A DNA stretch of 39,228 nucleotides from a virus, in the IMG/VR virus record IMGVR_UViG_3300037010_001530, positions 1 to 39,228 of that record; one strand, written 5' to 3'. The position numbers were made by a program, and so were the translations under genes. Positions 1 through 39,228 of this stretch are shown here, piece after piece (positions within the stretch are counted from its first letter, which is position 1; each line of letters begins with the position of its first letter). The notes beneath the pieces were generated by a model, which was not told the origin of the DNA, did no database searches, and was given only the letters and a program-made list of their open reading frames with translations.

Positions 1-126
1 TCATGGCGAAGCCCAGATTGCTCTGCTGCACGTTGGCCACCTTGGGGGCGCTGTAAAGCTGGATCAGGTGATCAAAACTCAGCGCCAGACCGTTGGTGCC
101 GCCAATCACCGAGCCCACGCCCGCCT
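1..126. repeat. Terminal direct repeat, left copy (circular closure)
   Basis: Bases 1-126 are identical to 39098-39223. The repeat lies inside the major capsid gene, and the reading frame of the gene fragment at each end is continuous when the two copies are superimposed. This is the signature of a circular or circularly permuted molecule assembled with overlapping ends, not of a biological long terminal repeat. Confidence 0.95.
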
Positions 127-1708
127 GGTTGATGATGCCGGTGGGCTGACCACCAGTACCAGAGCCAGACAGCGCAGCCAGGTCCAGGCCCAGGCCCATC
201 TGTGCCAGCAGGTCGGCCCGCGCAATCATCTCGATGGCGGGGGTGGCCTGCAGCAGCATCATGCGCGACATGACACCCCAGCTGGTGATGTTCTTCGGGC
301 TGAGCGACACCTTATCAAAGGTGGCTTCAGACTCGGTGCCAGCAGTCAGTTCACCCACCCATGAGGTAGCGGCGGCGGTGATCTGGCGTGGAATATCCAC
401 CTTGCCAACCAACCCGGTCAAAAAGCGCGCACCCAACTTGGGGGTGACCATGGCATTGCGCAAGACCTCAATCCAGTTGTCAGACAGCAACTGGGTGGCC
501 ACCATTGCACCGCCGGTACCGGTGGCACCCACGGCAAAGGGCGCACGCTGCTGCATGCCACGGCGGCCACCCACCATGTCCCAAGCGCGGGCATGTTCCT
601 GCGTGGGGGCAAACGGCAAATCTACCGGGATAAAGAAGCCGCTGCCAGAGTCACGGCCCAGTTGGCGCGCAACCTCATTGGAGACTTCGCGCTCAAACCC
701 GGCATCTTTCCAGTTGTTGCCATGAATGGCGCGGATGGCAGCCACCAAGCGGAAGCTGCGTTTTTCTTTGTCCGTCAAGTCCAGCGATACGCCTACCGGC
801 TTTTGCGCCTGGGTTTTGTCCAGCGCGTCCAGGAACGCAACGCGGGCCTGTTCGATGGTGCTGCCACCTTCGATATGCAGGGTGGCCAGCTCAGCATTGC
901 TCCAGCGATCGCCAAGGGCGCGGATGCCGTTCTGGCGTTCGCGCTCCTGGCGGCGGATCTCGTTGTAATCCGGCAAGGCCGGGGCGGGTTTGGGAGCGTC
1001 CAGAACAGCGGAATTGGAGCCGCCGCCTGCGCTGCGCTGATCGTCATGCGCTTCTTGCAGTTTGTGCTTGGGTTTCATAGTGTTTCCTTGGGTTGAAGAT
1101 TCGGCGGCTGCCGAGGACTGCGTGCGCTCGCGTGTTGCCACGTGAACGCGTGCGGGGTTGTCTGCGTCGGCGCTGCGGCCCACACCCACGGTGGGGTCGG
1201 CGGCAATGCTGAGCAGTGAAATCTCGAAGGCTTCCCACCGCTGCGCGGTGTAGGTGTCTTCATCGTTGGTGCGGGCCGGGTCGTCGGTCTCGCAGATGTA
1301 GTCGATCGCCTGGTACATAAACGACACATTGCGCAAGATGCGGTCTTGCACTTGGCTCATGGCCCAGGTGCCACGATCGTCCTTGCCAAAGCGCACCAGG
1401 GCATAACCACGCTTGTCGGCACCGATCCAGGCTTTCTCGATCACGCCCAACACGTCGTTGCGGTCATGGCCCCAGAGCAGATTGCCGCCATCGTTGAGGC
1501 GCTGCAGGTTGGCCGCGCCAGGCGCGTGCGACAGCACCTCTTGGCCAAACCAGCGGGCCACCGGGTATTCGGAGCTGAAGCTAAGTTCGCAGGTACGGGT
1601 GTCCACATCGACAACCGCCTGGGCATCAGAGCGCAGGGAAAACACCCGCTTTTGCAGGCCGAGCAAATCGCCGTCGTTGAGGCGCCGAGTTTTAAGTTCA
1701 GTGGTCAT
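1..1708 (-). CDS. Fused prohead protease-major capsid protein, N-terminal part (runs off the left edge)
   Basis: My reading of the minus strand gives one open frame from ATG 1708 to base 1 with no stop. It continues in the same frame at 39097 down to TAA 38727, giving a protein of about 692 residues. Residues 1 to about 190 resemble an HK97-type (S78/U35) prohead protease, with a GHDRNDVLG segment for the catalytic His and LRNVSF for the Ser. A charged linker follows; an internal ATG at 1078 is in frame. Then comes the HK97-fold capsid subunit, with motifs such as GSGFFIPVDLPF and LSDNWIEVLRN. Protease and capsid are normally separate genes; fused forms are known in HK97-type phages. Here one chain would supply protease, scaffold-like linker and shell. 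It starts 3 bases after the portal stop. A capsid subunit made separately from ATG 1078 is possible. Confidence 0.92.
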   Translation of the reverse strand, partial: MTTELKTRRLNDGDLLGLQKRVFSLRSDAQAVVDVDTRTCELSFSSEYPVARWFGQEVLSHAPGAANLQRLNDGGNLLWGHDRNDVLGVIEKAWIGADKRGYALVRFGKDDRGTWAMSQVQDRILRNVSFMYQAIDYICETDDPARTNDEDTYTAQRWEAFEISLLSIAADPTVGVGRSADADNPARVHVATRERTQSSAAAESSTQGNTMKPKHKLQEAHDDQRSAGGGSNSAVLDAPKPAPALPDYNEIRRQERERQNGIRALGDRWSNAELATLHIEGGSTIEQARVAFLDALDKTQAQKPVGVSLDLTDKEKRSFRLVAAIRAIHGNNWKDAGFEREVSNEVARQLGRDSGSGFFIPVDLPFAPTQEHARAWDMVGGRRGMQQRAPFAVGATGTGGAMVATQLLSDNWIEVLRNAMVTPKLGARFLTGLVGKVDIPRQITAAATSWVGELTAGTESEATFDKVSLSPKNITSWGVMSRMMLLQATPAIEMIARADLLAQMGLGLDLAALSGSGTGGQPTGIINQAGVGSVIGGTNGLALSFDHLIQLYSAPKVANVQQSNLGFAM

Positions 1709-1711
1709 GGG

Positions 1712-3436
1712 TTAGTCCTTGGCAGGGTTGGAATCGGCAGCATCAGCGGCAGGGTCTGCCGCGCCGTCGGCGGCTTCTTGGGCTTCGTTCGCAGGGGTCT
1801 CGGTGGCACCGTCTTTGCCGTCCGCAGCCGCAGCGGGATCGGGTTGCACTTGGCCCTTGTCATTGACCTGGCTGGGGTCGGTGTCGAGCACCAGGCCGTA
1901 TTGCTTGGCCAGCCTGATTTCGGTTTGGCGGCGTTTGCAGTAGTCTTCAAAGTCGTCACCCTGTTCGGCATGCACATCGGCCAGGGTCTTGAAACCTGAG
2001 CGCACATCGCTTTTGGCGGCAGCACCTTCTTTGGCTGGCTCTACCCACTGCCAGCCACGCGGGGCCCAGCGAATGGTCTGGTAGATCTCAGGCGTGGTCT
2101 CGTAAGCGGGCAGACTGAGCGCGCCACACAGCACGGCCATCTCCAGCCAGGCTTCATACACGGGCTGGCACAGGGTCTCGATCAGCCAGTCCTGCAGGAT
2201 GCGCCACAGGTCGCGGTCATCGAGTAATGCCAGTCGCGAGCTGGAATAGTTGCTTTGGCTGTAGTCGCGGCTCAGGCTTTCATAACTGACACCGACACCG
2301 GCTGCGACAGAGCGCAACATGTAGCGCATGAACGGGTCCATGGCCGCGTTAGGTCGCGACGGGTTGAAGCCTTGAAACGTTTCACCAGGCGCGAGGTCCA
2401 TGATGATGCCGGGCGCCATGTCGGTGACGCGTTCGCCATCCATCACGTCGTCTGCATCGTCAGCACCATCACCAGGAATATCGACTTCGGGTTTTTGCCG
2501 AAAGCCCATGACGGCAGCGCTGGCACGCGCCGCAATAATTTCTGCCTCTTCGTAGCCGCCCATGTGGCGCAGCTTCAGCAAGGTGGCATGCATCCACGGC
2601 ACGCCCCTGGTCTGATACGGGCGGTCAAACAGCGCCACGTGAATGATTTCATCAGCCGGTACGCGGATGTAGCTTTGGCTGGCCAGCGTGGCAGCGGCCA
2701 TGTTGTCACCAGGATGGCGCGGGTAAAGCCAGTACGCTACCGGGCGTTGCCACTGATCGACCTCGACCCCCATGCGGATCTCATTGCCGTTGTTGCCGGT
2801 CTTGCCGTTCCAGGTCTCGACGATTTGGTCGGCTTCGATCAGCTCCAGGCCAAAGGGCACTCGGCTGTCACCAAATTTTTGACGGACGATGCGCACCAGC
2901 ACCTCGCCACTTTCAAACACGCCTTGCATCACCAGCTGCAGAAGACGGGCCCAGCTCAGTTTGCCGGCGGTGTGAATGCGTTTGGCCTTAATCGAGTGGG
3001 TCCACAGGGCCTCAATGGCATCGTTGGCCTTGTCGTCAAACGCATCGCCGCGCCGCTTTTTGACCTGCGACTGCAGGTTGATGCCACGGCCCACCACGTT
3101 GATCATCACCGTGCGCTTGGCATTTTTGGCGTACTCGTTGTCACGGCACAGTTGGCGACTGCGGTTGCGCAAGGGGCGCAGGCTGGTCACCAGTTCGCTA
3201 TCAGCACTGGTGCCGGCTGCTACCCAGTCGGCGGTGGTGCGGCCAAACTGGGCGCCGCCGTACATGCGCTGGGCACGGGCGGTGGTCTGGGCCTGCTGCA
3301 GCGCACGGGTAGATTTGGTCAGGCGCAAATGCTCCGGGCCGTGCTGGGTACGCCAGGCATCAAGCAGCCCTGACGAATGAACACCTGGGTGGGAGGGCAT
3401 CACGCGGCGCAGAGCCATGGGCTGGAGGGCATTCAT
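1712..3436 (-). CDS. Portal protein, lambda gpB family
   Basis: A 574-residue protein that forms the dodecameric DNA channel at the capsid vertex. The body fits lambda-type portals (Phage_portal_2). An N-terminal segment with RNRSRQLCRDNEYAKNAKR precedes the NVVGRGINLQSQ segment, followed by the stem/wing core with LIEADQIVETWNGK and GVSYESLSRDYSQSNYSSSR, a signature region of this family. The C-terminal about 70 residues are acidic and Ala/Pro-rich. Its start overlaps the stop of the gpW-like gene by ATGA, and the protease-capsid fusion starts 3 bases after its stop, matching the lambda order A-W-B-C. Length is close to the lambda portal (533). Confidence 0.95.
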   Translation of the reverse strand: MNALQPMALRRVMPSHPGVHSSGLLDAWRTQHGPEHLRLTKSTRALQQAQTTARAQRMYGGAQFGRTTADWVAAGTSADSELVTSLRPLRNRSRQLCRDNEYAKNAKRTVMINVVGRGINLQSQVKKRRGDAFDDKANDAIEALWTHSIKAKRIHTAGKLSWARLLQLVMQGVFESGEVLVRIVRQKFGDSRVPFGLELIEADQIVETWNGKTGNNGNEIRMGVEVDQWQRPVAYWLYPRHPGDNMAAATLASQSYIRVPADEIIHVALFDRPYQTRGVPWMHATLLKLRHMGGYEEAEIIAARASAAVMGFRQKPEVDIPGDGADDADDVMDGERVTDMAPGIIMDLAPGETFQGFNPSRPNAAMDPFMRYMLRSVAAGVGVSYESLSRDYSQSNYSSSRLALLDDRDLWRILQDWLIETLCQPVYEAWLEMAVLCGALSLPAYETTPEIYQTIRWAPRGWQWVEPAKEGAAAKSDVRSGFKTLADVHAEQGDDFEDYCKRRQTEIRLAKQYGLVLDTDPSQVNDKGQVQPDPAAAADGKDGATETPANEAQEAADGAADPAADAADSNPAKD

Positions 3437-4017
3437 ACAAACCTCACACTGGTTCGGCCGGGGTTACCAAGGCCATTGGCAGCGGATGCGGCATGCTTTT
3501 CACGCGCCACAATGCGCAGGCAGCGTTGTTCCATTTGGATCAAGGCGGCCATGGGTTCTTTCTTCAGCGAGCGGGTGCCAATGGTGTATTCCAGCGTGGC
3601 ACCCCCACTGATGCGGGCGGTCATCTCGGCCCGCACTGCAGCCAAATCCTGCTCTGCCTGGCTGCGACCATCAAAGGTGTTGCTGGTGATCAAGCCCAAC
3701 AGATTGGGTTTGACCAACAGGGTGCCGGTGCCCGCGGTAACACGCACGCCCGCCTTGGTAGCAATGGCCTGCCAGTACCAGGTGAGCTGCGTGCTGCCGG
3801 TGTTGAGCGCAGCAGTCTGCGCTGTGGTCAGTGAGGTTTTCCAGCCGGTACCACTGGCCACCGCGACCACATCTACATTGCCGCCCACCAGCGTGCCACG
3901 CAGTGAGTAACCCAGCGCATAGTTGCCACTGTCCACAGGCGTGCCAAGGCCGTCTGCAAATGCAGTATCAATCCAGCTCGCGCTGTCACCGGCAGTGATG
4001 ATGGAAGGAATACGCAT
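3433..4017 (-). CDS. gpW-like head-tail joining protein with an extra N-terminal domain
   Basis: 194 residues between terminase and portal, the position of lambda gene W. The C-terminal about 65 residues (around 117-180: SQAEQDLAAVRAEMTARIS, then a beta-hairpin GATLEYTIGTRSLKKEP, then MAALIQMEQRC) have the helix/hairpin/helix layout and residue pattern of gpW. That protein plugs the portal after packaging and prepares it for the tail connector. Lambda gpW is only 68 residues. The extra about 110 N-terminal residues are Gly/Thr/Val-rich, probably beta-structured, and I do not recognise them. It overlaps the portal start by 4 bases. The gpW assignment rests on pattern and position. Confidence 0.7.
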   Translation of the reverse strand: MRIPSIITAGDSASWIDTAFADGLGTPVDSGNYALGYSLRGTLVGGNVDVVAVASGTGWKTSLTTAQTAALNTGSTQLTWYWQAIATKAGVRVTAGTGTLLVKPNLLGLITSNTFDGRSQAEQDLAAVRAEMTARISGGATLEYTIGTRSLKKEPMAALIQMEQRCLRIVAREKHAASAANGLGNPGRTSVRFV

Positions 4018-4022
4018 GGGCT

Positions 4023-6173
4023 CTACCAGGTGTTGATGCTGAAACCACCACGGCCTGACGGACGCGATGAACGGCGGGTTTTCTGCGGTGCATGCGCAGG
4101 TTTTGCCGGCGCAGGTGGCACGTGTGCAGACGTCTGCACGGGTTCCGGTACGGCTTCGCGCTTGCCAGGCGCCGGGTTATCCGTTCCCTCGTTCAAGCTG
4201 TTGTCAGCTTCGGCTGGCGGGGGGGTTATGGGTTCCGGCTCGGTCAGCAAGGTGCGCTGGCGGAGCCGCGATTCATAGGCGGCCCAGTGGCCGTCCTTCA
4301 TCAGATTTGTTTTCAGGGAGCGGGCGGCATGCAGGGCATACACCTCGCAGTCAAGCGCTTCGTTGCGCACGCCAGCGCGCTTTTGCCAGACCTTTTTGTT
4401 TTTGATCGTGCGGTGCGGGGCCTTGACTTCACTGACCAGTTGGTCCCAGTAGTCAGACCGCACCCCGGCATACCAGTGCAAACGTCCGGCGCCGCTGCCA
4501 ACCAGCTTCAACCGGTTTTCAATGATCGTGTCTTTGGCCCGGCTGGTGCCCACCTGGAAGGCCTGAAGGCCAAATTTAGCTGCCTTGTTTTTCCGGTTCA
4601 AATCCACCGTCTTGGGGGTGCTGAAAATCTCGCGCCGGTCATCCGTTGATTCAGACGCGCCCTTGATCGCCATGAGCTTGCGGTGCCGCCGAATCCGCAC
4701 AAAGGCATACACCGCTTCGGTGGATGCGCCGTCGCCGCTGTCGATACTGGCCGCGCTGATGCGCATCGTGGCCCCGCTGACATGCGTGACCTCCCCATCC
4801 AGTAGCCGATCCAGATCCAGCCAGGCCCCGGCATTGGCCACCAGCGTGCTGCCAAACAGTTCACCCCAGTACACCAGCCAACTTTCTTCACCCTTGCCCC
4901 AGGCGCGAATGACCACGGCCAGGCGGTCATGTTGCACGTCTACCCCGGCGGTCAGAATCAGGCCGCCCCAGGGCACCGTCAATTCGTTGTAGCTCTCAGC
5001 CCGGCGGCGCAGATCGTCGGCTTCAGGGGTGTCGGTCTTGTACTCGTAGGGCTCACCCTTGGAGCTGTTGGTGAACGCGATCATCGACCCCGGGTCGCCC
5101 TGCTCCATCTCGTGCAGCGCAATCAGGTATTTCTCGACCAGGCGCGACATGTTCGATTCTTTGAACGGGCTGTAAAGCTCATTCAAATAGAACCCGGCCA
5201 CCCCGCGAAACTCTGCTGTGGCACGCCAGCCAAACCCCAGTTCTTCAGCGCGGCGGATGTTGCGGCTTTTCTGGGCATCGTTCCAAAGGCTGCCACAGTG
5301 CGGGCAGGTGTAGGCGGCCGTCTCAGGCCGCGCATTGCCAAACACGGCGTGCGGCATCTTGTCGTCGCTGGTCCACTTCACGTTGTCCCAGTGCAGCGCA
5401 TGGGCTTCGCCGCAGTCATGGCACGGCACTTCAAAGTAGCGCTTGTCGCTGATCTCCATCTCAGCATCAATTGAGCTGATGCCCTTGATGCTGGGTGTGC
5501 CACCGGCCAGTATCTTGTGGTCGTGAAATGTTTTTACCCGCTCTTCGGCGAGCTTGATCGAGTCGCCCTGCCCGCTGATATTCAGGTTGCAATCGTCGGG
5601 TTCTTCCACCACGATGCGCTTGAACGGTGTGGACTTCACACCGCCGGTGCTGTTGGAACCAAACAGTTTCAGGAAGCCACCAGGGAAACGCTTGCGGTTT
5701 TGCGTGTTGTCCAACGTACGGGTCTTGACGTTCACCAGGTCGTTGAGCACCGGCGAGGCCTCGATCATCGGCAGCAACTTTTCGACGTTGTAATCTTTGG
5801 CCGTCTGGTCCCGCGGGAACATGATCCCGATCGGGGCCGGGTCCATATGGATGGTGTAGCCCAGATAGTTGTTGACCACACCATCAGTCCAACCCACCTG
5901 GGCGCTTTTTCGGCACACGATCTTGCGCACGCTGCGGTTGTTGATGCTCTCCAGGATGCCGCGCAGATACGGCGTGATCGCCAGGCTGTAGCGGCCCGGC
6001 ATGGCCGATGTGTCCGCGCTCAGGTAGCGATATTTCTCAGCCCACTCAGCGACTGAAATCTTCGGTGGCGGCGCCAGTTTGGCGCACGCCCGACGCAGCA
6101 GCCGACGCAGCGCTGGCTGCTGCGGCTGCGACATCGTCGGGGTCGAACTTGCTGAGTTTGGTAAGAAATTCAT
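4023..6173 (-). CDS. terL: Terminase large subunit, GpA family
   Basis: 716 residues. This is the motor and nuclease that cuts concatemers and pumps DNA into proheads. A GpA-type P-loop, KSAQVGWT, lies at residues 89-96 and the probable Walker B VVEEPDD at about 188-194. A zinc-ribbon pair (CHDCG ... CPHCG, about 250-295) is typical of lambda-type large subunits. The nuclease half begins near GVDVQHDRLAVVIRAWG. The last about 80 residues are a Pro/Ala/basic tail that varies between relatives. The N-terminus overlaps the small-subunit gene by 128 bases in another frame. A second start at 6134 would shorten the overlap, and neither has a clear ribosome-binding site. GpA-type motors usually work on cos genomes. 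Confidence 0.95.
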   Translation of the reverse strand: MNFLPNSASSTPTMSQPQQPALRRLLRRACAKLAPPPKISVAEWAEKYRYLSADTSAMPGRYSLAITPYLRGILESINNRSVRKIVCRKSAQVGWTDGVVNNYLGYTIHMDPAPIGIMFPRDQTAKDYNVEKLLPMIEASPVLNDLVNVKTRTLDNTQNRKRFPGGFLKLFGSNSTGGVKSTPFKRIVVEEPDDCNLNISGQGDSIKLAEERVKTFHDHKILAGGTPSIKGISSIDAEMEISDKRYFEVPCHDCGEAHALHWDNVKWTSDDKMPHAVFGNARPETAAYTCPHCGSLWNDAQKSRNIRRAEELGFGWRATAEFRGVAGFYLNELYSPFKESNMSRLVEKYLIALHEMEQGDPGSMIAFTNSSKGEPYEYKTDTPEADDLRRRAESYNELTVPWGGLILTAGVDVQHDRLAVVIRAWGKGEESWLVYWGELFGSTLVANAGAWLDLDRLLDGEVTHVSGATMRISAASIDSGDGASTEAVYAFVRIRRHRKLMAIKGASESTDDRREIFSTPKTVDLNRKNKAAKFGLQAFQVGTSRAKDTIIENRLKLVGSGAGRLHWYAGVRSDYWDQLVSEVKAPHRTIKNKKVWQKRAGVRNEALDCEVYALHAARSLKTNLMKDGHWAAYESRLRQRTLLTEPEPITPPPAEADNSLNEGTDNPAPGKREAVPEPVQTSAHVPPAPAKPAHAPQKTRRSSRPSGRGGFSINTW

Positions 6174-6588
6174 CGAATGTGTCTGCCAACATGTCGCGTT
6201 TAGCGTCCACGCCTTCCATGGTTTCCAGCAAGTGAGCCAGGCGATCCGGCTCAGAACGCAGATAGGTTTTGGCTGACACCACCAGCGCTGTCCACGCCGG
6301 CTCGATCTGTTCGACGGGTATCAGTAGCCCGCGCTTTTCGGCGATGCGCATCTCCACTTCATCTGCCTGCAGGCGGGCCAGTCGATCACGCACACCTTCG
6401 ACACCCACTTTGTTCAGCTCGCGTTGCACGTACCAGGTGATCACGACCTCGGTGTCATATTCATTGGCCTGACCCCGTGCACCTTTGGTTTTGATTGGCA
6501 GATCACCATCGTTCTGCCACTCGGTCAACGTGCGTTCGCTCACTCCAAAAATTTCCGCCAACTCGGATTTGTTAACGCTCTTTCCCAT
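6046..6588 (-). CDS. terS: Terminase small subunit, lambda Nu1-like
   Basis: 180 residues from ATG 6588, chosen because GAAGGGGG lies just upstream and because the protein then begins like lambda Nu1 (MGKSVNKSELAEIFGVSERT against MEVNKKQLADIFG). The frame is open 72 codons further upstream (to 6804), but that part is low-complexity and overlaps the gpZ-like gene. Residues 5-45 form the winged helix-turn-helix that binds cos DNA. A central helical region (about 60-100) and an Ala-rich C-terminus that should contact the large subunit follow. It acts as a DNA-recognition oligomer at the start of packaging. Confidence 0.9.
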   Translation of the reverse strand: MGKSVNKSELAEIFGVSERTLTEWQNDGDLPIKTKGARGQANEYDTEVVITWYVQRELNKVGVEGVRDRLARLQADEVEMRIAEKRGLLIPVEQIEPAWTALVVSAKTYLRSEPDRLAHLLETMEGVDAKRDMLADTFDEFLTKLSKFDPDDVAAAAASAASAAASGVRQTGAATEDFSR

Positions 6589-6755
6589 GCCACCCCCTTC
6601 AAGATTTATTGCCGCAGAAATCGAATCTGACTTTGCAGGGAGCGAATCTGTGGCTGCAGGAAGCGAAGGAAGGAAGTCGGCAACCCCTTCACATCTGGAT
6701 TTTTTTCGCGGTCTTCGTGCCCGCAGGGGGCTGAGCTGGGGAAGGACCCGGGAAT
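6589..6755. other. Candidate cos region upstream of the small terminase gene
   Basis: A 167-bp gap between gpZ-like and terS. It holds two 18-bp direct repeats, CGAATCTGACTTTGCAGG (6622-6639) and CGAATCTGTGGCTGCAGG (6643-6660), with 14 of 18 bases equal and a 21-bp period. They resemble the R sites to which lambda Nu1 binds in cosB. A GC-rich stretch with CCCGGG follows at 6718-6752. In lambda, cos lies immediately upstream of Nu1, so position and repeats agree. The nick site itself cannot be named from sequence. Confidence 0.45.
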
Positions 6756-7358
6756 TTATTCGACGGGCAAGGGGCTCTGCTTGGGTAGGCGCTTGAGCAG
6801 CCATGCATGTTCATGCTCAAGGATGACAGGGAAGCGATCCGTGATCAGTGTGACCATGGCCTGGGCCACTGCCTTGCTTGCCATGCCATCAGGGATGCTG
6901 GGCCCATATAGCTTGCGAATGGGTAAGCCACTCCATTGCGCCTTTCCGTTCTTGATGACCTTTTTGTGTTTGCCACCCGGTTCTCGCAATAGCACTTGCG
7001 GTCCGTTCTTGGTATTGGCAATGAACGCGTGGGATATGGCCTTTCGACCATTCAACACATCGACAGAAACACCGGCACCGACTTGCTTTGCCCCATATTT
7101 GATCAGCGCTATGGGTCGCCCACTGGCGACGGCATCAGCCCTCAAACGACCAGAGCTAGCACGATTGATGCGGATAGCTTTCTTGATGTCACTGATCTTC
7201 AGCTTGTACCCAGCATCCCGCACCTCACGTGCAGCACGCACTTTGATTTGGCCCACCATCTTATTCAATGCCCGTACGACCGCAGGCCTGGTTTCTTTGG
7301 CTGCAGCATCAAGCTCAGCGATCACATCCTTGATGTTGGTGGTATGAGAGAACTTCAT
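6756..7358 (-). CDS. Minor tail protein Z-like (gpZ family)
   Basis: 200 residues from ATG 7358 (GGTGG 6 bases upstream; an in-frame ATG at 7364 is the alternative). The N-terminal half, with RPAVVRALNKMVGQIKVRAA, then EVRDAGYKLKISDIKKAIRI, matches the prophage minor tail protein Z family. Members help complete the tail end that joins the head or otherwise mature the tail. In lambda Z follows the head-joining genes; here it is the first gene of the late operon, ahead of the terminase genes. The basic, Gly-rich middle (FVxNTKNG-like region, then LREPGGKHKK) is also typical of the family. Confidence 0.75.
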   Translation of the reverse strand: MKFSHTTNIKDVIAELDAAAKETRPAVVRALNKMVGQIKVRAAREVRDAGYKLKISDIKKAIRINRASSGRLRADAVASGRPIALIKYGAKQVGAGVSVDVLNGRKAISHAFIANTKNGPQVLLREPGGKHKKVIKNGKAQWSGLPIRKLYGPSIPDGMASKAVAQAMVTLITDRFPVILEHEHAWLLKRLPKQSPLPVE

Positions 7359-7375
7359 AGACATCCACCAAGAGA

Positions 7376-7423
7376 AAGACCGACACAGGCAGGTGGTGTT
7401 GGGGGGACTGCCAGGTCGGTCTT
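7376..7423 (-). terminator. Hairpin between the Q-like gene and the late operon (tR'-like)
   Basis: On the minus strand AAGACCGAC (7423-7415) pairs perfectly with GTCGGTCTT (7384-7376), with further imperfect pairing inside. The pyrimidine run TCTCTT follows. It lies just downstream of a candidate promoter and just upstream of the first late gene. This is where lambda has the terminator that Q overrides. The U-tract is weak, so termination may be partial. Confidence 0.5.
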
Positions 7424-7482
7424 CAGAGAAACATCAAACCACTGCTCTTCACCGGTCAAGGCAAAACCACAGCGTGCCTTAA

Positions 7483-7510
7483 TTTATCAGAAACGTTTTA
7501 CTGTTCACAA
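7483..7510 (-). promoter_or_regulatory. Candidate late promoter
   Basis: On the minus strand, TTGTGA (7510-7505) and GATAAA (7488-7483) are separated by 16 bases. The site lies directly after the Q-like gene and about 60 bases before the hairpin at 7423-7376. The match to sigma-70 boxes is moderate. Support comes mainly from its position. Confidence 0.4.
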
Positions 7511-7511
7511 T

Positions 7512-7865
7512 TCATTTTGCAAGGGGTATGCGATCAGGCCTAGGGCGGGCCGCATAACTGCTTTGAATCTCGTGGAGCCGGGCATAGAGGGTGCGCAAGG
7601 ACATTTGGAGTACTCGCGCATTCTGCACAGCCGTATGGGGTGTGCAATACACCTCTACCAGGATGCGTTGCTGTTCGGGGCTCAAAGACATCACCCAGTC
7701 ATGGGTGCGGCTGCAATCGATGCTGGCCACCGGCACGATTGATGTTGCGTGGCCGCCACCGCCCACTGATCCCCAGCATGCCGACAGACCACGGCTGCCA
7801 ATACCCCGGTTGTTTTGCAACCATTCACCCCAGTTCAAAAACTTTTTGTCAATCCACTGAATCAT
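7512..7865 (-). CDS. Q-like late antiterminator / regulator
   Basis: 117 residues from ATG 7865, which overlaps the preceding stop as TGATG; the longer frame upstream is out of operon register. The N-terminus has the pattern WGEWLQNNRG...GLSACWG. The C-terminus, SLSPEQQRILVEVYCT then ARVLQMSLRTLYARLHE, is a sigma-region-4-like helix-turn-helix. Both recall the Q-type antitermination proteins and related phage late regulators. Such proteins load on RNA polymerase paused near the late promoter and let it read through the following terminator. Its place directly before the late promoter and hairpin agrees with this role. The family is assigned by pattern, so a plain DNA-binding activator is possible. 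Confidence 0.65.
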   Translation of the reverse strand: MIQWIDKKFLNWGEWLQNNRGIGSRGLSACWGSVGGGGHATSIVPVASIDCSRTHDWVMSLSPEQQRILVEVYCTPHTAVQNARVLQMSLRTLYARLHEIQSSYAARPRPDRIPLAK

Positions 7866-8197
7866 CAGCCGCCCCGATGCCGTTTGGCGAACGCCTTCAT
7901 GGCCCACCCGGGCACACCTATGCAAAACCCGTTTTCCTCCCAGTCAATCCAGCCATGCCCACGTCGGTACACAGCTCTGACCGCCTCATAGTCATCAGCA
8001 TCAAAAGCACGTCGCAGGTCGATACTGGCTTTCACCTGCAATTGGACACGTTCACGTCCAAACTGGCCCGAAAAATCCTGCAACATAGTTGCCAGTTGAG
8101 GCATCTGTTCCTTGATGTTTGTTGGCTGCGGCTTCAATCCGGCCACTTCGTCACTATTGCGGTCGTGGTGCTGGCCGTCGCAAGTTGTTGATTCCAT
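7865..8197 (-). CDS. Hypothetical phage protein
   Basis: 110 residues, soluble, no signal or TM segment. A helical middle (MPQLATMLQDFSGQFGRERV) precedes a conserved-looking C-terminus (DLRRAFDADDYEAVRAVYRR, then GWIDWEENGFCIGVP). The start is supported by AAAAAGG just upstream of ATG 8197, with TAA between them belonging to the questionable frame before it. It overlaps the Q-like gene by one base, so the two are probably translated together. I do not recognise a function. Confidence 0.7.
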   Translation of the reverse strand: MESTTCDGQHHDRNSDEVAGLKPQPTNIKEQMPQLATMLQDFSGQFGRERVQLQVKASIDLRRAFDADDYEAVRAVYRRGHGWIDWEENGFCIGVPGWAMKAFAKRHRGG

Positions 8198-8508
8198 TTA
8201 CCTTTTTTCCTTCCGACCAGATGTCCAGTAAAAACGCGTCGCGCACGCGTATGCGCGCCCGCCCCCGCCTGCCCACCTGCGCCCACGCCCACACACATAC
8301 GCATGTGTGCGCGGTGTTGGTGGCCGTGCTGGCCGGATGCCAGAAAGCCGTTGCAAATCAATGACTTGCGACGTCCAGCACACACGACCAGCACCAAAAC
8401 AGTGCTGGTCGTGCAAGCCATCATGGTCGCCCACACCCGTGCGCCAGGCAGGCCCACAGTGCCCCATCGGCCCTGCGGTTCCCATAACTGCCTGGTGCAT
8501 GCGTGCGG
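8198..8508. other. Repeat-rich region between primase and downstream genes
   Basis: 311 bases with no convincing gene. It contains a perfect 12-bp inverted repeat (8383-8413), a 7-bp inverted repeat CACACAT/ATGTGTG (8292-8309), and CGCG-rich sequence at 8232-8260. No T-run follows the large hairpin, so it is not a classic terminator. One minus-strand frame (8198-8518) is open throughout and ends TAA directly before ATG 8197, but its translation is Arg/Gly/His-rich with no recognisable pattern. The region next to the primase-helicase could be a replication origin or an RNA-structure element. Confidence 0.4.
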
Positions 8509-8518
8509 TCAATCCCAC
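8198..8518 (-). CDS. Doubtful ORF after the primase gene
   Basis: 106 codons starting inside the last bases of the primase gene and ending with TAA immediately before the next ATG. The spacing would suit translational coupling. Against it, the product has unusual composition (many Arg, Gly, His, Trp, Cys), and the frame spans the 12-bp inverted repeat and the CG-rich block. There is no family resemblance. Confidence 0.2.
   Translation of the reverse strand: MGLTARMHQAVMGTAGPMGHCGPAWRTGVGDHDGLHDQHCFGAGRVCWTSQVIDLQRLSGIRPARPPTPRTHAYVCGRGRRWAGGGGRAYACATRFYWTSGRKEKR
8383..8413. repeat. Perfect 12-bp inverted repeat with 7-base loop
   Basis: CACGACCAGCAC (8383-8394), loop CAAAACA, GTGCTGGTCGTG (8402-8413). 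It is symmetric in DNA and could act as a hairpin in RNA from either strand or as a protein-binding palindrome. There is no adjacent T-run. Confidence 0.8.
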
Positions 8519-11061
8519 GGCGGCACCTCATCCTCATTTGTCTGCGTTGGCCCAGCCACCGCAACGGCCGCTGGCGGCGTTTTAGCGACTGCCAAGCTAC
8601 GCAAATACCCTCGTGGACGATTGCGGCCCTGAGTCCATTTATGCGACTCAAAGCCAAGCATCTTCATCGCGTTACCCACGCTGCGCTGCATCGTCCCCGC
8701 CCGGTCCACTTTGCCCACATCAATGTGCAGCGCCTTCACCAGCAACTCGTGCGTGCTGAAGAACTCACGATCAATGTTTGGTAAAGGCACACCATGGGCT
8801 GACAAACAGCCATCATGGTGTTCCACCATCTCATCAGAGTTGACGTAACGCGCCAGGGCGTCATGCCACACATCCACAAACTTCCACTTGTCCTGTTCCG
8901 GGAAAAACAGACGCTTTTCTTCAGCCTTGTCCGGGAAGCGTTTGATGCCCTGCTTGTAGCAATGCACCGCCTCAGCCAGCAACTGGGCGCGGTATGAAAT
9001 CATCTTGGCCACATCGATGTCAGCACAGTGCACCACCCAAAAGCGCCGGTCGCCCGTGGCATCGCGCAAGAACTCACCCTGGTTGGTGTCACCCGTTAAC
9101 ACGCAGTTGCGCGGGAAGGCCTGGAAGCCTTTGGCATAAGGTGGCCTGAAGCGATCAGTCCGCTCGGTGATAAAGCCCTTGATTGCCGTGCTTTCAGAGC
9201 GGCTCAGCGCATCCAGCTCATTGAAGTTAAAGATCAGCCTGCCCTGCAGCGCCTGGAGCGAATCCTTGTCACCAATGCGGAATGACCCCGCACCGTAATA
9301 GTCGCCGCCCAGCACCTGCAGCACGCTGGACTTACCAGCCCCCTGCGCACCCTGCAGCACCAGCATGTAATCCATTTGGCAACCAGGCTCAAACACCCGG
9401 GCCACCAATGACAGCAAAAAGTATTCGCTGACCGCCGCCACATACTCGGTGTTGGCTGCACCCAGGCACTCCACCATCCAACGGTGTCGCCGCCCAATGC
9501 CGTCCCACTCCACAGATTCCAGGTCCTCACGCACCGGGTTGTGCACGTTGTCGTGTGCAGACATCAATACGGCTTGCTCAATCGTCACCGGGTTGCCAAC
9601 AATCAGCCCATGCCTACTGGCGACGTACTCAGCCAGCCGAATATCGTCTAGCACCTCTTTCCATTCGCCCAGCTTGCCACCCCATGGAGGTATGCGCACC
9701 TTGTCAATGCGCTGGCTGAATTCGTTGTAGCGCACCAGCTCGCGCAGGGCTGGGTCTTCGCGCAGGGCAAAGTACACGTTCTCGCGTATGCCTTTGATTT
9801 CCCATTTGTCAGTCAGATACGGGAAGTTCAGCCGCGCCCAGCCTTCACCCTCACCGCCGTGGCCACCGCCAGGCCCGCCTCTTGAGCCCCCTTCGCCGGG
9901 AGGCATGGCGTTCGATTTTTTTTCTGGTTTGCTTTCTGGCTCGGCAATCAGCTGCTCTCGCGCTACCGCCAGGCCTTCGGCAACGTGCAGGTCATTGAAG
10001 TCCGTCAGATCTTCAGCCCGGCCAGCAAAGCGTGGCAGCACCACATGCGCACCACAGCGCTTGGCCACTGCAAAGGCCTTGGCGCGGCCAGCATTCTCGA
10101 TCTTGAGCAACTGCGTGGTGCCATCCACCGTGAGCGAGCCTTCGATGTAATACACATCGCACTTGTCCTTGGCCCAGCGTGCTTTCAGATCCACCACCCG
10201 GTTGTCTGGCAGCTCCCAGCGCATGTCGCGCAGGCCACCGGCGCTCTTGGCAAAGTCAACGGGCTTGATGCCCACACCATGCGTCTGCAGCCGCTCGCAC
10301 AGGCGGCGCACCAGGTGCCGGTCATCATCCGCAAAAATCACAAACTTCTTGTCTGGGTACAGCTTGCGCCAGGCCATCACCACCGGCATGATGTTGCCCG
10401 CATCAAAGCAGGCCACCACAGGCCAGCCCGTGGCCATGTGCCCGCTGGCTGCCGTGGCATACCCTTCAGCAAACGCCACTGGCAAATCGTCTGCCAAATC
10501 ACCAAGCTGGTGGAAGTGCCCTTCTTTCACCGTGCCGGTGCCAAACACCTTGCCACCCTCACGGTTGATCCACTGCAGCCCGTGCAGGTTGCCAGCCAGA
10601 TCCACCAGCGGCACCACCACCGAGCCAAAGGCAAAGCGCACACCATAGGCGCCCACCTGCTTGCGCTGCAGGTAGTCACTGACGCCCTCTGGCCGTGCCC
10701 GCGCCCACAGCTTGCTGGCCTTGTCAACCGCAGCTGATGCAGCAGCCTTGCGGTCTTCGTCCGCCTCTTTTTCCAGTGCCTTGCGTCGCTCAAGCCATGC
10801 GGTTTTTTCAGCGGGCGACCATTCCACCTGCGTAGGTTCAATGGCCCAGTGTTCATCGCGTATGCCATAACGGCCCACGATGTACACCTTGCCCGACTTG
10901 GGGCTGGCCCACTCATAGAGCACAGCCCAGGCGTTCTTTTTCTTGGGCTTGCGGGCGTCCCCCGCCCAGGTCATTTTTTTGCCGTCAGTAAACAGATCCT
11001 TTGGCGGAACAATGTCCCGCTCACGCATCTGGTTTAAGACGTCGTCAATCGAAAGTGCCAA
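8509..11061 (-). CDS. Toprim primase fused to VirE-family helicase
   Basis: 850 residues. The first half holds a Toprim domain: FAEGYATA with the acidic residue E199, VACFDAGN around D220 and FADDD at 243-247. That is the layout of phage primases that copy RNA primers. A Gly-rich linker (about 385-405) separates it from a VirE/VapE-type P-loop ATPase, with Walker A GAQGAGKS at 571-578 and Walker B LIFNFNELDAL around 612-622. ITERTDRFRPPYAK and a CVLTGDTN sensor segment follow. The fusion should prime and unwind DNA at the phage origin in the host cytoplasm. It is the main replication gene of the early minus-strand operon, and no separate helicase or polymerase is seen. Confidence 0.9.
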   Translation of the reverse strand: MALSIDDVLNQMRERDIVPPKDLFTDGKKMTWAGDARKPKKKNAWAVLYEWASPKSGKVYIVGRYGIRDEHWAIEPTQVEWSPAEKTAWLERRKALEKEADEDRKAAASAAVDKASKLWARARPEGVSDYLQRKQVGAYGVRFAFGSVVVPLVDLAGNLHGLQWINREGGKVFGTGTVKEGHFHQLGDLADDLPVAFAEGYATAASGHMATGWPVVACFDAGNIMPVVMAWRKLYPDKKFVIFADDDRHLVRRLCERLQTHGVGIKPVDFAKSAGGLRDMRWELPDNRVVDLKARWAKDKCDVYYIEGSLTVDGTTQLLKIENAGRAKAFAVAKRCGAHVVLPRFAGRAEDLTDFNDLHVAEGLAVAREQLIAEPESKPEKKSNAMPPGEGGSRGGPGGGHGGEGEGWARLNFPYLTDKWEIKGIRENVYFALREDPALRELVRYNEFSQRIDKVRIPPWGGKLGEWKEVLDDIRLAEYVASRHGLIVGNPVTIEQAVLMSAHDNVHNPVREDLESVEWDGIGRRHRWMVECLGAANTEYVAAVSEYFLLSLVARVFEPGCQMDYMLVLQGAQGAGKSSVLQVLGGDYYGAGSFRIGDKDSLQALQGRLIFNFNELDALSRSESTAIKGFITERTDRFRPPYAKGFQAFPRNCVLTGDTNQGEFLRDATGDRRFWVVHCADIDVAKMISYRAQLLAEAVHCYKQGIKRFPDKAEEKRLFFPEQDKWKFVDVWHDALARYVNSDEMVEHHDGCLSAHGVPLPNIDREFFSTHELLVKALHIDVGKVDRAGTMQRSVGNAMKMLGFESHKWTQGRNRPRGYLRSLAVAKTPPAAVAVAGPTQTNEDEVPPWD

Positions 11062-11118
11062 TTGCCCCCCCCCAGCACGCCCACATAGGCGTCAGGCAGC
11101 ACCACACCGCCATTTTTG

Positions 11119-11406
11119 TCATGACCACACCCTTAAGACATCGCGCAATGGCATTGCCATCACATCGCCACAGGCACGCTGGTACACATCCACAGGCCGC
11201 TTGGCATCAGGCACCCGCGTCTTTCCCACCCGTAGCACTTCGCCCTTTTCCTCAGCCCGGCGCAATGTGTTGTTGGCATCACTTAGCGGCCAATTCAGCG
11301 ACCGTGCCAACTGCCCCATGGTGAATTCAGTCTGGCCGCTCACCCAATTGCTCAACTGTTGTCGTTTGGTACCCACAGAGCGGCCACGGTGTCTGGTTGC
11401 TGTCAT
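11119..11406 (-). CDS. Small winged-helix-like DNA-binding protein
   Basis: 95 residues. The pattern QQLSNWVSGQTEFTMGQLAR, then LSDANNTLRRAEEKGEVLRV, reads as a helix-turn-helix followed by a wing. It is basic overall. Its ATG overlaps the preceding stop as TGATG, and it precedes the primase gene. A role in early transcription or replication-origin binding is likely, but the family is not recognised. Confidence 0.7.
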   Translation of the reverse strand: MTATRHRGRSVGTKRQQLSNWVSGQTEFTMGQLARSLNWPLSDANNTLRRAEEKGEVLRVGKTRVPDAKRPVDVYQRACGDVMAMPLRDVLRVWS

Positions 11407-11777
11407 CAGGCGGCCCCCCCCAGCAGCACCCGGCGCAACGCTGCGTTTTCCTCGCGCAAATGCCGGTTTTGCTTTTCAGTCTCAGACTCCAATTTGCGCA
11501 CACTGTGCAAGTCAAACCCGCGCTGATGCAGCATCCAAAGTAGTGGTGCCTCGTTGCCGCAAATATCCATCAGCTTGGAGAATTTCGGCCACAAAATGCC
11601 CTCAGTGCCAGACATCCAGCGGCTGAACTGCGCTTTGTCAACGCCCAATTCCTGCTGTAGCTGCTTATCCAGAGAAAACCCGGCCAGCTCCGCACACAGT
11701 TCAATTGATGCACCCAAAGACTGCTTGCGCTGAACGTCTTCAGGTCTGATTTCTACCGGTAAAGCGACTTGGTTCAT
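11406..11777 (-). CDS. CII-position regulatory protein
   Basis: 123 residues from ATG 11777 (an upstream TTG at 11789 is less likely). Residues about 20-60 hold a helix-turn-helix, LQQELGVDKAQFSRWMSG. The C-terminal third (ESETEKQNRHLREENAALRR) is a coiled coil suited to oligomerisation. It is the second gene after Cro and lies beyond a terminator, the position of lambda cII. The combination of HTH and oligomerising helix is also that of CII-like activators. No sequence identity with CII is claimed. Confidence 0.65.
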   Translation of the reverse strand: MNQVALPVEIRPEDVQRKQSLGASIELCAELAGFSLDKQLQQELGVDKAQFSRWMSGTEGILWPKFSKLMDICGNEAPLLWMLHQRGFDLHSVRKLESETEKQNRHLREENAALRRVLLGGAA

Positions 11778-11823
11778 GTGACCCCGCAATCGAGTTGAGT
11801 GCCGTTGTGTGGCTCAAACAGAC

Positions 11824-11858
11824 AAAAAAAATGATGATTTGCACAAATGCAAATCACC
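11824..11858 (-). terminator. Rho-independent terminator after the Cro-like gene (tR1-like)
   Basis: On the minus strand, GGTGATTTGCA, loop TTTG, TGCAAATCATC, then T8 (positions 11858 down to 11824). The stem has 11 pairs including one G-U. It starts 3 bases beyond the Cro stop and precedes the CII-position gene, just as lambda tR1 does. It would limit expression of replication genes unless antiterminated. Confidence 0.85.
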
Positions 11859-11861
11859 ATC

Positions 11862-12113
11862 TCACACCCCCTGCCCTTGCTGGGCCAGCTCTGGCCAATA
11901 GAACGCGAACTTTTCCGGCCAGCGTTCACGGCGGTTGAATCGGCCTTCGCTTTTGATCTCGATCTGCCCAGCCAGCTCTCGCAAGCGGCCCTCGGGTATG
12001 CCGTCCTCCAACCAAGCGTGAACAGATGGCGGTTTGATCCCCAACATGCGGGCCACAGCCGTGACCCCGCCAAGCAGATGAATGATTTCGGTGTCGGTCA
12101 TAGTGGTACACAT
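11862..12113 (-). CDS. Cro-like repressor
   Basis: 83 residues (or 79 from ATG 12101, MTDTEIIHLLGG). The HTH is GGVTAVARMLGIKPPSVHAW followed by LEDGIPEGRLRELAGQIEI, characteristic of the small Cro/YdaS-type repressors of lambdoid phages. It is divergent from the CI-like gene, with three operators between them. It should bind these operators and lower repressor synthesis during lytic growth. It is the first gene of the early minus-strand operon. Confidence 0.85.
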   Translation of the reverse strand: MCTTMTDTEIIHLLGGVTAVARMLGIKPPSVHAWLEDGIPEGRLRELAGQIEIKSEGRFNRRERWPEKFAFYWPELAQQGQGV

Positions 12114-12114
12114 C

Positions 12115-12176
12115 TTAGCTACAACTAACCTATAAATCTAGCCCCAACTAACTTTTATTTTGTTAGGCTCAACTAA
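12115..12176. promoter_or_regulatory. Immunity operators O1-O3 between CI-like and Cro-like genes
   Basis: Three 14-bp sites in the same orientation: TTAGCTACAACTAA (12115-12128), CTAGCCCCAACTAA (12138-12151) and TTAGGCTCAACTAA (12163-12176). Their spacing is 23 and 25 bp. Consensus YTAGSYHCAACTAA is an imperfect palindrome with TTAG and CTAA half-sites. The third overlaps the start codon of the repressor gene. The arrangement is that of a lambda-type OR with divergent promoters. A possible plus-strand -10 box TATAAA lies at 12131-12136; the exact promoters are not clear. Confidence 0.85.
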
Positions 12177-12631
12177 TGGGAACCACACTAAGAGACAGGA
12201 TGCTTGATTGCATAAAAGCAACCGGCCTTAAGAACGAACAGATAGCTGTTGAGTGTGGTGTTGCCGCCCCAACTTCATTTAATTGGACATCCGGGAAAAC
12301 AAAAAAAATCAAAGCTGAGCCCTTACTGAAGGCTGCAAAGTTGTTTGGTGTCACTCCCGAATGGCTGGCAACAGGCAAACAACCAAAATACCCGCCTGAT
12401 GGATCACAACCAATCCTTCAATCAGCCAAGGCGACTTATTTGATAGGTCCTAAACAGGACAAAATGACCACAGAGCTTGTTGACCTATTCAGCCAACTGG
12501 ACAAGGCCAGTAAACACGAATATCTTGGGCAGCTTCGGGGTTTTGTTATGGGCCGCAGCGTCAAGGCCAAAGACCCGCCAGCGGAACAAAGCGGGCCCGC
12601 GAAGATGGAGAGAACCGGTACCCACGCGTAA
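12176..12631 (+). CDS. CI-like prophage repressor without protease domain
   Basis: 151 residues. An XRE-type HTH fills the N-terminus (MLDCIKATGLKNEQIAVECG, then VAAPTSFNWTSGKTKKIKAE), followed by LFGVTPEWLATGK, a typical end of this domain. The remainder (about 80-125: TTELVDLFSQLDKASKHEYL) is a short helical segment that may dimerise. The S24/LexA-type peptidase domain with Ser-Lys dyad found in cleavable repressors is absent. SOS self-cleavage is therefore not expected, and induction may need an antirepressor or another signal. Operator O3 covers the start codon, which suggests autoregulation. The first gene of a plus-strand operon ended at 14077. Confidence 0.85.
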   Translation: MGTTLRDRMLDCIKATGLKNEQIAVECGVAAPTSFNWTSGKTKKIKAEPLLKAAKLFGVTPEWLATGKQPKYPPDGSQPILQSAKATYLIGPKQDKMTTELVDLFSQLDKASKHEYLGQLRGFVMGRSVKAKDPPAEQSGPAKMERTGTHA

Positions 12632-12733
12632 CCGCCACTCTGCTGATGTTTACTGCTTTCTGTCCTACAAAATTACAAAAGCCAGCCGGGCAACGTCGTT
12701 TGGAAAACTTTAATTTCCACCTAGGAGCGGCGT

Positions 12734-13228
12734 ATGGGTATTGGAAGACTGTTGACATGGGGTTTTTCGGCCATGCTGATCCTCATTCCGTTCAATTGGA
12801 TCAAACTGTGGCTTACCAACGACCTGCCGGAATCATCCAGCGCGTCGGATCTGTTTCTTTGGGCTGGCGGCCTTTGGGCGCTAGGTGGGGGATTAGCGTA
12901 CTTCCTGATCGTCAGCGCCCGCGGACTCAAAAGCCTCAACGAAAAATCATCTAGTGCATTGCTTGCCCCGAACCGGGCAGCCGAACAATGCTCATTAAAG
13001 ATTGTTTATTTAGACGCTAACGACCAAAAAACAACGCGCGACATTCACCCCTGTAGAACCGGCGCGACCAATCGCAAGTTCTATGCATGGTGCGCGCTGC
13101 GCCAAGAACGCCGCACATTCCTTTTTGAAGGCATTCAAAGCGGCGTTGACCTAACAACGGGAGAAATCCTTTCTCGCGTTGACATTTTCAGAAAAATTCA
13201 CCCAACCAGGAAAGTACCTTTTATATGA
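12734..13228 (+). CDS. Two-TM membrane protein with WYL-like domain
   Basis: 164 residues; TAGGAG precedes ATG 12734. Two membrane helices lie at about 8-27 and 38-61. The cytoplasmic part (about 85-155: LKIVYLDANDQKTTRDIHP, FYAWCALRQERRTFLFEGI, TTGEIL) follows the pattern of WYL-like domains: a beta-barrel with an R...TF.....I core, often found in regulators and bacterial conflict proteins. It lies just after the repressor and should be made in the lysogen. A role in superinfection exclusion or host defence is inference. The alternative is an ordinary lysogenic-conversion membrane protein. Confidence 0.7.
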   Translation: MGIGRLLTWGFSAMLILIPFNWIKLWLTNDLPESSSASDLFLWAGGLWALGGGLAYFLIVSARGLKSLNEKSSSALLAPNRAAEQCSLKIVYLDANDQKTTRDIHPCRTGATNRKFYAWCALRQERRTFLFEGIQSGVDLTTGEILSRVDIFRKIHPTRKVPFI

Positions 13229-13311
13229 AAATTCACGTGAAGCCATTTGTAGCTATTGCCACCACTGCCTGTAGTGCGGGACTTTACGGTTACCACTGCA
13301 AGGTGCGCTGA
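13225..13311 (+). CDS. Possible 28-residue peptide
   Basis: A 29-codon frame overlapping the previous stop as ATGA. It starts MKIHVKPFVAIATTAC and ends YGYHCKVR, with a basic N-terminus, a short hydrophobic run and two Cys. The junction type matches coupled genes elsewhere in this genome. Length and lack of family make it uncertain. Confidence 0.35.
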   Translation: MKIHVKPFVAIATTACSAGLYGYHCKVR

Positions 13312-13357
13312 TCAAGCAGTGCAAGCAATGATGATCCATTTAATAAAAGGGGCGAAC

Positions 13358-13747
13358 ATGAAACAACTTATCACCATATTGATTTTAATCGGTGCGCTTA
13401 CAGGCTGCAACACAGCACCAATCGCCCAAGCTGAACTTGACAACGCCGACTATGGTCAGCCCATGACCACACAACAGTGCGCAAACGTTGCCGAACAATT
13501 TATTAGATCTACTCTAAAAGACCCGATGTCTGCACAATTCACGACCTATAGTAAATGTGTCAAAGGCGTTCTACGGGACGGACTAATAAACGGTGGAAAG
13601 ACACACTTTGGATATTTACAAAAAGGCACTGTGAATGCAAAAAATAGCTACGGAGGCTATGTGGGTTTTAGATCGTACCAAGCAATCATCCGCGATGAAA
13701 TAGTGGTCAGCTACTGCATCATTAACGAAGACGGCATTTGCATGTAA
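13358..13747 (+). CDS. Prophage lipoprotein
   Basis: 129 residues from ATG 13358, preceded by AAAAGGGG; the longer frame upstream has no ribosome-binding site and hides the signal. The N-terminus MKQLITILILIGALTGC is a lipoprotein signal with lipobox LTGC, so Cys17 should be lipidated. The mature part contains FIRSTLKDPMSAQFTTY and NAKNSYGGYVGF, a pattern I have seen in small lipoproteins of Proteobacteria and their prophages. No function is established. Expression with the repressor would place it in the lysogen's envelope, where superinfection exclusion is a possible role. Confidence 0.8.
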   Translation: MKQLITILILIGALTGCNTAPIAQAELDNADYGQPMTTQQCANVAEQFIRSTLKDPMSAQFTTYSKCVKGVLRDGLINGGKTHFGYLQKGTVNAKNSYGGYVGFRSYQAIIRDEIVVSYCIINEDGICM

Positions 13748-13771
13748 GCCCAAAGCAACATGCGATGACAA

Positions 13772-14017
13772 ATGAACGGCATCGTCCGCATCCTTTCCAG
13801 ATCGCGACTGCGAGCCGCCGTCGAGACGGACGATGGCTTCACGGTCTTCGACCTGGATGATGTAATGGTGGATTTGGGACACACCGTTAGCGGATGCCTA
13901 AACCAGCACGGAGCCGTGGATCTGTCCAATCTAAGCACCACACATACATTTTCCGCATACGTTGAAGCCATTCAGGCCACCAGAGCAAACGCTGAATGTC
14001 TGTGTCGTAGTAGGTAG
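13772..14017 (+). CDS. Small hypothetical protein of the lysogeny operon
   Basis: 81 residues. The N-terminal half (GIVRILSRSRLRAAVETDDG then FTVFDLDDVMVDLGHTV) looks like a small beta-barrel (OB/SH3-like). The C-terminus is HTFSAYVEAIQATR. No clear ribosome-binding site is seen. It is the last gene before the terminator at 14052. No function is recognised. Confidence 0.6.
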   Translation: MNGIVRILSRSRLRAAVETDDGFTVFDLDDVMVDLGHTVSGCLNQHGAVDLSNLSTTHTFSAYVEAIQATRANAECLCRSR

Positions 14018-14051
14018 TGCACGAGAAGAACAAGCCTCGTGTCGTGGCATC

Positions 14052-14077
14052 AACGATCCTTTGGGGTCGTTTTTTTT
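14052..14077 (+). terminator. Rho-independent terminator of the lysogeny operon
   Basis: AACGATCC, loop TTTG, GGGTCGTT, then a run of T to 14077. The 8-pair stem includes one U-G. It separates the repressor operon from the retroelement operon, which therefore needs its own promoter. Confidence 0.9.
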
Positions 14078-14139
14078 CGTCTGTCATTGTGAAATCCTTA
14101 TCCCGGCACCATGCCGGGTGCTGGATTATTGCAAATAAG

Positions 14140-14181
14140 TTAGTTACAGCTATTGACGGCAAGTTAGTTTGTGCTAATAAT
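14140..14181 (+). promoter_or_regulatory. Promoter of the retroelement operon with two immunity operators
   Basis: The -35 box TTGACG (14153-14158) and -10 box AATAAT (14176-14181) are 17 bp apart, a strong sigma-70 promoter. TTAGTTACAGCTAT (14140-14153) touches the -35 box and TTAGTTTGTGCTAA (14164-14177) fills the spacer. These are the reverse orientation of the O1-O3 consensus (TTAGTTG...CTAA), and their 24-bp spacing matches the 23/25 bp in the immunity region. Repressor bound here would block RNA polymerase. A small GC hairpin CCCGGCA/TGCCGGG lies upstream at 14102-14118. Confidence 0.85.
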
Positions 14182-14223
14182 CTACTCCAACCCACCCCTC
14201 CCCAGGTGGTCAAGGAGTGAACA

Positions 14224-14841
14224 GTGTCAGCCTTCAAATTCAAACTGGGCCAGCAAGCCCGCATCATCGTCAGCGGTGAAATCGGCGAAGTCATTGCCGT
14301 CGCTGAATACCTGCACGCAGAGAACAGCTACTGCCTGCGCTACAAATCCGCAGATGGCCGCGCCAATGAAGCATGGTGGGCAGAGTCCTCTTTGCAGGCT
14401 GGCGAAGCTGCCACCACACCAGCACCGACCCAATCCACCACCCCACCGCCCATAGGCCAACCTTGGCCGGGCCAAGGCGGCATCTACGCCGGCATTGCCG
14501 GTGACATCGAAGGCGGCGCACCCGGCCACCTGATCCTGCTTGACGGTAAGCCGGTCGATGAACTGTCCTGGCAATACGCCGTCAAGTGGGGCCAGGACCA
14601 AGGCGAAGGCGCACGCCTGCCCACCAAGGCCGAGGCCGCACTGTTGTTCGCCAACCTGCCAGATGCGTTTGAGAAAACTTGGCACTGGACCGGCACGCAG
14701 TACTCAGCCGACTACGCCTGGTATCAGTACTTCGATTACGGCACCCAGGACATCGGCTTCAAGCACGACACAGGCAGGGCCAGGGCTGTCCGCAGATCGG
14801 TTCTTGAATCCTTCAATCCTTTGGTTTCGGGGGCCGTATGA
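14224..14841 (+). CDS. DGR target protein 1: SH3-like domain plus C-type-lectin-like variable domain
   Basis: 205 residues from GTG 14224 with AAGGAG upstream. Residues 1-56 (FKLGQQARIIVSGEIGEVIA, then YCLRYKSADGRANEAWW) look like a small SH3/KOW-type barrel. A Thr/Pro linker follows to about 77. From about 78 (IGQPWPGQGGIYAGI, LPTKAEAALLF, WHWTGTQYS) it is a DUF1566-like C-type-lectin-fold domain, the usual DGR scaffold. Residues 157-191 are encoded by the variable repeat. Compared with the template, Asn codons are changed to Asp, Tyr, Thr, Gly, Phe and His. There is no signal peptide or tail-attachment module, so it is probably cytoplasmic until released. First gene of the operon. Its binding partner is unknown. 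Confidence 0.9.
   Translation: MSAFKFKLGQQARIIVSGEIGEVIAVAEYLHAENSYCLRYKSADGRANEAWWAESSLQAGEAATTPAPTQSTTPPPIGQPWPGQGGIYAGIAGDIEGGAPGHLILLDGKPVDELSWQYAVKWGQDQGEGARLPTKAEAALLFANLPDAFEKTWHWTGTQYSADYAWYQYFDYGTQDIGFKHDTGRARAVRRSVLESFNPLVSGAV
14694..14797 (+). repeat. Variable repeat VR1
   Basis: Aligns without gaps to the template at 20444-20547. Inside 20445-20547 it differs at 14 positions, all adenine in the template. The last 27 bases (from CAGGCAGGGC to CGCAGAT) are identical and GC-rich, like the initiation-of-mutagenic-homing segment of other DGRs. The first base (C against template A) may mark the boundary. Confidence 0.97.
14801..14823 (+). repeat. VR-associated pyrimidine element, copy 1
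   Basis: TTCTTGAATCCTTCAATCCTTT begins 3 bases after the VR core ends and lies inside the target coding sequence. The same element, at the same offset, follows VR2 but not the template. It contains the short tandem unit AATCCTT twice. Confidence 0.7.
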
Positions 14842-15011
14842 CCTACCGCCAAGCCTTTGACCGACTAGGCAACCCAGTTGCCCGCCGCGTGCGTTTTGTC
14901 TGGCTGCGCCGCATTGCCGAATCCATCGACGCCGACGGCGTTGCCATCGTTGTGGGCACGATCACCGCCGTTGCCATCGTCGGCATGTGGATGTCGGGGG
15001 TGTACCTATGA
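14838..15011 (+). CDS. Small single-TM protein
   Basis: 57 residues; start and stop are both 4-bp ATGA overlaps with neighbours. A basic N-terminal region (RLGNPVARRVRFVWLRRIAE) precedes one membrane helix (GVAIVVGTITAVAIVGMW). It is too short for a family call. It sits between target 1 and the exonuclease. Possibly holin-like or a membrane anchor; nothing decides this. Confidence 0.7.
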   Translation: MTYRQAFDRLGNPVARRVRFVWLRRIAESIDADGVAIVVGTITAVAIVGMWMSGVYL

Positions 15012-15574
15012 GCCACGACATCATGCTGGACCTTGAGACGTTGGCCACCACGTCTGATGCCATCATTCTGAGCATCGGCGCAGTGCGTTTTGACCTGGAC
15101 GCGGGGCTGGTCTTTGACGAACCCGAGTCCGTGTTTTACCAAAGTATCGCCATCGACAGCCAACTCGATCGCAAGATCAGCGGCAGCACCCTTGCCTGGT
15201 GGATGATGCAGAGCAACGAAGCCCGCGCGGTGTTTTGTGAACCCAATGGCACGCTTTACGACGCGCTCGACGGACTAGGGGCATGGATTGCCCCGCAGCT
15301 CGACACCCAAACCCATGTCTGGAGCAACGGCGCCGACTTTGATCTACCCATGTTGGTGCACGCCTACGACCAGCTTGAGCTATCTCTGCCTTGGCCTGTC
15401 TACGGTGGCCGCTGCTACCGCACCTACAAAAACCTGCCTGGTGCACGCGGCGTGAAGGTGCTTCGCCAAGGCCTGCATCACAACGCGCTTGACGATGCCA
15501 TTTTTCAGGCCAAGCACCTGTGCGCTATCCACCGGGCATTGTTTCAAGCCACCGCAGCCGAGGTGGCAACATGA
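15008..15574 (+). CDS. DEDD-family 3'-5' exonuclease (Rv2179c-like)
   Basis: 188 residues from ATG 15008, which overlaps the previous stop; an upstream ATG at 14987 is out of operon register. Motif Exo I is MLDLETLA, Exo II lies around WSNGADFDLP, and Exo III is HNALDDAIFQA with the His and Asp four residues apart. These are the four acidic residues and His of DEDDh nucleases. The family resemblance is to the Rv2179c-type exoribonucleases of phages and actinobacteria, which trim RNA or DNA from the 3' end with two metals. Within this operon it could process the retroelement RNA or cDNA, or act on host RNA; that is speculation. Confidence 0.88.
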   Translation: MSHDIMLDLETLATTSDAIILSIGAVRFDLDAGLVFDEPESVFYQSIAIDSQLDRKISGSTLAWWMMQSNEARAVFCEPNGTLYDALDGLGAWIAPQLDTQTHVWSNGADFDLPMLVHAYDQLELSLPWPVYGGRCYRTYKNLPGARGVKVLRQGLHHNALDDAIFQAKHLCAIHRALFQATAAEVAT

Positions 15575-15738
15575 ACGAATTCGACGACTTGGACAAACTC
15601 ACCCCGCACTGGTGGGAAAGCGCCGCGCTGATGGGCGCCCTAGCCATGATCATCCTGTTCGTGGTCGGCTGCATCAGCTTCACCACCGGTTACGCCTGGG
15701 GCTACTTGCACGCTGGCATTTTGGCTGTGCTGGGCTAG
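15571..15738 (+). CDS. Small single-TM protein
   Basis: 55 residues, coupled to the exonuclease by ATGA. An acidic start (MNEFDDLDKLTPHWWE) is followed by a long hydrophobic helix (ALMGALAMIILFVVGCISF) and a second short apolar stretch. It is the second small membrane protein in this operon. No family is recognised. Confidence 0.7.
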   Translation: MNEFDDLDKLTPHWWESAALMGALAMIILFVVGCISFTTGYAWGYLHAGILAVLG

Positions 15739-15741
15739 GCC

Positions 15742-16071
15742 ATGAAGCCCGCCGCCACCAATGCCGCCCTGCTGGAATACACCGGCACCCTGATTGCTGA
15801 CGCTCAGGCTCGCACCAAGGTGCTTGATGCCGAAGGCCACAGCGTGCCGGTGGTGTGTCTGGACCTAGAGCTTGACAACGCTTTGCACAACCTCATGCGG
15901 GCTGAGCAACTCTTCCCGCTTGACCACTATGCCCAAGCCCATGCGCGCGCGCACCAACTCAAAAAAGGCATGCGCGTTGCCGTGCAAGCCCCGCCCATTG
16001 ATCTGCGGCTAATTGCATGTAACGCCGCGCATATCCACGTTATCAACCCCACCGACCAACCAGCATCATGA
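15742..16071 (+). CDS. Hypothetical protein, possibly OB-fold nucleic-acid-binding
   Basis: 109 residues. Beta-rich segments TGTLIADAQARTKVL, VPVVCLDLEL, KKGMRVAVQAPPIDLRLI and AAHIHVI follow the strand order of an OB-fold and recall small phage single-strand-binding proteins. It starts 3 bases after the previous stop and overlaps the next gene by ATGA. The SSB idea is weak, as no aromatic DNA-contact pattern is obvious. Confidence 0.65.
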   Translation: MKPAATNAALLEYTGTLIADAQARTKVLDAEGHSVPVVCLDLELDNALHNLMRAEQLFPLDHYAQAHARAHQLKKGMRVAVQAPPIDLRLIACNAAHIHVINPTDQPAS

Positions 16072-16364
16072 AAATGCCTACCCCACCCAACCCCGAAGCC
16101 ATTCGCTTTGAAGCCCAAAAAGCAGCCTGGCTGTACGACACGGTCATTCAAGGTTGCCCCTATCCGTTTGGCACTGAAGCTGCCCGCATCTTCAAGACCG
16201 AGTTTGACATTGCCAAACAAGCCCAGGCTGACGCAGGCGCACCGGCACCCAAGGTTCCATCGCCCAACCAAAACAAGATGGCTGACAAGTATGACCCGCC
16301 CGCCCGCACCTACTACCGCAACAACGGCAACGTCCACGTGCCCAGCGCGGGCGTGCCCTGCTGA
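16068..16364 (+). CDS. Hypothetical protein
   Basis: 98 residues, ATGA-coupled to the gene before. The N-terminal about 55 residues are helical (PEAIRFEAQKAAWLYDTVI, then EAARIFKTEFDIAKQAQ). The remainder is a Pro/Asn-rich tail ending HVPSAGVPC. No motif is recognised. Confidence 0.6.
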   Translation: MKMPTPPNPEAIRFEAQKAAWLYDTVIQGCPYPFGTEAARIFKTEFDIAKQAQADAGAPAPKVPSPNQNKMADKYDPPARTYYRNNGNVHVPSAGVPC

Positions 16365-16380
16365 TCCAGAGGCCAGCACC

Positions 16381-16782
16381 ATGAACCACGAAAACTACCA
16401 ATTCAAGCCTTTTACTGGTCTGGTGATTTCAGGCCCCCAAGGCAGCGGTAAAACAACTCTGGCACAAACCATTGCCAGTCAGTACGGAGAGTTTCGACAA
16501 ATAGAAACAGGACCAGGCTGCTACTTTGATCGGGAAGTGCACAAAGCGCTTTACAGCGAGGCCAAGACGCTGATCATCAACGGCATACCGTCTCAAGACG
16601 AACTTGCGGTCATAAAGAGCATGGTGACCAGCCGCACCATGGCGGTCCGGCGGCCCTATACCGAAACACCAATCAGCAGGCCTTCGCCAAAAATCATTCT
16701 GTGCACCGAGCACGCAGATTGGCTACCCGATGAGTCGCGGCGCTTCGAAGTCATCCAGCTCAGCCAAAGGAAATCATCATGA
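16381..16782 (+). CDS. Small P-loop NTPase
   Basis: 133 residues from ATG 16381 (the frame is open further upstream but overlaps the previous gene; AGAGG lies before this start). Walker A is SGPQGSGKTTLA near residues 17-28. A hydrophobic strand KTLIINGIP and a late strand KIILCTEHADWLP could serve as Walker B and sensor strands. The fold is minimal, and no clear acidic Walker B is seen. It is coupled by ATGA to parB. It is not a deviant-Walker ParA. It may be a kinase-like or helper ATPase for the ParB-type protein. Confidence 0.75.
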   Translation: MNHENYQFKPFTGLVISGPQGSGKTTLAQTIASQYGEFRQIETGPGCYFDREVHKALYSEAKTLIINGIPSQDELAVIKSMVTSRTMAVRRPYTETPISRPSPKIILCTEHADWLPDESRRFEVIQLSQRKSS

Positions 16783-18914
16783 GCATTCAATTCGCTACCC
16801 TCCCGTTAAGCGCCGTCGTCAGCAGCCTGACTAACCCGCGCAAAACATTCAACGCCACCAAGCTGGCCGAGCTGGCCGCCAGCATTCAGGCCAGCGGCGT
16901 GCACCAGCCCATCCTGGTGCGCCCACTACCAGGCAGCCGCACCGCAGACACGGATCGCGCAGTCACGCACGAAATCGTCAGCGGCGAGCGGCGCTACCGT
17001 GCCAGCCAGCAAGCCGGTGCCACCAGCATCCCCGCCATGATCCGGGAGCTGACCGACAACCAGGTGCTTGAAATCCAACTTGTCGAAAACCTGCAACGTG
17101 ATGACCTCACCGAATTGGAAGAGGCCGAAGGCTACCAGGCACTGATGCACGCCAGCAGCATGACGGCTGACGCCATTGCTGCCAAGATCGGCAAAAGCCG
17201 CAGCTACGTGTTTGCCAGGCTCAAGCTGTTGGACCTGTGCCCAGAGTCCCGCACCGCCCTGCATGACGGCACCATAGACGCCAGCCGCGCCCTGATGCTG
17301 GCCCGCATCCCAGACCACAAGCTGCAGATCAAGGCGCTGGCTGAGATCACCCAAAAGGACTACAACGGCGAGCAATACATGAGCGTGCGCGGTGCGTCCG
17401 CCCACATCCAGCAACTGTACATGCTGCGCCTAGACGCCGCCCCGTTCAAGCCCACCGACACCACCTTGTGCCCCGAGGCCGGATCGTGCAAGGCCTGCAG
17501 CAAACGCACCGGCCACGACCCCGACCTGTTTGCCGACGTGAAAGGTGCAGACGTCTGCACCGACCCACCTTGCTACCACCGCAAAGAGCAAGCCCACAGC
17601 GCGGCCCAGCTCAAGGCCGCGCACGACCGGGGCCAGACCATCATCGAGGGCCGTGAAGCCAAAGCCCTCATGCCCAACAGCTATGGCAAGGTCGAAGGCT
17701 ACCTGCGCCTGGACGAAGCCCGTGACAGCCCCACCGACAAGCCCCTGCGCAAATTGCTGGGCAAGCAACTCGCGGCCGAAGGCATCCAGCCCACCCTGAT
17801 TGCCAACCCGCACAAAGCCGGTGAGCTGATCGCCGTGCTGCCTGAGGCCAAGGTCGCCCAGCTGCTCAAAGCTCAGGGTCAGGACGATGCGGCCAGCAAG
17901 GTCAGTCAACACGTCAAAGACAGCAAAAAGGCTGAGGCCGCTGCAGCCAAACAAAAGCTGGAAACCGAGTACGAACAAGGCTGGCGTCACGCGGTGCTTG
18001 AGCGCACCTGGGCAAAAATCCAGAACGACGGCGAAGAAGCCAGCCTGACCGACAAGCTCTTGCGCTACCTGGCCATGGGTTACGCCAAAAGCTGCAACAC
18101 CGACCGCGCCAAGCGCCTGGGCAAGCTGCTTAACCTGGGCAAGGTCGCACCGCTGCAAGGCCTCACCGACTACGTGCGCGACTGCGAGCACCCGCAAGAC
18201 GTGCTGCAGCTGCTGGTGATGCATGCCGATGTGGAATACCGCAGCTGGCTGCCTGCCGAAGACAGCAACGCTGGCCTGCTGTTGGTGGCGTCCGACTACC
18301 AGGTGGACATTGATGAAGTCAAAGACGAGATCAAGGCCCAGATGCGCAGCGCCATGCCCCAAGCCAGCCCCATCATGTACCGTGGCCCCAATGGCGAGAC
18401 ATGGTCCGGCCGTGGCCTCAAACCCAAATGGGTCACCCACTACCTGGCCACCGGCGGCGAACTGGCTGACTTGCAGGTCAACCCATCGCCAAAAACACCC
18501 CTACCCCAATCCCCCGCTGCGCAAGCGCAGGGTATGGGTAAGGCCAAAAAGCCAAAAACCTCTGCTGCGCAAGCCCAAGCCCTGATTGCTGCTGCGCTGC
18601 AGAGTCAAGAGTCAGAGACCAATCCAGGCGCTGACGCGCAGGGCAACCTGCCTGACAGTAGCCAGCCTGTAGCCACGTCCGCCGCTGGCGCGTCGGGTGT
18701 GGCTCAGGCTGAAGCATTTACCGTTGGCCAGCGGGTGCGTATTACCACCAACCGCGACAAGCTGGGCATCATTGCCCGCAAGTGGGGCGGCAAAGAAGGC
18801 ACGGTCACACGCCGTGAGTCAGGTGGTGGCTACTGGGACGTGACCTTTCGCGGCCGCAACGGCGGCGTGGCCCTGTTCGCGGCTGACCAGATTGACCAGG
18901 TGGTGCCCGCATGA
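16779..18914 (+). CDS. Large ParB-family protein with C-terminal SH3-like domain
   Basis: 711 residues, about twice the length of ordinary ParB. The N-terminal ParB/Srx domain carries TNPRKTF, the GERRYRA box (69-75) and ENLQRDDL (103-110). A HTH follows (about 129-150, MTADAIAAKIGKSRSYVFAR). Five Cys at 231, 237, 240, 260 and 265 suggest a zinc site. A long helical region and an Ala/Gln-rich linker lead to a C-terminal barrel (about 646-711: FTVGQRVRITTNRDKLGI, then GGYWDVTFRG). ParB-type domains bind CTP and load on DNA, and some phage forms are nucleases. There is no ParA, so segregation is unlikely to be its only role. Confidence 0.9.
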   Translation: MSIQFATLPLSAVVSSLTNPRKTFNATKLAELAASIQASGVHQPILVRPLPGSRTADTDRAVTHEIVSGERRYRASQQAGATSIPAMIRELTDNQVLEIQLVENLQRDDLTELEEAEGYQALMHASSMTADAIAAKIGKSRSYVFARLKLLDLCPESRTALHDGTIDASRALMLARIPDHKLQIKALAEITQKDYNGEQYMSVRGASAHIQQLYMLRLDAAPFKPTDTTLCPEAGSCKACSKRTGHDPDLFADVKGADVCTDPPCYHRKEQAHSAAQLKAAHDRGQTIIEGREAKALMPNSYGKVEGYLRLDEARDSPTDKPLRKLLGKQLAAEGIQPTLIANPHKAGELIAVLPEAKVAQLLKAQGQDDAASKVSQHVKDSKKAEAAAAKQKLETEYEQGWRHAVLERTWAKIQNDGEEASLTDKLLRYLAMGYAKSCNTDRAKRLGKLLNLGKVAPLQGLTDYVRDCEHPQDVLQLLVMHADVEYRSWLPAEDSNAGLLLVASDYQVDIDEVKDEIKAQMRSAMPQASPIMYRGPNGETWSGRGLKPKWVTHYLATGGELADLQVNPSPKTPLPQSPAAQAQGMGKAKKPKTSAAQAQALIAAALQSQESETNPGADAQGNLPDSSQPVATSAAGASGVAQAEAFTVGQRVRITTNRDKLGIIARKWGGKEGTVTRRESGGGYWDVTFRGRNGGVALFAADQIDQVVPA

Positions 18915-19411
18915 GCACCCGCCCCAAACGCAAACCCCGCTGGCTGCCCACGCCCGACACCTTGGCGCTGGCCCTGCACCATGCTGCCAAGCCCCCGGCA
19001 GCTGACATACAAGACCTACTGCACACCCTGCAAGACGCCCACCGGTGCATGCGTGAAGGCGTCGCAACCAGCCGCCACTGGGCTATTTTGGCAGGCGCTT
19101 TGTCAGCCGCGCAGGCCATCGAGCGCCGGGGCATTGTGCGTGGCCTGGCTGGCCACCTCAACGCCGCCACACCCGCGCTGGATGCCATCTACCTTCGGGC
19201 TATGAAAACAGGCACCTGGCGTGCCACCGCTTTGCGCTACGACGAACTGGATGCCATCGCCACTCTCGCTGAACTTCACACCTTCCAGATCCACCAGCTG
19301 GGCCGTGCAGAGCTGCTGGCCGCTATCGCCAGCGCTGCAAACAAGATTCGCGCCAACGGCGACACCGTCACCCTTTCCCAAACCCCCAACCTTGAAAGAC
19401 TCGCAGCATGA
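18911..19411 (+). CDS. Hypothetical helical protein
   Basis: 166 residues, joined to parB and to target 2 by ATGA overlaps on both sides. A basic start (STRPKRKPRWLP) is followed by an all-helical body (DIQDLLHTLQDAHRCMREGV, LAGALSAAQAIERRGIVRGL, LDAIATLAELHTFQIHQLGR). It has no signal or TM segment. No family is recognised. Its place next to the ParB-like gene suggests a partner, without proof. Confidence 0.7.
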   Translation: MSTRPKRKPRWLPTPDTLALALHHAAKPPAADIQDLLHTLQDAHRCMREGVATSRHWAILAGALSAAQAIERRGIVRGLAGHLNAATPALDAIYLRAMKTGTWRATALRYDELDAIATLAELHTFQIHQLGRAELLAAIASAANKIRANGDTVTLSQTPNLERLAA

Positions 19412-19893
19412 CGACTACCACACCCACACCCCGCATCGGTCAACCCTGGCCAGACCAAGGCGGCATCTACGCCGGCATCATGGCCGGGCGCGATGGACAG
19501 CCTGATTACCACCTGATCCTGGCACCGGCTGAAGCAGGCGCGTTTAAAGACGTTGAATGGGGCCCCTACGGCAAAAGCATCGACGGTGCTGCCAGCTACT
19601 TTGACGGCGTGGCCAACACCGCTGCCATGGCTGCAGCTGACCTTGACCTGGCCAAGCGCATCTTGGCGCTGCAGATCGACGGCCATGCCGATTACCACCT
19701 GCCCAGCCAGGCCGAAGCCCACCTGCTGGCAGCCAATCTCAAAGACCAGTTCGAGCAGGACGACTTTTACTGGACCAGCACGCAGTACTCAGCCTACGGC
19801 GCCTGGACTCAGGACTTCAGGGACGGCTACCAGTTCATCCTCACCAAGGGCTACCCAGGCAGGGCCAGGGCTGTCCGCAGATTAATTCTTTAA
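19408..19893 (+). CDS. DGR target protein 2: C-type-lectin-like variable protein
   Basis: 161 residues, ATGA-coupled to the gene before. It lacks the SH3-like domain of target 1 and begins directly with the shared scaffold (IGQPWPDQGGIYAGIMAGRD). DLAKRILALQIDG, LPSQAEAHLLAANL and FYWTSTQYS follow, the DUF1566-like lectin fold. Residues 124-158 are the variable repeat, with Tyr, Gly, Asp, Arg, Phe, Leu and Pro replacing template Asn/Lys. The protein ends RRLIL just after it. It directly precedes avd, the same order as mtd-avd-TR-RT in Bordetella phage BPP-1. It has no tail-binding part, signal peptide or TM segment. Confidence 0.9.
   Translation: MTTTTPTPRIGQPWPDQGGIYAGIMAGRDGQPDYHLILAPAEAGAFKDVEWGPYGKSIDGAASYFDGVANTAAMAAADLDLAKRILALQIDGHADYHLPSQAEAHLLAANLKDQFEQDDFYWTSTQYSAYGAWTQDFRDGYQFILTKGYPGRARAVRRLIL
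19779..19882 (+). repeat. Variable repeat VR2
   Basis: Aligns without gaps to the template 20444-20547. Inside 20445-20547 it differs at 18 template adenines and at one T (20472, T to A). The 3' segment is identical to the template for 28 bases (to CGCAGATT). Together VR1 and VR2 vary at 21 of the 34 adenines between 20445 and 20520. Confidence 0.97.
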
Positions 19894-19907
19894 TCCTTTA
19901 GTCCTTT
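19886..19907 (+). repeat. VR-associated pyrimidine element, copy 2
   Basis: TTCTTTAATCCTTTAGTCCTTT matches copy 1 at 14801 in 19 of 22 bases, at the same distance from the VR core. Here it contains the stop codon of target 2 and is otherwise non-coding, so its conservation is at DNA level, not protein level. Confidence 0.7.
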
Positions 19908-19912
19908 ACAAC

Positions 19913-20272
19913 ATGAGCCTTCACACTGATCTACCCATTTATAAGAAGGGCTGTGACCTCTTGCGGCTGGCGTTCAACGTCCAGCAGCAAATGCCACGCA
20001 GCTTCAAGCGTACCCTGGGCGAAAAGATCACCGTGCACTGCACGGACATGCTTGACCTCATGGCCATGGCCAACGCCACCCAGGGCACCAACCGGGTGGT
20101 GCACATCCGCGAACTGCTCAAGCTGCAACACACCACCACAGTGTTGCTGCGGGTGTGCCATGACATGCGCTTTATCTCCCCCAAGGTGTGGGCTGACTCA
20201 GTGCAGCTGCTGGGCACCATTGGCAAGCAAGGTGGTGGCTGGCTCAAATCGGTTAAGGCGCCTGCAGCATGA
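19913..20272 (+). CDS. avd: Accessory variability determinant Avd
   Basis: 119 residues, basic and all-helical, with the four-helix-bundle pattern of Avd: LPIYKKGCDLLRLAFNVQQQ, MPRSFKRTLGEKITVHCTDM, HIRELLKLQHTTTVLLRVCH, ISPKVWADSVQLLGTIGKQ. Avd forms a barrel-like pentamer that binds reverse transcriptase and template RNA and is needed for mutagenic homing in BPP-1. It lies between VR2 and the template, as in BPP-1. It starts 19 bases after target 2 without a clear ribosome-binding site and ends in an ATGA overlap with the reading frame that leads into the reverse transcriptase. Confidence 0.9.
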   Translation: MSLHTDLPIYKKGCDLLRLAFNVQQQMPRSFKRTLGEKITVHCTDMLDLMAMANATQGTNRVVHIRELLKLQHTTTVLLRVCHDMRFISPKVWADSVQLLGTIGKQGGGWLKSVKAPAA

Positions 20273-20443
20273 AGGTCAAGGCCCCCATGCCCGTGCGCAC
20301 ATTGAATCTGGTCGTGCCGCTGGGCCACAAGCCCACCGCCATGCGCACCACAGACACCGCTGCACCCGTGCAGGCCTGGTCTGGCGCAGTTGCCCCGCTG
20401 ATCGGCCCAGGCCTTCGGCGCGGTGATGTAGATAGCACGCATC

Positions 20444-20547
20444 AACGCAGTACTCAGCCAACAACGCCTGGTATCAGAACTTCAAAAACGGCAACCAGAA
20501 CATCAACAACAAGAACAACACAGGCAGGGCCAGGGCTGTCCGCAGAT
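20444..20547 (+). repeat. DGR template repeat TR
   Basis: The A-rich copy from which both variable repeats are written. Read in the frame of the targets it encodes TQYSANNAWYQNFKNG and NQNINNKNNTGRAR, a run of Asn (AAC) codons typical of templates. The 3' part from 20521 is GC-rich and identical in all three copies. It is transcribed as part of the operon between avd and the reverse transcriptase, and its RNA is copied with errors at adenines. One AAT-type codon appears to have become TAT (20472-20474). Confidence 0.97.
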
Positions 20548-20565
20548 TCAACCCCCTACGCATTC

Positions 20566-21648
20566 GTGGACCTGGTGCAAGCCTACCTCGATTGCCGCGC
20601 CACTAAGCGCAACACCGCCAGCGCGCTGGCGTTTGAAGAGCGGCTGGAAGCCAACCTGGTCAACCTGCACGACGATTTGTGCAGCGGCCACTACCGCCCC
20701 GGCCGCTCTATCTGTTTTGTCAACCTGCGCCCCAAACCGCGTGAGGTATGGGCCGCCGCGTTTCGCGACCGCATCGTTCACCATCTGCTTTACAACCACA
20801 TCAGCCCCCGGTTTTACGCCAGCTTCATTGCCAACAGCTGCGCCTGCATCCCCGGCCGTGGCACCCTGTACGCTGCCCAGCGGCTGGAGCACAGCGTGCG
20901 GTCCATCACCCAGAACTGGAGCGTGCCAGCCCACTACCTCAAGATGGACTTGGCCAACTTCTTTGTCGCCATCGACAAGCACGTGCTGCGGGCCCAGATC
21001 GCCCAGCGCGTCACAGAGCCGTTCTGGTTGGCGCTGGCAGACACCATCCTGTTTCATGACCCGCGCCAGGACGTAGAGCTGCGTGGCGACAGTGCCAGGC
21101 TCGCCCTGGTGCCACCGCACAAACGCCTGATGAATGCGCCCAGCCACTGCGGGCTGCCCATAGGCAACCTCAGCTCACAGTTCTTTGCCAACATCTACCT
21201 GGACGCGTTGGACCAGTTCTGCAAACACCAGGTGGGTGCCAAGCACTATGTGCGCTATGTGGACGACTTCATCATCCTGCACCCCTCACCCCAGTGGTTG
21301 CACCAGGCGCTGGCCAGAATCACCGCGTGGCTGCCAGAGCACCTGGGTGCACACCTTAACCCCACCAAGACCATCCTGCAGCCCATAGCGCGCGGCATTG
21401 ACTTCGTGGGCCACGTGATCAAGCCCTGGCGCCGCACCACCCGCAAGCGCACCCTGGCCACCGCCGTGAGCCGCTTGCGCACCATGCCCTCTGCAGACGT
21501 GTTTACGGCAGGCAATTCATACCTTGGGCTGATTGGCCAAGCCAGTCACGCCCACACCGATCGCGCCACGCTGGCCAACGTCCTGCTGAGGCGCGGCCAT
21601 GCGGTGAAGAACGACTTTTCAAAGATTTACAGGAGGCACACCCCATGA
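20566..21648 (+). CDS. DGR reverse transcriptase
   Basis: 360 residues if started at GTG 20566, just after the template; 459 if started at ATG 20269, which overlaps the avd stop as ATGA and reads through the template in another frame. The short form matches the usual DGR RT length and begins where the RT fold begins. Motifs by short numbering: catalytic Asp in LKMDLANFF (D128), the DGR hallmark GLPIGNLSSQ (196-205, SQ in place of the QG of group II intron and retron RTs), and YVDD (231-234). A thumb-like basic tail (RRTTRKRTLATAV) follows. It copies template RNA into adenine-mutated cDNA that replaces VR1 or VR2. No start has a strong ribosome-binding site. Confidence 0.95.
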   Translation: MDLVQAYLDCRATKRNTASALAFEERLEANLVNLHDDLCSGHYRPGRSICFVNLRPKPREVWAAAFRDRIVHHLLYNHISPRFYASFIANSCACIPGRGTLYAAQRLEHSVRSITQNWSVPAHYLKMDLANFFVAIDKHVLRAQIAQRVTEPFWLALADTILFHDPRQDVELRGDSARLALVPPHKRLMNAPSHCGLPIGNLSSQFFANIYLDALDQFCKHQVGAKHYVRYVDDFIILHPSPQWLHQALARITAWLPEHLGAHLNPTKTILQPIARGIDFVGHVIKPWRRTTRKRTLATAVSRLRTMPSADVFTAGNSYLGLIGQASHAHTDRATLANVLLRRGHAVKNDFSKIYRRHTP

Positions 21649-21854
21649 GAGCCAGCCCCACCGAGGTGGTTGAAATCCAATGCGAAGTCAAGCGCCAGAC
21701 CGACAAAGCGTGGCTGGTGTTTGACGGCGCGCGCGAGGTCTGGATTGCGAAGTCGCAGATCAGCGATTACGTCGAAGAGCAAGGCCAGATCAGCAAGAAG
21801 GTCACCAGCGTGTTTATCCCGCTGTGGCTGGCACATGAGAAGGGGTTGATATGA
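21645..21854 (+). CDS. Small hypothetical protein
   Basis: 69 residues, ATGA-coupled to the reverse transcriptase and to the HNH gene. A small beta-barrel pattern, VEIQCEVKRQTDKAWLVFDG then REVWIAKSQISDY, is common in short phage proteins of unknown role. It ends PLWLAHEKGLI. It may be an OB/SH3-like nucleic-acid or protein binder. Confidence 0.7.
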   Translation: MRASPTEVVEIQCEVKRQTDKAWLVFDGAREVWIAKSQISDYVEEQGQISKKVTSVFIPLWLAHEKGLI

Positions 21855-22354
21855 AAGCGCAAACTCTTACAGCTGAACGACTTAGAGAGTTGGTCAACTA
21901 TGACCCAGATTCAGGCTTGTTTTTTCGTCTAAAAAAGCCATTTCGTGGTTTTGGATCAATTGGTGATCAACTTGGGATATTGACCAAATTCGGCTACTTG
22001 GTATTTCGAGTTGATGGTACTCAGCACCGTGCCCATCGTCTTGCATTTTTGTACATGACTGGTGCATGGCCGGACTCAGTAATTGATCACATGGATGGTG
22101 ATAGAACAAACAATAAATGGTCAAACTTGCGAAGTGTTTCCGAAAGTGTCAATCAACAAAATCGCAGAGCCGCGCAAAAAGGCAATAGCAGTGGTGTGCT
22201 TGGTGCTAGCTACAGCTCCAGAAAAAGAAAGTGGCGGTCATCAATTCGCGTAAATGGTAAATGGGTTGGCTTAGGTTATTACTCAACGCCAGAAGATGCT
22301 GGCAATGCATATCTTGTTGCCAAACGCAAATTTCATGAAGGGTGCATGATATGA
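21851..22354 (+). CDS. HNH endonuclease with AP2-like DNA-binding domain
   Basis: 167 residues. The N-terminal half has an HNH core: HRAHRLAFLYMTGAWP, then VIDHMDGDRTNNKWSNLRSV. The C-terminal about 55 residues (GVLGASYSSRKRKWRSSIRV, then GYYSTPEDAGNAY) form an AP2-type DNA-binding domain. This architecture is that of free-standing phage homing endonucleases, which cut DNA lacking them and spread by repair. The gene is visibly richer in A and T than its neighbours, which suggests recent entry. It keeps ATGA junctions on both sides, so the insertion did not break the operon. Confidence 0.9.
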   Translation: MKAQTLTAERLRELVNYDPDSGLFFRLKKPFRGFGSIGDQLGILTKFGYLVFRVDGTQHRAHRLAFLYMTGAWPDSVIDHMDGDRTNNKWSNLRSVSESVNQQNRRAAQKGNSSGVLGASYSSRKRKWRSSIRVNGKWVGLGYYSTPEDAGNAYLVAKRKFHEGCMI

Positions 22355-22575
22355 CCAACACCGACCCCGTAAACCACCCACCCCATTACACCAGCCATCC
22401 GAGCGGTGTGGAGTGCATCCAAGTTGTGGAGCACATGGGCTTCAACCTGGGCAATGCCATCAAGTACGTCTGGCGGGCAGACCTCAAACATGACGCCGTG
22501 GAAGACCTGCGCAAAGCCCGCTGGTACATCGAGCGCGAGATACAAAAGCGCACGCGCTTGGAGGTGATCAAATGA
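22351..22575 (+). CDS. DUF3310 protein
   Basis: 74 residues from ATG 22351 in the ATGA overlap. The sequence HPPHYTSHPSGVECIQVVEH and IKYVWRADLKHDAVEDLRKA matches the DUF3310 family (SaV-like), small phage proteins often near nucleotide-metabolism or replication genes. The His-rich start and helical remainder resemble MazG-type helices. Biochemical role unknown. Confidence 0.85.
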   Translation: MTNTDPVNHPPHYTSHPSGVECIQVVEHMGFNLGNAIKYVWRADLKHDAVEDLRKARWYIEREIQKRTRLEVIK

Positions 22576-22817
22576 ACGAAATATTGACCGAAGCCGAAGT
22601 GGCCGAGCTGCTTGACTGCGAACCCAGCACCGTGCAAACGCTTGCGCGTGAGGCCAAGATTCCGGCCATCAAGGCGGGGCGGTCTTGGCGCTTTCCACGG
22701 CAGGCGCTGCTGGATGCGCTGAACGATCAAGCCCGTGACAGAATGACCACCCGAGAGCAAGCGCAGCCCAGGGTGATCAAGGTGAAGCCGGTGCGACCTT
22801 GTTTGGTGGGGTTGTGA
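22572..22817 (+). CDS. Excisionase-like MerR/HTH_17 protein
   Basis: 81 residues. The N-terminus EILTEAEVAELLDCEPSTVQ, TLAREAKIPAIKAGRSWRFP is the winged helix of the excisionase family that also includes many phage Xis proteins. The basic tail is RVIKVKPVRPC. It is the last gene of the retroelement operon and faces the integrase end to end: the two stop codons abut in TGATCA. Being driven by the repressor-controlled promoter, it would be made on induction, as expected for an excision factor. Confidence 0.75.
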   Translation: MNEILTEAEVAELLDCEPSTVQTLAREAKIPAIKAGRSWRFPRQALLDALNDQARDRMTTREQAQPRVIKVKPVRPCLVGL

Positions 22818-23957
22818 TCACCCCAACCGCGCCGCCAAATCTTCCCCCCGCATAGACGCATAACGCAGGGCCATGCGGGTGTCGGCCCAGCCCATGATGC
22901 GGCAGACTTCAATCTCTGAAAACACCCAGCGCCCAGCTGCATCGCGCAGCTCAAACCAATCACAGGTTGCGCAGTGGCGCAGGTCATGCTCGGTGCAGTC
23001 AAGCACCTGGGCATAGGCAAACAGCGTGGCAAAGCGGGCGCTCAGGCGCATGGTGCAGCGGGGCTTGTCTTCTGGCGTGCCGTCCCACAAGTCAAACACC
23101 CGGCCCACCCTGGCCTTGCACCACTTCTGCATCAATGGGCGCAGCGGCTTGACCATGGGCACCACGCGGGGCTTGGTGGCGCCACGGTGGCCTTTACTGC
23201 CTTCCACCTTGATCACCCAGCGCACCATATCGATCTGATCCACCCGCAGGCGGTAGGCTTCGCTTAAGCGCATGCCGGTGGCCAGAATCAATTCAAACAG
23301 CAGGGCAAACCCTGCATCCTCGCCCCAGGCCCGCTGACGATCCGTCCGCACCTTGCCAGCCAGTGCATCACGCACGCGCACAAGCTCTGCCGCATCCAGC
23401 CGCCGATTGCGCTCCGTGTCGCGTTTGGGCTTCAATCCGGCTTTGGATAGCTGGGTAACCTCGGCTTTGGTGGGGCTGGCATAGCCGCGTGGCATTTGGC
23501 GCAAGGGGTTCACCGCCGCTTGGCCACGGCGCCGGTGGTGCCAATCAATGGCGCGGGCCAGCACCTCGACCCGCTTGCGGATGGTGCTGGGCGCCAGGTG
23601 GTCAGTCACTTTCATGCGGCCAACCCACAAATCGGCCCAGGTTGCGTTTACCTCGCTCAGCTTGGTGTTGCCCTCAGACCGGCTCACCAAATCAAGCACA
23701 GGCCGATCTGACGGGGCAATGTTTGAGTCGGCTAGGTACTGCTTGATGATCTTGGCCAAGCGGGTGTTATCGGTGCGAGTTTGGTCTTGCACCAGCAGCT
23801 CAGCGGGCACCATGCCACGGTCGAGCAGGCCTTCAAGCGTGGCGCCATAGGTCTTGGCCTCAGCCTCAGAATCAAACGTGCTGAAAAACGGTTTGGGCAG
23901 CAGCTTGTGGACAACCCGAAGCTGCCACCGACTGCCACGCGGTTGAATGCTGGCCAT
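22818..23957 (-). CDS. int: Tyrosine-recombinase integrase
   Basis: 379 residues from ATG 23957 (MASIQPRG; an in-frame ATG 15 bases upstream also exists). The N-terminus is an arm-binding domain followed by a SAM-like core-binding domain (about 60-150). The catalytic domain shows the Arg of LATGMRLSEAYRL (R230), a Lys in VEGSKGHRG, HDLRH (H324, R327), Trp in MGWADT (357) and the nucleophile Tyr in LRYASMRG (Y366). It integrates the phage at the bacterial tRNA-Cys gene whose 3' half lies 190 bases upstream. It is transcribed on its own, convergent to the excisionase-like gene. Confidence 0.95.
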   Translation of the reverse strand: MASIQPRGSRWQLRVVHKLLPKPFFSTFDSEAEAKTYGATLEGLLDRGMVPAELLVQDQTRTDNTRLAKIIKQYLADSNIAPSDRPVLDLVSRSEGNTKLSEVNATWADLWVGRMKVTDHLAPSTIRKRVEVLARAIDWHHRRRGQAAVNPLRQMPRGYASPTKAEVTQLSKAGLKPKRDTERNRRLDAAELVRVRDALAGKVRTDRQRAWGEDAGFALLFELILATGMRLSEAYRLRVDQIDMVRWVIKVEGSKGHRGATKPRVVPMVKPLRPLMQKWCKARVGRVFDLWDGTPEDKPRCTMRLSARFATLFAYAQVLDCTEHDLRHCATCDWFELRDAAGRWVFSEIEVCRIMGWADTRMALRYASMRGEDLAARLG

Positions 23958-23973
23958 GCCACCATTGTGCACA

Positions 23974-24008
23974 AAACTCGCCTAAACGGACAAACTCGCC
24001 TAGACGGA
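23974..24008. repeat. Tandem arm-type integrase sites
   Basis: AAACTCGCCTAAACGGA (23974-23990) and AAACTCGCCTAGACGGA (23992-24008) differ at one base and have an 18-bp period. They lie between int and the attP core. The second shares CTAGACGGA with the core itself (24175-24183). Most likely integrase arm-binding sites. Confidence 0.65.
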
Positions 24009-24026
24009 TACTTTTACAAAACCCAA

Positions 24027-24040
24027 AGTAGCATGCTACT
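24027..24040. repeat. 14-bp perfect palindrome upstream of int
   Basis: AGTAGCATGCTACT lies between the arm-type repeats and the core. The half ATGCTAC recurs at 24099-24105. It could bind the excisionase-like protein or a host bending protein; this is inferred from position only. Confidence 0.5.
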
Positions 24041-24146
24041 AATTTGAGGCTAAAACGAACTGATTTGAGTAAAGTTTCAGCAGTTCCTTACAGCAAAATG
24101 CTACATACTTTGTAGTTCGTAACGCTTGATTTATAAAGGAATTTGA

Positions 24147-24190
24147 TGGAGGCGCGACCCAGAGTCGAACTGGGCTAGACGGATTTGCAA
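24147..24190 (-). other. attP core identical to the 3' half of tRNA-Cys
   Basis: On the minus strand TTGCAAATCCGTCTA, then GCCCAGTTCGACTCTGGGTC and GCGCCTCCA give the anticodon GCA with its loop, the variable loop, the T arm (CCCAG/CTGGG) and the 3' acceptor end with CCA of tRNA-Cys. The 5' half is absent, so it is not a tRNA gene. Integration would restore a full tRNA-Cys at one end of the prophage. Inverted 8-mers GCTAGACG (24174-24181) and CGTCTAGC (24193-24200) flank GATTTGCAAGG and are likely the core integrase sites. Confidence 0.92.
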
Positions 24191-24310
24191 GGCGTCTAGC
24201 AGCCCGCAAAGCCCCTGTTTATGCGGGTTTCAAGCCTGTGGATAACGTGCTACCCGGATCAATCCTTACAGCATCATTTTGACAGGTGTTTTGAGACAAT
24301 CCAACGCACC

Positions 24311-24565
24311 ATGAATACCTCCAATATCGCCTACAGCCCAACCCCGCTGCACTGCGACCAATGCCAGCACTGGGGCGGCTGGGCGCCGATCCTGGTGGGC
24401 GGTGTGGCGGCCTTTGACGTGCACGGCCTGTGCCTCAGCCCCAAGCACTGCAAAACCATTGCCGACCCGGCGCATGGCTGCAGCTTGTGGTCCCCAAATG
24501 CAAAAAACCCCCAACCCGTGAGGGCTGGGGGACTGTTGTTATCCATTATCCCGGCGTCGGGATAA
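24311..24565 (+). CDS. Possible small Cys/His-rich protein
   Basis: 84 residues from ATG 24311. CDQCQHWGGW, then GLCLSPKHCK and HGCSLWSPN give a plausible zinc-ribbon-like set of Cys/His, seen in short phage proteins of unknown role. Its last about 20 codons run through the terminator of the opposite operon and a second hairpin, and there is no clear ribosome-binding site. It may be a moron gene between attP and the late operon end, or chance. Confidence 0.4.
   Translation: MNTSNIAYSPTPLHCDQCQHWGGWAPILVGGVAAFDVHGLCLSPKHCKTIADPAHGCSLWSPNAKNPQPVRAGGLLLSIIPASG
24502..24531 (-). terminator. Rho-independent terminator of the late operon
   Basis: On the minus strand CCCCCAGCCC, loop TCAC, GGGTTGGGGG, then T6. 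All ten pairs form with one G-U. It lies 40 bases after the holin stop. A second hairpin, TTATCCCG/CGGGATAA (24546-24565), precedes it. Confidence 0.9.
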
Positions 24566-24571
24566 CAAAAG

Positions 24572-25159
24572 CTACTTTGGCGGCGCACCCTGCGCCACTG
24601 CCTTGGCCAAGTCACTGCTCACCTGGCGGCTTGACGGACTTGAACCGAAGAAAAAGCCGTTGGCCTGGCTGCTGTTGCTCATGATCCACTGCACCACCGC
24701 GCCGATCACGCTGCCCACCATCGCAGCCAGGCCGGGGTCGATGCCCAGCTTGGTGCCGGTCAGCACCAAAAAGCAGCCGTACAAGATGCCCGCAATGCTG
24801 ACGTAGCTCAGCACATTGATGCCATAGCCCAAGATCAAAATGCCGTGGGTGTTGGCGTTGAACTTACGGGCGTCGCCCACGTCGGCGATGTAGGCCGTCT
24901 CAATCCCGGCGGCAATCTTTTTGTCTTCGGTGTCAAGCTGACGAAATTTGATCTTCAGATCCGCATCCACCGTCTTGATGGCCAGCAGCTGCTCAGGCGT
25001 GGCGGACTTGATGGCAGCGTCCAGGCCGTCTTGTGTGGGCGGCACTGGTGTTCCCAGGGCGTCACCCACGGCAGCGGCTGCGGCGGCTATCAGCGCGGGC
25101 ACGCCACCGGTGGCAATGGCGCCAATGAATGGCAGGGTTTTTTTCCAATCGAAGTCCAT
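24572..25159 (-). CDS. Holin, three-TM type
   Basis: 195 residues from ATG 25159 with AAAGG upstream (ATG 25165 in the ATGA overlap is the alternative). The N-terminal TLPFIGAIATGGVPALIAAA is a hydrophobic segment. A charged coiled region (LKIKFRQLDTEDKKIAAGI) and two membrane helices near 115-165 (VSIAGILYGCFLVLTG and GLAAMVGSVIGAVVQWIM) follow. This matches the Holin_3TMs family. It permeabilises the inner membrane and times lysis. It is the last late gene, next to the endolysin. Confidence 0.82.
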   Translation of the reverse strand: MDFDWKKTLPFIGAIATGGVPALIAAAAAAVGDALGTPVPPTQDGLDAAIKSATPEQLLAIKTVDADLKIKFRQLDTEDKKIAAGIETAYIADVGDARKFNANTHGILILGYGINVLSYVSIAGILYGCFLVLTGTKLGIDPGLAAMVGSVIGAVVQWIMSNSSQANGFFFGSSPSSRQVSSDLAKAVAQGAPPK

Positions 25160-25161
25160 GA

Positions 25162-25389
25162 TCATCCTTTGGTTAAATCTCGGTTCCATTTGTCCCGCTT
25201 GATTTCGGCCTTGTGTGCCTCGGTCAAGTCATCAAACGCGGTGGCTTCATCCTGCGGCTGCTTGGTGTCTGCAAACTGCGCGGCCATATCCGCATCGCGC
25301 TTGTCTAGCAGTTCTTTCAGCGCCTCAAGCTGTTGCTTGATGTCATGCGGTGTCAGGGTGAAATTCTTGTCGAATGGTTTGTGAGTCAT
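25162..25389 (-). CDS. Small coiled-coil protein in the lysis cassette
   Basis: 75 residues, charged, mostly helical (IKQQLEALKELLDKRDADMA, then AHKAEIKRDKWNRDL). It lies one base after the endolysin stop and meets the holin start. It has no TM or signal, so it is unlikely to be a spanin. Unknown role. Confidence 0.65.
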   Translation of the reverse strand: MTHKPFDKNFTLTPHDIKQQLEALKELLDKRDADMAAQFADTKQPQDEATAFDDLTEAHKAEIKRDKWNRDLTKG

Positions 25390-25390
25390 G

Positions 25391-25870
25391 TCACGCCAGG
25401 CCTCGCATCAAGTTGTCGGCAATGCGCCTGCTCCACCCCTTGCCGAATACCGGCCAGCTTGGCAGCGCCGTCATGAACATCAGCCGCTGGCCGTTGAACT
25501 TGCTGTTGATGTGCGGCGTGGCAGCGCAGGCAGCCAGCGTCACCGGGCCGATCACGCCATCATCCGCCACACCAACTGCGCGTTGCAGCCACTTGATGGC
25601 CTGTGCAGGGCCTGAGTTGACGGCAGCATCCAGCACGTCATATCTAATCGACTCGGGCAAGTCGTCGCAGCGGCAGGGCTTCCAGTAGCCTTGTTCATAG
25701 ACGCCACGGGCGAAGTCAATGGGCATGTCGCGCATCGCGCCGAGATAACCGAAACTTGCTGCCACACGTTGTGTTATCCCGTAATTGGTTTCGCCACCGG
25801 CGTCGGCCGGGTTGTTTGAATAGCCGCCCTCGAAGCGCATCAATTGGTCAAAAGCTTGGGCGAAGTTCAT
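25391..25870 (-). CDS. Endolysin, GH108 N-acetylmuramidase
   Basis: 159 residues. The glycoside-hydrolase 108 domain starts LMRFEGGYSNNPADAGGETN with the catalytic Glu in EGG (E14), then YGITQRV. The C-terminal part (PESIRYDVLDAAVNSGPAQA, then LQRAVGVADDGVIGP) is the matching PG_binding_3 domain. It cuts the glycan strands of peptidoglycan. There is no signal peptide, so release depends on the holin. It overlaps the preceding membrane gene by ATGA. Confidence 0.93.
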   Translation of the reverse strand: MNFAQAFDQLMRFEGGYSNNPADAGGETNYGITQRVAASFGYLGAMRDMPIDFARGVYEQGYWKPCRCDDLPESIRYDVLDAAVNSGPAQAIKWLQRAVGVADDGVIGPVTLAACAATPHINSKFNGQRLMFMTALPSWPVFGKGWSRRIADNLMRGLA

Positions 25871-26205
25871 GGCTTGCCCCGCTCCATCAGCCGCTCAAGT
25901 TTGGTGTCCATCTTGTCAATCGTCACGCTGATGCGCTGCACCGTTTCGCGCAACAGCTCACGGGTTTCCGAATCAGCAGAATGCAGGCTTTGCACGTCGG
26001 CCTGAATCAGCGCCACATCGCGTTTCAGGTCACCATAGGCAACCATGCCCATTGCAAAGGTGGTGATCACACCGATGATCAAACTCAGGCTGATCTCTTT
26101 TTTCAGGTGCCAGCCTTGGTCGGTCTTGCGTCGATTGAGTTTGTCAGTCGCAATGTCGATCTGTTCGTCCAATGCGGCAAAGTCGCTTTTAGTCAAGTTG
26201 CTCAT
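25867..26205 (-). CDS. Membrane protein with coiled coil, lysis region
   Basis: 112 residues. One TM helix (ISLSLIIGVITTFAMGMVAY, about 38-58) lies between a basic N-terminal part and a C-terminal coiled coil (LIQADVQSLHSADSETRELL...KMDTKLERL). It may be a second holin, an antiholin or an inner-membrane spanin-like partner. No lipobox protein pairs with it here. Neighbours overlap it by 4 bases on both sides. Confidence 0.7.
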   Translation of the reverse strand: MSNLTKSDFAALDEQIDIATDKLNRRKTDQGWHLKKEISLSLIIGVITTFAMGMVAYGDLKRDVALIQADVQSLHSADSETRELLRETVQRISVTIDKMDTKLERLMERGKP

Positions 26206-26498
26206 AACACCTCAGTGATGTGGTTGTGATTCGGCGCAAAGTAGTTCAGGTATTTCGCCACCCAGAAAGCCAATTGGCCCCGCCAGCCGGGTTTGAACAG
26301 TAGTGATGGGATTCGCATAGACACCGTGGGTTTGCCCTTTTCAGGCCATGCCAAGCACAGCAAAGACACTTCGGTGTAGTTGGCTATGGCATCCAGCACC
26401 GCCGTCAAAAAGTACAGTGGGAACAGCAGCCGCCAAGCACCCCCGCGCTCATACTGAATCGCCATTGGGAAAAAAAGCAAAGTGATCAGGGAAATCAT
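26202..26498 (-). CDS. Hydrophobic hypothetical protein
   Basis: 98 residues with two hydrophobic stretches at the N-terminus (ISLITLLFFPMAI and LLFPLYFLTAVLDAIANY) and an amphipathic C-terminus (GQLAFWVAKYLNYFAPNHN). It lies between fibre-assembly and lysis genes with ATGA overlaps on both sides. Possibly an additional lysis membrane protein. Not recognised. Confidence 0.65.
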   Translation of the reverse strand: MISLITLLFFPMAIQYERGGAWRLLFPLYFLTAVLDAIANYTEVSLLCLAWPEKGKPTVSMRIPSLLFKPGWRGQLAFWVAKYLNYFAPNHNHITEVL

Positions 26499-26836
26499 CG
26501 CAATTCAGCCCTCGCAAGTACAGACAAAGCCATAGCCATCTTGCCCAGCAAGTTGACGGCAGTAGCAAGGTTGGTGACGTTGGTGTGCACATAGGCATCA
26601 CACTCAGCAGGCGTGTGGTTCAACAGGTACTGAATGACGGCCTCAGCCTTTGACGCCTGCTTTGCAGCAGCATCTGTGGCCTGCTGCGCATCAAACGCGG
26701 CTTGTGCAGCCGCCTCCGCAGCCGTGACCACATGCGGCACCCACTGGCTACCGGGTGGCAGCACGTCATACGGGCCAAGCGTGATGGCTGACCGGGTGAC
26801 GTTGCCTTGCGCGTCGATTTGGTCGTAGATCATCAT
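26495..26836 (-). CDS. Tail-fibre-associated protein, possible assembly chaperone
   Basis: 113 residues. The N-terminus (MIYDQIDAQGNVTRSAITLG, then PPGSQWVPHV) resembles the start of tail fibre assembly-type proteins, followed by an Ala-rich helix (EAAAQAAFDAQQATDAAAKQ) and a helical end. It follows the fibre gene by an ATGA overlap, the usual place for a fibre chaperone. Assignment by context. Confidence 0.6.
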   Translation of the reverse strand: MMIYDQIDAQGNVTRSAITLGPYDVLPPGSQWVPHVVTAAEAAAQAAFDAQQATDAAAKQASKAEAVIQYLLNHTPAECDAYVHTNVTNLATAVNLLGKMAMALSVLARAELR

Positions 26837-27849
26837 GCTGTCACGATGATCGTGTTTTGCACACAGTTAGCGTAGATAAAAGATGTTCCAGTCCACAGCG
26901 CCACCTTAATCCTAAGTGTGGTTGTGGTCTGCGCCGAGACTTGACTATTGACAGATGCAATGTCGTAAGTGGCATCCCTGACAGAACCTGAAAACGCATA
27001 GTTTGCGTTTGGCATGGCGGTGGTGAAAGTTATCGTGAAATCACCATTGGCGTTTTTGTAAACGCTAGTCACGTTGAGCGAGGCATTGATGGTCTGATAG
27101 GTGCCAACCGTGCCCCCGCCATTGAAATTGACCCATGCTTTAACAGTTGGGACAGTCACCGCACCGGTGCTGCCATTCACCGATGTCACACCGCCATTGC
27201 CTGCGGTGCCAGCGCTATTCGCATAATTGACAGACTGCGAACCCATGTCGGCAATGCCGTACCCGGCAACCGTTGTTGGTTTGCTTGAAACGCCGCTCCA
27301 TGCAACAGCACCAGCCGAGGCCGCGTAATTCACCGACTGACTGCCGATGTTGGCTGTCGTGATGCCGTCAGTGATCCCGTACCCGCCAACCGTTGTCGGC
27401 TTGCCTGATACACCCGACCAAGCGACGGCGCTTGCATTGCCAGCCGTCAACGCCGACTGAGCGATCCAAGTTGGCGCACCTGTACCGTTTGAGGACAGCA
27501 CTTGCCCGGATGTGCCCGCCGCACTGAAAGCTGATGCGCCCGCGCCCGTTTGATATGGCACGGCACCCGCCACCCCGCCGGTCAGGTTTGAGGCCGTAGC
27601 CGCTGACCCTGCCGACCCACTGATGCTGATGCCATAGGTAGCCGCAAGCGCAGCCCATGACGTTCCGTTGTACCGCTCCCAAAGCGATGTGCCAGCGTTC
27701 CACCGAATTGCGCCCGTGGGCACATTGGTACTGGTGCCGGTCAGCGTCGGCTCAAGGCCGCGCGCCAAGTCATTGATCGCAGTGACGATGCCTGGCAACA
27801 GGGTTGCATAAGCATCGCCGACGACTGGTTTGGTGAAATCGGTTGACAT
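26833..27849 (-). CDS. Tail fibre with internal tandem repeat
   Basis: 338 residues. Low-complexity Ser/Ala/Gly/Thr sequence typical of fibre shafts. A unit beginning AVAWSGVSGKPTTVGGYGIT at residues 141-180 is repeated at 181-214 (AVAWSGVSSKPTTVAGYGIA ... MGSQSVNYANSAG), a pattern common in phage fibres. The last about 110 residues (PNANYAFSGSVRD, TTTLRIKVALWTG) should be the receptor-binding head. Its start overlaps the J-like stop as TGATG. It carries no template-like repeat, so it is not a DGR target. Confidence 0.85.
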   Translation of the reverse strand: MSTDFTKPVVGDAYATLLPGIVTAINDLARGLEPTLTGTSTNVPTGAIRWNAGTSLWERYNGTSWAALAATYGISISGSAGSAATASNLTGGVAGAVPYQTGAGASAFSAAGTSGQVLSSNGTGAPTWIAQSALTAGNASAVAWSGVSGKPTTVGGYGITDGITTANIGSQSVNYAASAGAVAWSGVSSKPTTVAGYGIADMGSQSVNYANSAGTAGNGGVTSVNGSTGAVTVPTVKAWVNFNGGGTVGTYQTINASLNVTSVYKNANGDFTITFTTAMPNANYAFSGSVRDATYDIASVNSQVSAQTTTTLRIKVALWTGTSFIYANCVQNTIIVTA

Positions 27850-30800
27850 CAGAATCCCCTAACTGTCCATGAGAAATTGCCGGTGGTGAGCGCCCCCGCC
27901 AGCGTGTAAAGGTAAACCGTGAACCCGGTTGGGTTTGGCCCGCCCACGTACACCACCACGGGTATCAATGGCGTGGCCCCGTTGGGTTGCACAATGGGTG
28001 TGTCAGCGCTGATAAACGGATAGCCAAACGTGACTGCTGCGCCGGTTGCAGCCACCACCACCGTGCCTGCGCCAGAGTCATTGCGCTGCTTCACGCTCAG
28101 CTTGATATTCAGCCCGTTGACTTGGAGCAGGTTTTGCCCGCCAGCCGCCGTGAAGGTGTAGATCACCTGCACCCAGCGGAAGTTAGACGCCAGCGTTGCG
28201 GTGGCCCCGGCTGGTGCACTTGTCCACGGGCCGGTGCTGCTGGTGTTGCTGTAATTGATTTGGCAACTGGCAGTCACCGTGCCCGCAATCGGCGTGCTGT
28301 TGATAGTGACCGTGATATTTGTTGCGGGTAGCGTTGTCCCATAGTCGATCAGTTCGGTGTAACTGGCCGTGGTCAGCCCCGGCTCGATGTACAGCGGGTT
28401 TCCTGCGCTGATCTGCGCTTGGGGCGTGGCGTAGCCGTTGTTTGCGAAGTGCTGCGTCCACGTTTCGGTCGTGTTGACCGGCAACAATAGCCCGGTGCCA
28501 TTCAACAACGCGTTGACCTTGGCCCCCGCAAAGGTGCTGTTGATGTTGGCCCGCAGCAAATAGTCTGGCGGCTGGTTGATAAACGCCACCGTGCTGACCG
28601 CCGCACCGTAGGTGCCTGCTGTGTCAATCGCTGCAACCCAATAGGTATAGGTCGCCGCCTGCTGTTCAAAGATGGTTGTGAATGTTGAATTGCCGTTTGA
28701 GCCGATCACCGTTCCACCGGCCCAAGTCACACCACGGCGAACCTCATAACTGTCAATTGGTAACTGTCCCGCGCCGACTGTTGGGGCTGTCCAGTAGATC
28801 AGGGCATTGTTGTCAACCACATTGGTGAACAACGATGTCACGACGCTTGGCACAGACACCGTGACCGTGTTCGACTGTGCCGCGCCATAGTTGCCGCGCA
28901 CATCAATGGCTGCAACCCAATATGTCCGGGCTCCCGTCCAGGCAATCGTTTCTTGATAGTTGTTGACTTGCCGAAAGCCAAGGACAGTCGCACCCGCCCA
29001 GGTTGACCCTTGGCGAACCTCATAGCCAGATATTGCAAACGATCCGGCTGTTCCCGTCCAAGTCATTGCAAGGGCGCGGCCATTGATCGACATCACAGGC
29101 ACACTGACAGTCGCCGCCGCGATTACGACAGTCGAACTCACGGGATTGGAATAATTGCCGAAAGCGTCAACCGCCGCGACCCAAAGGGTATAGCTGCCGG
29201 TCACTTGCACAGACCAAAGGTAGTTTGTGCCGCCTGCCGCCGTCAGGATCGAGCCAGAAGCCCACGAAGCGCCTAGACGGTACTCATAGCGCACCACGTC
29301 AGGATCGGGGCTTGCGTTGCACGATGCCCGAATGCCGAAGCCCTCCGGCAGTGCCACAAAGCCGGTCACCGCAGCCGGGGCCAGGAGCGCCATCGCGCCG
29401 GTAATGGCGTAGGCGTAGGCGGACACGTCAGCCAGCGACTGTTCGGCGGCTTTGTAGATGTTGAAACTGGTGAACTTGAGGTAGATCGTTTTGCCGATCA
29501 ACGTCAGGTCAAGCGGGCCTGACTTCGCCAGGGCATCGTCAACCCGCACAAACATGTCGCCGGTCGTGTGGGCGCTCGCAGCCGGGTTTGTCCCGTAGGC
29601 ATTGCGATTGAGTCCGGCCAGGTTGTAGGCCAGTGCGCCAGTTAAGGTCGCCGTGGTGTAGGCCAGGTACTCCGGGGACGCGCCGCCCACATAGCACAGG
29701 GTTGACAGGTTTGATGCGTCAGACGCACTGCCGCTGATCAATTGGCCGTTGCCAATACTGACCGGCAGCACGCCAGCGCTCACAGGGCCGGTAATGGTGC
29801 CAAAGCGCGCGCCACCGTAGATCATCCCCTTGTCTTTGTAGTTTGTGCCGTCCAATGACACCCACACCCGGCAGCCGCCCCAATTGGCGCTAGAGCCCAT
29901 CACGGCGGCATACACCTCTAACCCGGTGAGGGTCAACGTCACAGGCGCTTCAAAGAACTTGGGCGGTGCCACATTGCCCGGCGCCACGTTGTAGTTATGC
30001 TGGAAGCCTGCACTGGCTTGCGACGTGTAGAGCGCTGCATGCGCCACACCCACCGGGAAGTCCTCGGCAATGATGGACAGGTCGCCAGATTCCGATTCGC
30101 TAACCTCGATCACCCGCACTGGCAATTTGTTGTAACCCAGGCTCGCGTCAGTGAGCGTCACCAAGTCCATCGGCTCCAGCATGGCCCGCGTCCAGGGCAG
30201 GCTGAACTCATAGGTGTTACGGATGTAGATCGAACGCTGCAACAGCAATTGCGTCACCGACCTTGCCACCGTGGCGTCACATATCCAATGAGCGCTTACC
30301 ACATCAGCGCTGCGCAGGCCAAAAGCATCAATGCTGGCGCTGTCTTTGGCCTCAGAAATTTCCGGGTTGTAATAGTTGGATCGGTTCAAAAACTCGACCC
30401 GAAAATGGTTGTAGGCGTCAGTCTGTGGTTTGCGGCTAACCCGGATCGGATCGCCACCAACAGACGGCGTGAAATCATCGTCTGTCAAATCAAACAGTGG
30501 CGTGACATTCGGCGTGAATGTTGTGCTGTTGGACGTGATCGACGTATCCCCATAGGGAATCATCTTGAGCTTGCCGCCCGACCACACCGCGCCAGTATTG
30601 GTCAGGGCGCAAATTTTGGAGACAAACTCACTGGCCTGCATTTGCTCGGTCAATGCAGGCGACAGCAGCAGCCCGCTTGCCAGGCAGTAGCTTGACCAGT
30701 CTGACAGGTCATAAGCGCTCACCGAAGGAAACGCCGCCCCGTAGCGGGCATTGGTCAGCACATCAAAAGTTGCGCTGGCCGGGTTTGCATCAGGCACGCC

Positions 30801-31634
30801 AAACAAGCCGCCACCAGGGATGCTGTACGACAAAATGCCCTGAATCTCAAACGAATGGTTATCCACACTGGCATTGCTGCCCAGGTCGTAATCCTGCGCG
30901 TACACGTAGGAAAATCCGCTGTACCCGACAGCCTGATCGCCTGCCGCGCCACCCGTGGGTACGAAAGTGGTTAGGTACGGCCAGGTCGTTTGACTCAACG
31001 CACCACCGGCCAAGCTCATGCTTAACTGTTGCAGCGATGTTTGCGACCCGCCGCCTGACACGTACTGGTAAGTGATCGTGACCGTAGAACCAGCACCAAT
31101 TGACCCATTGGCAAAGGTGTAAGCACCACCCACGCGGGTGAAGTCATACCCTTCGGACAGCACTTGGTCATAAGCGCTCCAGCCATATTTGCCGCCGCCG
31201 GTTGAATAGTGGATCGTGACGCTAACAGGTGCTGAGAATGTGGCGGCATGCACGGCGTTGTAGGTTCCACCGCCACCAGGAACGGCATAGGTTTCGGCTG
31301 CGGTCGTAATTTGTGATGGTGTCAATCCGCCGGCATAGACCTTTTTGCCTTTCCAGATTTGATACACACCGTTGATTTGACCCTCGCACAGCGCCATCAT
31401 GACGCTGGCTGAGTAGGTGTAGGTCGTGCTGACCTGATTCACACCACCACCGCCCTTGCCGCTGCTGGTGCTGGACGTGTGCGGTATCGCCTTAAAGCCA
31501 CCATACCAAAGCATGTTGCCGCTGATGCGGTTGACGCCGTACACCAGGGGTACCGTCACGCCATAGGCCGAGCTTTGAAGCTGCAAAGCCTCAATGCGTG
31601 TCTCGCTGGTGCTGATTGTGCTTTTGCCGCTCAT
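27849..31634 (-). CDS. Tail tip / host-specificity protein J-like
   Basis: 1261 residues from ATG 31634 (ATGA overlap with the NlpC gene). The N-terminal half is the hub region (YGVTVPLVYGVNRISGNMLW, MMALCEGQINGVYQIWKGKK, LRSADVVSAHWICDATVARS), fitting the phage-tail_3/J family. From about residue 755 to 1025 three fibronectin type III-like domains follow in tandem, each ending in a form of YWVAAIDVRGNYGAA. The C-terminal about 230 residues should hold the fibre- or receptor-contacting part. It forms the tail tip that first meets the cell and couples to the fibre encoded next. Confidence 0.92.
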   Translation of the reverse strand: MSGKSTISTSETRIEALQLQSSAYGVTVPLVYGVNRISGNMLWYGGFKAIPHTSSTSSGKGGGGVNQVSTTYTYSASVMMALCEGQINGVYQIWKGKKVYAGGLTPSQITTAAETYAVPGGGGTYNAVHAATFSAPVSVTIHYSTGGGKYGWSAYDQVLSEGYDFTRVGGAYTFANGSIGAGSTVTITYQYVSGGGSQTSLQQLSMSLAGGALSQTTWPYLTTFVPTGGAAGDQAVGYSGFSYVYAQDYDLGSNASVDNHSFEIQGILSYSIPGGGLFGVPDANPASATFDVLTNARYGAAFPSVSAYDLSDWSSYCLASGLLLSPALTEQMQASEFVSKICALTNTGAVWSGGKLKMIPYGDTSITSNSTTFTPNVTPLFDLTDDDFTPSVGGDPIRVSRKPQTDAYNHFRVEFLNRSNYYNPEISEAKDSASIDAFGLRSADVVSAHWICDATVARSVTQLLLQRSIYIRNTYEFSLPWTRAMLEPMDLVTLTDASLGYNKLPVRVIEVSESESGDLSIIAEDFPVGVAHAALYTSQASAGFQHNYNVAPGNVAPPKFFEAPVTLTLTGLEVYAAVMGSSANWGGCRVWVSLDGTNYKDKGMIYGGARFGTITGPVSAGVLPVSIGNGQLISGSASDASNLSTLCYVGGASPEYLAYTTATLTGALAYNLAGLNRNAYGTNPAASAHTTGDMFVRVDDALAKSGPLDLTLIGKTIYLKFTSFNIYKAAEQSLADVSAYAYAITGAMALLAPAAVTGFVALPEGFGIRASCNASPDPDVVRYEYRLGASWASGSILTAAGGTNYLWSVQVTGSYTLWVAAVDAFGNYSNPVSSTVVIAAATVSVPVMSINGRALAMTWTGTAGSFAISGYEVRQGSTWAGATVLGFRQVNNYQETIAWTGARTYWVAAIDVRGNYGAAQSNTVTVSVPSVVTSLFTNVVDNNALIYWTAPTVGAGQLPIDSYEVRRGVTWAGGTVIGSNGNSTFTTIFEQQAATYTYWVAAIDTAGTYGAAVSTVAFINQPPDYLLRANINSTFAGAKVNALLNGTGLLLPVNTTETWTQHFANNGYATPQAQISAGNPLYIEPGLTTASYTELIDYGTTLPATNITVTINSTPIAGTVTASCQINYSNTSSTGPWTSAPAGATATLASNFRWVQVIYTFTAAGGQNLLQVNGLNIKLSVKQRNDSGAGTVVVAATGAAVTFGYPFISADTPIVQPNGATPLIPVVVYVGGPNPTGFTVYLYTLAGALTTGNFSWTVRGF

Positions 31635-32071
31635 TGCCAAAAACTCCAATGCTGCATATCGCGCCCGTTCAATGGGTCTTCATGGGCGCGTGACAGCATC
31701 ACGCCACGGTTCACATAGCTGTGCACAAACAGGCCATCGCCCACATAAATTGACCCGTGGCTGAACGTGCGCCCGTACTTAAACAACACCACGTCACCCA
31801 GACCAAGCAAGGCGCGATCCAGTTGCAGTGCGGCGTATTTGCGCATCCAGCCACTGAACTGTTCTTCGCTGTGGTGCAAGTGCCAGTCAATCGCGTACAT
31901 GCCAGGGTCAACCGGCTCCACCAGGCCACATGCCTCATAGACTGCGCATAAAAGCTGCGCACAATCCACGCCCACGCCTTTGATGCGACCGTGATGGTGA
32001 TACGGCGTGTTGATCCAAGTCATTGCCTCGGAAGCCACCGCTTCACGCTGAGAAAGCTCAAGGTTTTCCAT
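31631..32071 (-). CDS. NlpC/P60 tail-tip peptidase, gpK-like
   Basis: 146 residues from ATG 32071, which overlaps the previous stop as TGATG; the longer frame starts inside the neighbour. Catalytic Cys is in GVDCAQLL (C37) and His in TFSHGSIYVG (H105), the pair of NlpC/P60 cysteine peptidases. Tail-tip members cut peptide cross-links or help assemble the tip. The order BR0599-NlpC-J is that of GTA-type tails. Confidence 0.92.
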   Translation of the reverse strand: MENLELSQREAVASEAMTWINTPYHHHGRIKGVGVDCAQLLCAVYEACGLVEPVDPGMYAIDWHLHHSEEQFSGWMRKYAALQLDRALLGLGDVVLFKYGRTFSHGSIYVGDGLFVHSYVNRGVMLSRAHEDPLNGRDMQHWSFWQ

Positions 32072-32943
32072 CAGGTGATCGACTCTGGGGCTGGGATCCA
32101 CGGACAGCCGCGAAACCGGGCTGCGTTGCTGAATTTGGCTTTGCAGGTTGCCAGCGTCTTGTCACAGCCGGGGTAAGCTGTGAAGGTGTCGCCACCGGCC
32201 ACTGCCACCGGCCAGGGCTGAATCGTCTGAAACACGCCTGCCGCAAATGATTTGATGGTTCGGGCAATGCCTGCATTTGCACCCGTCACGCAGACCAAAA
32301 AACCGAGCGCGAAATAATTTGCCGCATCTCCCCGCGCGGTCGGGAATATGGACTGCGTTGCATCAGTGGCGGCGGTCGCCGTAGCTGTCACGCCATAGGC
32401 TACTTTGGACAGTCCGCAGCTTGCATCAAACAAGGTGTTGCTGCACCCAGGCTGATAAACGTTGCGCGGGACCATCACGTTCAAAAGCTCGCTGTCACTG
32501 TTGACAGTCAGACTGGCCTCATAGCGCGAGGTCTGACTGTCGCTGACCCGGCCTTGAAACAATGGCAGGGTGCCCACCCAGGCCGTACCAGGCCCGGCAG
32601 AGAATGCCCGCTCAAGCGACAGTCGTGCGCCATCAAGCCCACCACCAGCCACAAATTTCATAAGTGGCACACCGTTGACTGTGATGCTTGAATCGGCTGC
32701 CAGCGACAGGCTCAAAGTGTCAACCGCGATGCCGACATTCAGTTTGGTGTTGCCGCGCTTGATCACCGGCTCGGCAGCGTAGGTGTTTCCGTTGACCGTC
32801 ACCGCCACCTGTGCGGACGTGTAGCGCAGAATGGCACCACCCGACAGTGTGAAGGTGAACAGGTCAGCCATGAATGCCTGCGTTGTCGAATTGAGAAACG
32901 CAGCCAACGCCCCGACGCTGGACTCCCATGATGGATTTCTCAT
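32071..32943 (-). CDS. Tail protein, DUF2163/BR0599 family
   Basis: 290 residues. The N-terminal part (FTFTLSGGAILRYTSAQVAV) and the C-terminal signature YPGCDKTLATCKAKFSNAAR followed by RGCPWIPAPESIT are those of the DUF2163/phage_BR0599 proteins, distal tail components in GTA-like tails. Several Cys near the C-terminus may bind metal. It overlaps both neighbours by 4 or 1 bases. Confidence 0.9.
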   Translation of the reverse strand: MRNPSWESSVGALAAFLNSTTQAFMADLFTFTLSGGAILRYTSAQVAVTVNGNTYAAEPVIKRGNTKLNVGIAVDTLSLSLAADSSITVNGVPLMKFVAGGGLDGARLSLERAFSAGPGTAWVGTLPLFQGRVSDSQTSRYEASLTVNSDSELLNVMVPRNVYQPGCSNTLFDASCGLSKVAYGVTATATAATDATQSIFPTARGDAANYFALGFLVCVTGANAGIARTIKSFAAGVFQTIQPWPVAVAGGDTFTAYPGCDKTLATCKAKFSNAARFRGCPWIPAPESIT

Positions 32944-33539
32944 GGCATCACCGTGATGAATTCAAGGGTCTTCAAAGACCACAGGTTTGTCATGAACTTG
33001 TTGAAATCTGCCATGTCTTGCGTGAAGCACACGCGCCGGTAATAGTTTCCAGTCCAGGTCACCACCACGCCCGCGCCAGGTGCAGTCACAAACGTAACCA
33101 AACCAGTGGCGCTCACGGTGTAGTCAGTAGTTAGTGTTTTCAGTGTGCCGTCAAGGTAGATCAGCGGCGCACTGTTAGCGTCATAGACTGGCTCAAGGCA
33201 ACCGCCCCAGGTGCGAACCAGTTGAAATAACTTGTTGGAGCCGTTGCCAACACCAATCGTCTGAGCCGTGACCGTGTAATCGTCCGGGTCTTGAAACAAG
33301 AACGAATCAAACCCACCTTGCCGCGCGTTGAAAAAACCGGTCAAGGTGGTGAACTCGGTGAAGCCATTGGTCTGGCGCAAGAATTCAAACGACAGCTTGT
33401 ACTTGTAGCGCGGAAAAGCCATATTGGCTATGCGGTACTCGCGCTGGCTCACAGATATTTTTTTGGTCGTCGACCACACCGGCGTGCGCAAGAGATCCCA
33501 GGTCAAACCGGGCAGCGTGGGAAATATGGCGTTGCTCAT
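32940..33539 (-). CDS. Distal tail protein, DUF2460 family
   Basis: 199 residues. FPTLPGLTWDLLRTPVWSTT, then EYRIANMAFPRYKYKLSFEF and FFNARQGGFDSFLFQDPDDY are diagnostic for DUF2460 (GTA gp12-type distal tail proteins). These ring proteins join the tail tube to the hub. It starts within the last codons of the tape-measure gene. Confidence 0.93.
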   Translation of the reverse strand: MSNAIFPTLPGLTWDLLRTPVWSTTKKISVSQREYRIANMAFPRYKYKLSFEFLRQTNGFTEFTTLTGFFNARQGGFDSFLFQDPDDYTVTAQTIGVGNGSNKLFQLVRTWGGCLEPVYDANSAPLIYLDGTLKTLTTDYTVSATGLVTFVTAPGAGVVVTWTGNYYRRVCFTQDMADFNKFMTNLWSLKTLEFITVMP

Positions 33540-35968
33540 GAAAATGCCATGTTCCGATTGGCTTTTTTCAGGGCCGCCACAAGCTGACTCTGATGCACCA
33601 TAAAGTAGTTGCCAGGCATGGGGTGCGCTGCAATTTGCACATTCACGTTACGGTCCTCACCACCGCCACCGCCCAGCGCCCCGCCCTCACGCACGTTGGC
33701 AGCAAACTGCGCCGGCACGATCATCTCGCCCTGGTGGATCTTGGTCACCATGTCACGCGGCACGTCCCACGAGCCCACAGCAAATCCTGGGGCTTTTGCC
33801 AGGGACTGGAAGGCCATGGCCGCTGCAGCGGCTGCAGCGCCTGCAGCCGGGGCCATGGCGGGGCCAATGATCGGTATGGCAGCGGTGCTGGCCACGGCTG
33901 CTGAGCCCGCAATGCCGGCGTTGGCCGAGATTTCTGCTGTGGCTGCAGTCTTGCCAAAAATCATTTCTGTAATCTTGGTCGTGACCCACTTCGCCGCGAT
34001 CGTGGCCAACGCACTGCTCACGGCATTGGTCATGGCCTGCCACAGGCCTTGCATGATGCCCTTGAGCGTCAACTGCCCTTGTAGCGCCTGCTTGAAGACA
34101 TTCTGGAAGCCGCTGTTCATGGCGTTGATGCCATCAAGCATGACCTTGTTGGATTCCAGGGTGGACTGCTTGCGGATGTGGCCCAGAGCCAACTGGTGCG
34201 CCCGCTCAGACTGTTCAATCTCTAGGTGGATGCGGTTCAGCTCCACAATGTTTTTGTCAGGATCGGCCAGCGCAATGCGTTGGCGCTCAGCCAGGGCGGC
34301 CAACGCAATGGCGTGTTTTTGCTCTTCAAACTGGCGCAGCTGCACCAGCATATCTGCCTGGCTGATCAGGCCCATCTGCAGCTCAAGCTGCGCCACCTGC
34401 TCACGCCCCTGCAGCTCAGCCAGATCCGCATCACGCGCACCCTGGGCGCGCTGCATATCGATCTGCTTTAGCTGGTCTGTGGCCAGGTGTTTGGCCTCGA
34501 CCATCTTTTTCTGCACGGCTTCGTACTCTTTGCTTTCAACGCCGTAGCGTTGGCGCACTAGCACCGCCTCCTGGTCCAGCACGGCCAGCTTGGCGGTCAT
34601 GTCGGCTTTGTACACACCTTCCTTGGCCTGCAGGCTGGCCAGCTCGTGCTGGTAGGCTTCCTGCCCAATGGCTAGGCCCAGGTCAGCCAACTTGCGGCGC
34701 ACCGCCAGGTTGTCATTGCTGCCAGCGGTGGTGAGCGCAAGCCGGTCTTGCCAGAACTTGATTTCGTCAGCCTTGCTGTATTGGGCAAAACTGTTCTCAA
34801 GGTTCATGCGCTCCTGGAAGTGCAGTTTTTCTTCTGTGAGTTTGGTTTCCCAGGCGCTGGTGAGCGAGGTGGCCTCTGCCGCTGCCCCGCCTTTTTCTTT
34901 TTCGGGCTTGAAGTTGTAATGCGGCCCCTTCTTGTCGTCCGCTGCTGCCAGCGTGGGTGGAGGCAATGGCTCAGCAAACCGGGCTTTCATCTTCTCGAAA
35001 GCGGCCTCGTTCTTGGCAGCCTGCGCATCGCGCTCGCGGCCAATCGATTGAGACCCCGCAATGTCACCCGACAGCAAGGCCGCTGTCTGCGCGGCAAAAG
35101 CACCAATGGCATCGCCCATGTCCTTCAGAGCCAGCCAGCCAGCCGCCGCACCAAACGCCACGGCCTTGAGCATGGTGCCAAACACCTGACCTGCAGCCGG
35201 GCCTTCGTCGGCCATGAAGCGGCCCAACTGGGTGAATACCGGCAGCAGCTGGTTGCCAAACTGGATCGACAGCGAGGTGCTGACCAGCCCCAGGTCGCGC
35301 ATTTGTTCTTTGTACTGCTTGGCAGCGGCTACGCCCTCGGTACCCACCACCAGGCCGAGCTGACGCGCGCGGATTTCCGCTTCGTCCATCACGGCACTGG
35401 TGAGCTTGAGCGTGCTGCGAATCTCTTGCCAGCTCCGGCCATACACCTGCATGCCGGCAATGTTTTGCTCGATCGGGTTCTTGATCTCGGCCAGCTTGGT
35501 GTTGACCTCCGCCATCACGGTGGTCACTGGTCGGTAGGCTCCAGTGGAGTCTTTCACCGCCACGCCCAGCGTTTCAAAGGCACCGGCATTGCTGAAAATC
35601 TGCTTGCTCATCTTCACCGATGCGCTGGTATAGGTGTCCGAGTCAATACCCAAGTGCTTCAGCGCCACATTCAGCACACTGGCTTGCTCGGAGCTGATAC
35701 CCAGCGTCTTGGCCATCTTGCCGGCTTCAGTGTTCCAGTCGGCGGCTTGCGAGATAAGCGCCTTGAAAGTCCCACCCCCGGCAATGATGGCGGTCAGCCC
35801 CAGCAACGCTTTTTGCACCGTGCCAAACACGTCGTGCACTTTCTTGAAGCTATTTTCAATCTGCGTGGCTGAATCCTTGGCTGCAGCAGAGGCCTTGTTC
35901 ATGCCCTGCTCAAACGCCGACGGGTCAGCGCTTACGCCATAGGCCACAGTTTTGTCGGTATCAGCCAT
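33536..35968 (-). CDS. Tape measure protein
   Basis: 810 residues from ATG 35968. The N-terminus (FEQGMNKASAAAKDSATQIE, then hydrophobic VQKALLGLTAIIAGGGTF) is a tape-measure start with an embedded membrane-active segment. Long Ala/Gln/Glu coiled coils fill the middle (QLEL/LVQLRQFEEQKHAIAL). The end has an Ala-rich hydrophobic block (AGAAAAAAAMAFQSLAKAPG) and PRDMVTKIHQGEMIVPAQFA. It sets tail length; at roughly 1.5 angstrom per residue the tail would be about 120 nm. It overlaps the chaperone gene by 8 bases. Confidence 0.9.
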   Translation of the reverse strand: MADTDKTVAYGVSADPSAFEQGMNKASAAAKDSATQIENSFKKVHDVFGTVQKALLGLTAIIAGGGTFKALISQAADWNTEAGKMAKTLGISSEQASVLNVALKHLGIDSDTYTSASVKMSKQIFSNAGAFETLGVAVKDSTGAYRPVTTVMAEVNTKLAEIKNPIEQNIAGMQVYGRSWQEIRSTLKLTSAVMDEAEIRARQLGLVVGTEGVAAAKQYKEQMRDLGLVSTSLSIQFGNQLLPVFTQLGRFMADEGPAAGQVFGTMLKAVAFGAAAGWLALKDMGDAIGAFAAQTAALLSGDIAGSQSIGRERDAQAAKNEAAFEKMKARFAEPLPPPTLAAADDKKGPHYNFKPEKEKGGAAAEATSLTSAWETKLTEEKLHFQERMNLENSFAQYSKADEIKFWQDRLALTTAGSNDNLAVRRKLADLGLAIGQEAYQHELASLQAKEGVYKADMTAKLAVLDQEAVLVRQRYGVESKEYEAVQKKMVEAKHLATDQLKQIDMQRAQGARDADLAELQGREQVAQLELQMGLISQADMLVQLRQFEEQKHAIALAALAERQRIALADPDKNIVELNRIHLEIEQSERAHQLALGHIRKQSTLESNKVMLDGINAMNSGFQNVFKQALQGQLTLKGIMQGLWQAMTNAVSSALATIAAKWVTTKITEMIFGKTAATAEISANAGIAGSAAVASTAAIPIIGPAMAPAAGAAAAAAAMAFQSLAKAPGFAVGSWDVPRDMVTKIHQGEMIVPAQFAANVREGGALGGGGGEDRNVNVQIAAHPMPGNYFMVHQSQLVAALKKANRNMAFS

Positions 35969-36290
35969 GCTCAGCTTCCTTGAATTGCGCGTCAAAAGCC
36001 GTGGTGTCTAGCGGTGCCACCTGCCGAATGGGCACGTTGCCAAAGTTGGGCAACAGGTCGTCGATATCGGTCACCGTGGATGCAGGCGTGTGCACGGCCG
36101 GGGCCTTGTAGCCCAGGTAGCCTGCCACCAGGCGATGCACCGGCGGGTGGCGTTGCCACTCAAGCGTCATGGCATCCACCGTGGGCAAATCCACATGGTT
36201 GCGCACATAGTCCCAAGTCCAGCCGGTGTTGGCACATACGTGAGCAATCAGTCCGGCCCAACCGACATCGAAGTCAGTTGAGCCTGCTGT
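35961..36290 (-). CDS. Tail assembly chaperone, frameshift extension (gpT-like part)
   Basis: This frame has no good start of its own; a GTG at 36206 is the first possible. Joined to the upstream gene by a -1 shift at the A8 run, translation gives AGSTDFDVGWAGLIAHVCAN, then TGWTWDYVRNHVDLPTVDAM and HPPVHRLVAGYLGYK, a pattern typical of the second half of tail chaperone fusions. The fused product is about 212 residues and recruits the tape measure during tail assembly. Confidence 0.8.
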   Translation of the reverse strand, partial: TAGSTDFDVGWAGLIAHVCANTGWTWDYVRNHVDLPTVDAMTLEWQRHPPVHRLVAGYLGYKAPAVHTPASTVTDIDDLLPNFGNVPIRQVAPLDTTAFDAQFKEAEHG

Positions 36291-36598
36291 TTTTTTTGAT
36301 CGGCCAGCTCCTTTCGGCGCATGCCCGACACGTCCAGCACGCAGGCAATCACGTCGTACATGTTGCCCACGTCCACCAGCTCAGCCACATCATCAAAGGT
36401 CATCTGCGGGTAGTTGCGCTTCAGGGCCGCATGCGCGGCCTGCACCACCGTGGTTACCGTGGCGGGCTGCAGGGCGGCAGCGTTCTGCATGTCGTCAAGC
36501 TGGCACTGCAGGCGCTGCAGCGCCCCCAGTGACAGCGGCGGGATGGTGTACACCCGGCCGCCGCCAAAGTCGAACTCAATCCCGGGAATAAGCTCCAT
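36248..36598 (-). CDS. Tail assembly chaperone, gpG-like
   Basis: 116 residues. It starts MELIPGIEFDFGGGRVYTIP and contains LGALQRLQCQLDDMQ and NYPQMTFDDVAELVDVGNMY, the pattern of the first product of lambda G/GT-type systems. It lies between tail tube and tape measure, as expected. Near its end the codons CAA AAA AAA CAG form a slippery site. It ends 42 bases before the start of the standalone second frame. Confidence 0.85.
   Translation of the reverse strand: MELIPGIEFDFGGGRVYTIPPLSLGALQRLQCQLDDMQNAAALQPATVTTVVQAAHAALKRNYPQMTFDDVAELVDVGNMYDVIACVLDVSGMRRKELADQKKQQAQLTSMSVGPD
36290..36297 (-). promoter_or_regulatory. Programmed -1 frameshift site (A8)
   Basis: On the minus strand the chaperone reads GAT CAA AAA AAA CAG; the A AAA AAA heptamer allows a simultaneous -1 slip. 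The two frames differ by exactly -1, and the -1 frame is open from here to 35961. Confidence 0.8.
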
Positions 36599-36601
36599 GG
36601 C

Positions 36602-37366
36602 TTACTCAGTGAACACCAGCGAACCAATCGAGCCCGTCACCGGGTCGGCAAAACACGAGATGTCCAGGTCACTCATGGCGTAGTCGTCCTGCTTGGGGTC
36701 AAACCCGAGTTTTTTGGCCGCGCATTGACCCAAGCGAAAGTACGCGTTTTTGCCCTGAAAACGGCATGACAGGTCAATGCCGAACACAGGCAGCGTGCCC
36801 ATGGCCAGGTTGTTGATGGTTAGCACCTTGGAGGTGGCCAGCGCATAGGTGTAGGCATAACTGATGTAAACCACCTTGGCCACGTCTACGGCGGCAAAGG
36901 TGTAAATGGCACCCGCTATGCTGTATTGGCCGGTGGTAGGGGCGCTGGCGACACGCACCATGGCCACGCCATTGCTGTCGAGCACACCCAGGTCACGCAG
37001 GTACGTGCCCGAGTTGGGCGGGGTTACGGTGATCTGGAACGGCGTGGAGGGAATGGCGGTGCCGGTCAGGTCTTCCACCGCAGCGGTCTGTGTGCCGGAT
37101 GTCACGCCCTGGCCGAAAAACATGTCATTGAACAGGCGGCCCGAAATTTGGGCAAACTTGGCTTTGACTGCAATCTTCATCTTGCCGCCACCCGCTGCCA
37201 CGGGAAAAGCGTTTTGCCCGTACAGCTCCTTGATGTCACGGTCAAACTCAATCGACGTGTCAGACAGCGTGCCGAACTTGATCGGGGTGGGGACGGCGAT
37301 GGTGTTGCCCAAAGCGTCCATGGTGGCTGCGCCCCAAAGGGTGCCGGTGCCGAAGTGGTATTGCAT
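36602..37366 (-). CDS. Major tail tube protein
   Basis: 254 residues. It starts MQYHFGTGTLWGAATMDALG; IKFGTLSDTSIEFDRDIKEL and KMKIAVKAKFAQISGRLFND are typical of siphophage tube proteins. Beta-rich with few charges in the centre (ITVTPPNSGTYLRDLGVLD). Its hexamers stack into the DNA channel of the tail. It lies between the tail terminator and the chaperones, the standard place. Confidence 0.9.
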   Translation of the reverse strand: MQYHFGTGTLWGAATMDALGNTIAVPTPIKFGTLSDTSIEFDRDIKELYGQNAFPVAAGGGKMKIAVKAKFAQISGRLFNDMFFGQGVTSGTQTAAVEDLTGTAIPSTPFQITVTPPNSGTYLRDLGVLDSNGVAMVRVASAPTTGQYSIAGAIYTFAAVDVAKVVYISYAYTYALATSKVLTINNLAMGTLPVFGIDLSCRFQGKNAYFRLGQCAAKKLGFDPKQDDYAMSDLDISCFADPVTGSIGSLVFTE

Positions 37367-37415
37367 GATGTGTATCCTTTCAGGGGGTCGCGGGTGGGTG
37401 AGTGAAAACTAAAAG

Positions 37416-37844
37416 TCAGCCAGCGCGGGCAATGTCCAGCGCGTGGGTCAGGTAGGTGAGCTGGTAGTGAACCGTCAGCGCGCCCGCTGTGCGGTCAGCT
37501 TCTGTGCTCTCGAAACTTTCTGCGGTGCGGCGCACATCGCTGACGATGGTGGCCAAGGTGGCGTCGGTCATGATGACCGGGTGCATGGCCACATCAACCA
37601 CATCAGCCAAGGTGGTCCAGGGGTCACCACGCACAAAAATCTCTAGCAGGCATTCAAACTGGTTGCGGTCAGCGCCAGTGGCCTGACGCACGGTGGTGGT
37701 GTTGCCTGCCATGACCACAATGGCCGGTGACAGGGCGCGGGTGATAGCCGTCTCACGCGAGCGCATGACCTGGGCGCCACCAGGCGCTGCAGCCGTCAGG
37801 GCGGCAGCAATGCGCGCCATGGCTTGCTCGCGGATCGACGGCAT
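37416..37844 (-). CDS. Tail terminator / completion protein, gpU-like
   Basis: 142 residues: helical start (SIREQAMARIAAALTAAAPG), then beta strands (SPAIVVMAGN, NQFECLLEIFVRGDPWTTLA) and the helix-strand end (RTAGALTVHYQLTYLTHALD). Size, fold pattern and position directly before the tube gene match minor tail/terminator proteins of the gpU type, which cap the tube and join it to the head. Confidence 0.75.
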   Translation of the reverse strand: MPSIREQAMARIAAALTAAAPGGAQVMRSRETAITRALSPAIVVMAGNTTTVRQATGADRNQFECLLEIFVRGDPWTTLADVVDVAMHPVIMTDATLATIVSDVRRTAESFESTEADRTAGALTVHYQLTYLTHALDIARAG

Positions 37845-37847
37845 GGC

Positions 37848-38030
37848 TTATTGCCCTGCTTCGGTAAAGGCGTCAGGGGCGGCGTCCGGGCTGCTGGCGA
37901 CAGCGACAGGCTCGACCTTGTCTGCATGGATGCGCGCAGCGTCTTCGTCCAGGTCGATCAACTCACCGCCGGTCTTGACACTGCCATCGGTATCACGAAA
38001 GCTGTTGCCAGGCAAAATTTTGTATTTCAT
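37848..38030 (-). CDS. Small hypothetical protein in the connector region
   Basis: 60 residues. It starts MKYKILPGNSFRDTDGSVKT, has an acidic middle (GELIDLDEDAARIHADKV) and ends with an Ala/Pro tail. Unrecognised. Neighbouring genes are head-tail joining proteins, so a structural or assembly role is likely. Confidence 0.6.
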   Translation of the reverse strand: MKYKILPGNSFRDTDGSVKTGGELIDLDEDAARIHADKVEPVAVASSPDAAPDAFTEAGQ

Positions 38031-38038
38031 GGGAAGTC

Positions 38039-38323
38039 CTATTTGGAAAGGGTGAGGTGGGAAAAAACCGCGTCGTCCACCGACAACACATCGCGCACGA
38101 CAAACGGGGCACTGTTGACATTGATCACAATGCCGCTGACAAGGCCCGCGCCCAACACGTCGCTGGTCTTGACCTGAAGCACGTACATGGTGGACAGCAC
38201 ATTGACCCCGGCCATGTTCAGCGTGTCATCGGGTGCGTCCAGAATGCCGGTGAAGGCATAGGCTCCACAGGTGCATGGCACCCCGAAGTCCTGCAGGAAC
38301 ACGCCGATGTTTTCGCTGATCAT
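38039..38323 (-). CDS. Head-tail joining protein, gpFII-like
   Basis: 94 residues. It starts MISENIGVFLQDFGVPCTCG; the body VLSTMYVLQVKTSDVLGAGL followed by FVVRDVLSVDDAVFSHLTLS matches the small beta-barrel FII-type attachment proteins that sit between portal and tail. Size is close to lambda FII (117). Two Cys (CTC) near the N-terminus are uncommon. Confidence 0.75.
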   Translation of the reverse strand: MISENIGVFLQDFGVPCTCGAYAFTGILDAPDDTLNMAGVNVLSTMYVLQVKTSDVLGAGLVSGIVINVNSAPFVVRDVLSVDDAVFSHLTLSK

Positions 38324-38335
38324 GGCAATTGGTCT

Positions 38336-38659
38336 TTAGGGTTTGGGTACCGAGGCGCTGGCAGGGGTCTGCATGGCGGCCATGGTGGCGGCCACCGTTT
38401 GGGCAATCAGCGCGGCCATGGCAGCGGGGTCCATCGCAGCACCCACAGGCGGGGCCACCGGTGCAAAGCGGACCGCACAGAACGCCGTGGCTGCCTTGTC
38501 GGCAGGCTCCAGTTTGTGCAGGTGCTTGAGGGCCGTGACGTCATCAAAGTCAACGTCATCGCCTTCGTAGTAACTGTTGGTTTGTTCGGTCTTCTTTCCA
38601 CCAACATCGACGATGCGGGTGTCGTGGATAACAAGGCCTTCGCGGACTGTGAACTTCAT
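38336..38659 (-). CDS. Hypothetical head protein after the capsid gene
   Basis: 107 residues. The N-terminal half (MKFTVREGLVIHDTRIVDVG, then DVDFDDVTALKHLHKLEP) looks like a small folded domain found next to FII-type genes. The C-terminus is Ala/Met/Pro-rich (AAMAALIAQTVAATMAAMQ). It occupies the place of lambda FI or a decoration protein, without recognisable identity. The 67 bases between it and the capsid gene hold only a GC hairpin. Confidence 0.6.
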   Translation of the reverse strand: MKFTVREGLVIHDTRIVDVGGKKTEQTNSYYEGDDVDFDDVTALKHLHKLEPADKAATAFCAVRFAPVAPPVGAAMDPAAMAALIAQTVAATMAAMQTPASASVPKP

Positions 38660-38726
38660 AAATAACTCCAGAAAATAGATTGGGGGGGTCCGGCCACCAG
38701 GTGGCAGCCGGGGTCAAACAACCGGC

Positions 38727-39223
38727 TTAGAAGCCAGGTGTCAGGGCATCAGACATCACGGCGAACGACGCGCCATGGCGCACGCCCACATCAGCGGTCT
38801 GAATGGCGCGAATCACCACATCGCCCGACTTGAAGTAGGTCGAGTCGTAGGGGTTGATGGCAATCTCTAATGCGCCCCATTCGGCAATCAGCAGCTCTTG
38901 CCAGTTGCCATAGATCAGCTCACTGCAAATGCCTGAGCTGGTGCCCTTGGTGAGGGTGCTGCGCAACTGGTTGCTGATAGCGTAGGGGTAGCCCTTCACC
39001 GTGTCGGGTGACGCGTTGGACAAGCCACCTTGCGGGTCCCACAGGTACTGCCCGGTGCTGGCCTTGAGCGTGGCCAGGTAGCCGTAGGCTTTGGCGTTCA
39101 TGGCGAAGCCCAGATTGCTCTGCTGCACGTTGGCCACCTTGGGGGCGCTGTAAAGCTGGATCAGGTGATCAAAACTCAGCGCCAGACCGTTGGTGCCGCC
39201 AATCACCGAGCCCACGCCCGCCT
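38727..39223 (-). CDS. Fused prohead protease-major capsid protein, C-terminal part
   Basis: The 3' end of the gene that leaves the window at base 1. The frame is the same (the distance from ATG 1708 across the closure is a multiple of 3). It contains the A- and P-domain end of the HK97-fold subunit: NLGFAMNAKAYGYLATLKAS, QGGLSNASPDTVKGYPYAIS, IYGNWQELLIAEWGALEIAI. It ends ALTPGF. Bases 39224-39228 do not fit the repeat and create a false stop; a GTG start at 39215 would be an artefact. Confidence 0.93.
39098..39223. repeat. Terminal direct repeat, right copy
   Basis: Identical to 1-126. It is followed by AATTA, where the left copy continues GGTTG. Confidence 0.95.
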
Positions 39224-39228
39224 AATTA

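Follow-up and report, generated by a model that had tools for sequence, protein, structure and literature searches.

The stretch of DNA analysed here (hereafter the window, 39,228 bases) is probably a complete phage genome, as it looks by its 126-base end repeat, and it carries a retroelement (DGR) with two hypervariable target genes. The locus raises the question of what controls this hypermutation machinery, and at which phase of phage life. A preliminary description had proposed the phage immunity repressor as the controlling factor. Our analysis supports this proposal: predicted lambda-type operators at OR and at PL make it very probable that the CI-like repressor controls the PL operon, which carries the DGR and its targets.

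Immunity genes and shared operator-like sites

In the window, the Cro-like gene heads a leftward PR-type operon consisting of cro, two small genes and the primase/helicase gene. Rightward from OR, the 151-aa repressor-like gene is followed by three small genes, a terminator-like hairpin, and finally OL with its promoter. The relevant features are the following.

8509 to 11061, minus strand: DNA primase/helicase of the PR-type operon, 850 aa (phrog_2249, E=6e-123)
11862 to 12113, minus strand: Cro-like gene, 83 aa (P22_Cro, E=1e-7, above the Pfam cut-off; PHROG transcription regulation)
12115 to 12128, minus strand: predicted OR operator adjoining cro, TTAGTTGTAGCTAA
12138 to 12151, minus strand: predicted middle OR operator, TTAGTTGGGGCTAG
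12163 to 12176, minus strand: predicted OR operator adjoining the cI start, TTAGTTGAGCCTAA
12176 to 12631, plus strand: CI-like repressor, 151 aa, HTH only (phrog_2328 transcriptional repressor, E=9e-13)
14052 to 14071, plus strand: intrinsic-terminator-like hairpin and T run, between the repressor-side genes and OL
14140 to 14153, plus strand: predicted upstream OL operator, abutting the -35, TTAGTTACAGCTAT
14153 to 14181, plus strand: PL-type sigma-70 promoter TTGACG-17-AATAAT, 10/12 consensus match
14164 to 14177, plus strand: predicted second OL operator, within the spacer and overlapping the -10, TTAGTTTGTGCTAA

The operator sites are asymmetric, with TTAGTT at one side and GCTAA at the other, and on the minus strand the OR sites read TTAGTTG...CTA(A/G). 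Their orientation relative to the lytic promoter is equal in both clusters, namely leftward with cro (12115-12176) and rightward with target 1 (14140-14177). The preliminary description had reported two sites within 14140-14177 that match the operators of the cI-cro gap, had likened their 24-bp spacing to that of OR, and had placed them over a strong promoter ahead of the first DGR target. These points were borne out: coordinates and sequence are correct, the start-to-start spacing is 24 at OL versus 23 and 25 at OR, and the promoter is the one given above. The observation of shared sites at OR and OL is thus confirmed as real.

Both site regions are AT-rich in a genome of 58.5% GC, a circumstance that could favour a chance likeness of two AT-rich intergenic regions. 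This explanation is hardly credible, being rejected by matrix, simulation and shuffle statistics as well as by the permutation of own pairs described below. Counting both strands of the 39,228-base window, there are only six copies of TTAGTT, and the OR and OL clusters account for five; TTAGTTNNNGCTA is present in the window at 12116, 12139, 14140 and 14164 only. When a matrix was derived from only the three OR sites, 14164 ranked 4th and 14140 6th in the window. Same-strand site pairs with a spacing of 20-26 were found neither in 2 Mb of Markov sequence nor in 20,000 simulated AT-rich 153-bp gaps. Finally, when the noncoding DNA of the early region was searched blind to the motif, the top result consisted of exactly the five OR and OL sites; in the shuffle control of this search, at least five sites in two clusters appeared in 1/600.

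Matching operator-like sites in related phages

Relatives were collected by their reverse transcriptase (RT), giving 80 loci from viral contigs and 80 from bacterial genomes, mostly Burkholderiales and Pseudomonas. The OR/OL match test was carried out on 73 non-redundant relatives whose RT was at least 62% identical. No motif was used in choosing the two regions. For OR, the divergent gap with the highest AT content was taken; for OL, it was the best-matching sigma-70 promoter located in noncoding DNA and followed by a plus-strand gene.

The OR and OL regions of the same phage shared a word (at least 12/14) in 42/73 phages (58%), a count to which chance would contribute about four at the 5.6% rate of non-own pairs and which contains some noise, with the pass of L034 (likely OL 3068-3098) and probably that of L136 resting on a mispicked promoter. 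In a permutation test of own pairing, the observed mean was not attained by any of 100,000 random pairings. The 31/73 failures are partly due to a wrong automatic choice of promoter or gap (L013 and L047 fail despite clear sites). No clean OR/OL pair was found in L172 (LPPA56) or in L170 (Cruim01), and the Cruim01 stretch that was analysed has no cI-cro gap. Lysogens found to carry both OR/OL and a DGR include Pseudomonas sp. GM18 (L111), Janthinobacterium fluminis hw3 (L131) and Pseudomonas bharatica CSV86 (L152). As own pairs match and non-own pairs seldom do, the operator type is own to each phage at both regions. Such a phage-specific operator type, read here from the sequences, would be the behaviour of an immunity system and is hard to explain otherwise.

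Motif-blind searches gave a similar picture. In the bacterial-genome set (isolates and MAGs), at least five sites in at least two clusters were detected in 17/73 loci versus 6/584 shuffles, and in the viral set 3+2 layouts were seen in many IMG/VR phages. These layouts use quite different, mostly near-palindromic words, e.g. TAGCGCCGCGCTAA, TGAACTTACGGTTC and ATAAGCCTGCTTAT. At the OL of relatives, the first site stands next to the -35 or ahead of it; the second occupies the spacer and extends into the -10. The top matches of the blind search in L006, L007, L088, L089 and L109 were discarded as operators, being repeats 3' of VRs.

The comparison also bears on the idea that the repeats are partition or replication sites, e.g. 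for the ParB-domain protein encoded within the operon (16779-18914). In most relatives examined, no ParB homologue was found between OL and RT and the layout is unchanged, so this reading was rejected; moreover, the repeats overlap the -35 and -10 of the promoter and recur in the cI-cro gap. We regard a partition function as very improbable. The immunity operators proposed here are in line with the 42/73 own matches versus 5.6% and with OL sites lying over a strong promoter, and to this extent the control of the retroelement operon by the repressor, as previously suggested, is supported.

The early operon and its retroelement

A run of 16 genes, all on the plus strand, extends from 14224 to 22817 and contains the two DGR targets together with Avd, the template RNA, RT and an excisionase-like gene. 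Apart from gaps of 3, about 16 and 19 nt, neighbouring genes in this run overlap by 4 nt at nearly every junction.

14224 to 14841, plus strand: DGR target 1, first operon gene (Lcl_C, weak; VR 14695-14797)
14838 to 19411, plus strand: genes between the targets, comprising small ORFs and the next four entries
15008 to 15574, plus strand: Rv2179c-like exoribonuclease
16381 to 16782, plus strand: VapE-like AAA fragment
16779 to 18914, plus strand: ParB/H-NS-domain protein, 711 aa (ParB_N, HTH_ParB, H-NS C-terminal domain)
18911 to 19411, plus strand: gene without assigned function
19408 to 19893, plus strand: DGR target 2 (Lcl_C, weak; VR 19780-19883)
19913 to 20272, plus strand: bAvd accessory protein (Pfam bAvd, E=8e-11)
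20256 to 20447, plus strand: Rfam RT-15 RNA, directly 5' of TR (RF03018, 172 bits, E=2e-41)
20445 to 20547, plus strand: template repeat (TR)
20269 to 21648, plus strand: reverse transcriptase (RVT_1, E=3e-15)
21645 to 22817, plus strand: operon end with a small ORF, an HNH endonuclease, a small ORF and an HTH_17 excisionase-like gene
22818 to 23972, minus strand: integrase

The DGR is genuine, since the mismatches between TR and VR fall at TR adenines (14/14 in target 1 and 18/19 in target 2). The RT and Avd genes adjoin TR. A repeat search over the whole genome found only these two VRs, and no further copy of TR was found in the 39-kb genome. The Lcl_C matches of both targets are below the Pfam cut-off, and target 2 gave no PDB sequence match. 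Starting at the Avd stop, the RT reading frame runs for 459 aa without a stop through the RT-15 RNA and TR, so that the true start may lie further in; the frame also passes through TR in some relatives, whereas in others it begins about 200-300 nt later.

Several further observations concern these genes. The fusion of ParB_N, HTH_ParB and H-NS domains is found here in the early operon of an integrase-bearing phage. RT-15 (RF03018) sits between Avd and TR in the window and in five relatives scanned, and is apparently the 5' portion of the template RNA of the DGR; no papers connecting RT-15 with DGRs were found in the open-access literature searched. Directly after the VR, following ...GTCCGCAG, lies a direct-repeat element with a period of 8 nt, MTTBANTN-MTTYANTN-MTT (14798-14825 and 19884-19908 in the window), which is seen 3' of VRs in most relatives. 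It is present at 227/288 VR-type sites, 1/122 TR-type sites and 1.6% of background stretches. In BPP-1, a hairpin lies downstream of VR (PMC3240598). The repeat element may serve this DGR family as its homing-site signal, replacing the BPP-1-type hairpin.

In 42 phages (including the window) and the Burkholderia phage Magia, 96/96 VRs share the strand of the operon and fall between RT and the chosen promoter, in a search that in most loci reached about 10 kb or less to each side of RT, so that more distant tail genes are possible there, and that in the window covered the whole genome. In 14 phages a VR lies at most 1.3 kb from the chosen promoter. The PL operon begins with a gene of the DGR target family, or has one close to its start, in the window, Magia (L167), L004, L013, L024, L051, L093, L098, L131, L154 and L160; in such phages more targets are found just before Avd, and three VRs can occur in a single locus.

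The probable extent of transcription from PL

The PL-type promoter is the sole match of 10/12 quality on the plus strand from 14000 to 24300. In the OR of the window, the consensus scan for PR and PRM gave at best 7/12 matches.

A boxA (as in lambda nutL) and a terminator upstream of OL are features of PL-type operons. In 11/42 relatives, boxA (CGCTCTTTAACA and close forms) was detected 61-89 nt beyond the start of the -35, against a background of 0.013 per 600 nt (L037, L040, L048, L067, L111, L113, L121, L145, L152, L155 and L160); an additional match in L016 lies at 486. These leaders are a sign of possible NusB-type antitermination ahead of the DGR operon. The leader of the window has no clear boxA: the 40 matches found at up to 3 mismatches are exactly the chance number, and therefore a window boxA is not claimed. 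A strict terminator upstream of OL was found in 9/42 relatives versus 6/840 shuffles. Pseudomonas-type relatives without boxA in the leader (L051, L063, L072, L073, L119 and L138) share a conserved leader segment (GGCAGCGATGAACCGGCCTCAACGGTTCAGAGGGTTGGCAACTGACCCGGG...), possibly an antitermination RNA.

These data can be set against the explanation that the operators govern only PL and the nearby early genes, while Avd, the template RNA and RT have a promoter of their own and are expressed in lysogens too. RT is indeed 6.5 kb away from PL, the operon contains one other plus-strand promoter-like match (a weak 9/12 at 16550), and consensus scans miss non-sigma-70 promoters. Nevertheless, we consider this arrangement unlikely: the gene overlaps run nearly throughout the operon, 37/42 phages have no second promoter of at least 9/12 before RT, and the 11 boxA-bearing relatives carry antitermination signals after PL. 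In the window, no plus-strand terminator-like site was detected between the PL promoter and RT. With genes continuous up to RT and no competing good promoter, the earlier notion of an operon-wide control reaching the DGR holds up.

The protein reading the sites

A family profile of the rightward OR-flanking genes matches the lambda repressor structure 3bdn (E=2e-28) and P22 C2. Of these genes, 26/42 contain HTH_3 and 20/42 an S24 peptidase. The leftward genes (n=42) include YdaS in 14, P22_Cro in 11 and Cro in 3 cases, and HTH_3 types are also found among them. In the case of the 151-aa repressor of the window, a search for close relatives returned only a fragment of the same phage, and a nucleotide search among phages gave nothing useful.

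Cro in lambda binds the operators of CI, and here the Cro-like protein probably binds the five sites too, by analogy. It could also be the sole reader, or the sites could belong to a different regulator, for example the weak WYL-like gene at 12734, rather than to the CI-like protein. The covariation between repressor and operator similarity is weak (Mantel r=0.10, p=0.007), which leaves some room for such a reader; for Cro it is lower still (r=0.055, p=0.10). Because both signals are weak, they were not used to assign the binding protein. The position of the sites next to the cI start is precisely that of OR, and the same layout occurs in relatives with an S24-type CI. Taken together, a reader other than the CI-like protein seems quite improbable. 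As a separate observation, the gene after the repressor (12734-13228) has a WYL-domain match below the Pfam cut-off and is possibly a lysogenic conversion gene.

The S24 self-cleavage and oligomerisation domain is a feature of lambda CI that serves RecA-type induction and not a feature of operator layout. No Peptidase_S24 match was found in the 151-aa repressor of the window. Therefore, what is claimed here is a lambda-type operator layout, not a lambda-type repressor. The preliminary description had the operon switching on at induction; the ordinary route of S24/RecA self-cleavage is unlikely for such a protein, so that the repressor, if inducible, would probably respond by another route.

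Proposed control of the DGR operon

Protein binding, the direction of control, the off state in lysogens and the timing of mutagenesis are what we infer from the sequence, as follows. The three OR sites in the cI-cro gap and the two OL sites on the promoter of a second early operon, 2 kb away, would form one lambda-type immunity system. In the lysogen, the 151-aa CI-like repressor would occupy OR and OL and keep both PR (cro, primase/helicase) and PL shut, and the hairpin at 14052-14071 would halt transcription arriving from the repressor-side genes. Upon loss of repression, or upon entry into a non-immune cell, PL would fire. The long PL transcript would then carry target 1, the nuclease and ParB-like genes, target 2, Avd, the RT-15/TR RNA, RT, HNH and the excisionase-like gene. 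As one transcript would carry the whole DGR, mutagenic homing would be limited to early induction or infection, at the time of phage DNA synthesis, and the two hypervariable proteins would be made early.

Extending this to a broad temperate-phage family of Burkholderiales and Pseudomonas is a bolder step, towards which we lean only slightly. Hypermutation would be tied to the exit from lysogeny, with the DGR machinery and all targets being early, repressor-controlled genes of the PL operon. The variable genes of a prophage would stay fixed and diversify only in lytic growth or infection, and the hypervariable proteins would act early in the cell and not as tail fibres. A repressor-run PL operon would be a concrete and testable answer for a large phage family, and it predicts frozen variable genes in prophages. 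It would tie mutagenic homing to the stage of phage DNA copying and recombination-gene expression, and it would make the DGR targets early, apparently non-structural proteins.

Comparison with known systems

The operator plan is the standard OR/OL-PL plan of lambda, which the preliminary description did not name. Lambda has three operators at OR and two over PL, with an operator spacing of 23-24. Likewise, the window has divergent cI- and cro-like HTH genes with three OR sites between them at spacings of 23 and 25, two OL sites over the -35 and -10 of a distant early promoter, and a PL operon with nuclease, recombination and excisionase-type genes; the boxA leader of some relatives resembles lambda nutL. 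Differences to lambda are that the PL operon here holds a whole DGR with its targets, that the repressor has 151 aa and no S24 domain, that the window has no clear boxA, and that its integrase is on the opposite strand.

The full plan is also seen in Magia (MT701587), a phage isolate, with OR sites at 3159/3182/3206 and OL sites at 3970/3994 over TTGACA-16-TATAAT. Its OL is followed by a DGR target, nuclease, RecT, ATPase, a second target, Avd, RT and integrase. Magia thus shares with the window the 3+2 layout and the order cro, immunity repressor, DGR target, nuclease, target, Avd and RT, whereas its operator is ATAACCAAAGTTAT and not TTAGTT... The Magia homologues of the DGR targets are annotated as having a lectin fold. 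The DGR and the repressor of Magia have already been reported, and the passages of the genome announcement dealing with them mention neither operators nor DGR control (PMC7883833).

The preliminary description had also stated that no DGR was known as an immunity-repressor regulon. This was too strong, and the idea of a repressor-held DGR is not wholly new: in the hankyphage, which like the window has a CI-like repressor (RepC), silencing of this repressor raised the expression of most phage genes and DGR activity, with the DGR being active in uninduced cultures too (PMC12135933). Unlike the window, the hankyphage is a transposable, Mu-like Bacteroides phage with a tail-fibre target, and the available part of that report describes no operator over a DGR operon promoter (PMC12135933). 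A non-exhaustive search of the open-access literature found no paper on a DGR in a PL operon or on operators mapped over a DGR promoter, and the placement of a DGR in the PL operon appears undescribed.

As to the retroelement itself, the DGR of Bordetella phage BPP-1 is characterized by TR and VR, Avd and adenine-specific mutagenesis, all of which are seen in the window. BPP-1 diversifies a tail tropism protein, whereas the two targets of the window both lie in the early operon.

Follow-up and report, generated by a model that had tools for sequence, protein, structure and literature searches.

Phage diversity-generating retroelements (DGRs) are usually described as host-range switches. In the DGR of phage BPP-1 (Mtd/Avd/bRT) a single target, the tail-tip receptor binder, is diversified, and the element includes a structured spacer of about 140 nt. 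That spacer lies between the template repeat (TR) and the reverse transcriptase (RT) gene brt (PMC12875486). A survey of >30,000 DGRs read phage lineages as diversifying attachment proteins and left other viral targets as "unknown" (PMC8144416), and the announcement of phage Magia noted short lectin targets in passing and guessed at adaptation or host range (PMC7883833). In multicellular bacteria, DGRs that diversify putative antigen sensors have been proposed to act in conflict rather than adhesion (PMC10907252).

Here, we describe a DGR in the 39,228-base virus record IMGVR_UViG_3300037010_001530, the whole of which we call the window. The element resembles that of BPP-1 in its SQ-motif RT, its Avd protein, its TR and variable repeats (VRs), its adenine-specific change and its C-type lectin target with a C-terminal VR. 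It differs in that its lineage carries two or three lectin-only targets in the early region instead of one tail-tip protein, and in that the structured RNA stands 5' of the TR and the TR itself borders on the RT frame or runs into it; the two RTs share about 31% identity. The window is a temperate siphovirus, with the terminase, portal, head, neck, tape measure, tail tip, tail fiber, endolysin and integrase genes on the minus strand, and with the DGR in a plus-strand region at ~12.2-22.8 kb, where a repressor candidate opposes a Cro-like gene and further genes code for an exonuclease, a P-loop protein, ParB, an HNH endonuclease and an excisionase-like protein (Table 1).

Table 1. Positions of the DGR components and of flanking genes in the window.
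Feature	Coordinates	Strand	Supporting match or basis
Cro-like regulator (P22_Cro)	11862..12113	-	
Helix-turn-helix repressor candidate, divergent from Cro, on the DGR strand	12176..12631	+	weak HTH_19/HTH_3 matches; position
Target 1, 205 aa, GTG start: N-terminal beta domain of ~60 aa (phrog_8618), linker, C-terminal C-type lectin domain with VR1	14224..14841	+	
VR1, 14 differences from TR, 14/14 at template adenines	14695..14797	+	
3'-5' exonuclease (Rv2179c-like)	14987..15574	+	
ParB-like protein, 711 aa, with H-NS C-terminal-type segment	16779..18914	+	
Target 2, 161 aa: one complete C-type lectin domain, VR2 at C-terminus	19408..19893	+	
VR2, 19 differences from TR, 18/19 at template adenines	19780..19882	+	
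Avd accessory protein, 119 aa	19913..20272	+	PF22296, E 7.8e-11 (above cut-off); phrog_3206, "Avd protein of DGR"
RT-15 structured RNA (Rfam RF03018), directly 5' of TR	20256..20447	+	172 bits vs gathering score of 82
DGR reverse transcriptase ORF, 459 aa, conserved part from ~20560	20269..21648	+	
TR, 103 nt, 39 A, inside the RT reading frame	20445..20547	+	
HTH_17 protein, excisionase-like	22572..22817	+	
Tyrosine integrase	22818..23972	-	
Tail fiber protein, separate, in structural module, without VR	26833..27849	-	phrog_11355; VR scan
Tail tip / host-specificity protein (J-like), without VR	27849..31649	-	VR scan

On each feature examined by sequence, the element is a DGR. The RT matches RVT_1 (E 3e-15) and the PHROG "Reverse transcriptase" family (E 2e-111) and carries the motifs YVDD and IGNLSSQ, which are conserved in the lineage and conform to the DGR types YxDD and [LIV]GxxxSQ; its start codon overlaps the avd stop (ATGA). 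Template adenines account for 32 of the 33 differences between the TR and the pooled VRs, a clustering with chance probabilities of 2.2e-7 for VR1 and 1.7e-8 for VR2 (hypergeometric), and the common 3' end of the TR and VRs, GGCAGGGCCAGGGCTGTCCGCAGA, has three exact occurrences where shuffles expect 0. The preliminary description, made from the window alone, had proposed a complete DGR comprising two targets, Avd, a TR and an RT with YVDD and SQ motifs, with adenine-restricted differences in two VRs and with target genes lying opposite to the structural genes in the company of ParB, exonuclease and P-loop genes, and all of this held: every component was found, the VR differences were confirmed, and the structural genes are all on the minus strand and the DGR region on the plus strand.

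Population variation in the VRs, which had been suggested as an aim for sequencing, is already present in public contigs. One pair (L076 and L079) shows 14 differences over 7,384 bases, all in one VR and 14/14 at template adenines, and a second (L068 and L071) shows 15 over 9,353 bases, 15/15 in VRs and 14 of them at adenines. A contig from another public record (L011), aligned to the window over 11.4 kb, shows 21 differences, 21/21 in or directly at VR2; the 3' half of its VR is unlike both VR1 and VR2 and differs from the TR at adenines only, and a second contig of the L011 sample agrees with the window at all of 7,569 bases, VR1 included. Together with the TR/VR comparison in the window, the near-identical pairs are the unbiased evidence for adenine specificity, as the adenine-to-other ratios of 2384:45 and 2104:34 are biased by a scan that penalizes non-adenine mismatches more heavily. 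With near-identical contigs varying only in their VRs, and almost always at template adenines, the DGR is, by this comparison, active.

The RT belongs to a widespread lineage, with matches in 361 viral contigs (67-100% identity for the best 80 of the 361) and in 266 genomes sampled one per species. The best 80 of these 266 genome matches are mostly from Burkholderiales, related Betaproteobacteria and Pseudomonas; among the genome matches listed, the closest are Acidovorax, Curvibacter and Rhodoferax, and Beta- and Gammaproteobacteria form the majority. Among named phages, RT identity drops from 58% (LPPA56, Magia, Haboob, Cruim01, QDWS and others) to 35% (the rest, BPP-1 included), and Magia, Haboob, LPPA56, Cruim01, SC_8, QDWS and phPA-G fall within the lineage of the window at 58-68%. 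Elements of this lineage usually have two or three VRs. A similar lectin domain is encoded in two further contigs (L179 and L181), in whose records the RT search was negative.

The arrangement of the template RNA sets the lineage apart from BPP-1. RT-15 lies directly 5' of the TR in the window and in 26/26 other loci scanned; Magia and Haboob, the named phages tested, have this leader. Across 26 sequences 34 of its 56 pairs have changed on both sides, far more than in shuffles and slid controls. The Rfam entry treats RT-15 as an sRNA gene only; here, on sequence grounds, this conserved structured RNA is the 5' leader of a DGR template. Because the RT ORF begins at the avd stop and reads through the TR, the TR and RT are not separate blocks, and the RT frame is open through both RT-15 and the TR at 89 of 158 loci, against 0 and 3 for the other two frames. 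Loci of the Pseudomonas type have a stop at TR+31 and then an ATG at TR+40/43, and, from the reading frames, translation of the RT seems to begin within the template itself. The median distance from the end of the TR to the first conserved RT residue is 21 nt, which leaves no place for a structured spacer of the BPP-1 type. We also considered a 3' spacer hidden within the RT coding region and rejected it, as the 5' part of that region has no peak of synonymous-site conservation.

Both targets end in a VR-bearing domain that, as modeled, clearly has a C-type lectin fold. The AlphaFold model of target 2 is a single end-to-end C-type lectin domain (pLDDT 96.4) whose best matches among solved structures are the C-terminal domain of Legionella Lcl (Z 13.2) and a Bacteroides fimbrial tip (4eps; Z 12.7), with animal C-type lectins at Z about 8; the model of the ~60-residue beta domain of target 1 is of low confidence. 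Sequence searches of the PDB with single targets gave no match, and the Lcl_C/DUF1566 family (PF07603) gave weak matches of 27.9 and 23.0 bits, below its Pfam cut-off of 34.9. Lcl is a collagen-like adhesin, whereas the lectin domain of target 2 stands alone and has no export signal. Across 229 distinct targets the median length is 197 residues and the VR is C-terminal, and dN/dS is 0.20 outside the VR and about 2.5 inside it. Homologues of the N-terminal domain of target 1 are found in the early region of Bcep176, next to ParB in an E. coli phage and next to the lysis genes of OS31, and the domain occurs in 1 of 21 related host genomes. Relatives of the targets without a DGR RT match adjoin cI in PMG1 and PAN70, and the jumbo phage PA5oct, which has been described as lytic (PMC6950013), carries another among small unknown genes of its long terminal repeat. 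Profile and defense-model searches found no effector domain that would turn binding into action, and the PADLOC anti-phage defense models match neither target; in this the window targets differ from the antigen-sensor DGRs, which are cellular conflict systems (PMC10907252).

The location of the targets is uniform across the lineage. All 166 VRs in species genomes lie upstream of RT and on its strand, as do all of the roughly 180 found in named phages or viral contigs, with 0 of about 345 downstream or on the opposite strand. Whole-record scans of seven phages (this window, Magia, LPPA56, SC_8, QDWS, Cruim01 in two pieces, and phPA-G minus its first 5 kb) found no VR in a structural module. Across 63 dereplicated loci, the gene clusters held in common comprise integrase, CI-like repressor, RecE-like exonuclease, methyltransferase, ParB and HNH; none of the annotated clusters is a tail gene. 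The clearest example of this gene plan is phPA-G, in which CII, CI, two targets, Avd, RT, an exonuclease, a methylase, the Lar anti-restriction protein, an excisionase and an integrase follow one another on the strand opposite to the virion genes; in Magia-type phages, too, short lectin targets sit near recombination and immunity genes, as in the window, and the QDWS neighborhood includes a "host nuclease inhibitor". The preliminary description had placed the targets away from the structural genes, as small lectin-fold proteins that stand alone, a claim now supported for the whole RT lineage, and had named homologues with clear fiber domains as a finding that would speak against it; the neighborhoods inspected favor a non-structural location, and neither a tail-module VR in the seven phage records nor a fiber-domain homologue serving as a DGR target of this lineage was found. 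A BPP-1-type element would have a target that lies in a structural or tail module or carries tail-attachment domains, and a structured spacer between TR and RT gene, and we saw neither. Whether judged by where its genes lie, by how the targets are built or by how the RNA is laid out, the element is not a tropism switch of the BPP-1 type.

We propose that the window carries the DGR of a temperate siphophage from a lineage whose RNA has an RT-15 leader. The template RNA would be reverse-transcribed with errors at adenines, and mutated copies would replace the 3' ends of the two target genes, an outcome seen in the sequence; the enzymatic steps are taken from established DGR biochemistry. The products, free-standing C-type lectin-fold proteins without export signals and encoded on the early/lysogeny strand, would serve as evolvable binders within the lysogen or the infected cell, gaining affinity for changing host proteins (counter-defense, host take-over) or for those of competing phages, and the DGR would tune intracellular conflict, not receptor choice. 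The targets are probably non-virion, cytoplasmic binding proteins under directed diversification, and we infer both their action in the cytoplasm and its direction, as counter-defense or against competitors. That this is an active DGR whose targets are evolvable intracellular binders, deployed in conflict within the cell and not in receptor choice, has in our view about an even chance of being right. A little short of even, and put forward tentatively, is the wider proposal that a large temperate-phage DGR lineage evolves cytoplasmic lectin-fold binders against host defenses or rival phages, not for receptor binding, using a rearranged RNA with its structure 5' of the TR and a TR that doubles as RT coding sequence.

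Gene position alone is no proof of absence from the virion, and the targets could be late additions to the tail that serve as receptor-binding adaptors, in the manner of Mtd in BPP-1, with the DGR switching host range. The sole experimentally understood phage DGR works in this way, most targets of phage DGRs have been labeled tail proteins (PMC8144416), the short lectin-only targets found in gut phages were assumed to be Mtd-like (PMC10743442), the same lectin domain forms the C-terminal tip of some large tail fibers in other phages, and one relative of the N-terminal domain of target 1 sits in the head gene cluster of a P2-like phage. Set against these points, the target genes lie in the early/lysogeny region on the RT strand in every element examined, the AlphaFold model of target 2 has no trimerization or tail-attachment domain, the window has separate tail fiber and tip genes free of VRs, and the non-DGR relatives share the early position; we find such an adaptor unlikely, though a virion role is a main rival to our reading. 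The nearest solved folds, those of Lcl and the fimbrial tip, might instead suggest released or exported adhesins that act outside the cell, like Lcl itself or bacterial pilus-tip lectins, but the 229 targets include 0 lipoboxes, only 2 signal-peptide-like starts and 10 hydrophobic stretches, and those membrane-like stretches that we inspected are strands of the lectin core, making this a very unlikely account. Lower still, and close to negligible, is the chance that the element is a relic or its variation an assembly artifact. The left end of L011 is the upstream flank of VR1, and its fusion with the VR2 flank may reflect recombination or an assembly join induced by the repeat; the two independent pairs, however, vary only in VRs and do so inside contigs, the RT, Avd and RNA are intact and conserved, and the targets are under purifying selection outside their VRs.

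Intracellular binders could also serve the lysogen, with diversified proteins recognizing and blocking those of superinfecting phages (exclusion). Consistent with such protection, the target genes share the strand of the repressor gene and stand between it and the integrase gene, PMG1, PAN70 and Magia have relatives a short way downstream of the repressor, and DGR proteins that bind phage proteins have been proposed for cells (PMC10053308). Yet this role makes no sense in PA5oct, a phage described as lytic that has a relative, and the targets match no defense family. Nor is there a general terminator-promoter (moron) signature: such signals were not clearly commoner at 133 first targets than upstream of control ORFs, and we set aside moron-like expression. 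Overall, we regard lysogen protection as unlikely. Host-directed counter-defense is the role that we favor over it, counter-defense or take-over being somewhat likelier because of Lar and the methylase in phPA-G, the "host nuclease inhibitor" of QDWS and the PA5oct relative.

A widespread lineage whose targets are uniformly non-structural, under purifying selection and actively mutated implies that phages also direct the evolution of proteins other than those used for attachment. If the binders do act in the cell, they would add a new layer to the conflict between phage and host and would provide a natural means of evolving intracellular inhibitors. The lineage includes named isolates from Pseudomonas aeruginosa, P. 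syringae, Burkholderia and Shewanella, making these ideas directly testable. In the window itself, a terminator (14052-14071) and a promoter-like site (14153-14181) lie upstream of target 1.

Proteins related to the DGR's two C-type lectin-fold targets are also encoded by phages PMG1 and PAN70, the jumbo phage PA5oct and a further contig (L181), and a DGR RT was not found in any of these four. The genes of these relatives adjoin cI or, in PA5oct, lie within the long terminal repeat, and their products represent this type of protein in a fixed form.

In the window and in related loci, the TR and the RT reading frame overlap, and the 5' leader of the template RNA is conserved and covarying. The RT frame of betaproteobacterial elements is open from the avd stop through the TR; judging from sequence, the RT of Pseudomonas elements apparently starts inside the TR. 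Across the 3' flanks of all loci, perfect hairpins of at least 7 base pairs were present on the 3' side of the VR in 21%, vs 1.6% in shuffled sequence. At the left end of L011, a contig from another public record that belongs to the same phage population, the observed junction reflects either VR1-VR2 recombination or an assembly join. The terminator and promoter-like site upstream of target 1 were not a lineage-wide feature of targets when 133 first targets were compared with control ORFs.

The major head protein is truncated at the right-hand end of the window, so the record is likely to be permuted or to fall slightly short of complete. Among other genes of the window, the ParB-like protein unites domains in an unusual combination, and the WYL-domain protein weakly matches an RT-associated WYL protein in PADLOC (E 1e-5).

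Coordinates of features in the window and in contig L011
Feature	Position	Observation
WYL-domain protein	12734-13228	Adjoins repressor candidate
Upstream signals	14052-14181	Intrinsic terminator, then promoter-like site TTGACG-17-AATAAT, directly 5' of target 1
ParB-like protein	16779-18914	ParB_N, HTH domains and H-NS C-terminal-type DNA-binding segment (residues 533-567)
Template RNA 5' leader and TR	20256-20547	Leader matches Rfam RT-15
Record ends	1-1711 and 38727-39228	Major head protein truncated at right end
Left end of L011	L011:1-150	VR1 upstream flank, new VR, VR2 downstream flank
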